The translations under genes and the position numbers were made by a program. Source: Chitinophaga pinensis (GTDB taxonomy: Bacteria; Bacteroidota; Bacteroidia; UBA7662). From it: 64,000 nucleotides of DNA. Numbering within the stretch: position 1 is the first letter of the stretch; every line of letters begins with the position of its first letter. Where the stretch lies: positions 434,001 through 498,000 of the forward strand of contig CAMCHJ010000001.1 in the NCBI GenBank assembly GCA_945874665.1, read 5' to 3'. This document shows, one piece after another, positions 1-64,000 of this stretch. Under the pieces are notes generated by a model. The model searched no databases. It had not been told where the DNA came from and worked only from the letters and a program-made list of their open reading frames with translations.

Positions 1-706
1 GTTCATAGTTTCCTGAATTAGCTGCGTTTAAAGCAGCATAGTACCGTTTCCTATCTTGAACAAGAATAAAAGCAGGCGGATAACCAGATTGCATTAACAA
101 GAGGGCGGTTGCCAATCGTGCAGTTCGCCCGTTGCCATCAAAGTAGGGATGAATCCAAACAAAACGATGATGAAAGTATGCTGCACATACTACAGGGTGT
201 ACCGTTGAACGGATGCTCTCAACTTCCTGTAAAAGATTGTCAATCAAATCAGGAACCTTCAACGCATTAGGCGGTGTAAAATTGGCTCCTGTAATGCGAA
301 CCCCCATATTTCGATATCGACCCGAAAACTCTTTCTCGATTTTTTGAAGGAGTGTCGAATGGATTTCATGCAGCTGATTAGCATGTAAAGCAGCATTTTT
401 TTTGGCAAGACTTTCAACATATGCCAAGGCCTCCTCGTGATTATGAACCTCGAAATGCTCTTTGAGTAACTTGCCTTTTACAGTTAAGCCATCTTCCAGT
501 ACAAGACGTGTTTCAGATAAGGTTAATGTGTTCCCCTCAATGGCCGTGCTGTGGTGTGAAAATTCTGTTCGTAAGCTTTTTTGTAAACTTCTAAGTGCAT
601 AAGTAGGAAGCGGCCTGAAACTATCAAGTTGCTCTTTTTTTAGATTGATGCGTTCTATGAGTGGCATTATAGTTTCGAATGCCAAGGTTTGAATTATTGT
701 TGTCAT
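1..706 (-). CDS. Fic family protein (class II, AMPylase-type), 3' end outside window
   Basis: Read directly from the minus strand: an open frame from the ATG at 704-706 to the window edge, 235 codons visible. It contains the Fic active-site motif HPYFDGNGRTAR (about residues 192-203) and, near residue 54, TAIEGN, matching the (S/T)xxxE(G/N) inhibitory helix of class II Fic proteins. The layout fits a Fic_N plus Fic core; such proteins often end in a winged-helix domain, which would lie outside the window. Known Fic enzymes transfer AMP from ATP to protein hydroxyls; the target here is unknown. The start has a strong GGAGG Shine-Dalgarno 7 nt upstream, unlike nearly all other genes here, and the surroundings look AT-richer, which may mean horizontal acquisition. 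The promoter sits inside an inverted repeat (separate entry). Confidence 0.9.
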   Translation of the reverse strand, partial: MTTIIQTLAFETIMPLIERINLKKEQLDSFRPLPTYALRSLQKSLRTEFSHHSTAIEGNTLTLSETRLVLEDGLTVKGKLLKEHFEVHNHEEALAYVESLAKKNAALHANQLHEIHSTLLQKIEKEFSGRYRNMGVRITGANFTPPNALKVPDLIDNLLQEVESIRSTVHPVVCAAYFHHRFVWIHPYFDGNGRTARLATALLLMQSGYPPAFILVQDRKRYYAALNAANSGNYE

Positions 707-726
707 AGGGCACCTCCAATGTTGCT

Positions 727-769
727 TTTAATATCGGAAACAAATATATTCATTTTTTCCGATATTAAA
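727..769 (-). promoter_or_regulatory. Perfect 14-bp inverted repeat enclosing the fic promoter box
   Basis: Arms at 727-740 (TTTAATATCGGAAA) and 756-769 (TTTCCGATATTAAA) are perfect complements separated by 15 nt. On the minus strand the spacer contains TATATTTG (741-748), a full match to the Bacteroidota -7 consensus TAnnTTTG, 34 nt upstream of the fic ATG. A protein bound to the two arms would cover the promoter, so an autorepressor-type operator is the natural reading. That a winged-helix domain in the Fic protein is the binder is inference. Confidence 0.75.
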
Positions 770-897
770 GAACCAAGCCGATAAAACTACCACTTCCTGC
801 CCTTCAGCATCTATATAGGACAAAGGAGTCGACCCGATTCTTCGTACATGTATTGATTTTGCAACGCAGCCAAAGAAAAGCTATAAACAACAGTGAA

Positions 898-1707
898 TCA
901 TGGCAGATAGTCAATGCCTGCTAACCGCCCCCTAAAGTACTCAAAAGCACCTTCCTCAGGTAGCTGCCACAACGCCCGCATGCTATTAGGTATTTGAAGG
1001 CCATTATGGCTTTTCCAGGCATCGACATATACGAAGAAGGGCATTTTTTTGTATTTGTTTTGGCCGAGATCGTAAAAGCGATCTTGCGTTTCGAAGCGCT
1101 TGAACAACCCTTTTTCGTCGAAATAAAAGTCGCCTTGCACGGTAAAGCGGTCATGCTTCAAGGTGCCCCGTACTTGACCTGCCTTGATTTCTTCCCACGA
1201 CACATAAGGCTGCAGCAGGCAAGCTGGCATCAGCATAAATTCGGCAAAGGCGGTGATGAGTGCCGACTGGGTTACAGCCCCGCCTTCGCCCGAAATTACT
1301 GGGAAAAGGCCAAAGAGTTTACCTTTCATTTCCCCTTCACCGTCGAAGTATTTGTCGCGGCCCGACAAAGGCATGTCGAGGAATTCCATGTGGGCCAAGC
1401 GCCCGAGCGGTTCAGCGCTGTTAAATTGCTGCATTTTCAGCTCACCCCACTGGCTGCCAAAGCCCACTTTGAGCCAAGCTTGCTCCCATTGTACTTGGGC
1501 TTGGAGCTGAATGGGGCGGCCCATATAACCCGCCGCCAGTAGGTACCTTTGCAAGGTAGGAGGCAAAGAGGCGATGGTGGCAGAATCATAAACGCCCTGC
1601 GCTACTGCTGGCACCCGTGCCATCAAAGCGCTTTTTTCGGATTCGTATAGCTTCTCGGGCGACTGACAAGCCACTGCCACCAAAGCAATCCACCACCATT
1701 TTTTCAT
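898..1707 (-). CDS. Putative lipoprotein, DUF6544/DUF6920-like
   Basis: A 269-aa protein with a short hydrophobic N-terminus ending in AVAC (Cys14), a plausible lipoprotein signal. The body resembles a family of uncharacterised proteins with the pattern ...RDKYFDGEGEMKGKL..LFPV followed by E..L.P..LL and VSWEEI, which I associate with DUF6544/DUF6920; the family name is from memory. No catalytic motif is visible. The start is supported by TAAATTTA (1712-1719), a near-match to TAnnTTTG, exactly 4 nt before the ATG. It is transcribed in the same direction as the M1 peptidase upstream, 35 bp away. Function unknown; an outer-membrane or periplasmic location is likely. Confidence 0.65.
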   Translation of the reverse strand: MKKWWWIALVAVACQSPEKLYESEKSALMARVPAVAQGVYDSATIASLPPTLQRYLLAAGYMGRPIQLQAQVQWEQAWLKVGFGSQWGELKMQQFNSAEPLGRLAHMEFLDMPLSGRDKYFDGEGEMKGKLFGLFPVISGEGGAVTQSALITAFAEFMLMPACLLQPYVSWEEIKAGQVRGTLKHDRFTVQGDFYFDEKGLFKRFETQDRFYDLGQNKYKKMPFFVYVDAWKSHNGLQIPNSMRALWQLPEEGAFEYFRGRLAGIDYLP

Positions 1708-1742
1708 GCTGTAAATTTAGGGTGCTCCCGGGTCATTTGTGA

Positions 1743-3677
1743 TTATTTGGCGAGTATTAACTTTTTAGTCGCCTGTTCATTACCTGATTGCAGCTGCAAC
1801 AAATACATGCCCGGTTTGAGCCATTGTGTTAAACGTATTTCCTGATAAAGTTGACCATCTGGCACGAGTTGCCAATGCAACAATCGACCTTGGAGGTCAT
1901 AAAGTCGGAGCCCGGCATTGGGTGGGAGATCAAAAGGCAGCTGAATTTGTAACAAATCGTTGTTCAGACTGGCAAAAAAATCGCCTTGCTGCAAGCCGCT
2001 CAGGCGCTGCACCACGGCAGGTTCGCTCAACACAAAAATCTCTGGGTCAAAAACCAGGCTGTCGATGGTAAAGGGCACGGTCACAACATCGCTGCGCTGC
2101 GGACCGCGGAAGTCGATGTGAATATCAAGACTATCGCCTGCGCCGTAAGCCCGTATAGGTAGCCTTTGCGCAAATGAAAGTCCTTGCGGCTGCAGCTGTC
2201 GGGTATGCAGCTGCAACTGCCCCCCCTGCTGCTGCCAGTTTACTTGGTAGCGCGGGTAGCCCGCCCCGTAGATGTAGCGGTCGAAATAGCCACGCAAATC
2301 TTGCCCGCTTGCCTGCTCCAAAAAATACCGAATGTGCTCGGTGGTGGCAAAAGCCCAGCTCAGCTGCGGGTCGTTCATATAGCTGCGCAAACCGGCAAAC
2401 ATAGCGCTGTCGCCAATTTGATAACGCAAGCCATGCAGTACGAAGCTGGCCTTGTGGTAGGTAAGGCGCTGCGAAAAAATGTTGGTCGTGAGTGCTGTAT
2501 CGCGCACATATATGCTGCCTTCGGGCACGCGCAAGGCAGATTTCCGCGTCAAATCCTTCCAGCCGGGCCACCAAAAGCCGTTGTCGAGCAGGTCTTCGAG
2601 ACATAAACTTACCATCCAAGTTGCAAAACCTTCGTTTACCCAGATGTCGCGCCAGCTGGCACACGTAATTTTATTGCCAAACCACTGGTGGGCGAGCTCG
2701 TGCACCATCAAACTATAGTCCCAACTGCCCATGCTGCTCATCGTACTGTGCTCCATTCCCCCCGAAAAAATGCTGATTTGCATGTGGCCGTACTTTTCGC
2801 GGAGGTAGGGGTATGGGCCAAACAAATCGGTGAAACGCTGGAGCATGGGGGGCAACAGCTCGCGCAAACGGGGAAAGGCGTAGGCGGTGTCTTCGAGGTA
2901 CACATAGTCTTGCACAAACACGGTATCGTTGCTGCCGGCAATGGGTATGTGCTGCTCAAGCACCTCATATTCGCTCACGGCCAGCCCTAGTAAATAGGGA
3001 GGCATGCTATACACATGCTGCCAGTGGTAAACTACGCGACTGCCAAGTGTGTCTATCCGCTGCAGCAAACCCGGTCCGCCAACGCGGTAGCCGATGGGGA
3101 TGTTGACCGACAGCCAGGTGGTATCGGCGCGAATGCCCAAGGTTTGGAAAGCAGGCCACCAATCTCTACAACCGTAAGGCTGTGAGAGGGTCCACAGCAC
3201 GGGCACGCTATCGGGACCATGCTTGGCGGTCATAAAGGAGCCGAAGCCATTGGTATTTACAGGCGGTACCCCGGCGTATTGCACGCTGAATTCAAGGGTT
3301 GAATCTGCTGGCCACATGCCGTTGGGTGCAGTCAAGAGCAGTTGCAAGGCGTTTTGGGAGAAAGCTATGGCTTGGTTGCCACTCCAAACCGAGTCTACCT
3401 GCAAAGCGGCATCTAAGTCTAAGGCCAACTGCGGCCGCGCTTCAATGAGTTGCAAGCGGTAGTGCACCTGCCCGCTGATGTGACGCACCGCAGGATTGAG
3501 TGCAATGCTGAGGTGCTGTTTAAAAATCCGAACAGGATTAAAATCTGCGCTCACTGCCGTTTTTGCACTGGTATGCGCATGGAGTTTACAGCCCTCAAAA
3601 TAAGCGGGTGCTTGCGCCCAGCTACTTGGCGCCAGCAAGAGGAGCACCCCCAAAATCATGCTAAAACGACTTCCCAT
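1743..3677 (-). CDS. Secreted M1-family metallopeptidase with T9SS type A sorting domain
   Basis: 644 aa. A signal peptide (residues 1-22, ending SSWAQA) leads into a gluzincin M1 aminopeptidase. GGMEH (306-310) replaces the usual GxMEN, the zinc site HELAH is at 326-330, and the third zinc ligand is Glu349 in NEGFATW. The last roughly 75 residues form a T9SS type A domain (LYDLQGRLL, then LKPGMYLLQL and a basic end), which directs export through PorSS and surface attachment or release. M1 enzymes remove N-terminal amino acids from peptides, so this is probably an extracellular peptide scavenger. A TATTTTTG box lies 5 nt before the ATG. Confidence 0.93.
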   Translation of the reverse strand: MGSRFSMILGVLLLLAPSSWAQAPAYFEGCKLHAHTSAKTAVSADFNPVRIFKQHLSIALNPAVRHISGQVHYRLQLIEARPQLALDLDAALQVDSVWSGNQAIAFSQNALQLLLTAPNGMWPADSTLEFSVQYAGVPPVNTNGFGSFMTAKHGPDSVPVLWTLSQPYGCRDWWPAFQTLGIRADTTWLSVNIPIGYRVGGPGLLQRIDTLGSRVVYHWQHVYSMPPYLLGLAVSEYEVLEQHIPIAGSNDTVFVQDYVYLEDTAYAFPRLRELLPPMLQRFTDLFGPYPYLREKYGHMQISIFSGGMEHSTMSSMGSWDYSLMVHELAHQWFGNKITCASWRDIWVNEGFATWMVSLCLEDLLDNGFWWPGWKDLTRKSALRVPEGSIYVRDTALTTNIFSQRLTYHKASFVLHGLRYQIGDSAMFAGLRSYMNDPQLSWAFATTEHIRYFLEQASGQDLRGYFDRYIYGAGYPRYQVNWQQQGGQLQLHTRQLQPQGLSFAQRLPIRAYGAGDSLDIHIDFRGPQRSDVVTVPFTIDSLVFDPEIFVLSEPAVVQRLSGLQQGDFFASLNNDLLQIQLPFDLPPNAGLRLYDLQGRLLHWQLVPDGQLYQEIRLTQWLKPGMYLLQLQSGNEQATKKLILAK

Positions 3678-3682
3678 ACCAA

Positions 3683-3690
3683 CAAAAATA
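3683..3690 (-). promoter_or_regulatory. -7 promoter box of the M1 peptidase gene
   Basis: TATTTTTG on the minus strand fits TAnnTTTG and ends 5 nt before the ATG at 3677, so the transcript is expected to have almost no 5' leader. Confidence 0.55.
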
Positions 3691-3742
3691 ACAGCAAAAA
3701 CGTCATTTTGTTGAATGCGCTGTTAGCGGGTGATTGAAAAAT

Positions 3743-3781
3743 AAATGGCCAGCTTTCCTGTGCAGGTTGCTGGCCATTTTT
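3743..3781. terminator. Bidirectional intrinsic terminator
   Basis: The 11-bp arms AAATGGCCAGC (3743-3753) and GCTGGCCATTT (3769-3779) match perfectly. The 15-nt loop can pair further, and there are T tracts on both strands. It lies between the 32-aa ORF and the M1 peptidase gene on the minus strand. Confidence 0.75.
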
Positions 3782-3793
3782 AGTGGATAAAAT

Positions 3794-3892
3794 TTATTTC
3801 GATTGTTTGCGCTTCGACCGTTGTGCTGCGTAAAAAGGGAGCACGAGGATGGCGAGCAGCATGATGGTTACTATGATGGTACCTGTATCCAT
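3794..3892 (-). CDS. Small membrane protein, 32 aa
   Basis: An ATG at 3890-3892 opens a 32-codon frame to TAA at 3794-3796. The product has a short polar N-terminus, one transmembrane segment (about residues 5-22, TIIVTIMLLAILVLPFY) and a very basic tail (RSKRKQSK), which by the positive-inside rule is cytoplasmic. It is preceded by an A-rich stretch typical of Bacteroidota starts and followed within 13 nt by an intrinsic terminator. That architecture supports a genuine small protein. I do not recognise a family. It lies 65 bp downstream of the 117-aa gene on the same strand. Confidence 0.55.
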   Translation of the reverse strand: MDTGTIIVTIMLLAILVLPFYAAQRSKRKQSK

Positions 3893-3957
3893 GATTTTGT
3901 TTGTTTAGTTGAGTTAATATAGAGAAGGGCTGATGGCCCGGGCACAAACAGTGCTAC

Positions 3958-4311
3958 TCAACTAAATTCGTGGAATGGAAACAGCAAGCGCCTTTTTTGC
4001 TGAGAAGCGCAACTGCGTGCAGCGGCCTGTGAAAAGGCGTTTAAAGGCGCAAAGGCATCGGCAACGGTCCAGGCGCGACTTACAGCCAATTGATTGCCTA
4101 CGTTTTTGAACGCAGGCAGGTTGGGTTGTGCGCTTGTTTGGAGGCGTGTGCTGAGGGGTAGCAATGCATCTGCCGACAAGAGCTTGGCGACTTGCTCCGG
4201 TACCAGCTGCTCACTAGGTATGGTGGCTACGGCAGTGCTAGGGTCGGTTGTAAACCAAAGCATACCCAATAAAAGGGCACACAAAAAGGTCAAATCGCGC
4301 AGGGCTTTCAC
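3958..4311 (-). CDS. Hypothetical protein with N-terminal hydrophobic segment
   Basis: 117 aa. Residues 8-21 (TFLCALLLGMLWFT) form a signal peptide or membrane anchor; the rest is alanine/leucine-rich with no recognised motif and ends in basic then aromatic residues (KRRLLFPFHEFS). It precedes the 32-aa membrane protein on the same strand and may be co-transcribed with it. I found no family for it. The ORF is long enough, and its signal-like start placed well enough, to be plausible, but coding status is uncertain. Confidence 0.4.
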   Translation of the reverse strand: MKALRDLTFLCALLLGMLWFTTDPSTAVATIPSEQLVPEQVAKLLSADALLPLSTRLQTSAQPNLPAFKNVGNQLAVSRAWTVADAFAPLNAFSQAAARSCASQQKRRLLFPFHEFS

Positions 4312-4660
4312 CTTGCAATGTTAATGGATTTTAGGCAGGTTTCAACTCCCGCGGAGTCCTCTTCAATAATGTTAAAAAAGGAGTCGGAGGCGATTTGATG
4401 AAAATCTGCCTAAGGGTCGCCAATACAGAAGTATACAAGAAATCAAGTGCCTTATGATTAGCGAATTGGCAACGCATTTTTGTTTTTGATCCTCCTGTTG
4501 ATGGTTGACTTTCATTGTTAAGATGAATCACGAAAATTCACTTACCGAAGGCATGGTTTTTTTGAGGTGTGCAAGTCGTGCAAACGGCTGCATTTCGACT
4601 AAAGAGCTTGAACCTGCGCTCTTTATCTATTTAACACAAACTATTTTGCCTAAAAAAGGT
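4312..4660. other. Gene-poor intergenic region upstream of ahcY
   Basis: About 350 nt with no convincing gene. A 66-codon minus-strand frame (4331-4531) shows no recognisable protein features and I did not accept it. The right end leads into the ahcY promoter. No repeats or RNA-like structures stand out. Confidence 0.5.
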
Positions 4661-4668
4661 TATCTTTG
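4661..4668 (+). promoter_or_regulatory. ahcY promoter -7 box
   Basis: TATCTTTG, a full consensus match, 39 nt upstream of the chosen ATG. It overlaps a possible TTG start at 4666, which is therefore not the translation start. Confidence 0.7.
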
Positions 4669-4707
4669 CACCTCATTTCCTTAGAAAAACATAAAAGTTT
4701 ATATTTC

Positions 4708-6015
4708 ATGATTGAAAGTGCCCAAAAATTCAAAGTAAAAGACATCTCCCTCGCAGAGTGGGGACGTAAAGAGATTAAATTGGCGGAAGCCGAAATGCCA
4801 GGTTTGATGGCTTTGCGCGAAGAATTTGGCGCTTCTAAGCCGCTCAAAGGCGCACGCATCGCGGGATGTTTGCACATGACCATCCAAACCGCTGTACTCA
4901 TCGAAACCCTCATTGAGTTGGGTGCAGAAGTAAGCTGGTCGAGCTGTAACATTTTCTCTACCCAAGACCATGCTGCTGCAGCTATTGCCGCTGCTGGCAT
5001 TCCAGTTTATGCTTGGAAAGGCATGAGCGAAGAAGAATACGAGTGGTGTATTGAGCAAACGCTTTATGCTTTTGAAGGCGGTAAGCCGTTGAACATGATT
5101 TTGGACGATGGTGGTGACTTGACCAATGTAGTATTGGACAGCAACCCAGAACTTGCCAAAGGCATCAAAGGCATCTCAGAAGAAACTACTACGGGTGTAG
5201 CTCGTTTGTACAAGCGTGTGCGCGAAGGCAGCCTGCCAATGCCAGCTATCAACGTAAACGACTCGGTTACCAAGTCTAAGTTCGATAACAAATACGGCTG
5301 TCGCGAATCAGCAGTAGACGCGGTTCGTCGCGCTACCGACATCATGATGGCTGGTAAAGTGGTTGTAGTTTGTGGCTACGGCGACGTAGGTAAAGGTACT
5401 GCAGAGTCGTTCCGCGGCGCTGGTGCCCGCGTAATCGTTACTGAAATTGACCCGATTTGTGCTTTGCAAGCTGCCATGGATGGCTATGAAGTGCGACGCC
5501 TTGCCAATGTGATCGACAAGGTAGATATCGTGGTAACTGCCACAGGTAACTACAACATCGTGAGTGAGGCGCATTTCAATAAGATGAAAGACAAGACCAT
5601 CGTTTGTAACATCGGCCACTTCGACAACGAAATCGATATGGCTTGGTTGAACAACAATTATAAGCACACCAAATACACCGTGAAGCCTCAGGTGGATGTG
5701 TATGAGATCAATGGCAACGAAATCATCATCTTGGCCGAAGGTCGCTTGGTGAACTTGGGCTGTGCCATGGGTCACCCGAGCTTTGTAATGTCAAACTCAT
5801 TTACCAACCAAACCTTGGCACAAATGGAGTTGTGGAGCAACAACAATCAGTACAAAAACGATGTTTATGTATTGCCGAAGCACCTCGACGAAAAAGTGGC
5901 TATGTTACACCTCGCCAAAATTGGGGTAGAACTCGAAACCCTTTCTAACATCCAAGCCGATTACATCGGAGTGGAAGTAGCAGGGCCGTTCAAATCAGAT
6001 ATGTATCGCTACTAA
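4708..6015 (+). CDS. ahcY: Adenosylhomocysteinase (S-adenosyl-L-homocysteine hydrolase)
   Basis: 435 aa, the usual length. It hydrolyses S-adenosylhomocysteine to adenosine and homocysteine in the methyl cycle, using bound NAD. The substrate-domain stretch [13 protein letters not shown] is at 182-194 and the NAD-binding glycine motif GYGDVGKG at 223-230. The C-terminus (FKSDMYRY) ends as in the family, with the conserved terminal Tyr. I chose the ATG at 4708 rather than the TTG 42 nt upstream because that TTG is part of the promoter box. It is monocistronic, closed by a terminator directly after the stop. Confidence 0.97.
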
Positions 6016-6018
6016 GCA

Positions 6019-6046
6019 AAAGGCCCCTTTCGAGGGGCTTTTTTTT
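6019..6046 (+). terminator. Intrinsic terminator after ahcY
   Basis: A GCCCC/GGGGC stem extended by A-T and G-T pairs, 6-nt loop, then a run of eight or more T. Confidence 0.85.
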
Positions 6047-6065
6047 ACCTTTTAAATTTTACACA

Positions 6066-6578
6066 ATGACAATCAAACATCTATTTATGTTGCCCGCTTT
6101 GGCTTTGGCAATGGCTTGTGGCAACAACAATACCGAAGAAGCTGCTGAGGGCATGGATCACAGCGGTCACGACCACAGTGCCATGGCGCACGGTGAAGGC
6201 ACAATCGACACAACGGGTTTGGGCGTTGCCTATCCTGAAGGGGGTCGTGTTTATTTCGCTAACCTCGAAGAAGGCCAACAAATTACCTTGCCGTTTGCCC
6301 TTCAAATGGGTGTAGAGGGCATGGAAGTTGAGCCAGCTGGTCAGATCAATTACGGTCGCGGCCACCATCACATCATCATCGATGGTAGCTTTATGGCCGC
6401 AGGGAGCAGCGTACCGTTCGACGGTCAACACATCCATTTTGGCAAGGGACAAACCGAGTTTCAGCTCGACAGTTTGGCTGCTGGCAAGCACACACTTACC
6501 CTGCAATTTGCCAATGGCGCGCATTTGAGCTATGGCGAAGGCCTGAGCAATACCATCACCGTAGAGGTAGTAAAATAG
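6066..6578 (+). CDS. DUF4399 domain lipoprotein with His-rich N-terminus
   Basis: 170 aa. The lipoprotein signal ends ALAMAC (Cys18). Residues about 29-43 are His/Asp-rich (MDHSGHDHSAMAH), a possible metal-binding tract. The rest matches DUF4399: a GVEGMEVEPAG segment, GRGHHHIIID, HIHFGKGQTEFQLDSL and GKHTLTLQFANGAH. These conserved histidines are typical of that family, whose function is unknown. Probably anchored in the outer or inner membrane facing the periplasm. It starts 20 nt after the ahcY terminator T run, and I see no clear own promoter. Confidence 0.85.
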   Translation: MTIKHLFMLPALALAMACGNNNTEEAAEGMDHSGHDHSAMAHGEGTIDTTGLGVAYPEGGRVYFANLEEGQQITLPFALQMGVEGMEVEPAGQINYGRGHHHIIIDGSFMAAGSSVPFDGQHIHFGKGQTEFQLDSLAAGKHTLTLQFANGAHLSYGEGLSNTITVEVVK

Positions 6579-6638
6579 GTCAAAAGTAGGCCCTGCGTTT
6601 TTTTTTAGCAGGAAGTTGGACTTATTAATCGCTAATCC

Positions 6639-6646
6639 TATATTTG
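6639..6646 (+). promoter_or_regulatory. tRNA-Gln promoter -7 box
   Basis: TATATTTG matches TAnnTTTG, with a TTG at 6616-6618 (20 nt spacing) as -33 element. It lies 15 nt before the mature tRNA 5' end. Confidence 0.7.
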
Positions 6647-6661
6647 CAGTCCAATTGCAAT

Positions 6662-6734
6662 TGGCCGATGGTGTAATTGGCAACACGTCTGATTTTGGTT
6701 CAGAAGAGTCCAGGTTCGAGACCTGGTCGGCCAA
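6662..6734 (+). tRNA. tRNA-Gln (anticodon UUG)
   Basis: Cloverleaf seen in the sequence: acceptor arms TGGCCGA (6662-6668) and TCGGCCA (6727-6733), D stem GTGT/ACAC, anticodon stem TCTGA/TCAGA with loop TTTTGGT giving anticodon TTG, and a T arm containing GGTTCGAGACC. The CCA end is not encoded and must be added after transcription. Confidence 0.95.
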
Positions 6735-6735
6735 C

Positions 6736-6764
6736 AAGCCTCACTTGAAAAAGTGAGGCTTTTT
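6736..6764 (+). terminator. Intrinsic terminator after tRNA-Gln
   Basis: A perfect 11-bp stem AAGCCTCACTT/AAGTGAGGCTT with GAAA loop, followed by T residues. Confidence 0.9.
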
Positions 6765-6825
6765 CGTTTCTGGTGCGTTTTGACTAGATATGCCCAGCTT
6801 TACACGTAACTCTTAGCTTAATTTG

Positions 6826-6833
6826 TATTTTTG
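6826..6833 (+). promoter_or_regulatory. -7 box upstream of the amino-acid dehydrogenase gene
   Basis: TATTTTTG, 18 nt before the ATG at 6852. Confidence 0.6.
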
Positions 6834-6851
6834 CGCAGAATTTAATTTATC

Positions 6852-8078
6852 ATGCAAGATTTACTAAAACGCTTTGAGCACAAAGCCCCTGAAATTGTTT
6901 TTGAATGGAAAGATGCCGAAACGGAGGCTGAAGGCTGGGTAGTAATCAATTCACTGCGTGGTGGTGCGGCAGGTGGTGGTACGCGGATGCGTAAGGGGCT
7001 TGACAAGCGTGAAGTAGAGTCGTTGGCTAAAACCATGGAAATCAAGTTTACGGTTAGCGGCCCTGCTATTGGCGGCGCTAAATCAGGGATCAATTTTGAT
7101 CCTGCTGACCCACGAAAAAAGGAAGTATTGCAGCGCTGGTACAAAGCGGTGATGCCATTACTCAAGAACTATTACGGTACTGGTGGCGATTTAAATGTGG
7201 ACGAAATACACGAGGTAATTCCTATTACTGAGGCTTACGGTTTGTGGCATCCACAAGAAGGCGTGGTAAATGGTCACTTCAACGCACCTGAAGGAGAAAA
7301 AATTCGGCGTGTTGGCCAGCTGCGCCTGGGCGTTAGCAAGGTGGTAGAAGACCCACATTATTCACCTGATCCCGCCAAAAAATACGTGGTTGCCGATATG
7401 ATTACAGGGTATGGCGTGGCCGAATCGGTGATTCACTACTATAAAACACAAGGGGAACCTATTTTAGGCAAAAAGGCCATTATCCAAGGCTGGGGCAATG
7501 TGGCAGCTGCAGCGGCTTATTACTTAGCCCAGCAGGGGGTATTGATTACTGGTATTGTAGACCGTGAGGGTGGCTTAATCAACCCATCGGGTTATACTTA
7601 TGAAGACGTGAAATCACTTTTCTTGTCCAAGCAAGGCAACAAACTCAATGCTTTTAACATGCTATCCTTTGACGAAGTGAATGGCCGCATCTGGGACCAG
7701 CCAGCAGATATCTTTATTCCTGCAGCAGCGTCGCGCTTGGTTACCAAGGAGCAGATGGAGCGCCTCATCGCGGCAGGTCTTGAAGTAGTGAGCAGTGGAG
7801 CCAATGTGCCGTTTGCTGATCCTGAAATATTTTTTGGTCCCATTGCCCAATATGTAGACCAAAAAGTAGCGTTAATCCCAGATTTTATTGCCAATTGTGG
7901 CATGGCTCGGGTGTTTGCCTATTTGATGGAAAAAGATGTAGAAATAAGCGACGATGCTATTTTCGGTGATGTTTCAAAAATCATTGGTAACGCCATGGCC
8001 AAGGTTCATGCTTTGAATCCAGGTAAAACTAACATCACAGAAACCGCCTTTGAAATCGCTTTAAAGCAATTAATATGA
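6852..8078 (+). CDS. Glu/Leu/Phe/Val dehydrogenase family protein
   Basis: 408 aa. Oxidative deamination of an amino acid with NAD(P); the exact substrate cannot be read from sequence. Conserved features: GGAAGGGTRM near the N-terminus, the catalytic-lysine stretch GPAIGGAKSGINFDP (about 70-84), GTGGDLNVDE, and the dinucleotide fold around IQGWGNVAAAAAYYL. This branch differs clearly from the classical glutamate dehydrogenase encoded at 49981-51252, so the cell has two members with probably different roles. The stop overlaps the mscS-family start (ATGA), implying translational coupling. Confidence 0.9.
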   Translation: MQDLLKRFEHKAPEIVFEWKDAETEAEGWVVINSLRGGAAGGGTRMRKGLDKREVESLAKTMEIKFTVSGPAIGGAKSGINFDPADPRKKEVLQRWYKAVMPLLKNYYGTGGDLNVDEIHEVIPITEAYGLWHPQEGVVNGHFNAPEGEKIRRVGQLRLGVSKVVEDPHYSPDPAKKYVVADMITGYGVAESVIHYYKTQGEPILGKKAIIQGWGNVAAAAAYYLAQQGVLITGIVDREGGLINPSGYTYEDVKSLFLSKQGNKLNAFNMLSFDEVNGRIWDQPADIFIPAAASRLVTKEQMERLIAAGLEVVSSGANVPFADPEIFFGPIAQYVDQKVALIPDFIANCGMARVFAYLMEKDVEISDDAIFGDVSKIIGNAMAKVHALNPGKTNITETAFEIALKQLI

Positions 8079-9175
8079 CCTACGATCAATTCATGGCACT
8101 GACTCTTTTGGGTCAATCGGTGCACCAGCTCATCATTGTTACGGTATTGATGTTAGGCGCGTTGACACTTAAAGTGTGGGGTGCAAAAGTGACTAACAAA
8201 TTACTTTACCGCATTTTTAGCAAAAAGGGCCGCATAGATAGCAGTGAGCGCTTTAATGAATTGGTAGGCAAATCGATGCAGTTTTTTGGCTTAATGGTGG
8301 CCATTTATGTGAGTTTAACCATCCTCACCATTCCTAAAGTGCTTAGCATATTTGATGAGCAGATTCGAATTCAATTTTACCTGTCGATCATCACCAATTT
8401 GCTTTTAACCATTGCTTTTACACGCATCTTATTGCGGGTAACGGAATATGTTGGAGAGCGTTGGCTCGAAAAAACGGCGGAAACCGAGTCGAAACTCGAC
8501 GATCAGCTTGTGCCTTTTGCCATAGATGGCATCAAGGTGCTGCTGGTGATTTTTGCTGCCATGTTTGTGCTCGGAGCCATCTTTAAAGCCAATGTAACGG
8601 CTTTGGTGGGGGGATTAGGCATTGGTGGTTTGGCGGTGGCTTTAGCTGCGCAAGAGAGTTTGGCCAATTTACTTGGGTCCTTCACCATTTTCCTCGATAA
8701 GCCTTTTACCGTTGGCGACACCGTCGATTTCCAAGGCATTGTAGGCACGATTGAAAAGGTAGGGTTCCGTTCAACGCGTATTCGTACCTTGGATAAAAGT
8801 TATGTGACGGTTCCCAACAAATCATTGGTAGGCGCGCCGCTCAACAACATCACCGAGAGCACGCACCGCAGGGCCCGTTTTTTCATTGGTTTAACCTATG
8901 ATACCGATCCGCAGGTGATGAAAAACATCATCTCAGAGATCCACAATGAGCTTTTGCAGCATGAAAATACCACTGATGAGCCGGTGGTACGCTTCTTTGA
9001 ATATGCTGACTCATCGCTCAACATTCTCATTACTTACCTCGTAAACTCGAACGATTATAATTTGTACGTAAAGGTGCGGGAAGAGATCAATTTTAAAATT
9101 TATGACATTGTGCAACGTAATGGCAGCAATTTCGCTTTTCCTACCCGCACGGTGCATGTAGAAAAAGGCAGTTAG
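8075..9175 (+). CDS. MscS-family mechanosensitive ion channel
   Basis: 366 aa. Three or four hydrophobic segments in the first 200 residues, then the Gly/Ala-rich pore helix GGLGIGGLAVALAAQESLANLLGS and the beta domain (VGDTVDFQGIVGTIEKVGFRSTRIRTLD, VPNKSLVGAPLNN) that define MscS channels. It should sit in the inner membrane and open under osmotic downshock. It overlaps the preceding dehydrogenase by 4 nt, so both are made from one mRNA; a glutamate-type enzyme beside an osmotic valve may reflect osmolyte control, but that is inference. Confidence 0.95.
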   Translation: MTYDQFMALTLLGQSVHQLIIVTVLMLGALTLKVWGAKVTNKLLYRIFSKKGRIDSSERFNELVGKSMQFFGLMVAIYVSLTILTIPKVLSIFDEQIRIQFYLSIITNLLLTIAFTRILLRVTEYVGERWLEKTAETESKLDDQLVPFAIDGIKVLLVIFAAMFVLGAIFKANVTALVGGLGIGGLAVALAAQESLANLLGSFTIFLDKPFTVGDTVDFQGIVGTIEKVGFRSTRIRTLDKSYVTVPNKSLVGAPLNNITESTHRRARFFIGLTYDTDPQVMKNIISEIHNELLQHENTTDEPVVRFFEYADSSLNILITYLVNSNDYNLYVKVREEINFKIYDIVQRNGSNFAFPTRTVHVEKGS

Positions 9176-9230
9176 GCAGCACAAATGGCCTTTGGGCCTT
9201 TGCTGCGGCTTGACCTTCGCCGCCATTCCT

Positions 9231-9238
9231 TATCTTTG
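9231..9238 (+). promoter_or_regulatory. glyS promoter -7 box (leaderless arrangement)
   Basis: TATCTTTG followed by CGGC and then ATG. With the box centred near -7, transcription would start at or next to the A of the start codon. Confidence 0.7.
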
Positions 9239-9242
9239 CGGC

Positions 9243-10808
9243 ATGATTCCTGAAGAGCAATTTAAGAACGTGATTTCCCATGCCAAGGAGTATGGTTTCG
9301 TTTTTCCATCAAGTGAGATATACGACGGTCTTTCAGCCGTTTATGATTACGGACAAATGGGCGCTGAGCTCAAGAAAAACATCCGAGATTATTGGTGGAA
9401 GGCGATGGTACAATTGCACGAAAACATTGTTGGCATAGATGCCGCCATCTTTATGCATCCCACCACTTGGAAGGCTTCAGGGCACGTGGATGCGTTTAAT
9501 GATCCTTTGATTGATAACAAAGACTCAAAAAAACGCTATCGGGCGGATGTTTTGATCGAAGATCACATCGCTAAAATTGAAGGGAAGATCGAAAAGGAAG
9601 TCGAAAAAGGCAGTAAGCGCTTTGCCGAAGGCTTCGACGAGGCGCAATTTAGGGCTACAAACCCCAATGTGCTTCGTAACATCGAAAAAATTGAGGAAAT
9701 CAATGGCCGCATGAAAGCCGCCTTGGAAAACGGTCAATTGGCTGATTTGCAGCAGTTGATTGTTGATTTAGAGATCGTTTGTCCGATTAGCGGTACCCGC
9801 AACTGGACCGAAGTGAGGCAGTTTAACCTCATGTTTAGCACCGAAATGGGTGCTGTAAGTGGCGAATCTGGCAAAATTTACCTCCGTCCTGAAACGGCAC
9901 AAGGCATTTTTGTGAACTTCCTCAATGTCCAAAAAAGCGGTCGCATGAAAATCCCTTTTGGCATCGCTCAAACAGGGAAGGCTTTCCGCAACGAGATTGT
10001 GGCTCGGCAGTTCATCTTCCGCATGCGCGAATTTGAACAGATGGAGCTGCAGTTTTTTGTGCGCCCAGGCACTGAAATGACCTGGTATCACTACTGGAAG
10101 GCTGCGCGCATGCGTTGGCACCGAGCGCTGGGCTTCCCAGAATCAAAATACCGCTTTCACGATCACCTCAAGCTGGCACACTATGCCAATGCTGCGGCCG
10201 ACATAGAGTTTGAGTTTCCGTTTGGTTTTAAGGAATTGGAGGGTATTCATTCACGTACCGACTTCGATTTGGGCGCGCACGAGCAGCACAGCGGTAAAAA
10301 ACTACGCTACTTTGACCCTGAAACCAATGAATCGTATGTGCCGTATGTGGTAGAAACATCAATCGGCCTCGACCGCATGTTTCTGGCTACGCTTTCGCAT
10401 GCCTATGCAGAAGAAAAGCTCGAAGATGGTAGTGAGCGCGTGGTTTTACGCCTGCCGTATTTTTTGGCGCCAGTAAAAGCCGCAGTCATGCCGTTGATAA
10501 AAAAAGATGGCCTGCCAGAGAAAGCCCGCGAAATCATGCAACTGCTAAAGTACCGTTTTCAGCTACAATACGATGAAAAGGACAGCATTGGTAAGCGCTA
10601 CCGCAGACAAGATGCGCTGGGCACACCGATTTGCATCACCATCGATCACCAGACTTTGGAAGACGGGCAGGTAACCATCCGCCACCGCGACAGCATGCAG
10701 CAAGAACGTGTGAGCATAGCGCAGCTGCCTGCATTGCTGGAGTCGCTGGTGAGTATGGAGGCTGTTTTGCAGCGTTTGAATGCCGAACAGGAGGCCTACC
10801 AAGCATGA
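9243..10808 (+). CDS. glyS: Glycine--tRNA ligase (class II, dimeric type)
   Basis: 521 aa. Charges tRNA-Gly. It is the single-chain eukaryote/archaea/Gram-positive type rather than the alpha2-beta2 form: class II motif 2 lies in RNEIVARQFIFRMREFEQME, motif 3 in the YVVETSIGLDRMFLATL segment, and the anticodon-binding domain follows from about residue 410. I chose the ATG at 9243 over an in-frame ATG at 9192 because the promoter box ends 4 nt before it. The stop overlaps the metG start (ATGA), so the two synthetases form one operon. The symbol glyQS is also used for this form. Confidence 0.95.
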   Translation: MIPEEQFKNVISHAKEYGFVFPSSEIYDGLSAVYDYGQMGAELKKNIRDYWWKAMVQLHENIVGIDAAIFMHPTTWKASGHVDAFNDPLIDNKDSKKRYRADVLIEDHIAKIEGKIEKEVEKGSKRFAEGFDEAQFRATNPNVLRNIEKIEEINGRMKAALENGQLADLQQLIVDLEIVCPISGTRNWTEVRQFNLMFSTEMGAVSGESGKIYLRPETAQGIFVNFLNVQKSGRMKIPFGIAQTGKAFRNEIVARQFIFRMREFEQMELQFFVRPGTEMTWYHYWKAARMRWHRALGFPESKYRFHDHLKLAHYANAAADIEFEFPFGFKELEGIHSRTDFDLGAHEQHSGKKLRYFDPETNESYVPYVVETSIGLDRMFLATLSHAYAEEKLEDGSERVVLRLPYFLAPVKAAVMPLIKKDGLPEKAREIMQLLKYRFQLQYDEKDSIGKRYRRQDALGTPICITIDHQTLEDGQVTIRHRDSMQQERVSIAQLPALLESLVSMEAVLQRLNAEQEAYQA

Positions 10809-12898
10809 AAAAACGACATCTGATTACGGCCGCTTTGCCTTATGCGAACGGCCCCATTCACATTGGTCACTTGGCAGGCTGTTACTTGCCGGCCGACATC
10901 TACACCCGCTTTTTAAAGGCCAAGGGGGAGGAAGTGCTGTTTATTTGCGGCACCGATGAGCATGGCGTGGCCATTGAACTCAAAGCCCGCAAGGAAAATA
11001 CGACCCCGCAAGCGGTTGTTGACAAATATTACGAAGTGATTCGCGATTCTTTTAAAGACTTCGGGATTGACTTCAGTCATTTTTCACGCACCAGCAGGCC
11101 CATTCACCGCGAAACAGCTCAAGCCTTCTTCAAAAAACTATACGATAACGGACGGTTTAAGGAGATAGAAACCGAACAGTTTTACGATGAGGAAGCAAAG
11201 CAGTTTTTGGCCGATCGCTACATTGTGGGCACTTGTCCGAAGTGTGGCCACGACGGTGCTTACGGCGACCAGTGCGAAAAATGTGGCAGCAGCTTGAGTC
11301 CTGATGAGCTCCTAAATCCCCGCTCCGCCCTCAGTGGCGCCGCTCCCATCAAGCGCATCACCAAAAATTGGTTTTTGCCGATGGACGAGTTGGCGGAGGC
11401 GCCGGGCTTTAAAGCCTACGCCAAGCGTGTAGAAGGCTGGAAGAGCAATGTAAAAGGACAGTTTAACTCTTGGATTAACCAAGGACTGCAGCCCCGAAGC
11501 ATGACCCGCGACCTCGATTGGGGGATTCCTGTGCCAGTAGAAGGTGCTGAAGGCAAGGTATTGTATGTTTGGTTTGATGCGCCTATCGGCTACATCAGCG
11601 CTACCCGCGAGTATTTTGCCGAAAAAGGCGAGCCAGAAGCGTGGAAAACCTGGTGGCAAGACCCGAGCAGTAGTTTGGTGCATTTTATTGGCAAAGACAA
11701 CATCGTGTTCCATACCATCATCTTTCCGATGATTTTAAACGAGCATGGCGATTACAACCTGCCTGACCAAGTGCCTGCCAACGAATTTTTGAATTTGGAA
11801 GGCGACAAGCTCTCCACCTCCCGCAACTGGGCCATTTGGCTGCATGAATACCTACAAGAATTTCCAGGAAAGCAAGACGAGCTGCGTTATACACTTACGA
11901 GCATTGCGCCAGAGACTAAGGACAGCGATTTTACATGGAAAGATTATCAAGGCCGTGTGAACAGCGAGTTGGTGGCGATCCTAGGCAATTTTGTGAATAG
12001 GGTGATGGTATTAACGCATAAATACTTCGAAGGGCTTGTGCCGGGCAATAAATTACGCCCAGACACCTCCGAGCGTGCTGCCGTTATGGATGCCATTCGG
12101 GCTAGCGTAGAAGAGATTGAAGGCTATCAGTCAGAGATGATCCAGTCGCTTACCGACTTCCGTTTCCGCGAAGCACAGGCCACCATGATGAGCATTGCCC
12201 GTGCTGGTAATCGCTTTTTGGCCGAAACTGAGCCGTGGAAACTCTACAAAACCGATGCTGCCGCTGTAGCGGTGATCCTCGACCATGCTTTACAAATTTG
12301 TGCCCAATTGGCCTTGGCCTGCGAGCCTTTTTTGCCGTATACCAGCGGCCGTTTACTCGAGCAACTGCAATGGGAGCCCGATACGCAAGTACGCAGACAG
12401 TGGTGGCGCGAGCAGCAGTCTGTAAAACCCCTCGAAGCAGGACATCAGCTAGGCCAACCTGAGCTGTTGTTTCGAAATGTAGAAGATGAAATGATGGAGG
12501 CCCAGCGCGCCAAATTGGTAAAAACCCCCGAAATTATGGAAACACCTAGTCCTACCCATACCCCACTTAAGCCTGAAATCGCTTATGAAGACTTTGCCAA
12601 GCTCGATTTGCGAGTGGGGGAGGTGCTGGCAGCTGAAAAAGTGGCTGGTGCCGATAAACTTTTGCAGCTTACCATAGACCTGGGTTTTGAGCAGCGCACG
12701 GTGGTGAGCGGTATTGCGATGCATTTTACACCAGATGAAATCATAGGAGGTAAAGTAACCCTATTGGCCAATTTAGCGCCTCGAAAACTCCGTGGCATCC
12801 TATCACAGGGCATGATTTTAATGGCCGAAAACAAGGATGGTAAACTGCTTTTTGTTGCACCGAATGCCTCGGCTAACAATGGTGGCACCATAAGCTAA
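10805..12898 (+). CDS. metG: Methionine--tRNA ligase with C-terminal tRNA-binding domain
   Basis: 697 aa, class I synthetase. The HIGH motif is at residues 19-22 and the KMSKS loop reads KLSTS at 335-339. The zinc knuckle has Cys144, Cys147, Cys157 and Cys160. From about residue 597 (YEDFAKLDLRVGEV) to the end is an EMAP-II/Trbp111-like tRNA-binding domain, as in E. coli MetG. The ATG at 10805 overlaps the glyS stop by 4 nt; the frame is open further upstream, but only because glyS codons continue there. Confidence 0.97.
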   Translation: MKKRHLITAALPYANGPIHIGHLAGCYLPADIYTRFLKAKGEEVLFICGTDEHGVAIELKARKENTTPQAVVDKYYEVIRDSFKDFGIDFSHFSRTSRPIHRETAQAFFKKLYDNGRFKEIETEQFYDEEAKQFLADRYIVGTCPKCGHDGAYGDQCEKCGSSLSPDELLNPRSALSGAAPIKRITKNWFLPMDELAEAPGFKAYAKRVEGWKSNVKGQFNSWINQGLQPRSMTRDLDWGIPVPVEGAEGKVLYVWFDAPIGYISATREYFAEKGEPEAWKTWWQDPSSSLVHFIGKDNIVFHTIIFPMILNEHGDYNLPDQVPANEFLNLEGDKLSTSRNWAIWLHEYLQEFPGKQDELRYTLTSIAPETKDSDFTWKDYQGRVNSELVAILGNFVNRVMVLTHKYFEGLVPGNKLRPDTSERAAVMDAIRASVEEIEGYQSEMIQSLTDFRFREAQATMMSIARAGNRFLAETEPWKLYKTDAAAVAVILDHALQICAQLALACEPFLPYTSGRLLEQLQWEPDTQVRRQWWREQQSVKPLEAGHQLGQPELLFRNVEDEMMEAQRAKLVKTPEIMETPSPTHTPLKPEIAYEDFAKLDLRVGEVLAAEKVAGADKLLQLTIDLGFEQRTVVSGIAMHFTPDEIIGGKVTLLANLAPRKLRGILSQGMILMAENKDGKLLFVAPNASANNGGTIS

Positions 12899-12958
12899 AC
12901 CTATTAGGCCAAATTTGTAAGCAGTCGTACGACTGAATTTGCTATTTTGCGGAGGCCT

Positions 12959-13714
12959 ATGAAGAAAGACGTTTTTGGATATTACGTTTGGGTAAAGCGC
13001 TTGCTTTACGCTACCATCGGCTTGTTTAGCTACATTGGCCTCAATGTCCGCAACCGCATGAAGGTGAAGGGCAGTCGCGTATTAGCCGATTTGCCCGATT
13101 CCAACGTTATTTTTGTTTCAAATCACCAAACCTATTACCGCGATGTAGCCGCCATGTTGCATGTGATTTGTGCAGCTAAATGGAAGATGTATGACGGACT
13201 TCCGCATCCATTTTATCTTTTTTGGCCTGAAACCAAGGTCTATTATGTTGCCGCGGAAGAAACCATGAAGGAGAGTGGCTGGCTGCCCCGCTTGTTTACG
13301 CTTGCAGGCGCCATCACTGTTAAAAGAACATGGCGCAGCAATGGCAAAGATGTGGACCGTGAGGTAGACACCGCTGATACCCAAAAAATAGATCTGGCTT
13401 TGTCGCATGGCTGGGTCATTACCTTCCCACAAGGCACCACGCGCGCTTATGCCGAGGGGCGCAAGGGCACTGCTCACATCATCAAAAAAAACAAGCCAGT
13501 GGTGGTGCCGGTGGTCATTAATGGCTTTAGGAGGGCTTTTGATAAGCACGGGCTCAACCTTAAGAAAAAGGGCACCAAGTTGTCAGTAACCATTAAGCCG
13601 CCTCTAAATATCGACTATGAGGCATCAGCAGGCGATATCATGGATCAAATCATGGATGCCATTGAACAAAGCGATCGTTTTCGATTTAGACATTATACCA
13701 AGCTTGATCAGTGA
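12959..13714 (+). CDS. Lysophospholipid (1-acylglycerol-3-phosphate) acyltransferase family protein
   Basis: 251 aa from the ATG at 12959. The PlsC-type domain carries NHQTYYRD, FPQGTTRA in place of FPEGTRS, and VPVVINGF. Note that His and Asp in the first motif are separated by five residues rather than the canonical four (NHX4D). Such enzymes acylate lysophosphatidate or other lysolipids at the inner membrane. A TATTTTG sequence at 12943-12949 is one base short of the promoter consensus. The gene ends in a terminator shared with the convergent yfhO-like gene. Confidence 0.85.
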   Translation: MKKDVFGYYVWVKRLLYATIGLFSYIGLNVRNRMKVKGSRVLADLPDSNVIFVSNHQTYYRDVAAMLHVICAAKWKMYDGLPHPFYLFWPETKVYYVAAEETMKESGWLPRLFTLAGAITVKRTWRSNGKDVDREVDTADTQKIDLALSHGWVITFPQGTTRAYAEGRKGTAHIIKKNKPVVVPVVINGFRRAFDKHGLNLKKKGTKLSVTIKPPLNIDYEASAGDIMDQIMDAIEQSDRFRFRHYTKLDQ

Positions 13715-13716
13715 GC

Positions 13717-13746
13717 AAAAAAAATCGCCCCTAAGGGCGATTTTTT
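13717..13746. terminator. Bidirectional terminator between acyltransferase and yfhO-like genes
   Basis: A stem of AAAAAATCGCCC and GGGCGATTTTTT around a CTAA loop; the A and T tracts serve both strands for the convergent genes. Confidence 0.9.
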
Positions 13747-13765
13747 ATTCAAAGGTAAGACAGGC

Positions 13766-16198
13766 TTAGGCTGCCGTTTTGGGCTTTCTAAAATTCATAG
13801 CAATAGCGCCTACACTCACAAGCAAGAGGATGATGCTGGCGGCGAGACTGATTTTTTCGCCAGTGTAATAAGTAGCTGGTTCAAATTTAAATTCAATGGT
13901 GTGCTTGCCTGCGGGCACCACCAAGCCTCGGAACAGATAGTTCACACGGAAATGAGGGACTTTTTCGCCGTTTAGATAAGCATTCCAGCCTTTGTCGTAG
14001 TAAACTTCTGAAAAGATGGCCAACTGCTCGCTGGCTGCGGTAAAGCTATACGTCATGAGGTCGGGATGGTAGCTGCTCAATGCGATACTAGCGGTGCTGT
14101 CGTAGCTGAAGCTTTTGCCTGTCAAGAAGTCTTCAAAACGGCTGTCTACAATGGCGGTTTTGCGTAAATTGGTGCCGCCCAAGGTATCTATTTCAGCTTT
14201 TGCATCAGGCACCAGCAGCACCTCGTTTACCAGCCAGGCATTTCCATAGGCTTCGGTATTGAACTGGGGCAACAAGCCCTGGCCCTCTTGGTTCACAATA
14301 AACCAACGGGTGTTAAAGGCATTGAGCACATTCATGTTGATTTGACCTTCGAGCCAACGCACTTTTACATCTTCGTAGCGCCCTAATTTGGCAGCGTGGT
14401 AGCCACCAACAGATTTATGGAAGTAGCCAGCGCGGTTTTCATTAAAAGGATTTCGGTTGCCGAGGTCGAATACGCGGTAGTGCAGGGCAGTGTCTTGTAA
14501 AATCTGCAAATCTGCAGCACTGGCTTCAAAAGGCTGATCGATTTGGCGCTGGTTTACGAAGTCGTCTTCGTTGAGGTAGCGTTTGTCGGTCATCCATAAA
14601 TCCACCGTATTCGCTACTATAAAAAGGATTACTAAGCGCTGCAACGAAATTTTATCTTTCAAGAAGTACCACAAGCCACCCGCACCTACCAAAACCAGCA
14701 GCAGCGATTTGAAGGCATCTTTGCGCAGCATACTGGTACGGTCTTCAATCAAAGCATCTACCAAGCCAGGGAAATTACCGAAATTGGTGTCTGATGGCGA
14801 GCTGAAATCGAAAAATGCGCCTGGTGCTGCTACAAAAAGCAGACAAAAACCACCTACTATGCTGGTGGCATAGAGCAGGCCCTTTTTGAGACTTGCTTTG
14901 TCGATCTGATTTTCTTCTAAACGGCGCAGTAAAATCACCGCCAAAAGTGGGAAGGCCAAGCTGGCAATGACTAAACTCATGGCCACCGCACGGAAGTTGT
15001 TGTAGAAAGGAACGTAATTGAAGAAAATATCCGTGATCAACTCAAAATTACGGCCCCAACTGAGCACAATCGATAACAGCGCCGCGGTAGCGAGCCACCA
15101 TTTGGCGGGGCCCTTCACCACAAACAAAGACAATACAAAGAGGAAGCAAATGAGGGCTCCAAAGTAGGTAGGGCCAGCCGTACCTGGTTGATCGCCAAAA
15201 TAGGTAGGTGCTTGCTTTACGAAAGCAGCTGCTTGGCTGCGTCCCACACCGCCCTGGGTTAGTACATCGTAGGTTTTGCTGCTGGTACCTATGTCGCTTA
15301 CCGAGGCGCCACCGTAAAAATTCGGGATGAGCAGGGTAAAGGTTTCACCTACGCCATTGCTCCACTTGAGCGCGTATTCTTTATCTAAACCTGTAGAAGC
15401 ATTCGGGTCTTCGATTTGCCGCAATTCTGAACCACCACGCATCGTTTCTTTGGTGTATTCGCGGGTGATGCTGAAACTTGTATAATTGGCTCCTATGGCA
15501 ATTACGAGGGCCACAACCGCCAATCCTGAGGCTTTTATAAAGTTGAGGTATTCTTTTTTCTGTACGGCTTCAATGCCTTTTACAATCACATAAATACCAA
15601 TGAGCATGCCCAAGTAATACGTAATTTGATAGTGATAGGCGTATAATTGCAAGGCCAGCATCAACGATAACAAGGCAAAGCCAGGGAGCCACTTTCCGCG
15701 GAATAAGAGTATGAGACCTCCTAATACGGGTGGCATAAAACCAATGGCGATGGCTTTGGTAATGTGGCCAGCGTCGATGATGATGAGGTTGTAACTAGAA
15801 AGTCCAAAAGCCAATGCCCCAAACAACGCCTGCCAAACGTTGAATCTCAAAATGGCCATTAGCGCATAGAATCCTAAGAAGTAGAGCAGCAGTAGGTTTG
15901 CGGGGTTTGGCAGCCATTTGTACACGACGCCGCCAAGCTTGGCCACCCACATATTGGGAACATCGATGGCAATTTGATAGGCCGGCATGCCCCCAAATAG
16001 TGCGTTGGTCCAGAGTGGGTATACCCCATCTTTTTCTTTGAAGTCGTTTAACTCTTTCGACATGCCCGCCACTTGGGTCATGTCTTCCATTTTGAGGCCT
16101 TTGCCGGTTAAAACGGGACTGTTGTAAATCAAGGAAGCCGCCACCAAAGCGAGGATCACGTACAGGTGGGGGAGGGATTTTTTGAAATCAAATGACAT
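13766..16198 (-). CDS. YfhO-family multi-spanning membrane protein
   Basis: 810 aa. An N-terminal transmembrane helix is followed by a loop typical of the family (GVYPLWTNALFGGMPAYQI, about residues 59-77), then a dozen or so membrane spans to about residue 530. A large extracytoplasmic C-terminal domain (YNLNGEKV-like region) ends with a last helix and basic tail. YfhO relatives in Firmicutes take part in glycosylation of lipoteichoic acid, and the fold recalls GT-C glycosyltransferases; in Bacteroidota the substrate is unknown. It lies 11 nt downstream of the DUF4834 gene, probably one transcript. Confidence 0.85.
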   Translation of the reverse strand: MSFDFKKSLPHLYVILALVAASLIYNSPVLTGKGLKMEDMTQVAGMSKELNDFKEKDGVYPLWTNALFGGMPAYQIAIDVPNMWVAKLGGVVYKWLPNPANLLLLYFLGFYALMAILRFNVWQALFGALAFGLSSYNLIIIDAGHITKAIAIGFMPPVLGGLILLFRGKWLPGFALLSLMLALQLYAYHYQITYYLGMLIGIYVIVKGIEAVQKKEYLNFIKASGLAVVALVIAIGANYTSFSITREYTKETMRGGSELRQIEDPNASTGLDKEYALKWSNGVGETFTLLIPNFYGGASVSDIGTSSKTYDVLTQGGVGRSQAAAFVKQAPTYFGDQPGTAGPTYFGALICFLFVLSLFVVKGPAKWWLATAALLSIVLSWGRNFELITDIFFNYVPFYNNFRAVAMSLVIASLAFPLLAVILLRRLEENQIDKASLKKGLLYATSIVGGFCLLFVAAPGAFFDFSSPSDTNFGNFPGLVDALIEDRTSMLRKDAFKSLLLVLVGAGGLWYFLKDKISLQRLVILFIVANTVDLWMTDKRYLNEDDFVNQRQIDQPFEASAADLQILQDTALHYRVFDLGNRNPFNENRAGYFHKSVGGYHAAKLGRYEDVKVRWLEGQINMNVLNAFNTRWFIVNQEGQGLLPQFNTEAYGNAWLVNEVLLVPDAKAEIDTLGGTNLRKTAIVDSRFEDFLTGKSFSYDSTASIALSSYHPDLMTYSFTAASEQLAIFSEVYYDKGWNAYLNGEKVPHFRVNYLFRGLVVPAGKHTIEFKFEPATYYTGEKISLAASIILLLVSVGAIAMNFRKPKTAA

Positions 16199-16209
16199 GT
16201 AGGTAGGAT

Positions 16210-16443
16210 TTAGCGGATTTCTTCGTAGTCAACATATTCTCCATCGTCGTCGTGGGAGCCTTTTTTCTTTGGCTCTCCCGTTACAAAAATGGAGCCCTCA
16301 GGTTTGCGGGGCTGTTGCTGTTGCTTCATTTGCTGCTGTTGCAGACTACTGAAGATGGTTTTAACGATGGTGGGTAAAAATAGCCTGAGTAGCAGCCTTA
16401 CGAGCATTACTACCAAGATGAATATCAGGATAAATTTGAGCAT
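16210..16443 (-). CDS. DUF4834 family small membrane protein
   Basis: 77 aa: one N-terminal membrane helix (FILIFILVVMLVRLLLRLF), a Gln-rich middle, and the acidic C-terminal signature GEYVDYEEIR typical of DUF4834. Function unknown; it sits directly upstream of the yfhO-like gene and may act with it. TAATTTTG lies 4 nt before the ATG, so it probably has its own leaderless promoter. Confidence 0.85.
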   Translation of the reverse strand: MLKFILIFILVVMLVRLLLRLFLPTIVKTIFSSLQQQQMKQQQQPRKPEGSIFVTGEPKKKGSHDDDGEYVDYEEIR

Positions 16444-16447
16444 GCCC

Positions 16448-16455
16448 CAAAATTA
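16448..16455 (-). promoter_or_regulatory. DUF4834 promoter -7 box (leaderless arrangement)
   Basis: Minus-strand TAATTTTG, then GGGC, then ATG. The preceding 16468-16484 region holds a perfect 7-bp hairpin (ATTAGCG/CGCTAAT), without a T run. Confidence 0.6.
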
Positions 16456-16480
16456 ACTAATTAGATGCATTAGCGAGGCG

Positions 16481-17380
16481 CTAATTCAATCTGATTTGTG
16501 TATTTCCAACGAAGGCCTTGCTGGCATACACTTCAAAATTATAAATTCCCGGTTTTAACTTTACGTCTTCCATGATTAAGGAGATGCGATTTATTTTATC
16601 TGAACTGGGCGAGGCGCTTAAACTAAAGGAAGGCATGATGTCGACGGCGTTGCCTTTGAGGTAAATGGTAGCTTTTTGACTTTTCATAAGGTTATACACG
16701 GCGCCAGACTGATCGCTGAGCACCACATAAAAGTTTTCTTCGCGCAGCTTCATAAATTCTTTGCGGTCGATGGGCTCAAAGCTGAGTTCGAGATTTCGGG
16801 CTCTGCGGGCTTTGCTGGTTAGTTTTTTGCCTTTTAGGGCTTCAATTCTGAAAGCACGACCGATACCCTTTTGTGCGGGGGCGTTTTCAAATTCAGCACG
16901 CATGCGGTCTTGCTCCTCGGCCATCTCACTCATGCGGCCAATCATTTCGTTGTTGCGTTTGATGAGCAAATCGATGCTTTTACTCAGCAGCTGGACTTGT
17001 GACTCAATGTGACTGTGGTCGATTTTCAGATTGCTGAGATTCGATTTGAGATTACTGAGCTCCTTGGTATCCTTTTGCAAGTCACCTATGGTGAGGTCTT
17101 TTAATGTCAACTGCGTTGCAGCTTTGTCTAAATAATTGCTGAGTTGCTTGTTTGTAGCGTCAAGGGTGTTAAATTCCTTTTGAAGGAAGCTCAAATCTTT
17201 ATCTGCCAAAAGCTTTTCAGAGAGTGTTCGCTCTTGTTCGAGTTTGGCAATATCGAGGTTTTGTCGAAGCTGCTCTTTGTTCAAAAAAAGCATGAAAAAA
17301 CTGAGTATGCTGGTTACGGAAAGTACTACTGCCCCTGCTGCCAGTCCCGTAAATAATTTAGTGCGCTTCGAATATGTCAT
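16481..17380 (-). CDS. Membrane-anchored coiled-coil protein of unknown function
   Basis: 299 aa. One transmembrane helix (residues about 13-33, AAGAVVLSVTSILSFFMLFLN), then a long heptad-like coiled coil (about 35-165) rich in Leu, Glu, Lys and Asn. A C-terminal globular part (about 185-299) has beta-strand-like alternation and ends PGIYNFEVYASKAFVGNTQIRLN. The topology predicts a periplasmic rod and head. I do not recognise the family. It lies between the histidine kinase gene (71 nt upstream) and DUF4834. Confidence 0.75.
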   Translation of the reverse strand: MTYSKRTKLFTGLAAGAVVLSVTSILSFFMLFLNKEQLRQNLDIAKLEQERTLSEKLLADKDLSFLQKEFNTLDATNKQLSNYLDKAATQLTLKDLTIGDLQKDTKELSNLKSNLSNLKIDHSHIESQVQLLSKSIDLLIKRNNEMIGRMSEMAEEQDRMRAEFENAPAQKGIGRAFRIEALKGKKLTSKARRARNLELSFEPIDRKEFMKLREENFYVVLSDQSGAVYNLMKSQKATIYLKGNAVDIMPSFSLSASPSSDKINRISLIMEDVKLKPGIYNFEVYASKAFVGNTQIRLN

Positions 17381-17451
17381 AATGGCCGTAAATACAAATA
17401 TTTAAAGAAATAGCTAGCAATTTAGTGCTTAGGGATTAAAATAAGATTAAA

Positions 17452-18816
17452 TCATTTTTGCAGTTGAACGGTGAAGGTGGTACCGCGCCCTTCTTTAGAT
17501 TGAACTTTGATTTTGCCGTTGTGCAAACGGAGGATGCGCTCTACTAACGACAGGCCTATTCCGTGTCCGTTGATTTGTTGTGCATTGCTACTGCGAAAGA
17601 AAGGTTGAAATACCTGCTCCATCTCAGCTTCGGGAATACCGATGCCTTCATCGCGAACGGCAACCAAGATGCTGTGACCGTTGCCCTTGAGGTCTACAAA
17701 AACTTCCTTGCGGTGACTGAATTTGATGGCGTTCTCTATCAAATTGGTGAAAACGGTGCCTAATAACTGCTCGTTGCCTGGCACTTGTAGGTCTTCCGCC
17801 TGGGTTAAATCATCGTCTAAGGTAATGTGGATGACTGCCTTGGGTTGGCGTTTTTGGATGTCGGCTTGGCACTGCCACAAAACGTCTACCAAAGGAATGG
17901 GTTTAAAAAGGCGCGCAGCATATTCTGAATCGGCCTGTGCGAGCATAAGTAGGCGGTTGGCGATGCCGGTAAGGTTGCGGATGTCGTCGAGTACACTTTG
18001 TATTTTGTCGCGGTACTCTTGCTCGCTGCGGCTTTTGAGTAATACCACTTCGAGTTGACCTTGAATGGCAGTGAGTGGCGTGCGTAGTTCGTGCGAGGCG
18101 TTGGCAACAAAGTTGCGCTGCATGGCCAAACTGCCTTCGATGCGTTCGAGCATGCTGTTGAAGGTGGCAGTCAGGCTGCTCAGCTCGTCTTTAGAGCCGC
18201 TGTCGTTGAGCCGCTCATTGAGGTTTGTGAAGGTAATTTGATCCACTTGCCCAATAATACTTCTGATGGGTCGCAGTGCTTGTCCGGCATAAATCCAAGC
18301 TAAAATCATCAAAAAAAGCAAGCTAAAAATAAAAACAGCAATCAAAACCCGCCAGAGGTTGCGCAGCTGTTCAAAACCTACCAGGTCTTTGGCGGCACTC
18401 ACTACAACTAATCGATTGTAACGGTCGGCAAACATCATGCCCGCAAGCTCGTAGTCGCCTTGCTCAAAACGCAACTCTCCAGCTACCCGCACTTTGTCTA
18501 GCATAGCAGTGGTAATGCGCATGCTACTGTCGACATCGCTGCTGTACAACAACTCATTTTTGAAATTGTACACAAAAAAACGCTCATCTGTGAGCGAGGC
18601 CACCCCCAGTTCGCGCAGTTCTTCGAGGCGCTCAGGCTCGAGGCCCTCGAGCTCCATGAGTAGCACAGTTTTGTTGAGTGCGCTGGCCTTGAGTTGTTCG
18701 TAGAAAGAGGATTTTCGGTAATCCGCAGAGTTAAGGTAGATGGCCAGCGATGAAAAAAGCTGTATGAAGGCCACAATGGCCACAAACTGATAGGTGAGCC
18801 GACTGCGTATTTGCAT
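17452..18816 (-). CDS. Two-component sensor histidine kinase
   Basis: 454 aa. TM1 at about 9-29, a periplasmic sensor loop, TM2 at about 155-177, HAMP linker to about 230, and an HisKA domain with phospho-acceptor His242 in NASHELRTP. The HATPase_c domain carries an N box (ENAIKFS), G1 (DEGIGIPE) and G2 (GHGIGLSL). It should autophosphorylate and pass phosphate to Asp51 of the regulator encoded immediately upstream; the two genes share one base (TAATG), a sign of translational coupling. The stimulus is unknown. Confidence 0.96.
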   Translation of the reverse strand: MQIRSRLTYQFVAIVAFIQLFSSLAIYLNSADYRKSSFYEQLKASALNKTVLLMELEGLEPERLEELRELGVASLTDERFFVYNFKNELLYSSDVDSSMRITTAMLDKVRVAGELRFEQGDYELAGMMFADRYNRLVVVSAAKDLVGFEQLRNLWRVLIAVFIFSLLFLMILAWIYAGQALRPIRSIIGQVDQITFTNLNERLNDSGSKDELSSLTATFNSMLERIEGSLAMQRNFVANASHELRTPLTAIQGQLEVVLLKSRSEQEYRDKIQSVLDDIRNLTGIANRLLMLAQADSEYAARLFKPIPLVDVLWQCQADIQKRQPKAVIHITLDDDLTQAEDLQVPGNEQLLGTVFTNLIENAIKFSHRKEVFVDLKGNGHSILVAVRDEGIGIPEAEMEQVFQPFFRSSNAQQINGHGIGLSLVERILRLHNGKIKVQSKEGRGTTFTVQLQK

Positions 18817-19487
18817 TAGGCATCAATCATGTAGCCCATTCCAATCATGGTTTGGATGAGCTTGGTATCGAAGTCCTTATCGATCTTTTTACGCAAAAAG
18901 TTTACGTAAACATCAACCACATTGGTGCCCGTATCGAAGTGGATGTCCCACACATCTCCTGCGATCTGCTGACGCGAAACTACCTTGCCTTTGTTGAGCA
19001 TGAGGTATTCGAGCAGGGAATATTCTTTGGCAGTAAGGGTAATGGTTTGTCCAGCACGGATGGCCATTTTTTTGTCGGTATCTAATTCTAAATCGCCTAC
19101 TACGAGTTTGTTGCCTTCCATGTCGGGATTGGCACGGCGTACCAAGGCTTTGATGCGCGCTACCAATTCGCTAAACTCGAAGGGCTTTACGAGGTAATCG
19201 TCGGCGCCCGAATCAAAGCCAGCTAGTTTATCTTCGCTCGTGCCCAAGGCCGTTAGCATCAGGATGGGCAAGCGGGGTTGTTTGGCGCGGAGGGCCTTAC
19301 AGACTTCCAAGCCGCTCATGCCAGGTAAAAGAAGGTCGAGCACTAGAAAATCATAACGTTTTTCTTCTGCCATTTTTTTGCCAGTAAGACCATCAAAGGC
19401 CACATCAACCTGGTTGCCAAGCTCTTCGAGGCCTTGTTGGATGAAGGCTGCTACCTTCCGCTCATCTTCTACTACAAGTATTTTCAT
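18816..19487 (-). CDS. OmpR/PhoB-family response regulator
   Basis: 223 aa. Receiver domain with acidic pocket Glu7/Asp8, phospho-acceptor Asp51 (LVLDLLLPG) and Lys101 (YLVKPF). The C-terminal winged helix begins near residue 125 (LTAKEYSLLEYLMLNKGKVVSRQQI). It is the partner of the histidine kinase downstream. The start lies only 3 nt after the carB stop, so it is probably transcribed from the carB promoter as well. No own promoter is visible. Confidence 0.97.
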   Translation of the reverse strand: MKILVVEDERKVAAFIQQGLEELGNQVDVAFDGLTGKKMAEEKRYDFLVLDLLLPGMSGLEVCKALRAKQPRLPILMLTALGTSEDKLAGFDSGADDYLVKPFEFSELVARIKALVRRANPDMEGNKLVVGDLELDTDKKMAIRAGQTITLTAKEYSLLEYLMLNKGKVVSRQQIAGDVWDIHFDTGTNVVDVYVNFLRKKIDKDFDTKLIQTMIGMGYMIDA

Positions 19488-19490
19488 TTC

Positions 19491-22310
19491 TTAACGACTA
19501 AGGTACATCGATTTCCGCTTGTATAAGTCACGGAAATACGGGTCCTTCAAGTCTTTAATGAAACGAATGGCCTCGCCAGTCGACTTCATTTCAGGGCCCA
19601 ATTCCTTGTTTACGTTCGGAAACTTCTCGAAAGAAAACACAGGTTCTTTGATTGCCCAACCTTCTAATCGTTTTTTAATGTCGAAATCTTTGAGTTTGTG
19701 GGTGCCAAGCATCACCTTGGTAGCGATATTAACAAAGGCTACATCGTAAGCTTTGGCCAAAAAAGGCACCGTACGCGACGCACGGGGGTTTGCCTCAATC
19801 ACATATACCATGTCGTTTTTGATGGCAAACTGCACATTCATGAGCCCAGAAATATTTAAGGCATGTGCTAATTTTTTGGTGTACTCTTCCATTTGGGAAA
19901 CAACCAGGGGCGACAAACCGAAGGGCGGCAGTACTGAATTCGAGTCGCCAGAGTGGATGCCCGCCGGCTCAATGTGTTCCATCACACCGCAGATCATCAC
20001 GTCTTCGCCGTCACAGATACAATCGGTTTCTGCCTCCATGGCCCTGTCCAGGAAATGGTCGATGAGGATGCGGTTGCCTGGAATTTTCCGCAGCAAATCT
20101 ACCACCGCATGCTCCAGCTCTTCTTCGTTGATCACGATGCTCATGCCTTGTCCACCAAGCACATAGCTCGGGCGCACCAAAACAGGGTAACCCACTTCAC
20201 GCGCAATTTCGAGGGCTTCTTCGGCGGTTTCAGCCACCCCATACTTTGGATAAGGGATGTCGAGTTCTTTGAGCAAATCGCTAAAACGACCGCGGTCCTC
20301 CGCCAAATCCATATTGGTGAAATTGGTGCCGATAATTTTAACACCCGCGTTTTCTAGGTGCTCTGCTAATTTTAAGGCAGTTTGTCCGCCCAATTGTACA
20401 ATCACGCCCTCCGGCTTTTCATGCTCTACAATGTCGAGCAAATGCTCCCAAAATACTGGCTCGAAATAGAGTTTGTCGGCCATGTTGAAGTCGGTGCTCA
20501 CCGTTTCGGGATTACAATTAATCATGATGGCTTCGTAACCCACTTCGCGTGCGGCGAGCAAGCCATGTACGCAGCTGTAGTCGAATTCGATGCCTTGGCC
20601 AATGCGGTTGGGACCGCTGCCGAGCACGATGATTTTCTTTTTATCGGTACGAATAGATTCGTTTTCGGTATCGTAGGTGCTGTAGTAATAGGGGGTTTCG
20701 GCCTGAAATTCGGCGGCGCAGGTATCTACGAGCTTCCAAACACGGTTCAGGCCTAGCTCTTTGCGCTTGGCGCGTACATCGGCTTCGGAAGTGGTATCGC
20801 CTAAAACATGGGCGATTTGGGCATCGGCGAAACCGTTTTTCTTGAGTTCATCTAGCAAGCCTTTGGGCAAGCTGCTCAGGGTATAGCGGCGTAATTCAGC
20901 CTGTAAATCAACAATGTGTTGTATCTGACGCAAAAACCAGGGGTCGATGCGCGTAGCTTTTTGCACCGATTTAACAGGCACACCCAAAGCCAAGGCATCG
21001 TGCACGTGAAACAGCCTATCCCAGCTCGCAAACTCTAAACTGTGCATGAGTTTGTCGAGGTTTTTTTCCTCTTTGCCATCCGCACCTAAGCCTAAGCGAT
21101 TGATTTCTAAACTCTGACAAGCCTTTTGGAGCGCTTCGTTGAAGCTGCGACCAATGCCCATCACTTCGCCCACCGATTTCATTTGGAAACCGAGGGTGCG
21201 GTCGGCACCTGGGAATTTGTCGAAGTTCCACTTCGGGATTTTAACAATCACATAGTCCAAAGTCGGCTCAAAATAAGCCGATGTGCTCATCGTAATTTGG
21301 TTCGGCAACTCATCGAGGTTATAACCGATGGCTAGTTTCGCCGCGATTTTAGCAATCGGATAGCCTGTGGCCTTCGAGGCAAGGGCAGAGGAACGTGAAA
21401 CACGCGGGTTGATTTCGATCGCGATGAGTTGCTCGGTTTCAGGGTCCATCGCAAACTGCACATTACAACCTCCTGCAAAATTGCCAATGGCACGCATCAT
21501 TTTGATCGATTGGTTGCGCATATCTTGGAAGGCAGCATCACTCAAGGTCATGGCCGGTGCCACCGTAATGCTATCACCAGTATGGATGCCCATCGGATCA
21601 AAATTTTCGATGGTACAAATGATGCAAACGTTGTCGTTGTTGTCGCGTAGCAACTCTAACTCGTATTCTTTCCAGCCCAAAACGGCTTTGTCGATCATTA
21701 CTTCATGCGTAGGTGAGGCCGCCAAGCCACGCACCAAGGCCTTTTCGAAATCTTCTTTTTGGCGGATTACTGCGCCGCCTGAGCCGCCCAAGGTATAGGA
21801 AGGCCGAATAACCAACGGAAAACCAATTTCTTCAGCCGCTTCTTTGCCTTCAAGAAAGGAGTTCGCAGTTTTAGCTGGCGCTACCGCTACGCCGATTTGG
21901 CTCATCAGCTTGCGGAATTCTTCGCGGTTTTCAGTGGTTTCAATGGCAGCAATGTCTACCCCAATCATCCGCACTCCGTATTTCTCCCAAATCCCCAATT
22001 CATCTGCTTCTTTACAGAGGTTGAGCGCTGTTTGACCACCCATGGTAGGCAACACTGCGTCAATCTGACGTTCTTGTAAGATTTGTTCTATCGATTCAAC
22101 CGTTAATGGCAACAGATACACATGGTCTGCTGTTACTTTGTCGGTCATGATGGTCGCCGGATTGGAGTTAATCAAGGCTACCTCTATCCCTTCTTCCTTG
22201 AGCGAACGCGCCGCTTGTGAACCGGAATAATCGAATTCGCAGGCCTGACCGATGACGATGGGGCCGCTGCCGACAATGAGTACTGATTTGATAGAATGAT
22301 CCCTAGGCAT
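19491..22310 (-). CDS. carB: Carbamoyl-phosphate synthase large subunit, without C-terminal regulatory domain
   Basis: 939 aa against about 1070 in E. coli. Makes carbamoyl phosphate for pyrimidine and arginine synthesis from bicarbonate, ATP and ammonia supplied by the small subunit, whose gene is not in the window. Two ATP-grasp halves are seen, starting VLIVGSGPIVIGQACEFDYSG and IIVLGSGPNRIGQGIEFDYS, each with its own R-P-S-Y-LGG loop. The chain ends after the second half (DLYKRKSMYLSR), so the MGS-like allosteric domain that binds UMP/ornithine in E. coli is missing. I believe this short form is usual in Bacteroidota. First gene of a carB-regulator-kinase unit. Confidence 0.97.
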   Translation of the reverse strand: MPRDHSIKSVLIVGSGPIVIGQACEFDYSGSQAARSLKEEGIEVALINSNPATIMTDKVTADHVYLLPLTVESIEQILQERQIDAVLPTMGGQTALNLCKEADELGIWEKYGVRMIGVDIAAIETTENREEFRKLMSQIGVAVAPAKTANSFLEGKEAAEEIGFPLVIRPSYTLGGSGGAVIRQKEDFEKALVRGLAASPTHEVMIDKAVLGWKEYELELLRDNNDNVCIICTIENFDPMGIHTGDSITVAPAMTLSDAAFQDMRNQSIKMMRAIGNFAGGCNVQFAMDPETEQLIAIEINPRVSRSSALASKATGYPIAKIAAKLAIGYNLDELPNQITMSTSAYFEPTLDYVIVKIPKWNFDKFPGADRTLGFQMKSVGEVMGIGRSFNEALQKACQSLEINRLGLGADGKEEKNLDKLMHSLEFASWDRLFHVHDALALGVPVKSVQKATRIDPWFLRQIQHIVDLQAELRRYTLSSLPKGLLDELKKNGFADAQIAHVLGDTTSEADVRAKRKELGLNRVWKLVDTCAAEFQAETPYYYSTYDTENESIRTDKKKIIVLGSGPNRIGQGIEFDYSCVHGLLAAREVGYEAIMINCNPETVSTDFNMADKLYFEPVFWEHLLDIVEHEKPEGVIVQLGGQTALKLAEHLENAGVKIIGTNFTNMDLAEDRGRFSDLLKELDIPYPKYGVAETAEEALEIAREVGYPVLVRPSYVLGGQGMSIVINEEELEHAVVDLLRKIPGNRILIDHFLDRAMEAETDCICDGEDVMICGVMEHIEPAGIHSGDSNSVLPPFGLSPLVVSQMEEYTKKLAHALNISGLMNVQFAIKNDMVYVIEANPRASRTVPFLAKAYDVAFVNIATKVMLGTHKLKDFDIKKRLEGWAIKEPVFSFEKFPNVNKELGPEMKSTGEAIRFIKDLKDPYFRDLYKRKSMYLSR

Positions 22311-22351
22311 GGAACGATAGATTATGTGAAAGTGCTGATTTCAAAATTGTG

Positions 22352-22359
22352 CAAAGATA
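22352..22359 (-). promoter_or_regulatory. carB promoter -7 box
   Basis: Minus-strand TATCTTTG, 41 nt upstream of the carB ATG. Confidence 0.65.
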
Positions 22360-22387
22360 TGAAAAAAGGGCATGGAAGCGAAGATTT

Positions 22388-23617
22388 TTAATGCTTTTGG
22401 GGATGCACTTCTAGGCGTTGTAGCCAGTCGTGTGCCGCCACTAACTCGATGTTGCCCTGGTCGTAGCTCAGCCGGTCGTTTTGGTTGAAAGTAACGATTG
22501 TGCCAGTTTTGAAGCCAAAATAGGCCATGGCTTCGAGCAAGCCGTTCACCTCCCGCTCGAGGTTTTCAGGCGTTACTTCATAGCAAGCTTGTACCAATTG
22601 CTGGCATTGGCCGTGCTGCATCATCACAAAGGCGCATTCGTGCTTTTCGGAGAAGTAAAAGAGGTCCTGACTCAACCTCCGCAACGCTAAAAACACCAAG
22701 TTTTCGAGTTTTCGCCCAAGGTCCTCTTGCATAGAACCACTGTTGGCCTGCACGATGCCGGGGTCAACAACGTATATTTTTCGGGGATTAACCAGTTGCT
22801 TGCGGGCGGAGGGACTGTATTTAGGCAGGTAGAAGCACAAATAAGCGTCTTCGAGGTAGCTAAGATATTCGAGGAGCGTGGATTTTGATTTGAGGTCGAT
22901 GAGGCTGAGCAATCGACTGGCGGTGAACAGCTTGCCTACATTGGAAAGCAAGTACCAGGCGAGGCGTTGCAAACTCTTTACGTCGCGCAGGGCGTAACGC
23001 ACCGCGATGTCGCGTAGCAGTATGTCCTCGAGCAGGTGTTGCAATATTTCGTCGCGTTGGTATTTCACATATTCTGGAAAGCCGCCTTGATGGAGGTATT
23101 TGAGCAGGGTTTTTTCGCTAGCGACTTTCTTTTCAAAGGCTAGATACTCGCCAAACGAAAAGGGGAAGAGCTCGAAAGAGATGTGGCGGCCCGTGAGCTT
23201 GGTGCCGAGTTCTTTGCTCAACAAGGAGGCATTGGAGCCCGTGATGACCACGCGATAGCCCGTATCGAGCAGGTGCCGTATGTAGCGTTCCCAGTCTTCT
23301 ACTACATGTATCTCATTTAAAAATAGCGTTTTGCAGCCCATTTCTGCTAATAGTTCATCCAGCCGACTGTAGTCGAATTTGTCGAAAGGATACAGCTTAG
23401 GGTCTTCAAAATTAAGGTAATAGCTGCCTTCACCGGTGCTGCTCAAAAGCTGGTGCAGGAGTGTACTTTTTCCACTTCGGCGCACACCGCTTACGATGAG
23501 CGCATGACTTTCGGGTAAAAAAAGCTGTTGATGAACGCGCCGCTCTAGTCCACTCGACTTCGTTTGAAGCTGTGAAAGCTGCGTTTTAAGCACGTTTTTG
23601 AGGGTGGATTTGAGCAT
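22388..23617 (-). CDS. AAA-type ATPase with DUF4143 C-terminal domain
   Basis: 409 aa. Walker A GVRRSGKST at about 44-52, Walker B-like LFLNEIHVVEDWE at about 98-110, sensor VITGSNASLL at about 124-133, giving the AAA_14 pattern; the C-terminal half (about 205-370) fits DUF4143. Proteins of this build are widespread in Bacteroidota accessory DNA, often many copies per genome, with unknown function; the C-terminal domain has been compared to nucleases. The gene stands alone, preceded by a 23-bp tandem repeat and its own promoter, suggesting tight regulation. Confidence 0.88.
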   Translation of the reverse strand: MLKSTLKNVLKTQLSQLQTKSSGLERRVHQQLFLPESHALIVSGVRRSGKSTLLHQLLSSTGEGSYYLNFEDPKLYPFDKFDYSRLDELLAEMGCKTLFLNEIHVVEDWERYIRHLLDTGYRVVITGSNASLLSKELGTKLTGRHISFELFPFSFGEYLAFEKKVASEKTLLKYLHQGGFPEYVKYQRDEILQHLLEDILLRDIAVRYALRDVKSLQRLAWYLLSNVGKLFTASRLLSLIDLKSKSTLLEYLSYLEDAYLCFYLPKYSPSARKQLVNPRKIYVVDPGIVQANSGSMQEDLGRKLENLVFLALRRLSQDLFYFSEKHECAFVMMQHGQCQQLVQACYEVTPENLEREVNGLLEAMAYFGFKTGTIVTFNQNDRLSYDQGNIELVAAHDWLQRLEVHPQKH

Positions 23618-23635
23618 TTTTAATCTTGTTTGTTA

Positions 23636-23643
23636 CAAATGTA
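23636..23643 (-). promoter_or_regulatory. DUF4143 ATPase promoter -7 box
   Basis: Minus-strand TACATTTG, with a TTG exactly 19 nt upstream that lies inside the first 23-bp repeat. The ATG is 18 nt downstream. Confidence 0.65.
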
Positions 23644-23649
23644 CAAAAG

Positions 23650-23718
23650 TGTTTTTTAATAACAAACGAGATTGTTTTTTATAAACGAACATCTTTGTTT
23701 TTTAGTAACAAACAACTT
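23650..23718. repeat. Three tandem 23-bp repeats upstream of the DUF4143 ATPase gene
   Basis: Units at 23650-23672, 23673-23695 and 23696-23718, each beginning TGTTTTTTA and containing a variant of TAACAAAC (AATAACAAACG, ATAAACGAACA, AGTAACAAACA). A fourth unit begins at 23719 (TGTT) and breaks down. The first unit overlaps the -33 element of the ATPase promoter, and an inverted copy of the core (GTTTGTTAC) occurs at 23628-23636. This is best read as an array of transcription-factor sites. Confidence 0.8.
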
Positions 23719-23879
23719 TGTTCATTCAAAAAATGAAACCACCCATTGTCGATGAACCAAATACAACAGGTAAAGCATGCCTGGTAAAGATATTTTAACA
23801 CAAAATGGCCTTCAGTTTCAATTAAAACCAGGACATTTGTACATTCTTTTTAATAGTCACCTTTTCTTTATTTCCGCGC

Positions 23880-26168
23880 ATGCGCTACCTCCTTTTGCTT
23901 GTAGGGCTTTTGGCCACATCAAACAGTTTTGCTCAAAATTTTACCCTCAGCGGATACATCAAAGATGCCAAAACAGGTGAAGCCTTGATTGGCGCCGTTG
24001 TGGCGGTGAGTGGCGCACCCGCGAGAGGTACTGTTACCAATGTATATGGTTATTATGTACTCAGCTTGCCTGCGGGTACTTACGATTTTCAAGTGAGCTA
24101 CCTGGGCTACACCATGCTCAAACAATCCTTGATCATGCGCGCTTCTCAAAAACTCAATATTGAATTAAAACCTGCACAACAGCAACTCAAAGAAGTACTT
24201 GTGACGGGCGAAGCAGATGATCAGCGCCTGCGCCAAAGTCAGATGGGCGTCGAAAAAATGAACATTGCCACAGTGAATAAATTACCCATTTTGTTTGGTG
24301 AGCGCGATGTACTTAAGTCGATGCAGCTTTTACCAGGGGTAAAGGCTGGTGGCGAGGGACAAAGCGGCTTTTCGGTCCGGGGCGGTAATCTCGACCAAAA
24401 CCTCATTTTGCTCGACGATGCGCCAGTTTACAACGCCTCCCACCTGCTCGGCTTCTTTTCAACTTTTAACTCCGACGCCATCAAAGACCTCACTCTGCAC
24501 AAAGGTACAGCACCCGCTAATTTTGGGGGAAGATTGGCTTCGGTGGTCGATGTGCGCATGAAAGAAGGCAACAACCAGAAGTACAACGTATCGGGCGGTT
24601 TAGGATTGATTGCCTCTCGCCTCAATGTGGAGGGTCCTATTCAAGAAGGACGCTCGTCCTTTTTATTGTCAGGCCGCCGTACCTATGCCGATGTATTTCT
24701 TCGCTTGAACGATGATTTTGCCAACAACTCTCTGTATTTCTACGATTTTAATGCCAAGCTGAATTATCGGCTTACCGACAAAGACCATATTTACCTTTCG
24801 GGCTATTTTGGCAGGGATGTGTTCAGTTTCGATGATCAATTTGGCATTAACTGGGGCAATGCTACCGGTACCTTGCGCTATACACGCCTCATCAGCGATA
24901 AATTATTTCTAAATAGCTCCCTCATTTACAGCAATTACGATTACAACATCGGTTTTTCGACCAGCGCGCTGGACATCAATATTAATTCGGGCATTGAGGA
25001 CTGGAATATCAAGCAAGAGCTACAGTATTTTGCCAGCAATACGCAACAGTGGAAGGTAGGTTACAACGTCATTTACCACACGGTTACGCCGGGTTTGGTG
25101 AATGCCGAAAACACCGACATCAGCAGCTTACAGAAACGTGGCTTGGAGTCGGCTGCTTATGTAAGTCACGATTGGAAGCCTACGGAGCGGTTTAACATCA
25201 CTTCAGGATTGCGGGTTAGTCATTTTGCAGCCCTCGGTGGTAGCAACTATTATACCCTCGATGCCAATCGCACCGTCATCGATACTTTCAATCCCGCCGG
25301 TGTGGCCGCACAATACGCCTTTCTCGAGCCCCGCATCGCCGTCAATTATAACCTCACTACCACGTCTAGTCTCAAAACCTCCTACACCCGCAATACCCAG
25401 CACATACATTTGGTTAGTAACGCCATTGCTTCTACCCCAACCGACCGCTGGTTGATGACAACCAACAATGTGGCACCTGAAATTGGGGATCAGTTTTCAA
25501 TTGGCTACTTCCGTAATTTTAAGGAAAACACGTACGAGTTTAGCGTGGAAACCTATTATAAATGGATGCAAAACCAGCTGGATTATAAAGACGGTGCCAA
25601 CGACCAAGCCACGGTTATTGACCCGGAGTTACTTTTTGGTGATGGCAGGGCCTATGGTTTAGAATGGCTGTTTCGAAAAAATAAAGGTCGGTTTACCGGT
25701 TGGTTGAGCTATACAATTTCGCGTTCCGAGCGCCGCATCGATGGTATTAATAAAGGTGCGTGGTATGCTGCGCGCCAAGATCGCACCCACGATGTAGCGG
25801 TTGTGGCGTTGTACGAGATTTCAGAGCGCTTTAATGTTTCTGCGGCATGGATTTATCAAACAGGCAATGCGGTGACCTTCCCAGCTGGTAAATACAACAT
25901 TGCCGACCAAGTGGTTTGGCTTTACACCGAGCGCAATGGCTACCGCATGCCAGCATACCACCGCCTCGATTTAGGCGCCACCTATCAACTCAAGCCCAAA
26001 CGAAAATACAGCAGCGAGCTCGCCTTTAGTCTGTATAACGCTTATGGTCGCCAAAACCCATTCCTCATTAATTTTGAACAAAGCGCTACCAATCCCAACC
26101 GCACTGTAGCCGTGCAAACGGCTCTTTTCCGTTGGGTACCTGCGGTGAGTTGGAATTTTAAATTTTAA
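23880..26168 (+). CDS. TonB-dependent outer-membrane receptor with carboxypeptidase-like domain
   Basis: 762 aa. Signal peptide to about residue 19 (SNSFAQ), an N-terminal CarboxypepD_reg-like beta-sandwich (FTLSGYIKDAKTGEALIGA, about 21-100), then the plug (GERDVLKSMQLLPGVKAGGEGQSGFSVRGG, DQNLILLDDAPVYN) and a 22-strand-type barrel ending in the aromatic SWNFKF. It should import a ligand across the outer membrane with TonB energy; the ligand is unknown. The DUF4249 lipoprotein gene follows after 3 nt, a common pairing in this phylum that recalls SusC/SusD. I did not find a convincing promoter box. Confidence 0.93.
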   Translation: MRYLLLLVGLLATSNSFAQNFTLSGYIKDAKTGEALIGAVVAVSGAPARGTVTNVYGYYVLSLPAGTYDFQVSYLGYTMLKQSLIMRASQKLNIELKPAQQQLKEVLVTGEADDQRLRQSQMGVEKMNIATVNKLPILFGERDVLKSMQLLPGVKAGGEGQSGFSVRGGNLDQNLILLDDAPVYNASHLLGFFSTFNSDAIKDLTLHKGTAPANFGGRLASVVDVRMKEGNNQKYNVSGGLGLIASRLNVEGPIQEGRSSFLLSGRRTYADVFLRLNDDFANNSLYFYDFNAKLNYRLTDKDHIYLSGYFGRDVFSFDDQFGINWGNATGTLRYTRLISDKLFLNSSLIYSNYDYNIGFSTSALDININSGIEDWNIKQELQYFASNTQQWKVGYNVIYHTVTPGLVNAENTDISSLQKRGLESAAYVSHDWKPTERFNITSGLRVSHFAALGGSNYYTLDANRTVIDTFNPAGVAAQYAFLEPRIAVNYNLTTTSSLKTSYTRNTQHIHLVSNAIASTPTDRWLMTTNNVAPEIGDQFSIGYFRNFKENTYEFSVETYYKWMQNQLDYKDGANDQATVIDPELLFGDGRAYGLEWLFRKNKGRFTGWLSYTISRSERRIDGINKGAWYAARQDRTHDVAVVALYEISERFNVSAAWIYQTGNAVTFPAGKYNIADQVVWLYTERNGYRMPAYHRLDLGATYQLKPKRKYSSELAFSLYNAYGRQNPFLINFEQSATNPNRTVAVQTALFRWVPAVSWNFKF

Positions 26169-26171
26169 GCG

Positions 26172-26993
26172 ATGATGCAACGTCTCATTTTCAGTCTCTT
26201 GTTGCTTGGCAGTTTAACTGCCTGCGAGAAGGAAATCGATATCGACCTCAACAGTACCGACCCTAAATTGGTCATTGAAGCCTTACTAGACGATTCGGGC
26301 AAAGGCGCTTGGGTAAAGCTTACCCAAACTGTAAATTTTAGCGATACCATCGGCAATCCTGTGCAGTCTGGCGCCTTGGTGGTGCTGGTGCGGCTTTCGA
26401 ACAGCAGTCGCGATACGCTCCAACAGCTCCCCGATAGTGCCTATATACTGCCGAATTATGTGCCTGTTTACGGGGAAGAATATGCCTTTGAAGTTACCCA
26501 TCAAGGCAATTTTTACCGGGCTACCGCTCGCATGCCGCAACCTATTCCTATTGATTCGTTGGTGATTGATCCAAGTTTTGGGACAGGTGGACTGCCAGGT
26601 AACCGCGCTGATACCACGAACCAGCGGAATGCCTTATTGTATGCCTTTTACAATGACCCGCCAGCCGCTAGTAATTATTACCAAATACAGGCCTTTCAAA
26701 ACGACACGGTGACCGATAACTTGTTTTTATACAATGATGAGGTAAACAGCGGGTTATTTCAGGTAAGTCCCGTTTTTGTGCAAACCTACATCAATGGCCG
26801 CATTCGGGTAGAGCTACACCACATTGACCAGGCGGTGTTCCGCTATCTTACCAACCTCAATACCAATATTGGCCAATCGAGCGCTTCGCCTGCCAACCCC
26901 ATTTCTAATTTTAGCGGTGATGCTTTGGGCTACTTCAAGTTATACGCCAATACATCGGCAGAGTTCCAACTGGTGGAGCCACTTGGGCCGTAA
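26172..26993 (+). CDS. DUF4249 domain lipoprotein
   Basis: 273 aa. Lipoprotein signal ending GSLTAC (Cys18), followed by acidic residues (EKEIDIDL) that may act as a surface-export signal. The DUF4249 pattern includes LVIEALLDDS near residue 37, PVYGEEYAFEV, and the C-terminal NPISNFSGDALGYFKLYA. Proteins of this family accompany TonB receptors and are thought to be cell-surface partners in ligand capture; here it is 3 nt behind one. It starts with two consecutive ATG codons, either of which could serve. Confidence 0.88.
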   Translation: MMQRLIFSLLLLGSLTACEKEIDIDLNSTDPKLVIEALLDDSGKGAWVKLTQTVNFSDTIGNPVQSGALVVLVRLSNSSRDTLQQLPDSAYILPNYVPVYGEEYAFEVTHQGNFYRATARMPQPIPIDSLVIDPSFGTGGLPGNRADTTNQRNALLYAFYNDPPAASNYYQIQAFQNDTVTDNLFLYNDEVNSGLFQVSPVFVQTYINGRIRVELHHIDQAVFRYLTNLNTNIGQSSASPANPISNFSGDALGYFKLYANTSAEFQLVEPLGP

Positions 26994-27106
26994 AAGGGGA
27001 CTTATTCAACGAACCCCTAGGTTGCTTTATCAATTTTTGTATTTGTAAGGCTATTTTGGTCACCGATGGCTGTTTTTTCCGAACAATCAAAAGCCATGCA
27101 ATCAAC

Positions 27107-27114
27107 TATCTTTG
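27107..27114 (+). promoter_or_regulatory. HI0933 flavoprotein promoter -7 box (leaderless arrangement)
   Basis: TATCTTTG, CGGC, ATG: the same 15-nt string as in front of glyS. Confidence 0.7.
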
Positions 27115-27118
27115 CGGC

Positions 27119-28354
27119 ATGCAATACGACTTGGCTGTTGTTGGCGGCGGTGCCGCTGGATTTTTTGCTGCTGTAAATGCGGCCCGACTGCAGCCCGGTT
27201 TGCGGGTGGTGGTGCTGGAGCAGTCGAACCAGTTTTTGGCCAAAGTACGTATTTCGGGCGGCGGGCGCTGCAACGTTACCCACGCCTGTTTTGACCCTGC
27301 CGAGTTGGTTAAGTTTTACCCCCGAGGTGCGCGCGAGTTGCGGCAGCTTTTTGCACGGTTTAGCACGGGTGATACCGTGGCCTGGTTCGAAGACCGTGGC
27401 GTGAAGCTCAAAGCCGAAGCCGACGGTCGCATGTTTCCCGTGACCGATTCCAGCCAAACGATTATTGATTGTTTATTGCGTGAAGCGCAAAAGTTTGGCG
27501 TGGAGCTGCGGCTGCAGCACGATGTGGTGGCTTTGGCTGCTAAGGATTATGGCTGGCAGCTCGAGATGCGCAAGGCCGAACCCATCAAAACCAAAAAAGT
27601 GCTGCTGGCTACAGGTGGACATCCTAAATTGAGCGGGTATGATTGGCTGGCGGAGCTCGGACTTAAAATTGTGCCGCCTGTGCCCTCCTTGTTTACGTTT
27701 AACCTACCTAATGATCCGATACGAGAACTCATGGGCGTGAGTGTGCCCCAGGCCCGCATCCGTTTGCCGGAGCAAAAAAAGGAGCACAGTGGTCCGTTGC
27801 TCATTACCCATTGGGGACTCAGCGGCCCTGCCATCATCAAACTTTCGGCCCTCGTAGCCCGCGAGCTGCAAGCTTGTAATTATCATTTTCGGGTGCTGGT
27901 AAATTGGTTGCCTGATGAAGATGCTGAGGGTTTACGTGCCCTTTTCGAAGATTACCGGCAATATGCTGGCGCCGCCCAAATTGCCAATCGCTTTGAAGTA
28001 GCCTTGCCGCAACGCCTCAAGCTACACCTCCTGCAAATGGCCGGTATCCAGTCAGAGCAGCGCTGGAGCGAGGTCAATAACAAACAAATCAATCGGCTCA
28101 TTGAGCTTTTGCTCAACCAGGAGTTCAAAGCCGCTGGCAAAACTACCTTTAAAGAAGAATTTGTGACCTCGGGCGGGGTGGCGCGCGATCAAATCGACTT
28201 CCGCACCATGGAGTGCAAGTCCTTGCCCGGCCTCTACATCGCTGGCGAGCTGCTCGACATCGACGCGCTTACGGGTGGTTTCAACTTTCAAGCTGCTTGG
28301 AGTGCAGGTTTTGCGGTGGCAAAGGCCATGGTGGTGCAGCCAGCTGCTTCCTAA
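27119..28354 (+). CDS. HI0933-family FAD-dependent oxidoreductase
   Basis: 411 aa. Rossmann FAD site at the N-terminus (DLAVVGGGAAGFFAAVNAA), then SGGGRCNVTH typical of HI0933 proteins, RMFPVTDSSQ, ATGGHP, THWGLSGPAIIKLS, and a C-terminal TSGGVARDQIDFRTMECKSLPGLYIAGELLDIDALTGGFN segment. These are flavoproteins of unclear physiological substrate (BaiN-like members reduce steroids or thiol-conjugated compounds). The upstream in-frame ATG at 27056 is not used if the promoter call is right, since the box lies 4 nt before 27119. Confidence 0.92.
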   Translation: MQYDLAVVGGGAAGFFAAVNAARLQPGLRVVVLEQSNQFLAKVRISGGGRCNVTHACFDPAELVKFYPRGARELRQLFARFSTGDTVAWFEDRGVKLKAEADGRMFPVTDSSQTIIDCLLREAQKFGVELRLQHDVVALAAKDYGWQLEMRKAEPIKTKKVLLATGGHPKLSGYDWLAELGLKIVPPVPSLFTFNLPNDPIRELMGVSVPQARIRLPEQKKEHSGPLLITHWGLSGPAIIKLSALVARELQACNYHFRVLVNWLPDEDAEGLRALFEDYRQYAGAAQIANRFEVALPQRLKLHLLQMAGIQSEQRWSEVNNKQINRLIELLLNQEFKAAGKTTFKEEFVTSGGVARDQIDFRTMECKSLPGLYIAGELLDIDALTGGFNFQAAWSAGFAVAKAMVVQPAAS

Positions 28355-28423
28355 TGTTGAGGGAGGTCTCATACGAGATAATTGGGCCGATTCGAAACAT
28401 TTTGCCTGCATAAAGAGTTATGT

Positions 28424-28960
28424 ATGCTTAAAACCACGCATATGTTCCTCACCCTTATAATCACCCTCAGCACCATGCTCACACCTCCTGCCAAGCCAGT
28501 GCATAGCTACAGCTTTAAGAGCATTGATGGTAAAACCATTCAACTGGCCGATTTTAAAGGCAAGAAAATTTTGTTCGTAAACACCGCTTCTGAATGTGGC
28601 TACACCCCACAATACAAGCAACTTGAAGAACTCCACAAGAAGCATGGCAAAAAGTTGGTCATCATTGGCTTTCCTTGCAATGACTTTGGCGGACAAGAAC
28701 CCGGCACCGAAAAAGAAATCGCTGCTTTCTGCGAAAAAAACTACGGCGTAACCTTTATGATGGCCGAAAAAATTACCGTGAAGGGCGACAAAACCCATCC
28801 CATCTACAAATGGCTCACCCAAAAAGAGCTTAATGGCTTAAAAGACAGCCAAGTGCGCTGGAACTTCCACAAGTTTTTGGTCGATGAAAACGGAAACCTC
28901 ATCGATAGCTATCCAAGTTCGGTAGGTCCCATGAGCCAGGAGATCCTCTCCAAGCTCTAA
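28424..28960 (+). CDS. Glutathione peroxidase family protein
   Basis: 178 aa from the ATG at 28424; an ATG at 28442 is also possible. A hydrophobic N-terminus (FLTLIITLSTMLT) suggests export or anchoring. The peroxidatic Cys58 lies in NTASECGYTPQY, Gln91 in FPCNDFGGQEPG, and the conserved Trp in RWNFHKFLV, completing the catalytic set of Cys-type GPx, which usually use thioredoxin rather than glutathione. A role in hydroperoxide removal is likely. The gene stands alone between the HI0933 gene and a terminator. Confidence 0.92.
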   Translation: MLKTTHMFLTLIITLSTMLTPPAKPVHSYSFKSIDGKTIQLADFKGKKILFVNTASECGYTPQYKQLEELHKKHGKKLVIIGFPCNDFGGQEPGTEKEIAAFCEKNYGVTFMMAEKITVKGDKTHPIYKWLTQKELNGLKDSQVRWNFHKFLVDENGNLIDSYPSSVGPMSQEILSKL

Positions 28961-28980
28961 ACCACCTAACAATCAAAACC

Positions 28981-29011
28981 ATCCCTCGAAGCCATTCGGG
29001 GGATTTTTTTT
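28981..29011 (+). terminator. Intrinsic terminator after the peroxidase gene
   Basis: A 10-bp stem ATCCCTCGAA/TTCGGGGGAT with one G-T pair and loop GCCA, then eight T. The next 170 nt up to the exporter promoter show nothing further. Confidence 0.85.
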
Positions 29012-29181
29012 GACTTTCAAAGAAGCAGTAAAGTACTATCGAATGGCAGCAGAACAGGTACCGTACCGCGTCATTTTAGGGGTATAATTTTACGCTTTGC
29101 GACCATTATATGCGGTTTAAACCTATTCCAAGTGGTTCTTTTTTGGATGCTGAGCTCAACAAATGATCGCTATAAAATCCC

Positions 29182-29189
29182 TATCTTTG
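29182..29189 (+). promoter_or_regulatory. Promoter -7 box of the exporter-ileS-lspA operon
   Basis: TATCTTTG, 16 nt before the ATG at 29206. Confidence 0.65.
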
Positions 29190-29205
29190 TGCAATTTTTT
29201 GCCTC

Positions 29206-31548
29206 ATGTGGACTTTTATTGCCCGTTTTATACTTCGTAACCGCGCCGCGCTTTTAGTGGTGCTGGCGTTCGCCACGGCCTTCATGGGCTGGCAGGCGTC
29301 GCAGGTGCGGATGTCGTACGACGGCAACCGACTGATACCCGACAGTGATCCTGATTTGCTTATTTATAAAGAGTTTCAAAAGACTTTTGGCATCGACGGC
29401 AATGTAATGGTGGTGGGCGTACAAACCCGCGATTTGTTTGAACTGGAGTTTTTTAATGAATGGTGCAAGGTTACCGAGCGCCTCTCCAAATTGCCCAATA
29501 CCCAAGGCGTGGTGAGCATTGCCAACCTGCCTTATCTCACTAAAAACCAGCAAGAGCGAAAGTTTGATTTTCGACCCATTGTAACTGAATTGCCGCAGAA
29601 CGCCGACGATTTAGCAGCCATCAAACAAAGGCTCATCGACAATAAAGTGTACGATGGTGTGCTGCTCAACGCCGAAACCAACACCACCCTGTTGGCCATC
29701 ACTTTTAGCGAAGAGGTACTCAACAGTGCCAAACGTGTGGAAGCGGTAGATGAGGTAGTGCGGATCATGGATGCCTTCGCTGTAAGCAACGAAGTAGAAG
29801 TACATTATTCGGGTTTGCCGTACGTACGCACCATTTTTGCCACCAAAGTAGCCCTCGAACTCAAGCTATTCAGTCTGCTAGCCGTTTTGGTAACCGCCCT
29901 TGTGCTGTTCCTGTTTTTCCGCTCTTTTTACGCCGTGTTTTTCCCCATTTTGGTGGTGGTAATTGGGGCGGTATGGGCCATGGGGCTTATTCATTTGTTC
30001 GGATTTAAGATTACCATTTTAAGCGGCCTCATTCCTGCGCTGATTGTAGTGATTGGGGTGCCCAATTGTGTGTATTTGCTAAATAAGTACCACGACGAGT
30101 TCCGCAAGCACGGAAACAAAATAAAATCGCTGAGCCGCATTATCGAGCGCATTGGCATCGCAACGCTCATTACCAATGCCACCACAGCCATTGGTTTTGG
30201 GGTGTTTTACTTTACCGATAGTGCTATTTTGCAGGAATTTGGCTTGGTGGTTTCTTTGAGCATCATGCTCGTGTTTGTGGTAAGCATCATCCTCATTCCT
30301 GCCGTCTTTACCTATTTGCCTAGTCCTGCCGAGCAGCAGCTTCGTCACCTCGACAACAACAATGTAAAGGGCATCCTACGCATACTTGAAAACATTGTTT
30401 TTAATCACCGCAACAAGGTGTACTGGGTAACGGTTGTGTTGGCTGTGATTGCCATGGTTGGTGCCCTGCGCTTACATGCGCTGAGCTTTATTGTAGATGA
30501 TTTTCCGAAAGAAGATAAGGTATACAGCGACCTTAAATTTTTTGAGGAGCACTTTATTGGTGTCATGCCCTTCGAGATTTTGATTGATACCGGTCGCAAA
30601 GGTGGTGCTCAATCTAACGCCCAGCTTCAAAAAGCGGACGAGGTGCAGCAACTTTTTATAAACCGACCTGAGTTTGCACAACCGCTTTCCTTGGTACAAT
30701 TGGCCAAGGCGGCCAATCAAGCTTATTTCAACGATAAACCGTCGTATTTCCGCCTCCCGAACAGTCAAGAACGCAATTTTGTGTTGCCTTTCTTGTTGCG
30801 TTCACGGGGAGAAAACGAGGCTGCGCTGAACCGACTTACAGACTCAAGTCGCCAAATCATCCGCATCTCTTTAAACATGTCTGACATTGGCACCGTAGCC
30901 ATGCGTCGTTTGATTAACGACATCAAGCCGCGGGTGGATTCGATTTTTGAAGACACCAACAACAAAGTAAGTTACACAGGTACAAGTCTCATTTTCCTCA
31001 AAGGCAACCAATACCTCATCAATTCCTTGGTTAGTAGCTTGGTCTTAGCCTTTGCCATCATCAGCGTCATCATGTCGCTGCTGTTCCGCTCTTGGAAGGT
31101 GATCATCATCAGCATCGTCCCCAATTTATTTCCGCTCATCGTTACTGCCGGTGCCATGGGCTACCTCGGCGTGGCGCTCAAACCCAGCACGGTGCTCATT
31201 TTCAGCATCGCGTTTGGCATTGCGGTCGACGATAGCATCCATTTTCTTACCAAATACCGCCAAGAGCTGCAGCGACACAACTGGGATATCCCAAAAACTG
31301 TTCTTATGACTTTGCGGGAAACTGGGGCTAGCATGATTTATACCTCCATCATCCTCTTTTTTGGCTTCATCATTTTTGGAGCGTCCAATTTTAGAGGCAC
31401 GGTGGCTTTGGGTGTGATGACCAGCACTACGTTACTTGTGGCCATGCTCAGCAACTTATTGCTGCTGCCGGCACTCATTTTATCCTTCGACCGGCGCGAC
31501 AAAATGCGCCAACATAAACGCGACGAAGCCGTTAAGCTTACCTCATGA
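29206..31548 (+). CDS. RND/MMPL-superfamily exporter
   Basis: 780 aa with the duplicated RND layout: TM1 at the N-terminus, a large periplasmic loop, a block of about five spans near 220-370, TM7 near 405, a second loop, and a final block near 600-770 with the DDSIHFLTKYR segment (around 675) typical of the MMPL/HpnN-type branch. Substrate unknown; lipids or hydrophobic molecules are likely from the family. The stop overlaps the ileS start by 4 nt, so an essential synthetase is coupled to it. Confidence 0.9.
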   Translation: MWTFIARFILRNRAALLVVLAFATAFMGWQASQVRMSYDGNRLIPDSDPDLLIYKEFQKTFGIDGNVMVVGVQTRDLFELEFFNEWCKVTERLSKLPNTQGVVSIANLPYLTKNQQERKFDFRPIVTELPQNADDLAAIKQRLIDNKVYDGVLLNAETNTTLLAITFSEEVLNSAKRVEAVDEVVRIMDAFAVSNEVEVHYSGLPYVRTIFATKVALELKLFSLLAVLVTALVLFLFFRSFYAVFFPILVVVIGAVWAMGLIHLFGFKITILSGLIPALIVVIGVPNCVYLLNKYHDEFRKHGNKIKSLSRIIERIGIATLITNATTAIGFGVFYFTDSAILQEFGLVVSLSIMLVFVVSIILIPAVFTYLPSPAEQQLRHLDNNNVKGILRILENIVFNHRNKVYWVTVVLAVIAMVGALRLHALSFIVDDFPKEDKVYSDLKFFEEHFIGVMPFEILIDTGRKGGAQSNAQLQKADEVQQLFINRPEFAQPLSLVQLAKAANQAYFNDKPSYFRLPNSQERNFVLPFLLRSRGENEAALNRLTDSSRQIIRISLNMSDIGTVAMRRLINDIKPRVDSIFEDTNNKVSYTGTSLIFLKGNQYLINSLVSSLVLAFAIISVIMSLLFRSWKVIIISIVPNLFPLIVTAGAMGYLGVALKPSTVLIFSIAFGIAVDDSIHFLTKYRQELQRHNWDIPKTVLMTLRETGASMIYTSIILFFGFIIFGASNFRGTVALGVMTSTTLLVAMLSNLLLLPALILSFDRRDKMRQHKRDEAVKLTS

Positions 31549-34500
31549 AATATCCTGAATACAAGCAACTTGATCTCACCGCCGTAAACCGCGATATTGC
31601 CGCTTGGTGGAAGCAGCAGCACATTTTTGAGCGCAGCATCAGCGAACGGGAGGGTGCGCCTACTTTCGTGTTTTACGAGGGGCCACCATCGGCCAACGGC
31701 ATTCCTGGCATCCACCACGTGATGGCCAGGGCGATTAAAGATATTTTTTGTCGCTTTCAAACCATGCAAGGCAAGCAAGTGAAGCGCAAAAGCGGCTGGG
31801 ACACGCACGGCTTGCCCATCGAGTTGCAGGTAGAGAAGAAGTTAGGCATCACCAAAGACGACATCGGCAAAAGCATCTCTGTAGAAGAGTACAACCGCCT
31901 TTGCAGACAGGATGTGATGGAATTTACTGGTTTGTGGGAGGATTTGACCGAAAAAATGGGCTACTGGGTCGATTTGAAAGACCCCTATGTGACCTACGAA
32001 AACAAATACATCGAAAGTGTATGGTGGTTGCTCAAGCAGTTGTTCGACAAAGGATTGCTGTATAAAGGCTTTTCGATCCAGCCCTTTTCACCTGCGGCGG
32101 GTACGGGCTTAAGCTCACATGAGCTGAACCAGCCGGGCACCTACCGCGATGTAAAGGATACCAGTGCGGTGGCGCAGTTTAAGGCTGACGAAAATTCAAA
32201 GTTGAAGATTCAAAGTTTGGTAGGCGCAGAGCTTGACAGCGAGCTGTTTTTCTTGGCATGGACCACCACACCTTGGACATTGCCTTCGAACACGGCTTTG
32301 GCGGTGGGAGAGAAGATTGTATATGCGGTGGTTCGCAGTTTTAATCCCTACACCAACCTGCCTGTAACCCTCATTTTGGCGGAGCCTCTATTGGGAAAAT
32401 ACTTTAAACCCGAACAGGCCGAGTTGCCGATGGCGGGTTATGAGGCAGGACAGAAGCAAATTCCCTATCAAATTTTAGGTAAAGTGAAAGGCGCCGATCT
32501 GGCCGGTCTCCGCTACGAGCAGCTCCTGCCTTATGCGCAGCCCGAAGATGGCGATGCTTTTAGGGTGATTACCGGTGATTTTGTAACCACTGAAGATGGT
32601 ACAGGCATCGTGCACATTGCGCCGAGTTTTGGAGCCGACGACTTTAGGGTGGCCAAACAAAACGGCATTGGCAGCTTAACGCTGGTTGATCGCCGCGGTC
32701 GCTTTGTAGAAAGCATGGCCGACGAAACCTTTCCCTTGGCTGGGATGCCTGTGAAAGAAGCCTATCTCAACGAAGCAGAAAAGGCCGAAATCCTTGTCCT
32801 TCAGCAAGAAAAACTCAAAAACATCATCCCCAACCTCAGCAAATACCTGAGCGTGGATGAACTCATAACGCTCAAGCTCAAGCTCGAAAACCGGGCCTTC
32901 AAAATCGAAAAATACGAGCACAGCTACCCCCATTGCTGGCGCACCGACAAGCCGATTTTATACTACCCGCTCGACAGCTGGTTTATCCGCACCACCGCCT
33001 ACAAGGCGCGCATGGTGGAGCTTAACAAAACCATCAACTGGAAACCAGAAAGCACGGGAACTGGCCGTTTTGGTAATTGGTTAGAGAATTTGGTAGATTG
33101 GAACCTCAGTCGTTCGCGCTACTGGGGCACACCGCTGCCGATTTGGCGCACCGATGATGGTGCCCACAGCAAATGCATTGGGTCGATGGCAGAGCTGGCA
33201 GCGGAAATGGACAAAGCCCGAGCAGCTGGTTTTGCCAATCCCGCCGAAATCACCGACTTACACCGGCCGCAGGTAGATGAGGTGGTGCTCGTGGCCTACA
33301 ATGGCGCACCCATGTACCGCGAAACCGACCTCATCGACGTATGGTTCGACTCTGGCGCCATGCCGTACGCGCAGTGGCACTATCCGTTCGACAATCCTGA
33401 GCTCATTCAAAGAGGTGCTGCTTTTCCCGCCGATTTTATAGCCGAGGGAGTTGACCAAACCCGTGGTTGGTTTTTCACCCTTCACGCCATTGCGGTGATG
33501 CTGTTTGACTCGGTGGCCTTTAAGAATGTGGTAAGCAATGGCTTGGTGCTCGATAAGGAAGGCAACAAAATGTCGAAACGTCTCGGCAATACCGTTGATC
33601 CGTTCATCACCATTGATCAATATGGAGCCGATGCTACCCGTTGGTACATGGTGAGTAATTCGCAGCCTTGGGACAACCTCAAATTCGATCTGGAAGGCGT
33701 AAAAGAAGTACAGCGCAAGTTTTTCGGCACACTGCACAACACCTATGGTTTCTTTTCTTTGTATGCCAATATCGATGGTTTTGACTACAGCAGTAAGGAA
33801 ATACCACTTGTTGAGCGCCCTGAAATCGACCGCTGGGTTATGTCGTTGCTCAACAGCCTCATCCAAACCGTGGAGGAATCCTATGCCACCTACGAACCTA
33901 CCCGCGCTGCGCGGGCTATCCAAGAATTTGTGGATGAGCACCTCAGCAATTGGTATGTGCGCTTGTGCCGCCGCCGTTTTTGGAAGAGCGACGACAGCGC
34001 CGATAAACAAGCAGCCTATCAAACGCTGTACCGCTGTTTGGAGGTAATTAGTCAATTGATGGCTCCAGTAGCGCCATTTTATGCCGAGCGTTTGTACCGC
34101 GATCTTAATGGCATCACCCAGCGTAATGTTGCCGAATCGGTGCACTTGGCTTTGTTTCCGAAGGCCGATGCTGCTCAGATAGACAAAGCGCTGGAAGCCC
34201 GCATGCAGCTGGCGCAAGACATCTGTTCGATGGTGTTGTCGCTACGCAAAAAAGAAAACATCAAAGTGCGTCAGCCGTTGCAGCGCATCATGATTCCAGT
34301 ACTGGACCCGGTGCAACAGCAGCACATTGAGCAGGTGGCGGAGCTTATCCAAAGCGAGGTAAATGTGAAGGCCATTGAGTTCTTAACCGATGCAACGGGT
34401 GTTGTTACCAAAAAAATAAAGCCCAACTTCAAAAATTTAGGGCCGCGCTACCCCAAGCAAATGAAGGACATTGCTGTTCTTTTAGGCGCCTTTACACAGC

Positions 34501-34928
34501 AGCAAATCACTGAATTTGAGCGTAATGAGGGCATATCTATCGATATAGCAGGTGAAATATGCACGTTAACCCGCGAAGATGTGGACATTCTCTCGGAAGA
34601 CATACCAGGCTGGTTGGTTGCCTCCGCGGGTAAATTAACTGTGGCGCTCGACATATTGGTAACCGAGGCGCTCAAAAACGAAGGCATTGCGCGAGAATTG
34701 GTGAACCGAATTCAGAAACTCCGCAAGGACAGCAATTTTGAAGTGACTGATAAAATTGTGGTATTACTTGAAGATGATGAATATGTGAAGCTCGCTGTAA
34801 GTCAATATAAAGCGTATATTTGCAGCGAAATTTTGGCTACGGATCTGGAACTGGTAAAAACCTTTGATACAGCTCCGCAGGAAATTGAAATAGATGAGCG
34901 TCCGTTTAAAATTGTAGTAAAACGATAA
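31545..34928 (+). CDS. ileS: Isoleucine--tRNA ligase, long form
   Basis: 1127 aa, longer than the roughly 940 of E. coli and in the range of the eukaryote-like IleS2 type, which tends to be mupirocin-resistant. The HIGH motif reads HHVM at 57-60 and KMSKR is at 675-679. The CP1 editing domain is in between (TTPWTLPSNTALAVG), and the anticodon-binding and C-terminal parts follow. Start ATG at 31545 is coupled to the exporter stop. A DksA-like gene begins 4 nt after the stop. Confidence 0.96.
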   Translation: MKYPEYKQLDLTAVNRDIAAWWKQQHIFERSISEREGAPTFVFYEGPPSANGIPGIHHVMARAIKDIFCRFQTMQGKQVKRKSGWDTHGLPIELQVEKKLGITKDDIGKSISVEEYNRLCRQDVMEFTGLWEDLTEKMGYWVDLKDPYVTYENKYIESVWWLLKQLFDKGLLYKGFSIQPFSPAAGTGLSSHELNQPGTYRDVKDTSAVAQFKADENSKLKIQSLVGAELDSELFFLAWTTTPWTLPSNTALAVGEKIVYAVVRSFNPYTNLPVTLILAEPLLGKYFKPEQAELPMAGYEAGQKQIPYQILGKVKGADLAGLRYEQLLPYAQPEDGDAFRVITGDFVTTEDGTGIVHIAPSFGADDFRVAKQNGIGSLTLVDRRGRFVESMADETFPLAGMPVKEAYLNEAEKAEILVLQQEKLKNIIPNLSKYLSVDELITLKLKLENRAFKIEKYEHSYPHCWRTDKPILYYPLDSWFIRTTAYKARMVELNKTINWKPESTGTGRFGNWLENLVDWNLSRSRYWGTPLPIWRTDDGAHSKCIGSMAELAAEMDKARAAGFANPAEITDLHRPQVDEVVLVAYNGAPMYRETDLIDVWFDSGAMPYAQWHYPFDNPELIQRGAAFPADFIAEGVDQTRGWFFTLHAIAVMLFDSVAFKNVVSNGLVLDKEGNKMSKRLGNTVDPFITIDQYGADATRWYMVSNSQPWDNLKFDLEGVKEVQRKFFGTLHNTYGFFSLYANIDGFDYSSKEIPLVERPEIDRWVMSLLNSLIQTVEESYATYEPTRAARAIQEFVDEHLSNWYVRLCRRRFWKSDDSADKQAAYQTLYRCLEVISQLMAPVAPFYAERLYRDLNGITQRNVAESVHLALFPKADAAQIDKALEARMQLAQDICSMVLSLRKKENIKVRQPLQRIMIPVLDPVQQQHIEQVAELIQSEVNVKAIEFLTDATGVVTKKIKPNFKNLGPRYPKQMKDIAVLLGAFTQQQITEFERNEGISIDIAGEICTLTREDVDILSEDIPGWLVASAGKLTVALDILVTEALKNEGIARELVNRIQKLRKDSNFEVTDKIVVLLEDDEYVKLAVSQYKAYICSEILATDLELVKTFDTAPQEIEIDERPFKIVVKR

Positions 34929-34932
34929 GGTC

Positions 34933-35316
34933 ATGGATAACAAAGTTGAAAAAAACCGCTACAGCGACGAAGAACTCCAGCAGTTCAAGCAGCTGATACT
35001 CGATAAGCTGGATGCAGCTCGCAACGAGTTTAAATACTACCAGGACCAGCTTTTGCATGCCAATGTGAATGGTACAGAAGACACTTCTAACAGCTATGTA
35101 ACGCTGGAAGAGGGTTCTGTTACCATGGACAAAGAGCACTACAGCCAGTTGGCATCTCGCCAGCGCAAATTCATCGATCACCTGGAGAATGCACTCATTC
35201 GCATCGAAAACAAAACGTACGGCATCTGCCGTGAAACGGGCAAATTAATACCAAAAGAGCGCTTGATGGCTGTGCCGCACGCTACTTTGTCGATGGAAGC
35301 CAAGCTCAAGCAATAA
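34933..35316 (+). CDS. TraR/DksA-family protein with degenerate zinc finger
   Basis: 127 aa. The N-terminal coiled coil (about 10-90, with EEGSVTMDKEHYSQLASRQRKFIDHLENAL) matches the secondary-channel proteins that modulate RNA polymerase. The C4 zinc finger is mostly gone: only one Cys remains (YGICRETGKLIPKERLMAVPHAT). I believe this is common among Bacteroidota homologues. A regulator of transcription, perhaps ppGpp-linked, but the role here is inference. It sits 4 nt after ileS and 10 nt before lspA. Confidence 0.88.
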   Translation: MDNKVEKNRYSDEELQQFKQLILDKLDAARNEFKYYQDQLLHANVNGTEDTSNSYVTLEEGSVTMDKEHYSQLASRQRKFIDHLENALIRIENKTYGICRETGKLIPKERLMAVPHATLSMEAKLKQ

Positions 35317-35326
35317 TAGCAGCTGT

Positions 35327-35935
35327 TTGAAGAAGTCACTGATACCTGCATTGGTAATTGGCCTGGTTCTGCTTGTAGACCAGGCTTCTAAGCTTTTGGT
35401 AAAAACCCAAATGTTCCTAGGCGAGCATTTTAACGTGCTTGGCAAATATTTCCAGATCTATTTTATCGAAAACAACGGCATGGCCTTTGGCTACGAGTTT
35501 GCCGGTGATTATGGCAAGCTGTTGCTCACCCTGTTTCGCATTGCGGCTGTGGTTTTTTTAGCAGTCATGCTTTACCGCATGGTCCAAAAGCCAGATACCC
35601 GCTCGGGTGCACTTGTATCACTTTCCCTCATTTTGGCCGGGGCGTTGGGCAACATCCTCGACTCGGTATTTTATGGCGTATTGTTTGGCTACGAGCGTAT
35701 TTTCTACGGTCGCGTGGTAGATATGCTGTATTTTCCGATGTGGGAAGGCTATTTACCTGATTGGGTGCCGTTTAAAGGGGGCGACTACTTTATCTTTTTT
35801 AGACCCGTGTTTAACATCGCGGATATGGCTATTTCTACGGGCGTAGGCATGTTGTTGGTGTGGCAAAACAGGTATTTTCCCACTGAAAAAAAAGAAGCAA
35901 GCACGGATGTGGTGAATGAAGCTGAAAAAGAATAA
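35327..35935 (+). CDS. lspA: Lipoprotein signal peptidase
   Basis: 202 aa starting at TTG. TTG is preferred because TM1 with the conserved DQASK (residues 18-22) lies before the first ATG. Four membrane helices; the catalytic Asp pair is Asp132 (GRVVDMLYF) and Asp166 (FNIADMAI). It cleaves prolipoproteins ahead of the lipidated Cys, which matters for the many lipoproteins in this window. The GNxxD motif is followed by Ser instead of the usual Arg (GNILDS). The C-terminus carries an acidic tail. The stop abuts the stop of the convergent glycosyltransferase gene with no base between. Confidence 0.94.
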   Translation: MKKSLIPALVIGLVLLVDQASKLLVKTQMFLGEHFNVLGKYFQIYFIENNGMAFGYEFAGDYGKLLLTLFRIAAVVFLAVMLYRMVQKPDTRSGALVSLSLILAGALGNILDSVFYGVLFGYERIFYGRVVDMLYFPMWEGYLPDWVPFKGGDYFIFFRPVFNIADMAISTGVGMLLVWQNRYFPTEKKEASTDVVNEAEKE

Positions 35936-36706
35936 TCAGCGCGAAAAAAACTGACCTATTTTACGTACAGGTTTCAACCACAATGTAAAAAAGTAAGGAC
36001 TCAGCCCGTTAACTTTCCAGGCTTTTCGATCCATTTTATTAGCAGCCAAACGGTTGCCAAAACTGGCATTGCTTATACCTCCCGCGCGCATGTGGATGAT
36101 GGTATCGGGTAAATACACGGGTTTTACTTCATGCTTGTGTATAAAACGCAGCATGAGTTCATAATCAGCGGCACTTTTGAGGTCGAGTCGGAAGGTGCCA
36201 AATTGTTGATACAAGCTTTTATGAACAAAAAAGGTAGGGTGTGGGGGCATCCATCCCCATAAAAAAGAGTTACGCTTATAAGAGCCCGAATGCCATTTAC
36301 GCAAAGTTTTATGGACACTTTGTGCATCTACATAATCTAAATCGGCATACAAAGCCAAAGCATTGTTTTTATCTAAAGTGCGCATTACCTCACTAAGCAC
36401 TTCGTTGTGCGCATAAAAATCGTCTGCATTCAAAATCCCAATGTAGTCACCTTCGCACCAGTTAATGCCTTTGTTCATGGCATCGTACAGCCCCTTGTCT
36501 GGCGCACTTTTCCAGCGGATGCGCTTTTCAGGATGTTGCGCTGCAAATTGTACGATGAGCTCCACGGTCCCGTCGGTAGAGCCACCATCCACCAAAACAT
36601 GCTCGTAATCGAGATAGTTTTGCTGGGCTACCGACCGCAAAGTATCACCTATGGTTGTTACGCTGTTGTAACAAACGGTAATGATGCTCAATCGGGGAGA
36701 AGTCAT
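35936..36706 (-). CDS. GT2 glycosyltransferase (last gene of polysaccharide operon)
   Basis: 256 aa GT-A fold enzyme: start LSIITVCYNS, nucleotide-binding DGGSTDGT (about 41-48) and the metal-binding NADDF (about 93-97). A C-terminal amphipathic, basic segment may bind the membrane. It resembles WcaA/PglI-like transferases acting on lipid-linked sugars. One base separates its ATG from the stop of the preceding transferase. No terminator is visible before the lspA gene that converges on it. Confidence 0.92.
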   Translation of the reverse strand: MTSPRLSIITVCYNSVTTIGDTLRSVAQQNYLDYEHVLVDGGSTDGTVELIVQFAAQHPEKRIRWKSAPDKGLYDAMNKGINWCEGDYIGILNADDFYAHNEVLSEVMRTLDKNNALALYADLDYVDAQSVHKTLRKWHSGSYKRNSFLWGWMPPHPTFFVHKSLYQQFGTFRLDLKSAADYELMLRFIHKHEVKPVYLPDTIIHMRAGGISNASFGNRLAANKMDRKAWKVNGLSPYFFTLWLKPVRKIGQFFSR

Positions 36707-36707
36707 A

Positions 36708-37415
36708 TCAACGAAATAAGGTGGTAAAGAGCTGCCAAACCAATCGAATGCGAAGCAACAGTTGCTGCCTCAAATTTAAACGACTGGCACTAGATGCGGT
36801 GCTTGCATTTTTGTCGTGACGTCGGTAATACAACAAATTATCGTCTATAAAGACAGTGCTGTGCCACATGTCTGCCACCAAACCAATCCAAATATCGTGC
36901 ATGCCAATGGGGCGTGGAAAGGGCAGGGCTTTTTTTAGCACCTCAGCTTTAAAGGCCATGCAGCAGCCTAAATAGCTGTTTCTAACGATGTTGTTTAGAA
37001 ATCCGGCTTTTGACCCATGGGATTTATAAAAGGAAGGCTGCAGGGGTTGTAGGTTTTGGTCTACTACCTCGCAATCGTGCACTACCAAACTGCTGCCCTT
37101 AAGTGCTTTTAGTATCTGAGCAACTTTATGAGGCTTCCAAACGTCGTCTTGGTCTGATAGCATGATATAAATACCGCTTGCAGCTTCTAAGGCGCGTTCA
37201 AGGTTGTAACTCGGATGCTTTGATTTTGTGCCTGAAATCACACGGATGCGGTCGTCGTTGAATTCAGCAATGATGGCCAAGGTATTGTCTGTGGAGCCAT
37301 CGTCAGAAATGATCACCTCATCACTTTCGTCGAGTTGTATCAAAATGGAGTCTAGCTGCTCCTTCAAAAATTTACCCCCGTTATACACAGGCATGCACAC
37401 ACTGATTCTCTTCAT
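36708..37415 (-). CDS. GT2 glycosyltransferase
   Basis: 235 aa. RISVCMPVYNGGKFL at the N-terminus, SDDGSTDNT (about 35-43), SDQDDVW as the DxD-type site (about 91-97) and the acceptor-region GMHDIWIGL, all typical of family 2 enzymes such as rhamnosyl- or galactosyltransferases for O-antigen. Overlaps the ligase-like gene by 4 nt (ATGA). Confidence 0.92.
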   Translation of the reverse strand: MKRISVCMPVYNGGKFLKEQLDSILIQLDESDEVIISDDGSTDNTLAIIAEFNDDRIRVISGTKSKHPSYNLERALEAASGIYIMLSDQDDVWKPHKVAQILKALKGSSLVVHDCEVVDQNLQPLQPSFYKSHGSKAGFLNNIVRNSYLGCCMAFKAEVLKKALPFPRPIGMHDIWIGLVADMWHSTVFIDDNLLYYRRHDKNASTASSASRLNLRQQLLLRIRLVWQLFTTLFR

Positions 37416-38704
37416 TTTTGCACCTCTTTAGGGGGGATTTGAAGACAAATTAGAGCAATAGCTAACATGCCTAAGCCCATAGGACTGTTGATAAAAGGAT
37501 TGGTAAGTGAAATCGCAAACATAAAGGCAGCAGAGATAAAGAACGCAAATGTTTCGTCTTTATAGTTAATCTGCTTGAAATCTCGTCCAATTCGTATATA
37601 AAACCGCTTCCAAAGCGATGCAAAGAGCCATGCCCAAATACTCAAGCCAAGTATGCCTTGTTTGTGAAAAATTTCGAGGTACGATATTTCCATGTGAATG
37701 GGCCGCGATGGAATGCCCATGCCGAAGCCATTGCCAATGAGTATTGATTTGGGAGACAGGTTGTTTTCTACTTCGCCTATTTGAATGATGCGGTCTATGA
37801 TGGAAGATTCACGTGCCTCAAAACCTTGCGTGAACTTACTGGCCATGGCGCGTTGCCAAGGCTTGAGGTCTTTTGCTTGGTATCGCTTCACATGCTTTTC
37901 TTGAAAGTGCATGAGTTCAGGGAAATTTTGCTGCTCAACTTGCTGCACATATACTCCTAGCGAATACAAACTTGTTAACATGAGCACGATGGCCAGCCAA
38001 CTGATGGTGTTTTTTGAGTCAAAAAAGACTGTATAAACAAGGTGAATACCGAAAACCAGGAGCCAAAAACCTCTTGTGAAAGTTAATAGGATGGCTAAAT
38101 AAATTATAATCACCCAAAAGTACTTGCGAGGAGTTTTTTCTTGTAGCCAAAAAAAGATGCCAATAGGCAGGAAAATGAAGCCTTTGTAAAAGAACCCTAG
38201 GCTCCCTCTAAAGCTCAGTTCTTCCGTAGGCAAGGCAAGCATGTAAAAGGAGAAGCCATGAAACACTTCAAATCGCCACAACAATAGTAACGATAAATAG
38301 CCCACAGCTAAAAAAGCAGCACTCCACTTCAGACAAGTGCGTACCAAGGCTACTTCGCGCGCACCAACAATGGCCATGCCATAGAAAAGCAAATTAAACC
38401 AATACAAGAGGGGTTTGATGTCAGTTAAAACAAGCTTCACCGGTGCTCCAGAGAGGAAACCATTGAGGGCAGAAATGCTGGTGACTCCAAAAAACAGCCC
38501 TATGAAGAGGTAAATTTCCTTCTGTGGCTTGTAATTATTACGCAGTATATCCCACCAAACTACCGCTTGGGTGATGCCAAAAAGCCACATGCGTAAGCTC
38601 AACGGCCCTAGGGTTAAAAAACGACCACCACCTCCCACAAATAGCTCTGTGAGGCTGACAATTAGTAAAATTGTCCGCCAGTTGTATGTACTCCGTTCGT
38701 TCAA
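37412..38704 (-). CDS. O-antigen ligase/polymerase-like membrane protein
   Basis: 430 aa from the TTG at 38702-38704. The open frame continues upstream to an ATG at 38848, but that part overlaps the end of the preceding glycosyltransferase frame. The TTG overlaps that gene's TGA (TTGA), the same coupling style as the rest of the operon. About ten to twelve membrane spans surround one large extracytoplasmic loop (about 235-345, charged, with QRAMASKFTQGFEARESSI), the Wzy/WaaL plan. GNGFGMG and HMEISYLEIFHKQGILG recall this family. It either polymerises repeat units or ligates the glycan to its acceptor. Confidence 0.82.
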   Translation of the reverse strand: MNERSTYNWRTILLIVSLTELFVGGGGRFLTLGPLSLRMWLFGITQAVVWWDILRNNYKPQKEIYLFIGLFFGVTSISALNGFLSGAPVKLVLTDIKPLLYWFNLLFYGMAIVGAREVALVRTCLKWSAAFLAVGYLSLLLLWRFEVFHGFSFYMLALPTEELSFRGSLGFFYKGFIFLPIGIFFWLQEKTPRKYFWVIIIYLAILLTFTRGFWLLVFGIHLVYTVFFDSKNTISWLAIVLMLTSLYSLGVYVQQVEQQNFPELMHFQEKHVKRYQAKDLKPWQRAMASKFTQGFEARESSIIDRIIQIGEVENNLSPKSILIGNGFGMGIPSRPIHMEISYLEIFHKQGILGLSIWAWLFASLWKRFYIRIGRDFKQINYKDETFAFFISAAFMFAISLTNPFINSPMGLGMLAIALICLQIPPKEVQK

Positions 38705-39540
38705 TATGTGCTTGATGCCCGCGAAAATACCCAAAAAAATGTAAGACTTTGATATCGTACGCCTAATACAAAGGCACGCCAAAGCATCCAACTCAAAATC
38801 GACCAGCGTGGACCGCCAGTGCGGATGAAGGCCCAGCCATCGCGACAATACACAGTGTATCGGGCTAAACGCTGTTCAAAGGTGGCGCTTTCCACTCCCG
38901 ATAAGCGGTGTTCTCAGGTAGTCGGTACCAAAACGGCCGTTGGAAAGGACTTGCGAAAAAAATAGGTGAATGCTAAATCACTGAAATCCAAGGTTACTGC
39001 TGCCCGGTGGCCACCCGCTTGGGTGTAGGCCGATAACCTAAGGAGCATGCCAGCGTTAATGGGCGCGAATTCAGTTAAAGCATACAATTCGGGCGGCGCG
39101 TTTTCTGCAACCCAAGTACGCCCCCACCGCAAAGGAGCCGGTGATATTACTTTTGCCTCGTGGTAAATTAAGGGTGTAAAAAGCGGCGTGTCGGGATGCT
39201 TTTGAACGGCTTCTTGATAGGCCTCGAACCAATCAGCCGCAAAATCACTGTCTTGGTCTAGTAACAGCAACCACGTTGCTCCTAAGTCCGCTGCAACCGC
39301 CGCCGCACGTAAATACGCAGCACTTACACCTGGGTTTTCGGGGTGATGTTCGTAGTGGATGTTGGTGGGGAGGTTGTTGGTGGCAGCTGGACTGTTGTCA
39401 TACACCAGCCAATGCATGCTGCTGCCAGCTGCGGTGGCATGCAGCGATTGCCAAGTGCGGCTCTGCTGTGGTGCTTGCCCATAACTAACTAAAACAGCTA
39501 GCAATTTTTGAGGAGATATGGTATTTATAAGCCCAGCCAT
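38701..39540 (-). pseudogene. GT2 (rhamnosyltransferase-like) gene split by an in-frame TGA
   Basis: Start ATG at 39538-39540. The frame has LLAVLVSYGQ, YDNSPAAT and the metal site LLLDQDSDF, then meets TGA at 38914-38916 just after AVLVPTT. The same frame continues with EHRLSG, FEQRLARYTVYCRDGW and a hydrophobic end to a second TGA at 38701-38703. These are the residues expected at the C-terminus of such enzymes (a conserved H-LSG followed by an R-Y--Y-RD segment). Without the first TGA the product would be about 279 aa, normal for the family. Either a nonsense mutation, a sequencing error or readthrough. The second TGA overlaps the TTG start of the ligase-like gene. Confidence 0.85.
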
Positions 39541-40418
39541 GCCCGCAATTTCCAGAAAAAATACCGCATTCCTTGTCTTTCGGCAAGTGGGTCCTGCAAA
39601 AGATGTTGCGCGGCTTTGTAGTTTTTGGCGAGCACCAATTGACTGGCTTGTCCTACTAAATGCCGCCCCAAATAATCGTACACTGCCTCCAATTGGGGAT
39701 GCTGAAGCGCTGCCGCTTGTTGGGCAATGCGCTTTACAAAAGGCCAAGCTTGGGTTTGCACCTCACTTCGCGTGGCCATATTTAAGGCGTCTTGGTGATA
39801 ATAGGCGCATACTTTTTTGTCAAATGCTACTGGATACTGCAAAGCAATGCGCGCCCACAGGTCTTGATCTTCGCCTATACGCTCTCCCACCGCAAAGCCA
39901 CCCATACTTTGGCATACCTTTGCATCAATGGCAACTGAGGAAGCCGTTGCAACCATATCACCTTTGGTTACTAATTCGAAATAATTGGGCAGATAGCCTC
40001 TTGAGAAGTTTTTGGGGAGCGGCTGCTGCGGCGCTTTAAGTCGGTTTTCCCATTTAAAAGCATAGCCGATAGCATACCAACCTGCCTCGGGAAAATCGTT
40101 TATGAGGGCTTGAAGTGTGGTTAAAAAATCGGGTTCCCAGCTATCATCGGCATCTAAAAACACCATAAAATCGCCCTGGGCTGCGTTTATGCCAGCATTG
40201 CGTGCCTGCGACACACCACGTTCATTTATTTGCAGCAAACGTACTGGGGCACCAAAAGCGGTTGCAAGCGCAGGTCCCGTGTCGGTGCTGCCATTATCCA
40301 CTACTAAAATCTCAAAAGCGACTGTCTTTTGGGCTGCTACACTTTCCAAGGTACGCAGGAGGGTAGCTTCTTTATTGTAAAGCGGAATGATTACCGAAAA
40401 TCGGATGGTGTTATACAT
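39525..40418 (-). CDS. GT2 glycosyltransferase
   Basis: 297 aa. FSVIIPLYNKEATL, DNGSTDTGPA (about 37-46) and LDADDSW (about 88-94) mark the GT-A nucleotide and metal sites; ARNAGINAAQGD lies between them, a standard family 2 motif. The C-terminal 80 residues are helical. Overlaps the next gene by 16 nt and the previous by 8 nt within the operon. Confidence 0.93.
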   Translation of the reverse strand: MYNTIRFSVIIPLYNKEATLLRTLESVAAQKTVAFEILVVDNGSTDTGPALATAFGAPVRLLQINERGVSQARNAGINAAQGDFMVFLDADDSWEPDFLTTLQALINDFPEAGWYAIGYAFKWENRLKAPQQPLPKNFSRGYLPNYFELVTKGDMVATASSVAIDAKVCQSMGGFAVGERIGEDQDLWARIALQYPVAFDKKVCAYYHQDALNMATRSEVQTQAWPFVKRIAQQAAALQHPQLEAVYDYLGRHLVGQASQLVLAKNYKAAQHLLQDPLAERQGMRYFFWKLRAWLGL

Positions 40419-41277
40419 ACCACATTTTACTTGCTGCTTCTCGGTAATAGTTTTTACCAGGTTGAAAGGAGCGCGAAAAATAGAAAAAGCTTAGCAAAAA
40501 ACGGCAATACAAGCTGGCCATACGTCCATAAAGCTTTCGGTAATAATACACCCTGCTTTTTTCAAAAAGTAATATTTTGGTGAGGCTCACTTTGTGATCG
40601 CTCGTGCCTACGTGGTGCATGATTTGAGGCCCTTGTAGTAGCACCCGCAACAACCCATGCTGCCGCATTCTAAACTGCCATTCTGTTTCTTCGTAAAAGA
40701 GAAAAAATACGGGATCAAAGCCACCCAACTGCTCATAAGTGCTGCGTGGTAAAAAAAGATCAGCACCTGATACGTAATCAACCATGCTGTAATGCGCTTG
40801 CTGGCGCAGTTGCAGCTCATACGGAAAGAAATTTGCTGGTAACATATCTAACGTGAGGCGAATCAAATCAGGGAAATTTCCGGCACTTACTTCGGGCTGG
40901 AGGTTTTGACTGACTAGTGGAAAGCCAAGAACGCCTACGCCGCTACTGTGCTCGCTTTCAAAAAACGACAAGCCAGCGCCCATGGCATCACCTAGCAGCT
41001 CCGTGTCAGGATTCAGCAAAAAAAAGTAGTCACCCCTAGCCTGAGCCATTCCTAAGTTATTGGCGCGGCCAAAGCCCAAGTTTCCGCCGGCTTCAATCAA
41101 TTTCACCCATGGAAATTCTGTACGTAACCAGTGTACGGTATCATCTTCGGAGGCATTATCCACCACGATCACCTCATCGCGAGCTGCTTGTAGGTAAATC
41201 GACAGTTTTTGCAAACAACTTCGCAAATATGCCGAGCAGTTGTACGAAACAATGATAACACTTACGCGATTACTCAT
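40411..41277 (-). CDS. GT2 glycosyltransferase (rhamnosyltransferase-like)
   Basis: 288 aa. VSVIIVSYNCSAYL, DNASEDDTV (about 37-45), NLGFGRANNLGM and LNPDTEL as metal site (about 92-98), then DYVSGADLFLPRS and EETEWQFRMRQHG, the acceptor-side motifs of the WcaA/RfbN-type family. Overlaps the methyltransferase gene by 4 nt. Confidence 0.94.
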   Translation of the reverse strand: MSNRVSVIIVSYNCSAYLRSCLQKLSIYLQAARDEVIVVDNASEDDTVHWLRTEFPWVKLIEAGGNLGFGRANNLGMAQARGDYFFLLNPDTELLGDAMGAGLSFFESEHSSGVGVLGFPLVSQNLQPEVSAGNFPDLIRLTLDMLPANFFPYELQLRQQAHYSMVDYVSGADLFLPRSTYEQLGGFDPVFFLFYEETEWQFRMRQHGLLRVLLQGPQIMHHVGTSDHKVSLTKILLFEKSRVYYYRKLYGRMASLYCRFLLSFFYFSRSFQPGKNYYREAASKMWYV

Positions 41278-41900
41278 AACTGTGCTACAATGCCATATTG
41301 CATGGGTAAAAAATCACGGGTATAACCGAAGGTCACAGCCGTCATCATCCGCCATTTGAAGCTATCGATGGCATTCAAAGGCGCGCAAGTCTGTACCCGA
41401 TAGCCACAGTCTTCAAACATTTTGACAATGCTTTTTTTGGTGAAGAAGCGCATGTGCGTGCGGTCAAGGATGCCCGATTCGGTGTATACCCAGTCTTTGC
41501 TTTTAAAAAGCAAGAGGATGTTTTCAGCGAACAAAAAATTGGGAATGCTGGCGTATACCCGTGCGCCAGGAGCTAAAAAGGGCTGAATGTCGCGTAAAGT
41601 TTGCCAAGGATCAACCATGTGTTCGAGTACGTCGTTAAAAAAAACGGCATCAAAATAGCCTCTGGGGAGCTGTGAACCCACGGCTTCAAAAGTACCGTGG
41701 AGTACTTGATGCATGGTCTTGCGTGCTTCAACGGCTGCCCGCTCATCCATTTCGATGCCCCACGCTTCAGTCCCAAATTGCTGCAACAAAGCGGTAGCAA
41801 AGCGACCTTCACCGCAGCCAACATCTAACAAGCGTTTAGGCGCATGTTGTACCAGGGCCATTACCTCTTCGCGGTTGTGTGTGTAATAGGTTGTATTCAT
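41274..41900 (-). CDS. Class I SAM-dependent methyltransferase
   Basis: 208 aa from the ATG at 41898-41900, which overlaps the flippase stop (ATGA); an in-frame ATG 21 nt upstream is less likely. SAM site LLDVGCGEGRF (motif I), an acidic residue ending strand 2 (GIEMDERA), and FNDVLEHMVDPWQTL with the post-motif typical of Methyltransf_11/23 proteins. In a polysaccharide operon this probably methylates a sugar or caps a chain; the acceptor is not evident. Confidence 0.9.
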   Translation of the reverse strand: MNTTYYTHNREEVMALVQHAPKRLLDVGCGEGRFATALLQQFGTEAWGIEMDERAAVEARKTMHQVLHGTFEAVGSQLPRGYFDAVFFNDVLEHMVDPWQTLRDIQPFLAPGARVYASIPNFLFAENILLLFKSKDWVYTESGILDRTHMRFFTKKSIVKMFEDCGYRVQTCAPLNAIDSFKWRMMTAVTFGYTRDFLPMQYGIVAQL

Positions 41901-43195
41901 AAGGGTAGGGTGGATTTCCAAATACGTAACTCAGGGTGCCGCACCTCAGTGCCCCAAATTAACCCCAAAGCTATAACAAGCTCTGCAACTAATAACGATA
42001 TACCCGTGCCAATTTCTTGTAAGCTGGGCGCGAGTGCTATATTTAAAAGCACACCAGTGGCGGCCGCGATGACCATTACCCGAGCATACCATTTTTGGCG
42101 GTTTGAAGCAAGAAGCATTTGGTAGGAAGGCATGTTGAAGGCGATCAAAACCGGCAAAGGAAGGAGGATGTAAAGCAGTCGAAGCACGGCGGTATCGGCA
42201 TTTCCAGTGATGATTTCGACCAACTGCGGGGCCAATGCATAAAGTATAAGCACTGCTGAAACAACGCCAAACAGCAACATTGCCAATATTTTCCGAAGAA
42301 ACTGTCTGATTTGTAACAACCCCTGAGCAGCCAATTGGCTTACTTTAGGGTAAATGACCGAAAACAAGGTGCTTAGGCCGAGCCGGAAAACGAGCAATAC
42401 TTTTTCAACCGCCGCAAACACACCCATATTGCGGTCACCCGTAAAAAATCCCAAAATTACCAAGGCGCTATTGGTGTAGATGGCTACGCTCAAACTGCTT
42501 ACAAAAACCGGCCATCCGCTTGTTAAGCTGTGCCAAATAGCGGTCCAGCTAGGTACAGTGAATTGCAGTCGATAGCGTTGTAGCACAAAAAAAAAGCCCA
42601 TTGCAGCAGTCAAAAAATGACTGCCTACATAAAAAAGAATCAAAAGCCAAAGCTGATCTGCCGCGCGAACGAACATAAAGACGAGTAATACATACAAGGC
42701 TTTGTTGAAAAAGCTGAGCCAAGCCAAGGTGCGAAAGGCTTGAACGCCTTGTAAAAACCAAGTGGGGAGCAGCATGTTGGCAGGCACCATCAAAAACACC
42801 AATACCCAAAGATCAAAGCTGATTTTTCGGTCTGGCAACAAGCTGTACAAAAGCAGCAGTGCCAAAAAAGCAGGAATCAGCAACAATACTTGGGTTACCC
42901 ACTTTACACTAAACATATGCGAAAGCGCTGCAGGATCGTTTTGCTTCATGGCCACATCTCGGGTGCCAGTAAGCGTTAACCCATAATCTACCAAAACCAC
43001 CAAAAAGCCTGCAACAGCTAATAAATAATTGAAGACACCAAAAACCTCAAGCCCCATTACCCGGATAAGGTAGGGTATGGTAAAAAGCGGCATCAACACA
43101 TTCAAAGCTTGCACGGCCGACATGGAGAAAAAATGACCAATTAACGGACTTTGAAATATGCGTAGGGAGTTTTTCAGATAATTGGTATTTTGCAT
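41897..43195 (-). CDS. Wzx-type oligosaccharide flippase
   Basis: 432 aa, about 12 to 14 membrane helices with the polysaccharide-flippase pattern, including an N-terminal NVLMPLFTIPYLIRVMGLEVFGVFNYLLAV and GTRDVAMKQND, shared with RfbX/Wzx. It should move lipid-linked repeat units to the periplasmic face. First gene of an eight-gene minus-strand operon. The upstream gap to the divergent DUF456 gene is only 26 nt; a near-consensus TAAGTTTA lies 1 nt before the ATG. Confidence 0.9.
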   Translation of the reverse strand: MQNTNYLKNSLRIFQSPLIGHFFSMSAVQALNVLMPLFTIPYLIRVMGLEVFGVFNYLLAVAGFLVVLVDYGLTLTGTRDVAMKQNDPAALSHMFSVKWVTQVLLLIPAFLALLLLYSLLPDRKISFDLWVLVFLMVPANMLLPTWFLQGVQAFRTLAWLSFFNKALYVLLVFMFVRAADQLWLLILFYVGSHFLTAAMGFFFVLQRYRLQFTVPSWTAIWHSLTSGWPVFVSSLSVAIYTNSALVILGFFTGDRNMGVFAAVEKVLLVFRLGLSTLFSVIYPKVSQLAAQGLLQIRQFLRKILAMLLFGVVSAVLILYALAPQLVEIITGNADTAVLRLLYILLPLPVLIAFNMPSYQMLLASNRQKWYARVMVIAAATGVLLNIALAPSLQEIGTGISLLVAELVIALGLIWGTEVRHPELRIWKSTLPL

Positions 43196-43221
43196 GTAAA
43201 CTTAGTATAATATCCTGCGTT

Positions 43222-43692
43222 TTGGAAACCACCCTCCTGGTAATCGCTTTTGTATTGGCCACAGCAGGTCTTTTAGGTAGTTTTTTGCCGATTTTGCCAG
43301 GACCGCCACTTGCGTTCTTAGGGTTGGCGGTGCTTTGGTTTACCGAACAATACCAACCGAGTGCTGAGCTGTTGGGCATGCACCTTTTTGCGGCCACAGG
43401 CATTACTTTGCTCGATTATTATGTGCCCATTTACGGCACTAAGCGTTTTGGCGGCACACCGGCAGGGACAAGAGGGGCAACGGTGGGCTTGGTAATCGGG
43501 CTTTTTTTAGGGCCTTTGGGGATTATCGCTGGGCCATTTGTGGGTGCGTTGCTCGCCGAAATAATGGCAGGAACCCCTTCAAACCGTGCTTTTAAGTCTG
43601 CACTGGGTGCTTTCATGGGATTTGTTGCTGGGGTATTTATGAAACTTGCCTATGCAGTTGTAGTGTTTTACCATATTTTTCAAAAGCTTTAA
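43222..43692 (+). CDS. DUF456 family membrane protein
   Basis: 156 aa starting at TTG (no ATG is available before the conserved part). Three to four Gly-rich membrane helices with the family signature GSFLPILPGPPLAFLG near the N-terminus, DYYVPIYGTKRFGGTPAGTRGATVGLVIGLFLGPLG and GPFVGALLAE. Function unknown. Divergent from the flippase gene with a 26-nt spacer. Confidence 0.88.
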   Translation: METTLLVIAFVLATAGLLGSFLPILPGPPLAFLGLAVLWFTEQYQPSAELLGMHLFAATGITLLDYYVPIYGTKRFGGTPAGTRGATVGLVIGLFLGPLGIIAGPFVGALLAEIMAGTPSNRAFKSALGAFMGFVAGVFMKLAYAVVVFYHIFQKL

Positions 43693-43764
43693 GCTTTTTG
43701 GTACAATACTTGTTTTGCTCAATGCATCTAAATTAAAACCCAAATATCTAACTTAGTCAGACTT

Positions 43765-45165
43765 ATGTCACTCTCTCTCAAACCGCTGCTGCTTCTGCTT
43801 CTTGCCACTGCGCTTCTCGCTTGTTCGCCAAGTCGCAGTTTCACGAAGCAGGGTAAAAAGTTAGCTACTGCAGGTTTGCACGACGAAGCCAGTTTGGCAT
43901 TTATGCAGGCTTTGGGCCACGATCGCGCTAACATTGATGCGCGGGTGGGTTTGCGTTTATCTGGTCAACAGGCTTTAAATACGTATTTAGATCGGTTTTT
44001 TAGGTCGCACGGACAGCAGCAATATAAAGAATCGGTGTACGCCTACCGCAAGGCCGATCAATTTTACGTGAGTGTAACGGCGCTCAATATCGACTTAGAA
44101 TTCCCCCCATATTACAAACAGAACTACGAAGAGGACCTGGCCATTTATTTGGAAGGCATGTATGTGGAAGGTCAAGGACACCTCAAAGCCAAACGCTTTA
44201 CGGAGGCAGAAGCACTCTTTAATGAAATCAACACTTTGCGGCCAGGTTATAAAGATGTAGGCAATTTGAAAATGATGTCAAAAATCATTCCTGCCTACGT
44301 TGCGGGCCAACTCGCTTTTGAAGCGGAGCAATATCGAAAGGCCTACAATCATTTTAATGATGTTTTTGCGCTCAATCCCAATCACGAAGACGTGGCTGCT
44401 TTGCGACGTGTGGCTAAAGAGCGTGCCACCCTTACCATTGCGGTGATGCCTTTCGAAAATAGCCTTTCTTACGCTTATGCTACCAATATCACCTCCTTTG
44501 TAGTAAGCGAGCTGTCGAAAGCCAACAATGAGTTTTTGGTGCTAATTGACCGTGAGCACACCGATAAAATCATCAAAGAGCAGAAGTTTAACCTCGCTTT
44601 TGGGAGTGATGAAGGCAGCAGCATGCGCGTAGGGGAGTTGATGGGTGCCAAGCTGATTCTCACCGGGCGTTTGCTCGACTTAGGCATTATCAATCCCGAG
44701 TTACAGCAAAAAGAAAAGACGGGCTACGAGTCATACATCGAAAAAGTGTATAACGCTGAGAAAAAACGCACCGAAAACATCACGCGCTATCGCAAAGTAA
44801 TGTACACCGAGTTTGGCGGGGCCAGTTCGGTACGCATGAAAGTGCAATACCAGCTCATCAATGCCGAAACAGGTAAAATATTGCTTTCAGATGTTTTTGT
44901 GGAGGCGGAGCGCGATGAAGTGGCTTACATCAGTTACGATGGCAATGCCCGCAATTTGTTTGCTGGGGTTTGGAGATCGCGCAACGAAATCCACTCCTCT
45001 GACAGGGTTTACCAGAGTTTTGCCGAAAAGCGCAAGGTAGACGAGTTGCTCAGCGGCAAGCGCGATTTTAGACCGATGAACAATATGCTTATCGATGTAC
45101 AAGGCCGCATCAGCAGCAAACTCACCCAGCAAGTGGTACAGTACGAAATACAACGCGGCCAATGA
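43765..45165 (+). CDS. Lipoprotein with TPR-like repeats and CsgG/FlgO-like domain
   Basis: 466 aa. Lipoprotein signal ending ALLAC (Cys20). Residues about 25-215 form helical repeats of TPR type (LATAGLHDEASLAFMQALG, KRFTEAEALFNEINTLRPGYKD, EQYRKAYNHFNDVFALNPNHED). From about 222 comes a CsgG/TolB-N-like domain: LTIAVMPFEN, FVVSELSKANNEFLVLIDREHTDKIIKEQKF, MGAKLILTGRLLDLG, and QYQLINAETGKILLSD. The insert where CsgG forms its barrel is strongly charged, so a pore is doubtful; FlgO- or LpoB-like roles fit better. Overlaps the LPP20 gene by 4 nt. Confidence 0.82.
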   Translation: MSLSLKPLLLLLLATALLACSPSRSFTKQGKKLATAGLHDEASLAFMQALGHDRANIDARVGLRLSGQQALNTYLDRFFRSHGQQQYKESVYAYRKADQFYVSVTALNIDLEFPPYYKQNYEEDLAIYLEGMYVEGQGHLKAKRFTEAEALFNEINTLRPGYKDVGNLKMMSKIIPAYVAGQLAFEAEQYRKAYNHFNDVFALNPNHEDVAALRRVAKERATLTIAVMPFENSLSYAYATNITSFVVSELSKANNEFLVLIDREHTDKIIKEQKFNLAFGSDEGSSMRVGELMGAKLILTGRLLDLGIINPELQQKEKTGYESYIEKVYNAEKKRTENITRYRKVMYTEFGGASSVRMKVQYQLINAETGKILLSDVFVEAERDEVAYISYDGNARNLFAGVWRSRNEIHSSDRVYQSFAEKRKVDELLSGKRDFRPMNNMLIDVQGRISSKLTQQVVQYEIQRGQ

Positions 45166-46541
45166 AAAAGCTCTCCTACCTAGTGCTTTTGCTCACCCTT
45201 GCGGCTTGTGCACCTAAAACCAAGCCAGTGGTGCAGCAGCCTGAACCGCGACCCAGCTGGGTACTGCAGCGCCCGATTGAGCCAGGGTACTATACAGGCA
45301 TTGGGGTGGTGCGTAAAAACAATGGGGACTTCGATCACCTGGAGCAGGCTAAAAAAAATGCCTTCAATGACTTGGTATCCCAGATACAAGTAACGGTACA
45401 AGCCAACTCCATTCAATCGCAATTAGAGCGCAACCGCGAGTTCAGCGATGAGTTCCGGTCCTTTACCCGCCTCACCTCTAACGTGGCCATAGAAGATTAT
45501 GAGCTGGTAAACAGCTGGCAAAACGAAACTGAATATTGGGTGTATTACCGGTTGTCGACGGCCAGCTACCGCGAGCAAAAGGAGCGCCGCATGCGGGCGG
45601 CCATCGATCAAAGCATAAACGCGATGAGTCGCGCCAAAAATGCAGAGCAGGCGGGTAATTTGATGGAGGCGTACGACTTTTACTTCCGCGCGTTGGAGGC
45701 TGTGAAGGTATATGTGGGGGAACCTTTGAGTTACGAAACGGGCGGTAGTCAGCATTTTTTAGGCAATGACTTATTGTCGGCCATCAATCAACTATCCCGC
45801 AACATCGCCATCCGCGTAAATGTAAGCAACGTAAAAACCCGTGTGGGGATGACGGTTCCAGAAGAATTGCTCATCAGCGTGGCCCACCCGCGGGTGAATG
45901 GCAAGCCTGCCGCAAATTTTCCGCTTAAAATCTACTTCACCCAAGGTGCTGGCACAATAATTGGTAACAGCGTAACAGATAAGGATGGAGTTTGCCGCAT
46001 TCGCATTGCTAACATCACTGCACGAGACGCGTTGCAGGAATTATTGATAGAACCAGATTTAGAAGGCTTACTCGCAAACGACCCGGCGCGGCAAATGTGG
46101 CTCAAGATCATCGATCCACAGTCGCTCCCCCGCGAAAAGGTGATTATCGAAGTCAGTCGGCCCGTACTCCACGTTTTAGGCAACGAGCGGCAGTTTGGCA
46201 ATGAACGTCAAGTCAACCTCCTCCAAGGAGCGGCCAAGCAACGCCTTTCAAAAGAAGGCATCCGCTTTTCGGAACGCAGCGAAGCGGTTGATTACCGGTT
46301 GGTGATAGAGTCGAACACCCGACAAGGCGGCGTGGCCAATGGCATGTACACCGCCCTGTTAGATGTAAAAATAGTGCTGATTGATGCGCAGGGCAACGAA
46401 AAGTATGCGCAAACCCTGAGTGGCATTCGCGGCGTACAACTCGATTACCCACGAGCAGCCGAAGCAGCTTACCGCAGGGCGGCCGAAGACCTGGAATTAA
46501 CCGTGATACCAAAAATGTTAAACGTAATTTATAACCTTTAA
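45162..46541 (+). CDS. LPP20-family lipoprotein
   Basis: 459 aa. Ideal lipobox LAAC (Cys16). Residues about 30-150 match the LPP20 pattern: PSWVLQRPIEPGYYTGIGVV, then EQAKKNAFNDLVSQIQVTVQANS and a W/Y-rich WVYYRLS strand. The middle has an Ig-like or transthyretin-like part (NFPLKIYFTQGAGTIIGNSVTDKDGVCRIRI, about 250-280). The C-terminal part ends with a TolB-like AAEAAYRRAAEDLEL. The combined layout recalls Vibrio FlgT/FlgP proteins of the outer-membrane flagellar ring, although no flagellar genes are seen here. Second gene of the lipoprotein operon. Confidence 0.8.
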   Translation: MKKLSYLVLLLTLAACAPKTKPVVQQPEPRPSWVLQRPIEPGYYTGIGVVRKNNGDFDHLEQAKKNAFNDLVSQIQVTVQANSIQSQLERNREFSDEFRSFTRLTSNVAIEDYELVNSWQNETEYWVYYRLSTASYREQKERRMRAAIDQSINAMSRAKNAEQAGNLMEAYDFYFRALEAVKVYVGEPLSYETGGSQHFLGNDLLSAINQLSRNIAIRVNVSNVKTRVGMTVPEELLISVAHPRVNGKPAANFPLKIYFTQGAGTIIGNSVTDKDGVCRIRIANITARDALQELLIEPDLEGLLANDPARQMWLKIIDPQSLPREKVIIEVSRPVLHVLGNERQFGNERQVNLLQGAAKQRLSKEGIRFSERSEAVDYRLVIESNTRQGGVANGMYTALLDVKIVLIDAQGNEKYAQTLSGIRGVQLDYPRAAEAAYRRAAEDLELTVIPKMLNVIYNL

Positions 46542-46553
46542 ATTAACCAAACC

Positions 46554-47150
46554 ATGAAACGCATTACCCTCCTCAAAAGCAGCTTGGTTCTCCTCGCGCT
46601 TACCCTCACCCTCGCCGGCACCAGCTGTAAGAGCAAGAAAAAGGCCGAAGTAATCACGCCTTCCTCACAAGGTGAAATTGAAGTAAAACTATATTGCTCT
46701 GGCGATGAATATTTCAGTACCGCAGAACAGTTTCGCGCCAATGCCGTAGGTGAAAGCATGGACCAAAACACAGCCAAGCGCAAGGCCCTCAACGAGGCCC
46801 GCACGCAGTTGGCATCTTCTATCCAAACCACCATCAAAGCCACCACCGACAACTACGTAAACTCGCGCGAGTTCAACAACAAAGAAGAAGTGTTGGAGCG
46901 TTTTGAGTCCTTAAGCCGTGAAGTTGTAAACCAACAGCTCAATGGCACCCGCACCATTTGCGAGCGCCTCACCAAAACCCCACAGGGTACGTTTAAGTCG
47001 TATGTGGCCATTGAACTAGGCGGTGAAGACTTCCTCAAGAGCATGAACGACCGTTTGAGCAAAGACGAGCGGCTGCGCATCGATTACGATTATGAAAAGT
47101 TCAAAGAGACCTTCGACAAGGAAATGGACAAGTTCGAAAAAGGCCGCTGA
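46554..47150 (+). CDS. Small LPP20-like lipoprotein
   Basis: 198 aa. Signal ending LAGTSC (Cys26), followed by a lysine-rich stretch. The body has the LPP20-like plan: GEIEVKLYCSGDEYFSTAEQFRANAVGESMDQNTAKRKALNEARTQLASSI (short glycine-rich strand, then a long helix), an amphipathic ERFESLSREVVNQQL and a terminal acidic/lysine coil. Third gene of the operon, 12 nt after the second, and closed by a strong terminator. Confidence 0.75.
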   Translation: MKRITLLKSSLVLLALTLTLAGTSCKSKKKAEVITPSSQGEIEVKLYCSGDEYFSTAEQFRANAVGESMDQNTAKRKALNEARTQLASSIQTTIKATTDNYVNSREFNNKEEVLERFESLSREVVNQQLNGTRTICERLTKTPQGTFKSYVAIELGGEDFLKSMNDRLSKDERLRIDYDYEKFKETFDKEMDKFEKGR

Positions 47151-47160
47151 GCCATTTTTT

Positions 47161-47199
47161 AAGCAAAAAAGCAGTTGATTTTCAGCTGCTTTTTTGCTT
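47161..47199 (+). terminator. Intrinsic terminator of the lipoprotein operon
   Basis: A perfect 14-bp stem, AAGCAAAAAAGCAG (47161-47174) and CTGCTTTTTTGCTT (47186-47199); its own right arm supplies the T tract. Confidence 0.85.
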
Positions 47200-47220
47200 T
47201 TAAGCTGCCAAGTGGAGGCT

Positions 47221-47483
47221 TCATTTCTCCTCACGCCAGATGTTGGCGATGGAAAGGAGGGGATTTAACGGGAGGACTGGCCTCCCTCTTCCACAAGCCC
47301 TTTGTGGCTTTATCGAACGTGCGATAGCAGTGATGTGATTAAAACGGTCAGCTCCGTTTATTGAACACAGAAAATCAAAACGACATGCGCTGCCCACGGG
47401 CTTACGATTCGATGGACGCCAGGAGCGGCCACAGCCAAGTGCGAAGTACTTTGGGCGATGGCAGTACTTTCGCCATTTTTTTT
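47221..47483 (+). ncRNA. Candidate structured RNA (no ORF), unknown family
   Basis: A gene-free stretch with five successive small perfect hairpins: CGCCA/TGGCG (47234-47248), GGGAGG/CCTCCC (47270-47286), CCACAA/TTGTGG (47291-47307), TATCG/CGATA (47311-47326) and AAACGG/CCGTTT (47342-47359). It ends in an intrinsic terminator (47441-47483) with no coding gene to terminate. I see no match to RNase P, SRP, tmRNA or 6S RNA, and no TAnnTTTG box upstream, which weakens the case. Confidence 0.35.
47441..47483 (+). terminator. Intrinsic terminator downstream of the candidate RNA
   Basis: GCGAAGTACT (47441-47450) pairs with AGTACTTTCGC (47463-47473) with one bulge; a T run (47476-47483) follows. Confidence 0.75.
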
Positions 47484-47496
47484 GGTGCTTTAAACG

Positions 47497-47504
47497 TATT
47501 TTTG
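47497..47504 (+). promoter_or_regulatory. -7 box of the 176-aa gene (leaderless arrangement)
   Basis: TATTTTTG, CTGC, ATG. Confidence 0.65.
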
Positions 47505-47508
47505 CTGC

Positions 47509-48039
47509 ATGGAAGCGCAACAAACCCTCCTTTACGGGATCATAGAAGATAATTTGGTACTGGCCCCTGAGGCGGAGGCAATGGCTCAGGCAAGACTTTG
47601 GCATGCGATTAAAAATGCGGAGACTTGGCAGGACTTCATCGATTTTACATCTCAGGAGACTTTCGATGCACTCATGCTCGAAATACTAGAGGTTTTGGGT
47701 CACGAGGCGCTGTACACGCAGTATTTGATGGGGGAAGATTTAAGCAGCTACATCACCAATTTGTATTTGCCGCTGCCAGAAGATGCCTTTAGCACAGACC
47801 TCCTACCTGGCTTTGAAGAAGGGACCTATATGCCTGTTTTCGCGCAAGAAATGATCGCATGGCTGCCCGAAGATTTGCAGGAGCATTTGGGTCAAATAGA
47901 CCGCCATCCCATCCACGAGTTCATCTACCGTATTGAGCCTGACAAAGCTGAAATGGTGGTTCAAACCCTTGCCGCAGCTGGTTTTGAGGTAAAGCTCAAC
48001 CAGGAATTGATGGAGCAGGCGCATGGCTTGACCGATTAG
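47509..48039 (+). CDS. Hypothetical acidic protein
   Basis: 176 aa, soluble, rich in Glu, Asp and Leu with no signal peptide, membrane span or motif I can recognise. The promoter box with the 4-nt spacing seen elsewhere, and a start immediately after an upstream terminator, support it as a real gene. The last 44 nt overlap the end of the convergent MFS gene. Confidence 0.7.
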   Translation: MEAQQTLLYGIIEDNLVLAPEAEAMAQARLWHAIKNAETWQDFIDFTSQETFDALMLEILEVLGHEALYTQYLMGEDLSSYITNLYLPLPEDAFSTDLLPGFEEGTYMPVFAQEMIAWLPEDLQEHLGQIDRHPIHEFIYRIEPDKAEMVVQTLAAAGFEVKLNQELMEQAHGLTD

Positions 48040-49258
48040 CGCGCTTGCTCAGCACCCAAGTCAATACCAACCAAGAGGCTGCAATAAACAACGCTGCGCC
48101 GTAAATCGGCATGCGGATGTCGAGGCCTACAATCACGCCCCCAATCAAAGGCGGCAGCATCTGCGCTACGGCGTTTACCGACTGATTGATTCCCAGTATT
48201 TCGCCTTGGATGCTCGGTCCTGCCAAATTTGACACCGTAGCTGTGATGTTTGGCGACGAAAGGCCTTGAAAAATGCTGATAAACGGCAACACCAAAAACA
48301 GCTGCCAGCTTACGTTCGGAACCAACAAAAGCAACATCGCTACCGCCAACAAGGGAAGTGAAAAACGTAAAACTTGGGGTGCGGTGAATCGTTTTGACAC
48401 GGGACGAATGAAAACACCTTGTGTAAGTGCTATCCAAATGCCCATATAGCCAAACAACTGCCCAATATCGGCCTCTCGGTAGTCGAAATTTTCGATTAAA
48501 TAAACCTGAATAAACTGGGTAAAGAACGTGAAGCCGAAAATGAATAAAAACGAGACGGCAAAAATACTGCGCAGACTTTCGTTGGTGAAGGCCGTTCGGA
48601 TGTTGCGAAAGCCCGTGGTAAAATTGAGCGAGCGGTTGACCTTTGCGCCAATGGTCTCTCTAAATCGGAAGTAGATAAGCGCCAAATTAACTACGGCTAA
48701 GCCGGCCGAAAACCAAAAGGGGGTGGCATAGGTGAACCAGCTTACGAGCTCGTTGTTGGCCAATTGTCCGCCTAAAAACGGCCCAATCACAAATCCAATC
48801 CCAAAAGCAGCGCCTACCATCCCAAAGTTTTTGCTTTTATCCTCCGGTTTGCTGATGTCGGCCAGTGACGAATAAATAACCGCCAAATTACCGGCACAAA
48901 AACCATTGAGCATCCGGCCAGCAAACAACATCCAAGTGGCACCAAGCTCAATGCCGCTACCAATGATGAGGTAACCCACAGTGGTGCCGATGATGGAGCC
49001 AAAAAGCACTTTTTTACGTCCCAATTTGTCGCTGAGCGCCCCCAGGAAGCTCGAGCCGAAAAACTGCATGAGGGAGAAGCTCGAAATGAGCACGCCCATC
49101 AGTATGGTTCGCTGCTGAAAACTATAATGGTCGGGTAGCAAATGGCGCTCTACATCTAAAAACAAGGGCGCAATGATGGGTATGATGATACCCACCCCAA
49201 GCAAATCGAGGAAAGTGGTAAAAAAGATGATGCCGAGTTGGCTCTTAGGCGGGGCCAT
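47996..49258 (-). CDS. MFS transporter, TCR/Tet-like
   Basis: 420 aa with about twelve helices. The MFS signature between TM2 and TM3 (GALSDKLGRKKVLFGS, about 72-87), TM1 FLDLLGVGIIIPII and TM5 GMVGAAFGIGFVIGPFLGG (motif C, about 141-159) place it with drug:proton antiporters like TetA. The actual substrate is unknown. It begins 3 nt after the phosphatidylserine decarboxylase gene, so it is probably co-transcribed. Confidence 0.92.
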   Translation of the reverse strand: MAPPKSQLGIIFFTTFLDLLGVGIIIPIIAPLFLDVERHLLPDHYSFQQRTILMGVLISSFSLMQFFGSSFLGALSDKLGRKKVLFGSIIGTTVGYLIIGSGIELGATWMLFAGRMLNGFCAGNLAVIYSSLADISKPEDKSKNFGMVGAAFGIGFVIGPFLGGQLANNELVSWFTYATPFWFSAGLAVVNLALIYFRFRETIGAKVNRSLNFTTGFRNIRTAFTNESLRSIFAVSFLFIFGFTFFTQFIQVYLIENFDYREADIGQLFGYMGIWIALTQGVFIRPVSKRFTAPQVLRFSLPLLAVAMLLLLVPNVSWQLFLVLPFISIFQGLSSPNITATVSNLAGPSIQGEILGINQSVNAVAQMLPPLIGGVIVGLDIRMPIYGAALFIAASWLVLTWVLSKRANRSSHAPAPSIPG

Positions 49259-49261
49259 TTT

Positions 49262-49918
49262 TTATTCGAAAGTAGCCAAAACGGTTTCGCCTCCGCGCAC
49301 TTTATCGTTGATGTTCACATTTACTTTGGTACCCACAGGTAAAAAGATGTCGATGCGACTACCAAATTTGATGAAGCCGTACTCTTGTCCTTGCACCACC
49401 GGATCGCCCTCTTTGATATACCAACGGATGCGGCGTGCCACTGCACCAGCAATTTGGCGGTAGAGCACGGGAATGCCCGCTTCATTTTCGACTACCACTG
49501 TGGTGCGCTCGTTGAGCGTGGAGGACTTGGGATGCCAAGCTACCAGGTACTTGCCTGGATGGTATTTAAAAAACTTCACCGTCCCAGTTACTGGGTTGCG
49601 GTTTACGTGCACGTTGAGCGGTGACATAAAAATACTCAACTGTAAGCGCTTGCCCTTGAAGTATTCGGGCTCCTCCACGTCTTCAATAATTACCATTTTG
49701 CCGTCGGCAGGGGCAATTACGTGCATCGGATTAACAACCGTGCTGCGGGTTGGGTTGCGGAAAAATTGCACCACCAACACCACCATGGTAAGGATGACCA
49801 GGTAGCCAGCGGCTGAAATAATTTTGTACTGGCCGAGAAAATGGTTCACGACCCAAGCCAGCACACCTGCAAGTAACAGGGTGGTGGCAATGATGGTATA
49901 GCCTTCGCGATGTATCAT
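49262..49918 (-). CDS. psd: Phosphatidylserine decarboxylase family protein
   Basis: 218 aa, the short archaeal/Bacteroidota type. Two N-terminal membrane helices, then APADGKMVIIEDV, FMSPLNVHVNRNPV and the autocleavage segment KFGSRIDIFLP near the C-terminus; the Ser of GS becomes the pyruvoyl group. Converts phosphatidylserine to phosphatidylethanolamine. Its partner in lipid synthesis, cdsA, lies 1.5 kb upstream on the same strand, with a glutamate dehydrogenase gene between them. Confidence 0.93.
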   Translation of the reverse strand: MIHREGYTIIATTLLLAGVLAWVVNHFLGQYKIISAAGYLVILTMVVLVVQFFRNPTRSTVVNPMHVIAPADGKMVIIEDVEEPEYFKGKRLQLSIFMSPLNVHVNRNPVTGTVKFFKYHPGKYLVAWHPKSSTLNERTTVVVENEAGIPVLYRQIAGAVARRIRWYIKEGDPVVQGQEYGFIKFGSRIDIFLPVGTKVNVNINDKVRGGETVLATFE

Positions 49919-49944
49919 AAAAAAAGCCGCGCTTTTTGCGCGGC
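49919..49944 (-). terminator. Intrinsic terminator after the glutamate dehydrogenase gene
   Basis: GCCGCGC/GCGCGGC stem with a 5-nt loop. On the minus strand it is followed by seven T ending at the psd start codon. Confidence 0.8.
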
Positions 49945-49980
49945 CTCAAATTTCGTGTTTTGTATTGAAAGCACCAGCAA

Positions 49981-51252
49981 TTAAATGCCGCCACGTAATA
50001 AGGTTACTTGCGCAACCTTGTCGATGGCCACCACGTAAGCCGCGATGCGCATGCTGCAGTTGTGCTGCAAGCTGGCTTGGTATACTTGCTCAAACGACTC
50101 TTTCATGTTGCGGTCGGCACGGCGGTTTACGCGCTCCTCAGTCCAGAAATAGCCCAAACGGTTTTGCACCCACTCAAAATAAGAGACAGTTACACCACCA
50201 GCGTTGGCCAAAATATCAGGTACTACCATGATGCCTTTTTCGTGCAAAATATCGTCGGCGGAGGCGGAAACAGGACCATTGGCACCTTCTACAATCAACT
50301 TCGCCTTGATGCGCGCCGCATTGTGCTTGGTGATTTGGTCTTCCATGGCCGCAGGTACCAAAACATCTACATCTAATTCAAGCAATTGGTCGTTGCTGAT
50401 TTTTTCAGCACCTGGGAAGCCGTCGAGCTGACCTTTGTTCGCCTTGCTGTAAGCAATGGCTTCGTCTACATTGATGCCGTTGGGATTGTAATAGCCACCG
50501 GTTACGTCGCTAATGGCCAAAATTTTCAAGCCTTGCTGCTCAATGAGCTTGGCCGAAATACTGCCTACGTTGCCAAATCCTTGCACAGCGCAGGTAGATT
50601 TGAATGGATTTAAGCCCATTTTTAACATGGCTGAGCGCGTGGCTACCATTACACCGCGACCAGTAGCTTCCACACGACCTTTAGAGCCGCCCATTACCAA
50701 AGGCTTTCCGGTTACAACGGCTGGCGAACTGTAACCCACCAATTTGCTGTATTGGTCCATGAGCCAGGCCATTTCGCGGGGACCAGTACCCATATCGGGC
50801 GCTGGAATATCCTTTTCGGGACCAAATACGTCGATCATCGCACGGGTGTAAGCACGGGTGAGGCGCTCCACTTCGTTAGCCGACATGCTGCGCGGGTCAC
50901 ATTTGATGCCACCTTTGCCACCCCCGAAAGGGATGTTCGATACGGCACACTTCCAAGTCATCCAAGCGGCCAAAGCCTTTACTTCGTCGAGGTGCACATC
51001 CATCGAATAACGGATACCGCCTTTGGCAGGACCGAGGTTGATGTTGTGTACCACTCGGAAGCCTTCGAAAACTTCGATGTGACCGTCGTCCATGGTAACA
51101 GGGAGACTTACGATGACCTGTTTGGCGGGCGATTTGAGTACATTATACAAGCCTGCATCGAGGTTGAGGATTTTGGCTGCGATGTCGAAGCGCGACATCA
51201 TGGAATCGAATGGATTCTCGGCCACTTTTTGGTTTTCAGCGTTTGCTGACAT
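49981..51252 (-). CDS. Glutamate dehydrogenase
   Basis: 423 aa, the hexameric short type. The substrate-pocket lysines lie in NLGPAKGGIRY (about 72-82) and the catalytic one in PFGGGKGGIKCDP (about 107-119). Also APDMGTGPREMAW and the nucleotide-binding VQGFGNVGSISAKLI (about 224-238). It interconverts glutamate with 2-oxoglutarate and ammonium; coenzyme preference cannot be decided by eye. It is distinct in sequence from the paralogue at 6852. It has its own promoter and terminator, so it is a separate unit between cdsA and psd. Confidence 0.95.
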   Translation of the reverse strand: MSANAENQKVAENPFDSMMSRFDIAAKILNLDAGLYNVLKSPAKQVIVSLPVTMDDGHIEVFEGFRVVHNINLGPAKGGIRYSMDVHLDEVKALAAWMTWKCAVSNIPFGGGKGGIKCDPRSMSANEVERLTRAYTRAMIDVFGPEKDIPAPDMGTGPREMAWLMDQYSKLVGYSSPAVVTGKPLVMGGSKGRVEATGRGVMVATRSAMLKMGLNPFKSTCAVQGFGNVGSISAKLIEQQGLKILAISDVTGGYYNPNGINVDEAIAYSKANKGQLDGFPGAEKISNDQLLELDVDVLVPAAMEDQITKHNAARIKAKLIVEGANGPVSASADDILHEKGIMVVPDILANAGGVTVSYFEWVQNRLGYFWTEERVNRRADRNMKESFEQVYQASLQHNCSMRIAAYVVAIDKVAQVTLLRGGI

Positions 51253-51297
51253 GGTACTGGTTTAGGTTAATGATTAAGAAATCGTTAAAAAACAGCT

Positions 51298-51305
51298 CAA
51301 AGTTA
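51298..51305 (-). promoter_or_regulatory. Glutamate dehydrogenase promoter -7 box
   Basis: Minus-strand TAACTTTG, 45 nt upstream of the ATG. Confidence 0.55.
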
Positions 51306-51377
51306 TGAATTTGCACAAGCCTTGTGGCTTCGAGCGCCTTTTTTTTATGAAATTCTAATTTGCTGATTACTTGGATT

Positions 51378-52199
51378 TTACAATACTTGGATGAGGCGGA
51401 TGTAGGCGTACACCATGGGAGCCGACAGGATAAGCGAGTCGAAACGGTCGAGCACACCGCCATGTCCTGGTAATAAACTGCCTGAGTCTTTGCGCTCAAA
51501 ACTGCGCTTAAGCAGCGATTCGATGAGGTCGCCGTAAATGCCGCTTATCGATACAATGGCCGCGATAACCACCCAGTCGAGGCGGTCTAAGCTATCAAAC
51601 ATGGGCGCTACCACCAGCCAACCAAAGAGCAAAGCCGCCACAATGCCACCTAAACTGCCTTCAATGGTCTTATTGGGAGAGATGCGTTCGAATAATTTTG
51701 TTTTGCCGATGGCCCGACCAACCACATAGGCTCCTGAATCGCTTACCCAGAGAAAAATGAAGATCCCTAATACCAATTCGTAATTGTAAAAACCGAAGGG
51801 CAAAAAGGCCATGTAGTTTAATAGCGCAAAGGGCAGGGTGATGTAAAGCAATCCAAGCACCGTTAAGCCGATATTCTCAAAAGGCTTGTCGCGGTTTTTA
51901 TACAACTCCACGAGAAAAAAGCTGGCGCAGATGGGAATAAGCAGCTCTAGCCATTCAAAGGGAACGAGCTGCGCGGCAGTTAAGGCGCACAATACATAAA
52001 TGCTGGCACCGGCAAAAAGGGAGGCAAAATAATCCCGTTTTTTGACCTTAGGCGCTGCCATTCGGTAGAACTCGAAGAGGCCCACCAAGCTGATAAACAG
52101 GAAAAATAAACTGAAATAGTAGAAGCCAGCGGTGAGGCTGAAAATAATTAGTCCCATGAGGACAGCCCCCGTCAGTATGCGTTGCACCAAATTATTCAT
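51378..52199 (-). CDS. cdsA: Phosphatidate cytidylyltransferase
   Basis: 273 aa, about seven to eight membrane helices. The family signature near the C-terminus is seen: LLKRSFERKDSGSLLPGHGGVLDRFDS (about 227-253), including the metal-binding DRFDS. Makes CDP-diacylglycerol from phosphatidate and CTP in the inner membrane, the entry point to phospholipids including the phosphatidylserine used by psd. It lies 9 nt after the DUF2007 gene. Confidence 0.95.
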   Translation of the reverse strand: MNNLVQRILTGAVLMGLIIFSLTAGFYYFSLFFLFISLVGLFEFYRMAAPKVKKRDYFASLFAGASIYVLCALTAAQLVPFEWLELLIPICASFFLVELYKNRDKPFENIGLTVLGLLYITLPFALLNYMAFLPFGFYNYELVLGIFIFLWVSDSGAYVVGRAIGKTKLFERISPNKTIEGSLGGIVAALLFGWLVVAPMFDSLDRLDWVVIAAIVSISGIYGDLIESLLKRSFERKDSGSLLPGHGGVLDRFDSLILSAPMVYAYIRLIQVL

Positions 52200-52208
52200 C
52201 TCAAAAAA

Positions 52209-52418
52209 TTATTGGTTGCGCTCCATTAATAAAAGCAGCGCTTCGGCGGTATGTTGTTGACTGGGAGGTACCATCACAGCAGCGCTACCAAACACTTGGT
52301 AAGAAGAATCACGCTGGTTCATCACAATGGCTTGCACCTCGTTTTCATCCAAGTAGGCTTTTACCAATTCGGCCTGCCAAGGGACTTCAGTTTCATAAAT
52401 TTTAATCCAGTCGCTCAA
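52209..52418 (-). CDS. DUF2007 family small protein
   Basis: 69 aa. Starts at TTG (52416-52418), inside the end of the CPBP gene (17-nt overlap). WIKIYETEVPWQAELVKAYLDENEVQAIVMNQ and the closing VPPSQQHTAEALLLL match DUF2007, a ferredoxin-like fold sometimes called a signal-transducing domain. Function unknown. It sits in a CPBP-DUF2007-cdsA unit. Confidence 0.85.
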   Translation of the reverse strand: MSDWIKIYETEVPWQAELVKAYLDENEVQAIVMNQRDSSYQVFGSAAVMVPPSQQHTAEALLLLMERNQ

Positions 52419-53331
52419 ATGCTCCTTCTTTTTTGCGGCTCTGCAGCCAATAAAGCAATAAAATAGTTAATAACACACTCGCAATAACCGTCCACAAGGG
52501 AAGCGCACTCAGCTGTTCTTCTTCAAAACTCACCCAACCGTTGCGCATGCTGTATTCGCCAAGTACGGCCACGCCATTGTTTACAAAGTGTCCAAAGATA
52601 GCGGGTAAAAGGCTTCCCGTCCAAAAAACAAGGTAGCCAAAGCACGCGCCGAGCAGCATACGGGGCAAAAACCCAAACCATTGCATGTGAATGGCACTGA
52701 AGAGGATGGCGGTTACCCAGATGGCGATGTGCGGGTTCCGGCTGGCTTGGAAAAAGCTACGTTGCAGGATGCCGCGGAAAATGATTTCTTCGCCAACGGC
52801 TGGTAGCAGCACCAAAATGCCGATGTTAATGAGCAAGGCGGTGATGTCTGTGCGCTGCATGAGCAAGCCGATAGTTTTTTCTGCTTGGGCTTCGCTGGCC
52901 CGAAGTTGATTTTCGAGCTCGGTCCAGGCGGCGGGTAGCTCAATGCCCTGGTTCCAGCCATAAACGGTGTAGATGAGGGGGATGCTACCTACTATGAGAG
53001 CCAAAACTGCGGCATAGGTAGTAAAACTGACTTTGTGCTGCAGACCGAAGGTGGCAAAGGGGGTGTTAAAATCCCAATAATAACTAAAAATGAGGCCGGG
53101 TACCAGGAATACACCGATGGCGGTAATGCCTTGCAGGTACCAAATGAGGGGAATGATGGCTGGGTCCTCTAAGTTACCGTCCATCATGGCGGTGGCAGGT
53201 AAACCAGTAACCGCTAGCGAACTGCTGAGGGCAATCATGGCTAAAAGTCCACCGCTCAGCATGCACAACAGCACCAAAAGCAGCATTTGGAGGAAGGGTG
53301 GGTGCTCGCGCAAGGACTTATCTGACAGCAT
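52402..53331 (-). CDS. CPBP-family intramembrane metalloprotease
   Basis: 309 aa, about eight membrane helices. The Abi/CPBP motifs are present: motif 1 AVGEEIIFRGILQRSF (about 183-198) with the Glu-Glu pair and Arg, motif 2 with His in SAIHMQWFGFLPRM, and motif 3 FGHFVNNGVAVL. These are Rce1-like glutamic/metal intramembrane endopeptidases; bacterial substrates are mostly unknown. Divergent from dusB, with a palindromic promoter-like box exactly midway. Confidence 0.9.
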   Translation of the reverse strand: MLSDKSLREHPPFLQMLLLVLLCMLSGGLLAMIALSSSLAVTGLPATAMMDGNLEDPAIIPLIWYLQGITAIGVFLVPGLIFSYYWDFNTPFATFGLQHKVSFTTYAAVLALIVGSIPLIYTVYGWNQGIELPAAWTELENQLRASEAQAEKTIGLLMQRTDITALLINIGILVLLPAVGEEIIFRGILQRSFFQASRNPHIAIWVTAILFSAIHMQWFGFLPRMLLGACFGYLVFWTGSLLPAIFGHFVNNGVAVLGEYSMRNGWVSFEEEQLSALPLWTVIASVLLTILLLYWLQSRKKEGAFERLD

Positions 53332-53347
53332 TCGATCAATTTTTGCG

Positions 53348-53355
53348 TAAATTTA
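53348..53355. promoter_or_regulatory. Palindromic TAAATTTA box shared by dusB and the CPBP gene
   Basis: TAAATTTA is its own reverse complement and a one-mismatch version of TAnnTTTG on both strands. It is flanked by G and C, so the palindrome is 10 bp. It lies 16 nt from the dusB ATG on one side and 16 nt from the CPBP ATG on the other. Confidence 0.5.
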
Positions 53356-53371
53356 CACGATTTTTTAGGCT

Positions 53372-54406
53372 ATGGTTCGTATTGGTGCACTTGAATTAGG
53401 TGAATTTCCGTTGTTGCTGGCTCCCATGGAGGATGTGAGCGATCCGCCTTTCCGTGCGGTTTGCAAGGCCAATGGCGCTGATTTAATGTATACCGAGTTT
53501 ATTTCGTCGGAAGGTTTGGTGCGCGATGCCCACAAAAGCTTGCAAAAACTCGACATCTACGACGATGAGCGGCCGATGGGGATTCAGATTTTTGGAGGAG
53601 AGGAGGACGCCATGGTGCGGGCCATCGACAAAGTTGCCGAAGCCAGGCCGAATCTCATCGACATCAATTATGGTTGTCCGGTAAAGCAAGTGGTTTGCAA
53701 AGAGGCAGGTTCTGGCATGCTCCGCAACATTCCTAAATTGCTCAAAATTACGGAGGCCATGGTCAAACGCAGTCCGCTACCCATTACTGTTAAAACACGT
53801 TTGGGCTGGGATGAGGACAGCAAACAGGTGGTGTACTTGGCTGAGGCGCTGCAAGACATAGGGGTGCAGGCCATTGCCATTCACGGCCGTACGCGGGTGC
53901 AGATGTACAAGGGATCGGCCGACTGGACGCTTATTGGCGAGGTAAAGAACAATGCCCGCATGCACATACCAGTGTTCGGCAACGGCGATATCGACAGTCC
54001 AGAAAAGGCAGTTTTATACAAAAACCGCTACGGTGTTGACGGTATCATGATTGGTCGCGCCGCCATCGGTTACCCTTGGATTTTCCGCGAAATCAAACAT
54101 TTTATGGCCACAGGCGAAAACCTGGCGGCTCCCACAACAGTGGAGCGCATTGATGTTTGTTTGCGTCATTTTGAGCGTTCATTGGAGTGGAAAGGCGAAA
54201 AACTGGGTATTTTAGAGATGCGTCGGCACTATACCAATTACTTTAAGGGCTACCCGAACTTCAAGGAATACCGCATGCAAATGGTACAAAGTCTCGATGC
54301 CGAAGAAATTAGGCAGCTGCTGCGGCAGGTGGAGGCGCAATATGCAGGCTACGAGCCGCAGATCATCCGCTCACTGGGCGAGGTGAGCTATTCGGGTTGC
54401 GATTGA
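53372..54406 (+). CDS. dusB: tRNA-dihydrouridine synthase
   Basis: 344 aa. FMN-binding TIM barrel: LLLAPMEDVSDPPFR near the N-terminus, INYGCPVKQVVCKEAGSGML with the catalytic Cys (about residue 110), TVKTRLGW, IHGRTRVQMYKGSADW and GNGDIDSPEKA. Reduces uridines in the D loop of tRNA. B type is assigned from overall pattern and is less sure than the Dus family. Confidence 0.93.
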   Translation: MVRIGALELGEFPLLLAPMEDVSDPPFRAVCKANGADLMYTEFISSEGLVRDAHKSLQKLDIYDDERPMGIQIFGGEEDAMVRAIDKVAEARPNLIDINYGCPVKQVVCKEAGSGMLRNIPKLLKITEAMVKRSPLPITVKTRLGWDEDSKQVVYLAEALQDIGVQAIAIHGRTRVQMYKGSADWTLIGEVKNNARMHIPVFGNGDIDSPEKAVLYKNRYGVDGIMIGRAAIGYPWIFREIKHFMATGENLAAPTTVERIDVCLRHFERSLEWKGEKLGILEMRRHYTNYFKGYPNFKEYRMQMVQSLDAEEIRQLLRQVEAQYAGYEPQIIRSLGEVSYSGCD

Positions 54407-54512
54407 CGCAATTTGACCCGTTCCAGTATCATAGGGCTTTACAGGCAGCAGTTCAAAGCCGGGTCATTTTAAACTAGTTTGTTTGATGTGTTCGAGGCGC
54501 TGTGGAGTGCCT

Positions 54513-55769
54513 TTATTTCAGCGAATTAAGGGCTTTTTCGAGCGATGCCAAGGCCAATTGTACCTCTTCGGCTTTGCAGGTGCCCACGCTGAGGCGGTAC
54601 CAGGTACTGCTTTCACTGGCCCCGAAGGCGTAAAAGGGCACCACAGCCAATCCTGCTGCTTCGAGTACAAAAGCGGTGATGTCGCGGGTGCTGTGGAGCT
54701 GCTTGCCCGCTGGTGTGGTTTTGCCAATTAAGTGGAGCTGTATGGTCAGGTAGATCGCGGCTTGCGGAGCGATGCAGTCGACCGGGTGGCCAGCTGTCTT
54801 GAGGCGCATGAAGCCTTGGTAAAAACCATCGAGGCGGTTGTGCACCTCGCTTTTGAAGCTGCTCAAAAAGCGATCTACTGCGGCACCATCGCGCAGGTAT
54901 TGGGCCACGGCTACTTGCTCAGCTTTGGGTGCCCAAGCGCCCACGTGGCCTAAAATGGCTTTCATTTTATCGATGATAGGGCGTGGACCAAACGTCCAGC
55001 CTACCCGTACACCAGTCGCCGCAAAGGCCTTGGATAAACCATCTACAAAAATAGTATACGCACGCATCTCTGGCCGCAAACTCACTGGGTCAAAATGCTG
55101 GGTACCGCCAAAAGTCAGCATCCAGTAAATTTGGTCATACATGAGGTACACAGGCTTGTGATCTGGCCCCCTGCGCTTGTTCTCGGCTAAAATAAGGTCG
55201 CAAATCTCGCCTAATTCAGCAGCGTCAAATACGGTGCCGGTAGGATTGAGTGGTGAGCAAACTGCCACCAGCGTAGCTTCTTGGATGTAGGGCGCGATTT
55301 GAGCAGCGGAGGGCATAAAATTCTCGGCCGGACCTACTTGCAGCTCAATGCCTTGGGCGCGACTTAAATGGCAGTAGTGGTTGTTGTTCCAAGAAGGCAC
55401 GGCATACACCACTTTGTCGCCTGGATCGAGTAAGGTTTGGTAAATGGCGTAAATCAACGGCCGGGCGCCTCCAGCAATGAGGTAATCGTCGGCAGCGTAG
55501 TCGAGTCCACCGTAGGTATGCATAAAATCGCGCACCGACTCGCGCAGCTCGGTTACACCATTGGCGGCCGGGTAATTGGTATGGCCAGCGCTGTAAGCTT
55601 GTTGGATAGCCGTGTTGAGTTCGGAGGGAATGGGAAAAACCTTCGGGTCAAAATCGCCAATGGTGAAGTTGTAAATCTTTGCGCCTGCTTTTATTTTTTG
55701 GTTGATTTCACCGGCGAGTTTGATGATTTCGGATCCGATCAGCTGATCGGCCATGTGTGATACTTGCAT
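54513..55769 (-). CDS. PLP-dependent aminotransferase, class I/II
   Basis: 418 aa. Fold type I: YNFTIGDFDPKVFPIP near residue 39, the Asn/Asp/Tyr coenzyme contacts in NPTGTVFDAAEL and LMYDQIYWMLTFGG, the PLP lysine in GLSKAFAATGVRVGW (about 250-264) and Arg in WYRLSVGTCK. Aspartate-aminotransferase-like; the substrate cannot be fixed from sequence. It converges with dusB; 54407-54512 between them holds only a long-looped inverted repeat (TGACCCG/CGGGTCA). Confidence 0.9.
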   Translation of the reverse strand: MQVSHMADQLIGSEIIKLAGEINQKIKAGAKIYNFTIGDFDPKVFPIPSELNTAIQQAYSAGHTNYPAANGVTELRESVRDFMHTYGGLDYAADDYLIAGGARPLIYAIYQTLLDPGDKVVYAVPSWNNNHYCHLSRAQGIELQVGPAENFMPSAAQIAPYIQEATLVAVCSPLNPTGTVFDAAELGEICDLILAENKRRGPDHKPVYLMYDQIYWMLTFGGTQHFDPVSLRPEMRAYTIFVDGLSKAFAATGVRVGWTFGPRPIIDKMKAILGHVGAWAPKAEQVAVAQYLRDGAAVDRFLSSFKSEVHNRLDGFYQGFMRLKTAGHPVDCIAPQAAIYLTIQLHLIGKTTPAGKQLHSTRDITAFVLEAAGLAVVPFYAFGASESSTWYRLSVGTCKAEEVQLALASLEKALNSLK

Positions 55770-55784
55770 GCCCTTAATTTGCTA

Positions 55785-55792
55785 CAAATATA
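55785..55792 (-). promoter_or_regulatory. Aminotransferase promoter -7 box
   Basis: Minus-strand TATATTTG, 15 nt before the ATG at 55769. Confidence 0.6.
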
Positions 55793-55805
55793 GCAATTCA
55801 GCGGG

Positions 55806-57632
55806 TCATAACTGCTGCATTTCAATCAACCGCCTGTAGCTTCCGCTGCTTTGCATGAGTCCTTCATGGGTACCCGATTCTACAATTTCACCCTGCTGCA
55901 GCACCACAATCAGGTCGGCATGCTGGATGGTGCTCAGTCGGTGCGCCACAACAATCGACGTACGGTTTTCCATCAGGTGGGCCAAAGCTTCTTGCACCAG
56001 CTTTTCCGATTCGGTATCGAGGGCCGAGGTAGCTTCGTCGAGGATAAGTATAGGTGGATTTTTGAACACTGCCCGGGCAATACTCAGGCGCTGCCGCTGA
56101 CCGCCGCTGAGCCGCGCGCCCCGGTCGCCGATCACCGTATCGTAACCGTTTTCGAGTGCCATTATAAATTCGTGGGCATTTGCCACCCTCGCGGCTTCGA
56201 TGATGCGGTCGCGGTTAGGCTGCTCCATACCAAAGGCAATGTTTGCTGCTATGGTGTCGTTAAACAGAATGCTTTCCTGGGTAACGATACCCATCAGTGC
56301 TCGTAATTCTTTGATTTTGAGCTGCCGTACATCTTGGCCATCCACCAAAACAGCCCCTTGTTGGGGGTCGATAAAACGGGGGATGAGGTCGGCAAGCGTG
56401 CTTTTACCACTGCCCGAAGGCCCCACCAAAGCCACCATGCTGCCTTTAGGAATCCGCAGTTGGAGGTTACGCAATACCCATTCATCGCCGTATTTAAAGC
56501 TGAGGCCTTTGAGCTCGATGCCCGATTTAAAATCTTGCACCGGCAAGGCATTAGGCGCTTCTACAATCGGATTTTCAGTGTCTAGCACCTCAAAAACCCG
56601 CTCTGCAGCCGCTAAGCCGCGTTGTAGATTGGTCATGGCGGTGGTCATGGCCTTCGCCGGCGGCAACAACTGCGAGTACAAAATGATGTAGGTGATAAAT
56701 TCGCTGGCGCTGAGCTCGCTTTCGCCACTGATTACCAGCTGACCTCCATACAAAATAATGCTCAATACCACGCCAATGCCCATGATCTCCGACAAAGGCG
56801 AAGCCAGTTCCTTTCGGTTAAATATGCTTTTGAGCGTTTGTCGGTAGCCGCTATTTTCGGCTTGAAATTTCTCCTTTACCGGCTCCTGTGCGTTAAAGGC
56901 CTTGATGATGCGGATACCACTGATGGTTTCTTCGATGATTGATAGGATGCTGCCAAGCTGCTCTTGTCCTTTGGTCGACGACCGCTTTAGCTTTTTGGAA
57001 ATACTACCGATTACAAAGCCCGAAATGGGAAGTACCAGAAAACTGAAAAAGGTGAGTTTTACTGAGATGGTGAACAGCAAAATGATGTAACCAATAAGCA
57101 AAAGCGGCTCCCGAAACACAGTTTGAATGGAGCTCACTACCGAGTTTTCGATTTCGGTAACATCGTTCGAAAGTACTGAAATGAGGTTGCCTTTGCGCTG
57201 GTTGTTGAAGTAGCGCACGTTTAAACTCACCAAGCGGTTGAAGAGCGCCTGCCGCAGCTTCATCACTACCATGGTGCGCATGCCAGTAAGCACCCGCTGG
57301 CTCCAGTAACGAAAAATATTCGACATCAATACGGTGAAAAGCACCACCCCACATACAAATTGAAGGGCGCCAATTTTGCCACTGGACTGTAGGATGTCGT
57401 AGAAATAATAGTTAAAAGCTGCTTTTACATAGCCTGCGCTGAAGCTGAATGCGGGCAGGACCAATTGCTCTGGGACCGTTTCTACCGTGTCGAAAATAAT
57501 GTTCAGCAGCGGAATGAGCAAGGTGAAATTGAATATCCCAAAAACGATGCTCAGCAGCGACAACAGCAAATAGCGCGGAATAAAATTGCGCAGCGGCCGT
57601 GCAAAACTGAGGATCTTAAAATAGGTTTTCAC
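55806..57632 (-). CDS. ABC exporter, MsbA-like (fused membrane and ATPase domains)
   Basis: 608 aa starting at GTG. Six transmembrane helices to about residue 330, then the ATPase domain: Walker A GPSGSGKST, Q loop VTQESILFNDTI, signature LSGGQRQRLSIARA, Walker B ILILDEATSALD and His in VAHRLSTI. Typical of homodimeric lipid or drug flippases such as MsbA. TACCTTTG lies 4 nt before the GTG, supporting this start and a leaderless transcript. Confidence 0.94.
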   Translation of the reverse strand: MKTYFKILSFARPLRNFIPRYLLLSLLSIVFGIFNFTLLIPLLNIIFDTVETVPEQLVLPAFSFSAGYVKAAFNYYFYDILQSSGKIGALQFVCGVVLFTVLMSNIFRYWSQRVLTGMRTMVVMKLRQALFNRLVSLNVRYFNNQRKGNLISVLSNDVTEIENSVVSSIQTVFREPLLLIGYIILLFTISVKLTFFSFLVLPISGFVIGSISKKLKRSSTKGQEQLGSILSIIEETISGIRIIKAFNAQEPVKEKFQAENSGYRQTLKSIFNRKELASPLSEIMGIGVVLSIILYGGQLVISGESELSASEFITYIILYSQLLPPAKAMTTAMTNLQRGLAAAERVFEVLDTENPIVEAPNALPVQDFKSGIELKGLSFKYGDEWVLRNLQLRIPKGSMVALVGPSGSGKSTLADLIPRFIDPQQGAVLVDGQDVRQLKIKELRALMGIVTQESILFNDTIAANIAFGMEQPNRDRIIEAARVANAHEFIMALENGYDTVIGDRGARLSGGQRQRLSIARAVFKNPPILILDEATSALDTESEKLVQEALAHLMENRTSIVVAHRLSTIQHADLIVVLQQGEIVESGTHEGLMQSSGSYRRLIEMQQL

Positions 57633-57636
57633 TTTT

Positions 57637-57644
57637 CAAAGGTA
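57637..57644 (-). promoter_or_regulatory. ABC exporter promoter -7 box (leaderless arrangement)
   Basis: Minus-strand TACCTTTG, AAAA, GTG. Confidence 0.65.
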
Positions 57645-57707
57645 ATTGCTTTTGACAATAGGTGGTGCAGAATTCAGAAAGCGCTTATCTTCGTTGAGAT
57701 TTTTCTT

Positions 57708-58544
57708 ATGCTTTCCATCATCACCTGCATCCACAACCAATTGCCCATGAACCGCCTGTTTATGGAGGCGCTCATGAAACATACCGCCCAGCGTTTTGAG
57801 TTGATTGTGGTTGACAACGCGGGTAACGATGACAGTGCCGATTTTTTTGAAGCCGCAGGAGCCATTGTAATTCGTAATGCCGCTAACATGGCCTATCCCG
57901 TGGCCCAAAACCAGGGCTTAGCAGTGGCCACCGGCGATTATGTGGCTTTTTTGAATAATGATGTGGTGGTGAGTAGGCATTGGGATAGCCAGTTGATTGA
58001 GCTGATGCAGGCCAAAGGACTCGACATCATCAGCCCTACCTCCATCGACCGGGCCGAAAGTCGCAAAAGCGGGCGTATGCTGCGGCGCCGCTGGAACCGC
58101 ATCAAAGCACTAACTAAAATTTTGGGTATTGCGCACTGGAGTTTGCGGCTACGCATGCAGCTCATGTACGGCGACTGGAATCGTTTTTGCACGCAACGCA
58201 AGCTTAACTTTGAGGATTTGCTGGTAGAAGGCTTCAGCGGTCACAGTTTGTTGTTTAGTAAAAAGGGAGTGGAGCTATTGGGGCGTTGGGACGAGCGTAT
58301 TTTGGAGGCGGACTTCGATCTCTATTTCCGCACCTGGGAGCGCGCCCAGCGTATTGGCGATGTAAAACCCATTTATGTGGCTGCTGGGGTGTTTGTACAC
58401 CACTACAGTCGGCTCACCATGGGCCAGCGCCCGCCTGCCTGGCAAGCCACCGAACCCATTATTTCGCTGGAAGAAAAATGGGGCAAGGCCTATGTGCAGG
58501 ATAAAATTGCGCGTATGAGTGAGTATAGGGAATTGTTAGGGTAG
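57708..58544 (+). CDS. GT2 glycosyltransferase
   Basis: 278 aa from the ATG at 57708; the longer open frame from 57465 lies antisense to the ABC exporter. LSIITCIHNQLPMN, VDNAGNDDS (about 37-45), NMAYPVAQNQGLAVATGD and the DxD-equivalent LNNDVVV, then VEGFSGHSLLFSK and DFDLYFRTWE. A family 2 enzyme outside the main operon; the acceptor is unknown. A near-consensus TATCTTCG (57686-57693) precedes it. The 240 nt behind it hold no gene I can support. Confidence 0.9.
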   Translation: MLSIITCIHNQLPMNRLFMEALMKHTAQRFELIVVDNAGNDDSADFFEAAGAIVIRNAANMAYPVAQNQGLAVATGDYVAFLNNDVVVSRHWDSQLIELMQAKGLDIISPTSIDRAESRKSGRMLRRRWNRIKALTKILGIAHWSLRLRMQLMYGDWNRFCTQRKLNFEDLLVEGFSGHSLLFSKKGVELLGRWDERILEADFDLYFRTWERAQRIGDVKPIYVAAGVFVHHYSRLTMGQRPPAWQATEPIISLEEKWGKAYVQDKIARMSEYRELLG

Positions 58545-58783
58545 TGGCGCAAGCTTGCACCGGGCATACTACATAACCTATATCTGGGACAACAGCATTC
58601 TTTTTCTCGATGGTTTCTCCCACACGCCATCCACCCATTAAAAACACAGTAGCTCCTTAGGCCTCTTTATCATCGTATATTTCTTCATTACTATAATTCC
58701 AGCGAAAATGAGCTAGCGATTATTTTTTGACATAAGTTTATAAAGTTGTGCCCGTGAGCATAAATCTACTGGCCTAAAATGAA

Positions 58784-58791
58784 TAGATTTG
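58784..58791 (+). promoter_or_regulatory. scpB promoter -7 box
   Basis: TAGATTTG, 9 nt before the ATG at 58801. Confidence 0.6.
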
Positions 58792-58800
58792 TTGCGATTC

Positions 58801-59367
58801 ATGATTCAAAGTCCCGAGATATCCCCCTTATTGGCCCAGGCTGAGGCCCTTATTTTTGCGGCTGACAAGCCGTTGCCCTTGGCGGAGCTGTGTCGTTTGT
58901 TGCAAATGTTCAGGGAAGAAGCCCTTTCAGAGGGTGATTTGGCTGCGGAGTTGGAAAAGCTGCAAGCTATGTATGCCGCACGTGCTGGGGGTTTTGAATT
59001 GCGGATGGCGGGAGGAGGCTTTGCCTTTTACACCAAGCCCGCGCACCAAGCTTTGCTGGCGATGGCGGTGGCTGAACGTTCGAAGAAGCGGTTATCGACG
59101 GCGGCCCTCGAAACCCTGTCGATCATAGCCTATAAGCAGCCTGTGATCAAATCGGAGCTCGAGAGCATTCGTGGGGTGAGCTGCGATTACAGCATCCAGC
59201 GGTTGTTAGAGAAAAATTTGATTATCATGACAGGCAAAAGTGATGGTCCCGGTCGCCCGCTCCTTTATGGCACTTCCGATTTTTTTATGGAGTATTTTGG
59301 CATTAATAGTCTCAACGAGCTACCGCAGTTAAAGGAGTTGGAGCAAAATGAGAATAGTATCGGTTAG
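58801..59367 (+). CDS. scpB: SMC-Scp complex subunit ScpB
   Basis: 188 aa. Tandem winged helices: an N-terminal half with AEALIFAADKPLPLAELCRLL, and the diagnostic second half LSTAALETLSIIAYKQPVIKSELESIRGVSCDYSIQRLLEKNLI followed by GRPLLYGTSDFFMEYFGI. Part of the condensin-like SMC-ScpA-ScpB complex for chromosome segregation; scpA and smc are not in the window. Confidence 0.95.
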   Translation: MIQSPEISPLLAQAEALIFAADKPLPLAELCRLLQMFREEALSEGDLAAELEKLQAMYAARAGGFELRMAGGGFAFYTKPAHQALLAMAVAERSKKRLSTAALETLSIIAYKQPVIKSELESIRGVSCDYSIQRLLEKNLIIMTGKSDGPGRPLLYGTSDFFMEYFGINSLNELPQLKELEQNENSIG

Positions 59368-59511
59368 CAGACCGATTTGCTTTTTGATATTGGTATCCCG
59401 CTGCTAAGGAAGCAAGTTGTGCAGCGGTAGTTTATAGTCCATAGCTCCTGTTCAATCCGTGGGACTAGACCTTATTAACATTCCCAGCGCGGCAATGTGA
59501 ATAATTATCAT

Positions 59512-59519
59512 TACCTTTG
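59512..59519 (+). promoter_or_regulatory. -7 box of the pseudouridine synthase gene
   Basis: TACCTTTG, 22 nt before the ATG at 59542. Confidence 0.65.
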
Positions 59520-59541
59520 CGGAATATTTAATTATTTTTTC

Positions 59542-61341
59542 ATGAACGCCAATGAGAATTACGGTCGCGATGACCGCAGCAGGCGCACCCAGCAAGATGC
59601 AAATGCTTTTAATGAAGACCGTCAAGCCCGTTTAGAGCGCTTACAAAAGGAACTTCATACGCTGGAATCGGGTAGCGACGATCAGAAATCAAAACTGATC
59701 TCCAGAGATTTAGACCGCCAGCAAAACAAACCAGATTTTTCAGGTAACCGTCCGTTTGGTCGCTTTGAGCGCAACGACCGCGGTACTGACCGTCCGTTTA
59801 ACCGCGAAGGTGGCCGCTCGTTTGAGCGCCGCGACGACCGTGGTGGCGAGCGTCCATCGTTTAACCGCGAGGGCCGTCCACCGTTCGAACGCCGCGATGG
59901 CGATAGCCGTCCGCCTTTCCAACGCCGTGATGGCGATAGCCGTCCACCGTTCCAGCGCCGTGACGAAAATGGTGGAGGCGATTTTAAGCCCCGCACCCGT
60001 CGCGACGACCAAGGAGAAGGCTTCCGCTCACGCCCGCCTTTCCAACGCAGAGATGATAACCAGGGCGATCGTCCGTCGTTTAACCGCGACAGCCGTCCGC
60101 CTTTTGAGCGCCGCGATGACCGTGGTGGCGACCGTCCTTCGTTTAACCGCGAAGGTGGCCCAAGAAACTTCGACCGCAGCGACCGTCCAAGTGGCGACCG
60201 CCCGGCCTTTAACCGCGATAGCCGTCCGCCTTTCGAGCGCCGTGACGACCGTGGTGGCGACCGTCCTTCGTTCAACCGCGAAGGTGGTCCAAGAAACTTT
60301 GAGCGCCCAGCTGGCGACCGCCCGCCATTTAACCGCGAAGGTGGTCCCCGCAATTTTGAGCGCCCAGCTGGCGACCGTCCTCCGTTTAACCGCGAAGGTG
60401 GCCGTCCCTACGAGCGCCGCGAAGGCTTTACGCCTCGCCGCGAAGGTGGTAGTGACCGACCTGCTTTTAATCGCAGCAACGACCGCAACGACCGTGGCAA
60501 CAGCCGTTTTGGCGACCGCCGGTCGACCGGTAACCGCGACAACCGTTCGGGTTTTAACGCGCCCGACAGCCGTCGCAGAGGCAGACTAACCGATTTGGAT
60601 TTCCCAGCGAAACCCCAAACTATCGTGTTTGAACAGCCTATGCGATTGAACCGCTACATTGCTAACTCAGGCATTTGCAGCCGCCGTCGGGCCGATGAGC
60701 TCATCACTGCTGGTGAAATTTTCATCAACGGTACCGCTGTAACCGAGTTAGGCAGCCGCGTGCAGCCAGGCGATGTGGTAACCTACGCTGGCCGCACCCT
60801 CAGCCTCGAAACTTTGGTGTATGTGCTGCTCAATAAGCCGAAAGACTTTATCACCACCCTCGACGATCCAGAAGAGCGCCGCACGGTGATGAACTTGGTG
60901 AAAAACGCCACCGAAGAGCGCATTGTACCTGTGGGCCGGCTCGACCGCAATACCACTGGTTTGCTCGTGCTCACCAATGATGGCGAACTCACCCAAAAGC
61001 TTACACACCCGAGCAATAATATAGCCAAGGTGTATGATGTGGTGCTCGACAAGCCGCTCACCCAAGCCCATTTTGAGCAAATTGCTGAGGGCGTTACCCT
61101 CGACGATGGCTTGGCCACGGTAGATGCGATTGCGTATCCAAATCCTGAAGATAAGTGTGAAGTAGGCGTAGAGATTCACAGCGGGCGTAACCGCATTGTA
61201 CGTCGCATTTTTGAAAGTTTAGGCTATGATGTGGTAAAGCTCGACCGTGTATTTTATGCTGGCATCACCAAAAAAGACCTGCCGCGTGGCAACTGGCGTT
61301 ACCTTACACCCAAGGAAATCACACGTTTGAAGTCGATGTAA
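59542..61341 (+). CDS. RluB/RsuA-family pseudouridine synthase with long disordered N-terminus
   Basis: 599 aa. Residues about 1-350 are low complexity, Arg/Asp/Gly/Pro/Phe-rich, built of repeats such as RPSFNREGGPRNF and RPPFERRDDRGG. The enzyme follows: S4 domain MRLNRYIANSGICSRRRADEL, then VGRLDRNTTGLLVLTNDGEL with the catalytic Asp, and a C-terminal GRNRIVRRIFESLGYDVVKLDR. It should convert a uridine in rRNA to pseudouridine. The tail may bind RNA or form condensates, as RGG-type tracts do; that is inference. A terminator follows. Confidence 0.92.
   Translation: MNANENYGRDDRSRRTQQDANAFNEDRQARLERLQKELHTLESGSDDQKSKLISRDLDRQQNKPDFSGNRPFGRFERNDRGTDRPFNREGGRSFERRDDRGGERPSFNREGRPPFERRDGDSRPPFQRRDGDSRPPFQRRDENGGGDFKPRTRRDDQGEGFRSRPPFQRRDDNQGDRPSFNRDSRPPFERRDDRGGDRPSFNREGGPRNFDRSDRPSGDRPAFNRDSRPPFERRDDRGGDRPSFNREGGPRNFERPAGDRPPFNREGGPRNFERPAGDRPPFNREGGRPYERREGFTPRREGGSDRPAFNRSNDRNDRGNSRFGDRRSTGNRDNRSGFNAPDSRRRGRLTDLDFPAKPQTIVFEQPMRLNRYIANSGICSRRRADELITAGEIFINGTAVTELGSRVQPGDVVTYAGRTLSLETLVYVLLNKPKDFITTLDDPEERRTVMNLVKNATEERIVPVGRLDRNTTGLLVLTNDGELTQKLTHPSNNIAKVYDVVLDKPLTQAHFEQIAEGVTLDDGLATVDAIAYPNPEDKCEVGVEIHSGRNRIVRRIFESLGYDVVKLDRVFYAGITKKDLPRGNWRYLTPKEITRLKSM
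59750..60560 (+). repeat. Degenerate tandem repeats encoding the R/D/G-rich tract
   Basis: Codon-level repeats with a recurring core such as CGTCCTTCGTTTAACCGCGA. Several units around 60110-60400 are nearly identical, which keeps several other frames open as artefacts. Such arrays can change length by recombination. Confidence 0.85.
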
Positions 61342-61373
61342 GCACATCTGTATTTGTTTTTACAACGCCAGCT

Positions 61374-61394
61374 CGAAAGGGTTGGCGTTTTTTT
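61374..61394 (+). terminator. Intrinsic terminator after the pseudouridine synthase gene
   Basis: AACGCCA/TGGCGTT stem, then seven T. Confidence 0.75.
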
Positions 61395-61586
61395 GTGGCG
61401 ATGTGTTTGCTGCCAAGCAGTAGTTGGTGCTTTTGTTAAGTTGCGAAGGTGAGCGGTGGGTTTTGCTGGCGCGGTTAGAGGAGGTCTGATTTTGGCTGCC
61501 AGTTTTTAACGAGTGGTTTGGTATTTGAAATTAGCTGAAGCCTTAACCTTGTTTTGACCGTTGAAAGCTGTATCCATCCAAAATTC

Positions 61587-61814
61587 ATGCACATTTATCC
61601 ATCACCAACAGCAGCCTATTTTTGGGTGGATAGCGAATGGACAGATTTAAATATACGTTTGTGCGACCTGGCTGGTAGGCAAGTGAGTGTGCCCGCCGAA
61701 AGCGACCAAGGCAGGTGGATGTTGGATGTACGAAACCTCTCTTCTGGTTTGTACGTGGTTTGGCTTGAACGGCAAGGAGTGCATGCCTCAAGGCTGCTTC
61801 AAGTGCTTAGATAA
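61587..61814 (+). CDS. Orphan T9SS type A sorting-domain-like protein or gene remnant
   Basis: 75 aa from the ATG at 61587; a TTG 33 nt earlier is also possible. The sequence begins HIYPSPTAAYFWV, continues LCDLAGRQV and ends LDVRNLSSGLYVVWLERQG with a basic finish. That is the whole plan of a T9SS type A C-terminal domain (YPNP, D--GR, L--G-Y---). But there is no signal peptide and no passenger: an in-frame TGA lies at 61536, about 50 nt upstream of the ATG, and the region before it back to the terminator shows no coding pattern I can support. Most likely a relic of a lost secreted protein. Confidence 0.55.
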   Translation: MHIYPSPTAAYFWVDSEWTDLNIRLCDLAGRQVSVPAESDQGRWMLDVRNLSSGLYVVWLERQGVHASRLLQVLR

Positions 61815-61938
61815 AGAACTGTAGGGGTTTGGTGCTTTGGATTTGTCATTAAACGCACTTAAAAGCCTGGTTTTATAGCAACACTGCCCCTTGTGGAATA
61901 ACTTGTTGCGCCATGGTAAAGCGGAAACCCCATAAACA

Positions 61939-61965
61939 AAAACCAGCTCTAGAGCTGGTTTTTCA
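61939..61965. terminator. Bidirectional terminator
   Basis: A perfect palindrome of AAAACCAGCTCT and AGAGCTGGTTTT, with T tracts on both strands; it serves the orphan T9SS ORF and the convergent secreted protein gene. Confidence 0.85.
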
Positions 61966-61984
61966 CTTTAGGAAGGTTTTGAAA

Positions 61985-62812
61985 TTACTTCACCAACATT
62001 TTTTGGCTAAAGCGTTTGCTTCCCGCTTCTACGCTGATGAAATAGACCCCAGCTGATAACGCCTGCTTTACTTCAAAGTTGTGTTGGTGCTCGCCCGCTT
62101 CTTCGCTGCTGTTGAGCAACAGCAAGCTTTGGCGCCCCATAATGTCAAATACCTTGATGTTTACTTTTTCACTGCGATCGAGTGTGTAGCTGATGGTTAC
62201 TTTGTCGGTTACCGGATTTGGATAAATACGGAAGTTCTTCAACTTACCATTATCGGCTACAGAAGCCGCTAAATTTTCTTGCACTACCTGCTGCGACAAA
62301 CGCAAACCGGTATTACGGCCGTTTACAAAGGCACCGTAAAAGGTAACGGCACCAGTGCCTGCTTGCGGAGCGCGCCATTGGAAAGTCCAGCTGCCTGAAG
62401 CCGAGCTCTGCGGTGAAGTATGGGTTATGTATTTACCTGCACCAACGGTTTGTGTGCCGCTGCTGCCTGAGGTAGTCATATTGATGAGCTCGCCCTGTAG
62501 AGCCCCTGCCACAGTTTGTGGAGAGATTTGAAAGCCTTTGTTGCCCGTGCCACTGAAATTTACTTGCACCAAATAGGTTTGGCCAGGGTTGTAACCAGCG
62601 GCAGGCACTCCTACTGCGAATAGGTTGCTCGCATTCTGAGGCGTGGAGGCGTGACAGCCTGCGGTGGCACAGGTGTTTCCATTATCGGCAGGGGCACCAA
62701 CACGACCAGCAGGAGCACCAAAGGGATTGGTATGTGCTTGGTTATTCATGCCATCAATGGCCATGCCGATAACGAAGAGCAAGCTGGTGAGCAGGGTAAT
62801 TTTTTTAATCAT
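61985..62812 (-). CDS. Secreted choice-of-anchor V domain protein with T9SS type A sorting domain
   Basis: 275 aa. Hydrophobic signal (LLTSLLFVIGMAI). GAPADNGNTCATAGCHAS (about 39-56) fits the start of the choice-of-anchor V/reelin-like domain, in which a CxxCH-like haem motif is common; here Cys48, Cys53 and His54 are spaced CX4CH. A beta domain to about 180 follows (PGQTYLVQVNFSGTGNKGF, TFQWRAPQAGTGAVTFYGAFV). The C-terminal about 75 residues (FRIYPNPVTDKVTI, VFDIMGRQ, LSAGVYFISVE) are a T9SS type A sorting domain. Probably exported to the cell surface. Confidence 0.88.
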   Translation of the reverse strand: MIKKITLLTSLLFVIGMAIDGMNNQAHTNPFGAPAGRVGAPADNGNTCATAGCHASTPQNASNLFAVGVPAAGYNPGQTYLVQVNFSGTGNKGFQISPQTVAGALQGELINMTTSGSSGTQTVGAGKYITHTSPQSSASGSWTFQWRAPQAGTGAVTFYGAFVNGRNTGLRLSQQVVQENLAASVADNGKLKNFRIYPNPVTDKVTISYTLDRSEKVNIKVFDIMGRQSLLLLNSSEEAGEHQHNFEVKQALSAGVYFISVEAGSKRFSQKMLVK

Positions 62813-62883
62813 CTGAGATTAGGCTATTATTTGGCAAATTACGTTGTTCACGAAATTAATTGTCATTAAATTTTCATAAAAAT

Positions 62884-63774
62884 TTAGCGATGTTCTTTTG
62901 GACTGCGGATGGTAAATACGCGAGAAAGGTTAAATCCAAAATGGACGTCGCCTTGGCCCCAGCGGCCGTTTTGCCCTGTAATGAACTGTTGCTCGTTTAA
63001 ACCACGGCTGTTGGTGAAGTGCAGCTGAAATACGTGGCCGCCTGTTTCAATGTCTATACCTACCGATAAACTGTTGTTTTGATTCGGCAGTTGTCCTGGC
63101 AGCACGTAAAAATAATCGAAGGTAGTAGCAATACGGCTATTGAGCTTTACACGACCGCCTACGCCCAAGGCAAAAACATCATTGGGCTCGTTGCGTGTAG
63201 CCACAAGGTTGCGGTGAACTATGGTAGGACTCAGCTGTAGGCTAAACTGATCGCTGAATTTGCGGGCAATAAGCAATTGGTGGTAGAAGGCCATGCGGGA
63301 TGTTAAGAGATTTTCGCGATCAGGGTCGGCCCAGCGCAAACTGCTGATGATGGCACCACTCACCCAACTCATCGAAATAGGCATGTTGATCGCACCGGTA
63401 GATTGCCGCAAAAATTTGTATTTCACCAAGCCATCGTATTGCTTGCCGATGTTGCTGCGACCCACACCCACCTGGAGCCGATCTGTGATGCCGTAGTCGA
63501 AACTCATGCGCATATTGGCTTGGTCGAGACCAAAAAGCTCGTATGCACCTCCATTTACAGCTCCAAAACGGTGTAAAATTCGAAAATCTAACACGCCAGC
63601 TGACACATTTTCGATCGAATGAGCGTTGATGATGCGGGTAGATTTAAAGGCATACTTGGCATAATCCACGCTCGGCTCTTCCAAGGTATTGAGCAAGTCT
63701 TCAAGCTCATCTTGCGCTTTTGCGGTGCCCCAAGAGAGCAGCAGCGCCATGGTAAATAGAAAAAATGGCTTCAT
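62884..63774 (-). CDS. DUF5777 family outer-membrane beta-barrel-like protein
   Basis: 296 aa. Signal peptide ending GTAKAQ (about residue 21). Alternating strands with the DUF5777 features FKSTRIINAHSIENVSAGVLDFRILHRFG, GLDQANMRMSFDYGITDRLQVGVGRS and a C-terminal strand with aromatic residues. Function unknown; such genes usually sit beside c-type cytochrome and YceI-like genes, as here: the cytochrome gene ends 3 nt upstream. Confidence 0.88.
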   Translation of the reverse strand: MKPFFLFTMALLLSWGTAKAQDELEDLLNTLEEPSVDYAKYAFKSTRIINAHSIENVSAGVLDFRILHRFGAVNGGAYELFGLDQANMRMSFDYGITDRLQVGVGRSNIGKQYDGLVKYKFLRQSTGAINMPISMSWVSGAIISSLRWADPDRENLLTSRMAFYHQLLIARKFSDQFSLQLSPTIVHRNLVATRNEPNDVFALGVGGRVKLNSRIATTFDYFYVLPGQLPNQNNSLSVGIDIETGGHVFQLHFTNSRGLNEQQFITGQNGRWGQGDVHFGFNLSRVFTIRSPKEHR

Positions 63775-63777
63775 AGT

Positions 63778-64000
63778 TTAGTTGTTCAGCGCGCCTTGAT
63801 TGGCCCAAGCCACAATTTGATCGATCCTACAAGCATCCATTTTAGCACCCTGCGGCATAAGCAAGGCATCGCCTGCGTTGCGCGTAATGCGGTCGATGAT
63901 GCGATTAACACTTCCAGCCACTTCGGCGTGATTTGTTAACGCCAGTCCTCCTGAAGGAAAACCTCCACTGTGGCAGGCGGTGCAACGGCTTTGAATGATG
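63778..64000 (-). CDS. c-type cytochrome domain protein, N-terminus outside window
   Basis: Read from the sequence: an open frame runs from the right edge to TAA at 63778-63780, 74 codons visible. It contains CTACH (haem attachment CxxCH), then SGGFPSGGLALTNHAEVAG, and a later Met in LLMPQGAKM that may be the sixth haem ligand. The end WANQGALNN is typical of planctomycete/Bacteroidota cytochromes. The gene runs into DUF5777 after 3 nt, suggesting one operon for a periplasmic redox function. Confidence 0.85.
   Translation of the reverse strand, partial: IIQSRCTACHSGGFPSGGLALTNHAEVAGSVNRIIDRITRNAGDALLMPQGAKMDACRIDQIVAWANQGALNN

What the first reader, a model, noticed from the sequence alone, without database searches (positions are those of the whole stretch)
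23628..23722. 23-bp tandem array overlapping the promoter of a DUF4143 ATPase gene
Three copies with an exact 23-bp period (23650, 23673, 23696) plus the start of a fourth share TGTTTTTTA and a TAACAAAC-like core. An inverted core lies by the -7 box, and the first copy covers the -33 TTG. Multiple phased sites for one factor would give cooperative control of an ATPase family with no known function.
Basis: partly seen in the sequence, partly recalled or inferred. Interest (0 to 1): 0.5.

Follow-up and report, generated by a model that had tools for sequence, protein, structure and literature searches.

The report
ATPase gene with its own operators
The repeated DNA in front of this gene looks like a row of landing sites for the very protein the gene makes; many genes of the same large, unexplained ATPase family carry their own version, and two amino acids of the protein largely predict two letters of the DNA site.

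Summary
The 23-bp array is real. Three 17-bp imperfect dyads (starts 23651, 23674, 23697) lie in phase with a fourth at 23628; the units at 23651 and 23628 cover the TTTG (-33) and TACATTTG (-7) of a Bacteroidota-type promoter of the minus-strand DUF4143 gene. Homologues show a family rule: 76 of 101 DUF4143 upstream regions carry significant dyads or repeats against 12 of 73 control ORFs. Repeat period follows the protein subfamily: 23 bp in the window's clade (19 of 19), 32/33 bp in the main clade (38 of 43; held out 46 of 57). Operator sequence follows the ATPase's own winged helix: rules fixed on 43 genes (residue 244 D>C5, S>G5; 246 N>A6, K>C6, E>G6) predict held-out operators far above permutation, and these two residue-base pairs rank first and second of 1,410. 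A predicted model puts both residues at the start of the recognition helix. The dyad is private to this gene in its genome. Likely reader: the ATPase itself, autoregulating, probably repressing. The protein matches PADLOC PDC-S01, an unvalidated but very common defence candidate. Binding, repression and cooperativity are inferred.

The parts
22388..23617 (-). DUF4143 gene: AAA_14 ATPase + winged helix + PD-(D/E)XK-like C-terminal domain, 409 aa (PDC-S01)
22769..22981 (-). winged-helix region, residues 213-283 (first half of Pfam DUF4143)
   Evidence: helices 213-225, 233-240, 245-257, strands 261-266, 279-283 in the predicted model; HTH profile hits in homologous segments, not in the window's own
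22847..22888 (-). residues 244-257: start and body of the predicted recognition helix; 244 and 246 covary with operator bases 5 and 6 in the main clade
23628..23644 (.). operator unit covering the -7 box (GTTTGTTACAAATGTAC), one clear half-site
   Evidence: 23-bp phase
23651..23667 (.). operator unit covering the -33 TTTG (GTTTTTTAATAACAAAC)
23674..23690 (.). operator unit (GTTTTTTATAAACGAAC)
23697..23713 (.). operator unit (GTTTTTTAGTAACAAAC)
23720..23727 (.). start of a partial further unit in phase (GTTCATTC)
   Evidence: read; not scored
23663..23666 (-). TTTG, -33-like element
   Evidence: TTTG-N19-TAnnTTTG pattern; the consensus itself is recalled
23636..23643 (-). TACATTTG, -7-like element
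   Evidence: the consensus itself is recalled

Best explanation
The array is a row of private operators for the ATPase encoded by the gene. The protein is a STAND-like AAA+ ATPase with a winged helix (the first half of Pfam's DUF4143) and a PD-(D/E)XK-like C-terminal domain. The winged helix, probably two per dyad, binds each 17-bp unit; protein-protein contacts fix the spacing (23 bp in this subfamily, 32 in the main one, 40 in another). Units on the -33 and -7 elements would block the promoter, so the gene represses itself; nucleotide or target binding by the ATPase could release it. Shown: the array, its phase, its place on promoter-like boxes, its conservation by subfamily, its privacy in the genome, and covariation with two residues of the predicted recognition helix in the main clade. 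Inferred: binding, two subunits per dyad, cooperativity, repression rather than activation, release.
For: Family-wide upstream dyads/repeats: 76 of 101 against 12 of 73 control ORFs. Period tracks protein subfamily: 23 in 19 of 19; 32/33 in 38 of 43 and 8 of 54 elsewhere, held out 46 of 57; 40 in 4 of 4 of a small group; control ORFs 4, 2 and 1 of 73 at 32/33, 23 and 40. Code: rules written down, then held out: residue 244 28 right/9 wrong/6 ambiguous of 43, residue 246 23/9/2 of 34; permutation means 12.8 and 9.8, maxima 22 and 19 of 10,000; the two pairs rank 1 and 2 of 1,410 in held-out genes. Held-out proteins are at most 69% identical to training; in 42 non-redundant ones 20/7/5 and 17/7/1, reached by 0 of 10,000 permutations. 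Model: both residues at the start of the third helix of a winged helix. Privacy. Even a remnant paralogue keeps a 23-bp array, 0 of 200 shuffles.
Against: No binding or expression data. The code is imperfect: about a quarter of the scored held-out calls are wrong. In the window's clade it holds for L221-L223 (two of them near-identical) and partly L220, but not for L039-L041, and the window's own S244 faces mostly A, not G, at base 5. Other columns also covary, R47 most, as shared descent would give. Disjoint nearest pairs do not single out residue 244 (rank 111 of 269; 246 is rank 10 of 276). The window's own HTH segment hits no HTH profile. 25 of 101 upstreams show nothing significant, and 5 of 10 homologues outside Bacteroidota neither.
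Confidence: 0.82

Rival explanations
1. A separate regulator binds the units and controls this gene, perhaps also the divergent TonB-receptor gene at 23880.
For: Arrays of operators for a stand-alone repressor are known in a defence island: RptR binds three direct repeats (abstract). The array lies between two divergent genes.
Against: Operator letters covary with residues of the ATPase's own recognition helix; the dyad occurs at no other convincing place in the genome; the closest relative keeps the array although its upstream neighbour is another gene, PEPCK.
Confidence: 0.09
2. The ATPase binds the array, but as an activator or to park or assemble itself on DNA, not to repress.
For: STAND ATPases such as IniR bind a promoter and activate (passages); units extend well upstream of the -33 element.
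Against: Units sit on both core promoter elements, the usual layout of repression.
Confidence: 0.06
3. The repeats are an AT-rich tandem duplication without function, or act as RNA hairpins.
For: DUF4143 upstreams are AT-rich (G+C 0.30 against 0.41 in controls).
Against: Shuffles keep composition and rarely reach the scores; phase is kept in relatives while letters change; most units lie upstream of the -7 box and would not be transcribed; residue-base covariation.
Confidence: 0.03

Closest known systems
PDC-S01 (PADLOC candidate phage defence, single gene)
   Same: Same protein family: P0001 matches PDLC04787, E 1.3e-106; described as an ATPase fused to a PD-(D/E)-X-K domain (passages).
   Different: The passages read say nothing of an operator or DNA sequence specificity; antiphage activity is untested here, and the window copy has lost key residues.
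RptR repressor of a restriction-modification/DarTG2 defence island
   Same: Three direct repeats in a promoter, palindromic core, autorepression of a defence locus (abstract).
   Different: RptR is a small separate regulator; here the putative effector itself carries the winged helix.
STAND ATPases (SSO1545, PAB2304, NLRs, CED-4, Avs5) and IniR
   Same: Fold of residues 17-294: 2fna Z 16.0, rmsd 3.6, 257 residues; 4m9s Z 14.8; 9jap Z 11.9. IniR is a STAND-like ATPase that binds a promoter (passages).
   Different: IniR uses a separate C-terminal DNA-binding domain; in NLRs the winged helix is not known to read DNA in this way (recalled).
Orc1/Cdc6-type AAA+ proteins
   Same: AAA+ with a winged helix; A. 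pernix ORC2 1w5t Z 10.8, rmsd 4.4, 247 residues; they read repeated origin boxes (recalled).
   Different: Lower Z; no origin feature was looked for here.

Membership tests
AAA_14 / DUF4143 (Pfam) | both profiles above the curated cut-off | tested here: met
   115.5 bits (cut-off 27) and 68.6 bits (28.1)
PDC-S01 (PADLOC) | match to the family's profile | tested here: met
   PDLC04787, 354.9 bits, residues 23-401
PDC-S01 (PADLOC) | antiphage activity | not testable with these tools
   needs phage assays; described as pending for most such candidates (passages)
active PD-(D/E)XK nuclease | catalytic D and E-x-K | tested here: not met
   window copy: D329 is A, and Q-A-C stands where E-x-K is common; in the 9 relatives shown D329 is kept, with Q-x-C or Q-x-S
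active AAA+ ATPase | Walker A and Walker B | tested here: inconclusive
   Walker A intact (GVRRSGKS); Walker B D101 is N in the window copy, D in the 9 relatives shown
STAND ATPase | AAA+ plus winged-helix fold of SSO1545/NLR type | tested here: met
   2fna Z 16.0 over 257 residues on a predicted model
STAND ATPase | STAND-specific sequence motifs, nucleotide switch | not tested
   -
autorepressor | own DNA-binding domain | tested here: met
   winged helix in the predicted model; HTH cut-offs passed by the L103 segment only, of five segments tried
autorepressor | sites on its own promoter | tested here: met
   units on TTTG-N19-TACATTTG
autorepressor | binding to those sites lowers transcription | not testable with these tools
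   needs gel-shift and reporter

The most novel reading that the evidence does not exclude
DUF4143/PDC-S01 ATPases are NLR-fold switches whose winged helix is an evolvable DNA reader with a short residue-to-base code. The resting protein is parked as an ordered oligomer on its own promoter array, with subfamily-specific geometry, so that many paralogues can coexist in one cell without cross-talk; loss from the array (invading DNA, nucleotide change or a phage factor) both switches on the gene and frees the nuclease-like domain.
Probability: 0.12. Interest if true: 0.9.

Novelty: new variant of a known kind. Interest (0 to 1): 0.74.

Why it matters
PDC-S01 is reported as one of the commonest candidate defence genes (passages), and the passages read give no mechanism. 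A self-reading operator array would give the family its first concrete biochemical activity, a defined DNA target for many homologues, a simple assay, and a natural set of protein-DNA pairs for reading out a winged-helix recognition code. It also makes testable whether the family defends the cell or is chiefly a self-regulated gene.

Tried and rejected
A crude similarity test (best shared 11-mer between upstreams against column identity) did not single out the code. A first registration of the dyads often picked the other symmetry centre; I then weighted G/C pairs and kept even centres, a change made after seeing registrations beside residues, which is why the held-out test matters. The disjoint nearest-pair test is small and does not single out residue 244. 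A short degenerate dyad searched in G061 was no better than its control, 67 against 72: uninformative. Outside Bacteroidota I read 10 plasmid homologues, chosen by me from 60 listed of 496 records: 5 of 10 have a dyad or repeat reached by at most 1 of 100 shuffles (L344 period 32, L351 period 22, L347, L348, L349; that of L349 lies far upstream and may be a terminator), L343 reaches 4 of 100, and L345, L346, L350, L352 show nothing; so the rule is not universal. In the single-dyad clade 15 of 29 readable genes (30 loci; L379 gave no ORF; L353 and L356 repeat genes already seen) had a dyad reached by at most 1 of 60 shuffles. PDB sequence search with the family profile: best 2fna, ATPase core only. 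NCBIfam: no family. Literature: DUF4143 1 paper, COG1373 7, PDC-S01 3, SSO1545 2, combined terms (swamped by an unrelated word; the last two listed only in part). None of the titles or abstract openings listed reports such operators; I read passages of three papers and one abstract; the library holds no preprints and few subscription papers, so absence from print is not established.

Rows chosen or dropped: the 100 homologues were taken from the listed rows in order of score, leaving out rows that begin late in the query, lie at a contig edge or hold a stop (one with a stop, L059, was taken by oversight). L059 and L127 have uncertain starts: counted, dropped from the protein pairs. L077 and L134 were too short for the tree. 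The main clade was drawn on the tree with the periods in view, so 38 of 43 is partly circular; 46 of 57 is not. Of 103 loci L240-L342, 102 gave an ORF and 62 were distinct; 5 (L337, L338, L340, L341, L342) were set aside as outside the main clade after their table was seen.

Full report
OBSERVATION. The minus-strand gene 22388-23617 encodes a 409-aa protein with AAA_14 and DUF4143. In front of it lie imperfect 17-bp dyads at 23651, 23674 and 23697, with a fourth unit in phase at 23628. TRF gives period 23, score 83; 0 of 100 dinucleotide shuffles reach the repeat score, while the best single dyad is unremarkable (30 of 100). On the minus strand TTTG-N19-TACATTTG is found at 23666..23636: the unit at 23651 covers the TTTG, the unit at 23628 the TACATTTG. 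That this is the Bacteroidota promoter form is recalled.

CLOSEST RELATIVE. A 92% identical protein (L005/L008) has the same arrangement with diverged letters. Its upstream neighbour is a PEPCK gene, the window's a divergent TonB-receptor-like gene.

FAMILY RULE. Of 149 genomes searched 76 had a match. From the listed rows I took 100 homologues, with the window's own gene 101 upstream regions. In 45 the best dyad and in 46 the best repeat is reached by at most 1 of 100 shuffles; 76 have one or the other. Of 73 control ORFs from the window and neighbouring loci, 9, 4 and 12 do. Controls are richer in G+C (0.41 against 0.30), but shuffles keep composition; control starts are mechanical.

PERIOD FOLLOWS SUBFAMILY. 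In the tree of 97 proteins the best repeat offset is 23 in 6 of 6 genes of the window's clade; 40 in 4 of 4 of a small group (L048, L055, L058, L061; 0, 0, 10 and 2 of 60 shuffles), whose three nearest neighbours L049, L050, L052 have 38, 42 and 15; and 32 or 33 in 38 of 43 of the main clade against 8 of 54 elsewhere. Control ORFs: 4 of 73 at 32/33, 2 of 73 at 23, 1 of 73 at 40. New genomes: the 13 best-scoring new relatives with loci, L212-L224, all have 23, so 19 of 19 in all; for 17 of 19 at most 3 of 100 shuffles reach the score (L039 16, L216 22). Starts of L212 and L217 are uncertain. L337, between L223 and L224 in score, also has 23. The more distant L225, L226 and L227 have 32, 33 and 32, L338 35. 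Held-out main clade: 46 of 57 at 32/33, 35 of 42 in the non-redundant set. L342, of the 40-bp kind by its helix, has 40.

SEQUENCE FOLLOWS THE WINGED HELIX. Dyads of the 43 main-clade genes were registered by a script that sees only DNA. Mutual information over protein columns and operator positions put residue 244 with base 5 first (z 7.0); residue 246 with base 6 shared fifth place (z 5.5). The rules D>C5, S>G5 and N>A6, K>C6, E>G6 were written down and tested on new genomes. Residue 244: 28 right, 9 wrong, 6 ambiguous of 43. Residue 246: 23, 9, 2 of 34. Permuting operators among the 57 genes gave means 12.8 and 9.8, maxima 22 and 19 in 10,000. With registration score at least 10: 25/4/4 of 33 and 21/5/2 of 28. 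In those held-out genes the two pairs are first and second of 1,410 tested (z 9.9 each; next R47, 7.4). No held-out protein is more than 69% identical to a training one; in 42 non-redundant ones the results are 20/7/5 and 17/7/1, reached by 0 of 10,000 permutations. At matched identity outside the winged helix (0.45-0.60), genes with the same residue 244 share base 5 in 488 of 585 pairs, with different residues in 91 of 362; for 246 and base 6, 211 of 281 against 136 of 727. In the 0.20-0.35 bin residue 246 goes the other way, on few pairs (0 of 7 against 10 of 16).

LIMITS OF THE CODE. Pairs share descent. Disjoint nearest pairs give rank 10 of 276 for residue 246 and 111 of 269 for 244. In the window's clade, of seven S244/N246 genes, L221-L223 show GA at bases 5-6 in 4 of 4 half-sites each, L220 in 3 of 6, and L039-L041 do not (their registration is weak); the window itself (S244, S246) has mostly AA, so S244>G5 is not met there.

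STRUCTURE. The model (mean pLDDT 90.3, pTM 0.90) has helices 213-225, 233-240, 245-257 and strands 261-266 and 279-283, a winged helix, before an alpha/beta domain. Residues 244 and 246 lie at the start of the third helix. Of five HTH segments, that of L103 passes the cut-offs of HTH_11, HTH_10 and HTH_IclR; L073 comes just under; the window's segment hits only DUF4143 significantly. The fold of residues 17-294 resembles SSO1545 (Z 16.0, rmsd 3.6, 257 residues), plant NLRs (about 15) and CED-4 (14.8).

PRIVACY. In the 2.29-Mb genome (96% complete) the dyad with up to 2 mismatches occurs at 7 places: the three array units (1, 1 and 2 mismatches) and 4 single sites with 2; the control pattern gives 17. 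In G142 both perfect copies of its dyad lie just upstream of its DUF4143 gene; the next best site has 2 mismatches.

MECHANISM. Most likely the ATPase binds its own array and shuts its promoter. Shown: anatomy, phase, privacy, covariation, predicted fold. Inferred: binding, two subunits per dyad, cooperativity, repression, release.

WHAT IT IS CALLED. PADLOC names the family PDC-S01. One paper calls it the fourth most common defence across prokaryotes, an ATPase with a PD-(D/E)-X-K domain, with validation pending for most such candidates (passages); another finds it the most frequent individual locus in rumen genomes (passages). The window copy has N at the Walker-B aspartate and A at the nuclease aspartate, where its 92% relative has D, so it may be losing its enzymes while the array stays. 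The second DUF4143 gene of the genome is a 198-aa remnant without the winged helix, with dyads at a 23-bp step that 0 of 200 shuffles reach.

Noticed in passing
L002 (own genome, contig C2 near 128,260), gene on the minus strand: Second DUF4143 gene of the genome: a 198-aa remnant that has lost the winged helix, yet has strong dyads (TTACTCA..TGAGTAA type) at a 23-bp step in front of it.
   Followed up: partly
window 22388-23617: The window copy has N for the Walker-B aspartate and A for the nuclease aspartate, unlike its 92% identical relative; the enzyme may be decaying while the operators stay.
   Followed up: partly
window 19491-22310: A carbamoyl-phosphate synthase large-chain gene follows the DUF4143 gene by 77 bp on the same strand; antisense ORFs in L005 hint that it follows there too, so it might share the promoter.
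   Followed up: no
window 59497-61341: Pseudouridine synthase with an S4 domain and a long, repeat-coded N-terminal tail rich in D, R, P and F; its tandem repeats at 59873-60401 are the strongest of the window.
   Followed up: no
L240, L284, L323, L324, L335, L336 (one genome, G165): Six main-clade paralogues of one genome have different registered half-sites, as if insulated from each other; L324 is weakly registered.
   Followed up: partly

Follow-up and report, generated by a model that had tools for sequence, protein, structure and literature searches.

The window, a 64,000-nucleotide stretch of a Chitinophaga pinensis contig (CAMCHJ010000001.1), contains three consecutive lipoprotein genes, designated P1, P2, and P3, followed by a terminator-like hairpin. 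Coordinates below refer to the window and residue numbers to the respective protein.

43765-47150, + strand: P1-P2-P3 lipoprotein genes, from ORF calls, all three with a lipobox
43765..45165, + strand: P1 gene, 466-aa lipoprotein with lipobox Cys20, N-terminal TPR, and C-terminal CsgG-fold
P1 residues 22-221, + strand: TPR region, from TPR matches in the window protein
44431..44994, + strand: P1 CsgG/LpoB-superfamily domain, about residues 223-410, from Pfam CsgG in orthologues and Foldseek
44692..44832, + strand: P1 long β-hairpin, residues 310-356, in the position of CsgG TM1
45162..46541, + strand: P2 gene, 459-aa lipoprotein with LPP20, a helical stretch, Ig-like, and LptE-like domains
45252..45554, + strand: P2 LPP20 (SHS2-like) domain, residues 31-131 (PF02169, E = 9e-11, 42.6 bits versus a cut-off of 25.9)
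45807..46055, + strand: P2 Ig-like β-sandwich, residues 216-298 (Big_1 in 5 of 14 orthologues; seven strands in the AF2 model)
46134..46529, + strand: P2 LptE-like domain (LptE/TolB-N/CsgG-core type fold), residues 325-456, from Foldseek
46554..47150, + strand: P3 gene, 198-aa lipoprotein with an LPP20 domain at residues 64-147
47161..47199, + strand: terminator-like hairpin with an 18-bp stem and A- and U-rich flanks, from RNA folding

The ORF coordinates confirm the 4-nt overlap between P1 and P2 and the 12-nt gap between P2 and P3 given in the initial annotation. The strong terminator described there as closing the unit is borne out by RNA folding, in which positions 47155-47205 form the 18-bp stem at -25 kcal/mol (z = -6.4) and none of 200 shuffles is equally stable. 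The automated terminator scan does not call the hairpin after P3; RNA folding recovers it. In P3, the lipobox cysteine is followed by strongly basic residues (CKSKKK), and an acidic surface-export signal is present in none of 113 lipoboxes in P1–P3 homologues.

Domains of P1, P2, and P3

In the Pfam scan, P1 of the window gives TPR matches and a weak LpoB match (E = 0.03, 14.7 bits versus a cut-off of 22.3). Its match to CsgG (PF03783) is below the cut-off, and TIGR02722 (LpoB) is not matched. Among 12 orthologues, 7 match Pfam CsgG (best E = 1.3e-11) and 6 match LpoB (best E = 7e-6), CsgG being the stronger match among the homologues scanned; the orthologue in G005, which is of the same family and 56% identical, exceeds the CsgG cut-off with E = 6.7e-8. 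When the AF2 model of P1 (pLDDT 88) is submitted to Foldseek, the first 24 matches are all CsgG (best E = 7e-6, probability 1.0), and FlgT (3w1e, E = 8e-4) and the LPHT ring (8z5n, E = 1e-3) are also matched. The TM-scores reach only 0.2-0.6, in part a consequence of the two domains in the query. A PDB search with the single P1 sequence gives no match, and hhalign of the P1 domain against three true CsgG sequences gives E = 9e-4 with a probability of only 23%, the template being shallow. Therefore, the CsgG assignment leans on Pfam and the fold search, which together uphold the original description of P1 as a TPR plus CsgG-like lipoprotein.

The long hairpin of P1 does not vary in length, with 47 residues in each of the 38 homologues. 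At residues 314-350, 34% of the positions are charged on average, versus about 18-21% in TM1 of Bacteroidia CsgG, and the hairpins are non-amphipathic. The charge seems too high for a membrane pore.

P2 had been described as an LPP20 and P3 as an LPP20-like lipoprotein. The description holds for P2 through its Pfam match; P3 is below the LPP20 cut-off (E = 5e-4, 20.8 bits) and is backed by hhalign to the LPP20 domain of P2 (E = 8.5e-6). The best PDB sequence match of the P2 profile is HP1454 (4kzs, E = 4e-4), and the fold search matches the P2 LPP20 domain to Lpp20 (5ok8). Ring formation by FlgP involves a β-hairpin insert between the SHS2 helix and the second strand (PMC12222027). In that region, P2 has an insert of about 39 aa (residues 75-113), which is drawn as a helix with low confidence (block means about 54-67). 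The transthyretin-like insert reported earlier for P2 is present as an insert, but an Ig-like label fits it better, given its seven strands and the matches to Big_1 (best E = 3.6e-6, in a P2 homologue). The LptE-like domain at the C-terminus of P2 is absent from the initial annotation; its best Foldseek matches are to LptE (7rxu, E = 2.8e-6; 3bf2, TMt 0.68).

Distribution among Bacteroidia

In a sample of 247 Bacteroidia genomes, P1 is present in 53, P2 in 52, and P3 in 56. All three occur together in 48 genomes. Of the two findings named at the outset as refuting, unrelated folds and rare co-occurrence, neither is seen, the folds recovered being those of CsgG and LPP20. The co-occurrence is significant (Fisher p < 1e-36, a value inflated by phylogeny), and every one of the 52 P2-bearing genomes also has P3. 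P1 directly precedes P2 in 41 genomes, and P3 adjoins P2 or P1 in 33; in 19 genomes P3 is unlinked yet retained. Within each of the families f1, f7, f13, f17, f30, f35, and f77, some members have P2 and others lack it. The trio is thus patchy within families and therefore not confined to one clade. P1 is found without P2 and P3 in some genomes (G003, G006, G008, G276, and G368), indicating that it can function without them. No neighbour of the trio is conserved beyond its own family or genus groups, and the neighbours give no pointer to wall or envelope enzymes.

Flagellar and curli genes had been reported as missing, and this holds: in the genome of the window (96% complete), neither FlhA nor a CsgG match is found. 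Across the 247 genomes, FlhA gives two matches, one partial (G028) and one sub-threshold (G373), and true CsgG (E < 1e-60) is found in three other genomes, all without the trio. The presence of flagellar and true curli genes does not follow the trio.

The same parts also occur in other arrangements. In G384 and G396, a CsgG-TPR protein occurs together with P2 and P3, and G411 and G315 have paralogous pairs of a CsgG-fold gene followed by a P2-like gene. In G141, which belongs to another class, an LpoB gene (TIGR02722 over the cut-off) is followed by genes for a TPR lipoprotein and LPP20, beside a P3-family gene. The similarity of this TPR protein to the P1 profile is not significant (E = 0.07), so the comparison does not show P1 to have arisen by fusion of precisely these genes.

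Comparison with known systems and possible roles

FlgP, FlgT, and Lpp20 share one common fold, and FlgP and FlgT form discs linked to the outer membrane (PMC12222027). Like FlgO, FlgP, and FlgT of the Vibrio H-ring, the trio consists of outer-membrane-associated proteins with LPP20/SHS2 and CsgG/TolB-N type folds. Unlike them, it occurs in genomes without flagellar genes, and neither P1 and P2 nor their 12-14 orthologues match Pfam FlgO (PF17680) or FlgT. The parallel drawn earlier with FlgO/FlgP/FlgT therefore stands at the level of fold, as seen in the matches to FlgT and the LPHT ring, but not as membership.

The closest known arrangement is that of the Campylobacterota, comprising Cj0089-91 in C. 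jejuni and HP0018 and HP1457-1454 in H. pylori; we infer this operon kinship from the parts, HP1454 (4kzs) being the only one compared by sequence. Cj0089, Cj0090, and Cj0091 form a lipoprotein operon (PMC3100323), in which Cj0089 is a TPR protein of 453 aa. In H. pylori, the set includes the lipoproteins HP0018 and HP1457 (PMC11394524) and the LPP20 proteins HP1456 (Lpp20) and HP1454 (PMC11756786). Loss of HP0018, a TPR lipoprotein, causes hypervesiculation, and HP0018 pulls down MltD and AmiA (PMC11394524). Both sets have linked lipoprotein genes for TPR, LpoB-type, and LPP20 proteins, but in P1 the TPR and the CsgG/LpoB fold are joined, P2 adds Ig-like and LptE-like domains, and flagella are absent. 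The proposal that the complex is new to this phylum stands as far as literature searches reach, although the wider kind is known from Campylobacterota. A mention of LPP20 in an Amoebophilus paper proves to be the locus tag 'lpp2082' and not the LPP20 family.

There is about an even chance that the trio represents, in Bacteroidota, a variant of a lipoprotein module of the outer membrane in which a CsgG/LpoB-fold protein and LPP20 (SHS2-like) proteins are combined with a TPR scaffold. The conserved trio probably forms a scaffold on the inner, periplasm-facing side of the outer membrane. P1 molecules would assemble into a ring or arc through the CsgG-fold domain and the long hairpin, which is conserved, and enzymes of the envelope or wall could dock on the TPR arms. 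P2 and P3 would place LPP20 units around P1, as proteins of this fold do in flagellar discs, and the assembly may stiffen the outer membrane or anchor it to the wall, rather than being part of a motor. In favour of the module are the co-occurrence and adjacency of the genes, their patchy distribution, the folds, the lipoboxes without an acidic export signal, the recurrence of the parts in other arrangements, and the findings on HP0018 and on FlgP and FlgT. The low-confidence helix of P2 at the site of the FlgP hairpin, the genomes with P1 alone, the low TM-scores, and the absence of conserved neighbours pointing to wall or envelope enzymes speak against it. The ring or PBP-activator role suggested at the outset is a putative one. 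It is possible, though doubtful, that P1 oligomerises into a ring like that of CsgG, with its TPRs as a skirt and the LPP20 subunits P2 and P3 around it. The trio would then be an outer-membrane ring machine of a new, neither flagellar nor curli type in Bacteroidota, drawn from the pool of proteins that also supplied those of the flagellar H-ring and basal disc.

P1, with P2 and P3, could instead act from the outer membrane to activate a class A penicillin-binding protein in the manner of LpoB (PF13036, TIGR02722), an outer-membrane lipoprotein of the same superfamily as P1. The LpoB matches of half the P1 orthologues, the parallel locus of G141 with a true LpoB beside TPR and LPP20 partners, and the naming of HP1457 and Cj0091 as LpoB homologues (PMC11394524) argue for this role. 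We consider it unlikely, as P1 of the window is below the LpoB cut-offs, CsgG is the stronger match among its homologues, and PBP genes are not linked to the trio. The classic docking domain of LpoB is UB2H, in PBP1B. No UB2H over the cut-off is found in 30 trio genomes, but G141, whose LpoB is canonical, lacks it as well, so this domain does not settle the matter. Improbable, too, is a CsgG-like secretion pore, with P1 as an oligomeric outer-membrane channel and P2 and P3 as accessory gate or plug. The top fold match of P1 is a solved CsgG, its hairpin in the TM1 position is long and does not vary in length, and the C-terminal domain of P2 resembles LptE, the plug of LptD; P1 differs from the curli channel, however, in its N-terminal TPR array, its longer hairpin, charged and not amphipathic, and the lack of curli genes, with no recurrent CsgE/F or substrate genes nearby.

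The LptE match, the best for this P2 domain, could also point to a helper role in moving lipids or LPS at the outer membrane. We regard this as very unlikely: TolB-N, PelC, GNA1162, and the CsgG core share the LptE-type fold and appear in the same match lists, no lpt linkage is seen, and the patchy distribution is ill-suited to essential LPS export. An accessory role in type IX secretion or gliding has the slimmest chance and is rejected. SprA is present in all trio genomes, but its presence is uninformative because it is found in 239 of the 247 genomes, and it is not linked to the trio.

The module reading suggests that lipoproteins of the CsgG/LpoB fold and of LPP20 type serve generally as an envelope module, of which flagellar discs and rings are one specialised use. 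The trio is a compact, defined gene set in which this idea can be tested without a flagellum interfering, and it suggests what the Cj0089-0091 and HP0018/HP1457-1454 lipoproteins, which are poorly understood, might do. Searches for phage and defence families match nothing meaningful, and a contig search with P2 returns a single match, a MAG of the same genus.

Operon layout and domain architecture

The three lipoprotein genes are arranged as follows:

43765–45165, plus strand: P1 ORF
45162–46541, plus strand: P2 ORF, overlapping P1 by 4 nt
46554–47150, plus strand: P3 ORF, after a 12-nt gap behind P2

The ORF positions, the overlap and the gap agree with the initial annotation. Its strong terminator closing the unit is also borne out: RNA folding of 47155–47205 gives an 18-bp stem (−25 kcal/mol, z = −6.4; 0 shuffles equally stable), though a promoter/terminator scanner does not list a terminator after P3. 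None of the genes neighboring the trio is conserved beyond close relatives. Upstream of the DUF456 gene preceding the operon, a minus-strand cluster (39525–43195), kept in close relatives only, resembles, when read by eye, two glycosyltransferases, a methyltransferase, and a flippase.

P1 of the window matches TPR, and LpoB weakly. Its orthologues match CsgG in 7 of 12 cases (best E = 1.3e-11) and LpoB in 6 of 12 and, as judged from these profile matches, settle the domain identity of P1 as CsgG/LpoB type. Many over-cut-off matches of a class-wide CsgG search are P1 loci, including a 56% identical protein in G005. The AF2 model of P1 (pLDDT 88) comprises a TPR solenoid (residues 22–221) and an alpha/beta domain from residue 223, with long strands at 297–390. 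In Foldseek searches against the PDB, places 1–24 are all CsgG (E = 7e-6 to 1.6e-4, prob 1.0); later matches include FlgT, GNA1162, the LPHT flagellar ring, HpaA, and PelC. The TM-scores are low, as expected with a two-domain query, indicating that the fold match is local. Residues 310–356, in the place of CsgG TM1, number exactly 47 in 38/38 homologues. On average, 34% of residues 314–350 are charged, and their hydrophobicity does not alternate; in three true CsgG proteins of Bacteroidia, 18–21% of TM1 is charged. We read residues 310–356 as a conserved soluble hairpin, not a membrane strand pair.

P2 carries an LPP20 domain at residues 31–131 (E = 9e-11). After it, the AF2 model (pLDDT 86) shows a helical stretch and an Ig-like sandwich, and then a C-terminal domain; LptE proteins top the fold matches of this last domain (Foldseek, E = 2.8e-6; 3bf2, TMt 0.68). 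The P2 N-terminus matches the fold of Lpp20 (5ok8), and the P2 profile matches H. pylori HP1454 (4kzs; E = 4e-4). P3 is an LPP20 protein (E = 5e-4) that aligns with the P2 LPP20 domain (hhalign, E = 8.5e-6).

Each protein has an N-terminal lipoprotein signal with a Cys. Lipoboxes are recognized in 34/43 P1, 38/52 P2, and 41/49 P3 homologues. Acidic surface-export signals occur in Bacteroidota lipoproteins. None of the homologues with a recognized lipobox has at least two acidic residues at +2 to +6, which disfavors surface export; P3 homologues carry a mean net charge of +3 there. From these lipobox-flanking residues, P1–P3 would reside in the outer membrane, facing the periplasm.

Co-occurrence and variants of the trio

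Domains, linkage, and co-occurrence of the trio are demonstrated. Of 247 genomes of Bacteroidia, 53 have a strong P1 match of nearly full length, 52 have P2, and 56 have P3; all three are present in 48 (p < 1e-36 for co-occurrence, inflated by kinship), and P3 accompanies P2 in 52/52. The P2 genomes spread over 13 families, several of which mix members with and without the set. Therefore, the trio has likely been gained or lost together repeatedly. P1 lies immediately upstream of P2 in 41 genomes, and P3 follows P2 in 21, precedes P2 in 5, precedes P1 in 7, and lies elsewhere in 19. That P3 is retained even when unlinked argues for a functional connection more strongly than gene adjacency does. 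Of the three proteins, P3 is under the tightest constraint (median identity 53%; P1, 32%; P2, 26%), and the pairwise identities of P1 track those of P2 (r = 0.94, kinship still included). P1 is kept, with P2 and P3 not found, in G003, G006, and G008 (sister genus, 1.7–1.9 Mb genomes), G276, and G368; given these genomes, P1 may have a separate function.

G141, which belongs to another class of the phylum, carries a tight unit on one strand with a canonical LpoB (TIGR02722, over cut-off) first, then a TPR lipoprotein of 442 aa and an LPP20 protein of 360 aa. A small P3-family LPP20 gene and another LPP20 gene lie next to this unit in divergent orientation. P2 is paired with a 206-aa CsgG/LpoB-fold protein in G143, LPP20 with a WD40–CsgG protein in G070, and P2 and P3 with a CsgG–TPR protein of reversed domain order in G384 and G396. 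Besides the main trio, G411 (L218:2839–5912) and G315 (L219:2785–5871) carry an additional, paralogous CsgG-fold > P2-like pair, the P2-like protein being of LPP20/Ig/LptE type. Thus, CsgG/LpoB-fold and LPP20 parts are paired repeatedly, and the scaffold domain that goes with them is exchangeable. At L158 (G384, 1336–8719), a caspase-like (C14) peptidase gene also clusters with the CsgG–TPR, P2, and P3-like genes.

Related systems and possible role

The initial annotation drew a parallel to FlgO/FlgP/FlgT. Its statement that no flagellar or curli genes are seen holds: FlhA is absent from trio genomes but for one partial (G028) and one sub-threshold (G373) match, and the three genomes with true CsgG (E < 1e-60) lack the trio (0/3). 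The G028 match is isolated (contig C38:88573–89307, E = 4e-71, in a Bacteroidia genome) and may be contamination. UB2H has no over-cut-off match in 30 trio genomes or in the LpoB-bearing G141, so its absence weighs neither for nor against a PBP-activator role. SprA is near universal in these genomes and so uninformative about a link to T9SS.

The closest known system, the Campylobacterota lipoprotein set (Cj0089–0091, HP0018, HP1457–1454), has parts like those of the window operon, although descent is not proven. C. jejuni cj0089–cj0090–cj0091 are three co-transcribed lipoprotein genes, and Cj0089 has TPR (PMC3100323). Cj0091 is orthologous to HP1457, an LpoB homologue; HP0018, a Cj0089 homologue, pulls down MltD and AmiA, and its deletion causes hypervesiculation and altered cell shape (PMC11394524). 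HP1456 (Lpp20) and HP1454 are encoded in one operon and are binding partners of FlgP and FapH, accessory proteins of the flagellum (PMC11756786). An SHS2-like fold is common to FlgP, FlgT, and Lpp20, with ring formation tied to an insert (PMC12222027). We read the trio as a Bacteroidota version of such poorly understood lipoprotein modules.

We infer location, oligomerization, and partners of the trio; the likeliest reading, to which we give an even chance, is a periplasm-facing outer-membrane scaffold. P1 would form its oligomeric core, with the TPR as docking arms; P2 and P3 would provide an LPP20 surround, and the scaffold would serve envelope–wall coupling or stability.

A second P3-family gene

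The window's own genome (G000) encodes a further homologue of P3, P4 (hhalign, E = 8e-46):

G000 contig C2, ~114092–114628 (L147:6093–6629), minus strand: P4, P3-family LPP20 lipoprotein

P4 was counted in 27 genomes, with P3 present in 27/27, and adjoins P3 in G402 and G418 (L152). In G000, P4 is flanked by a 789-aa peptidase-like gene and an smpB-like gene.
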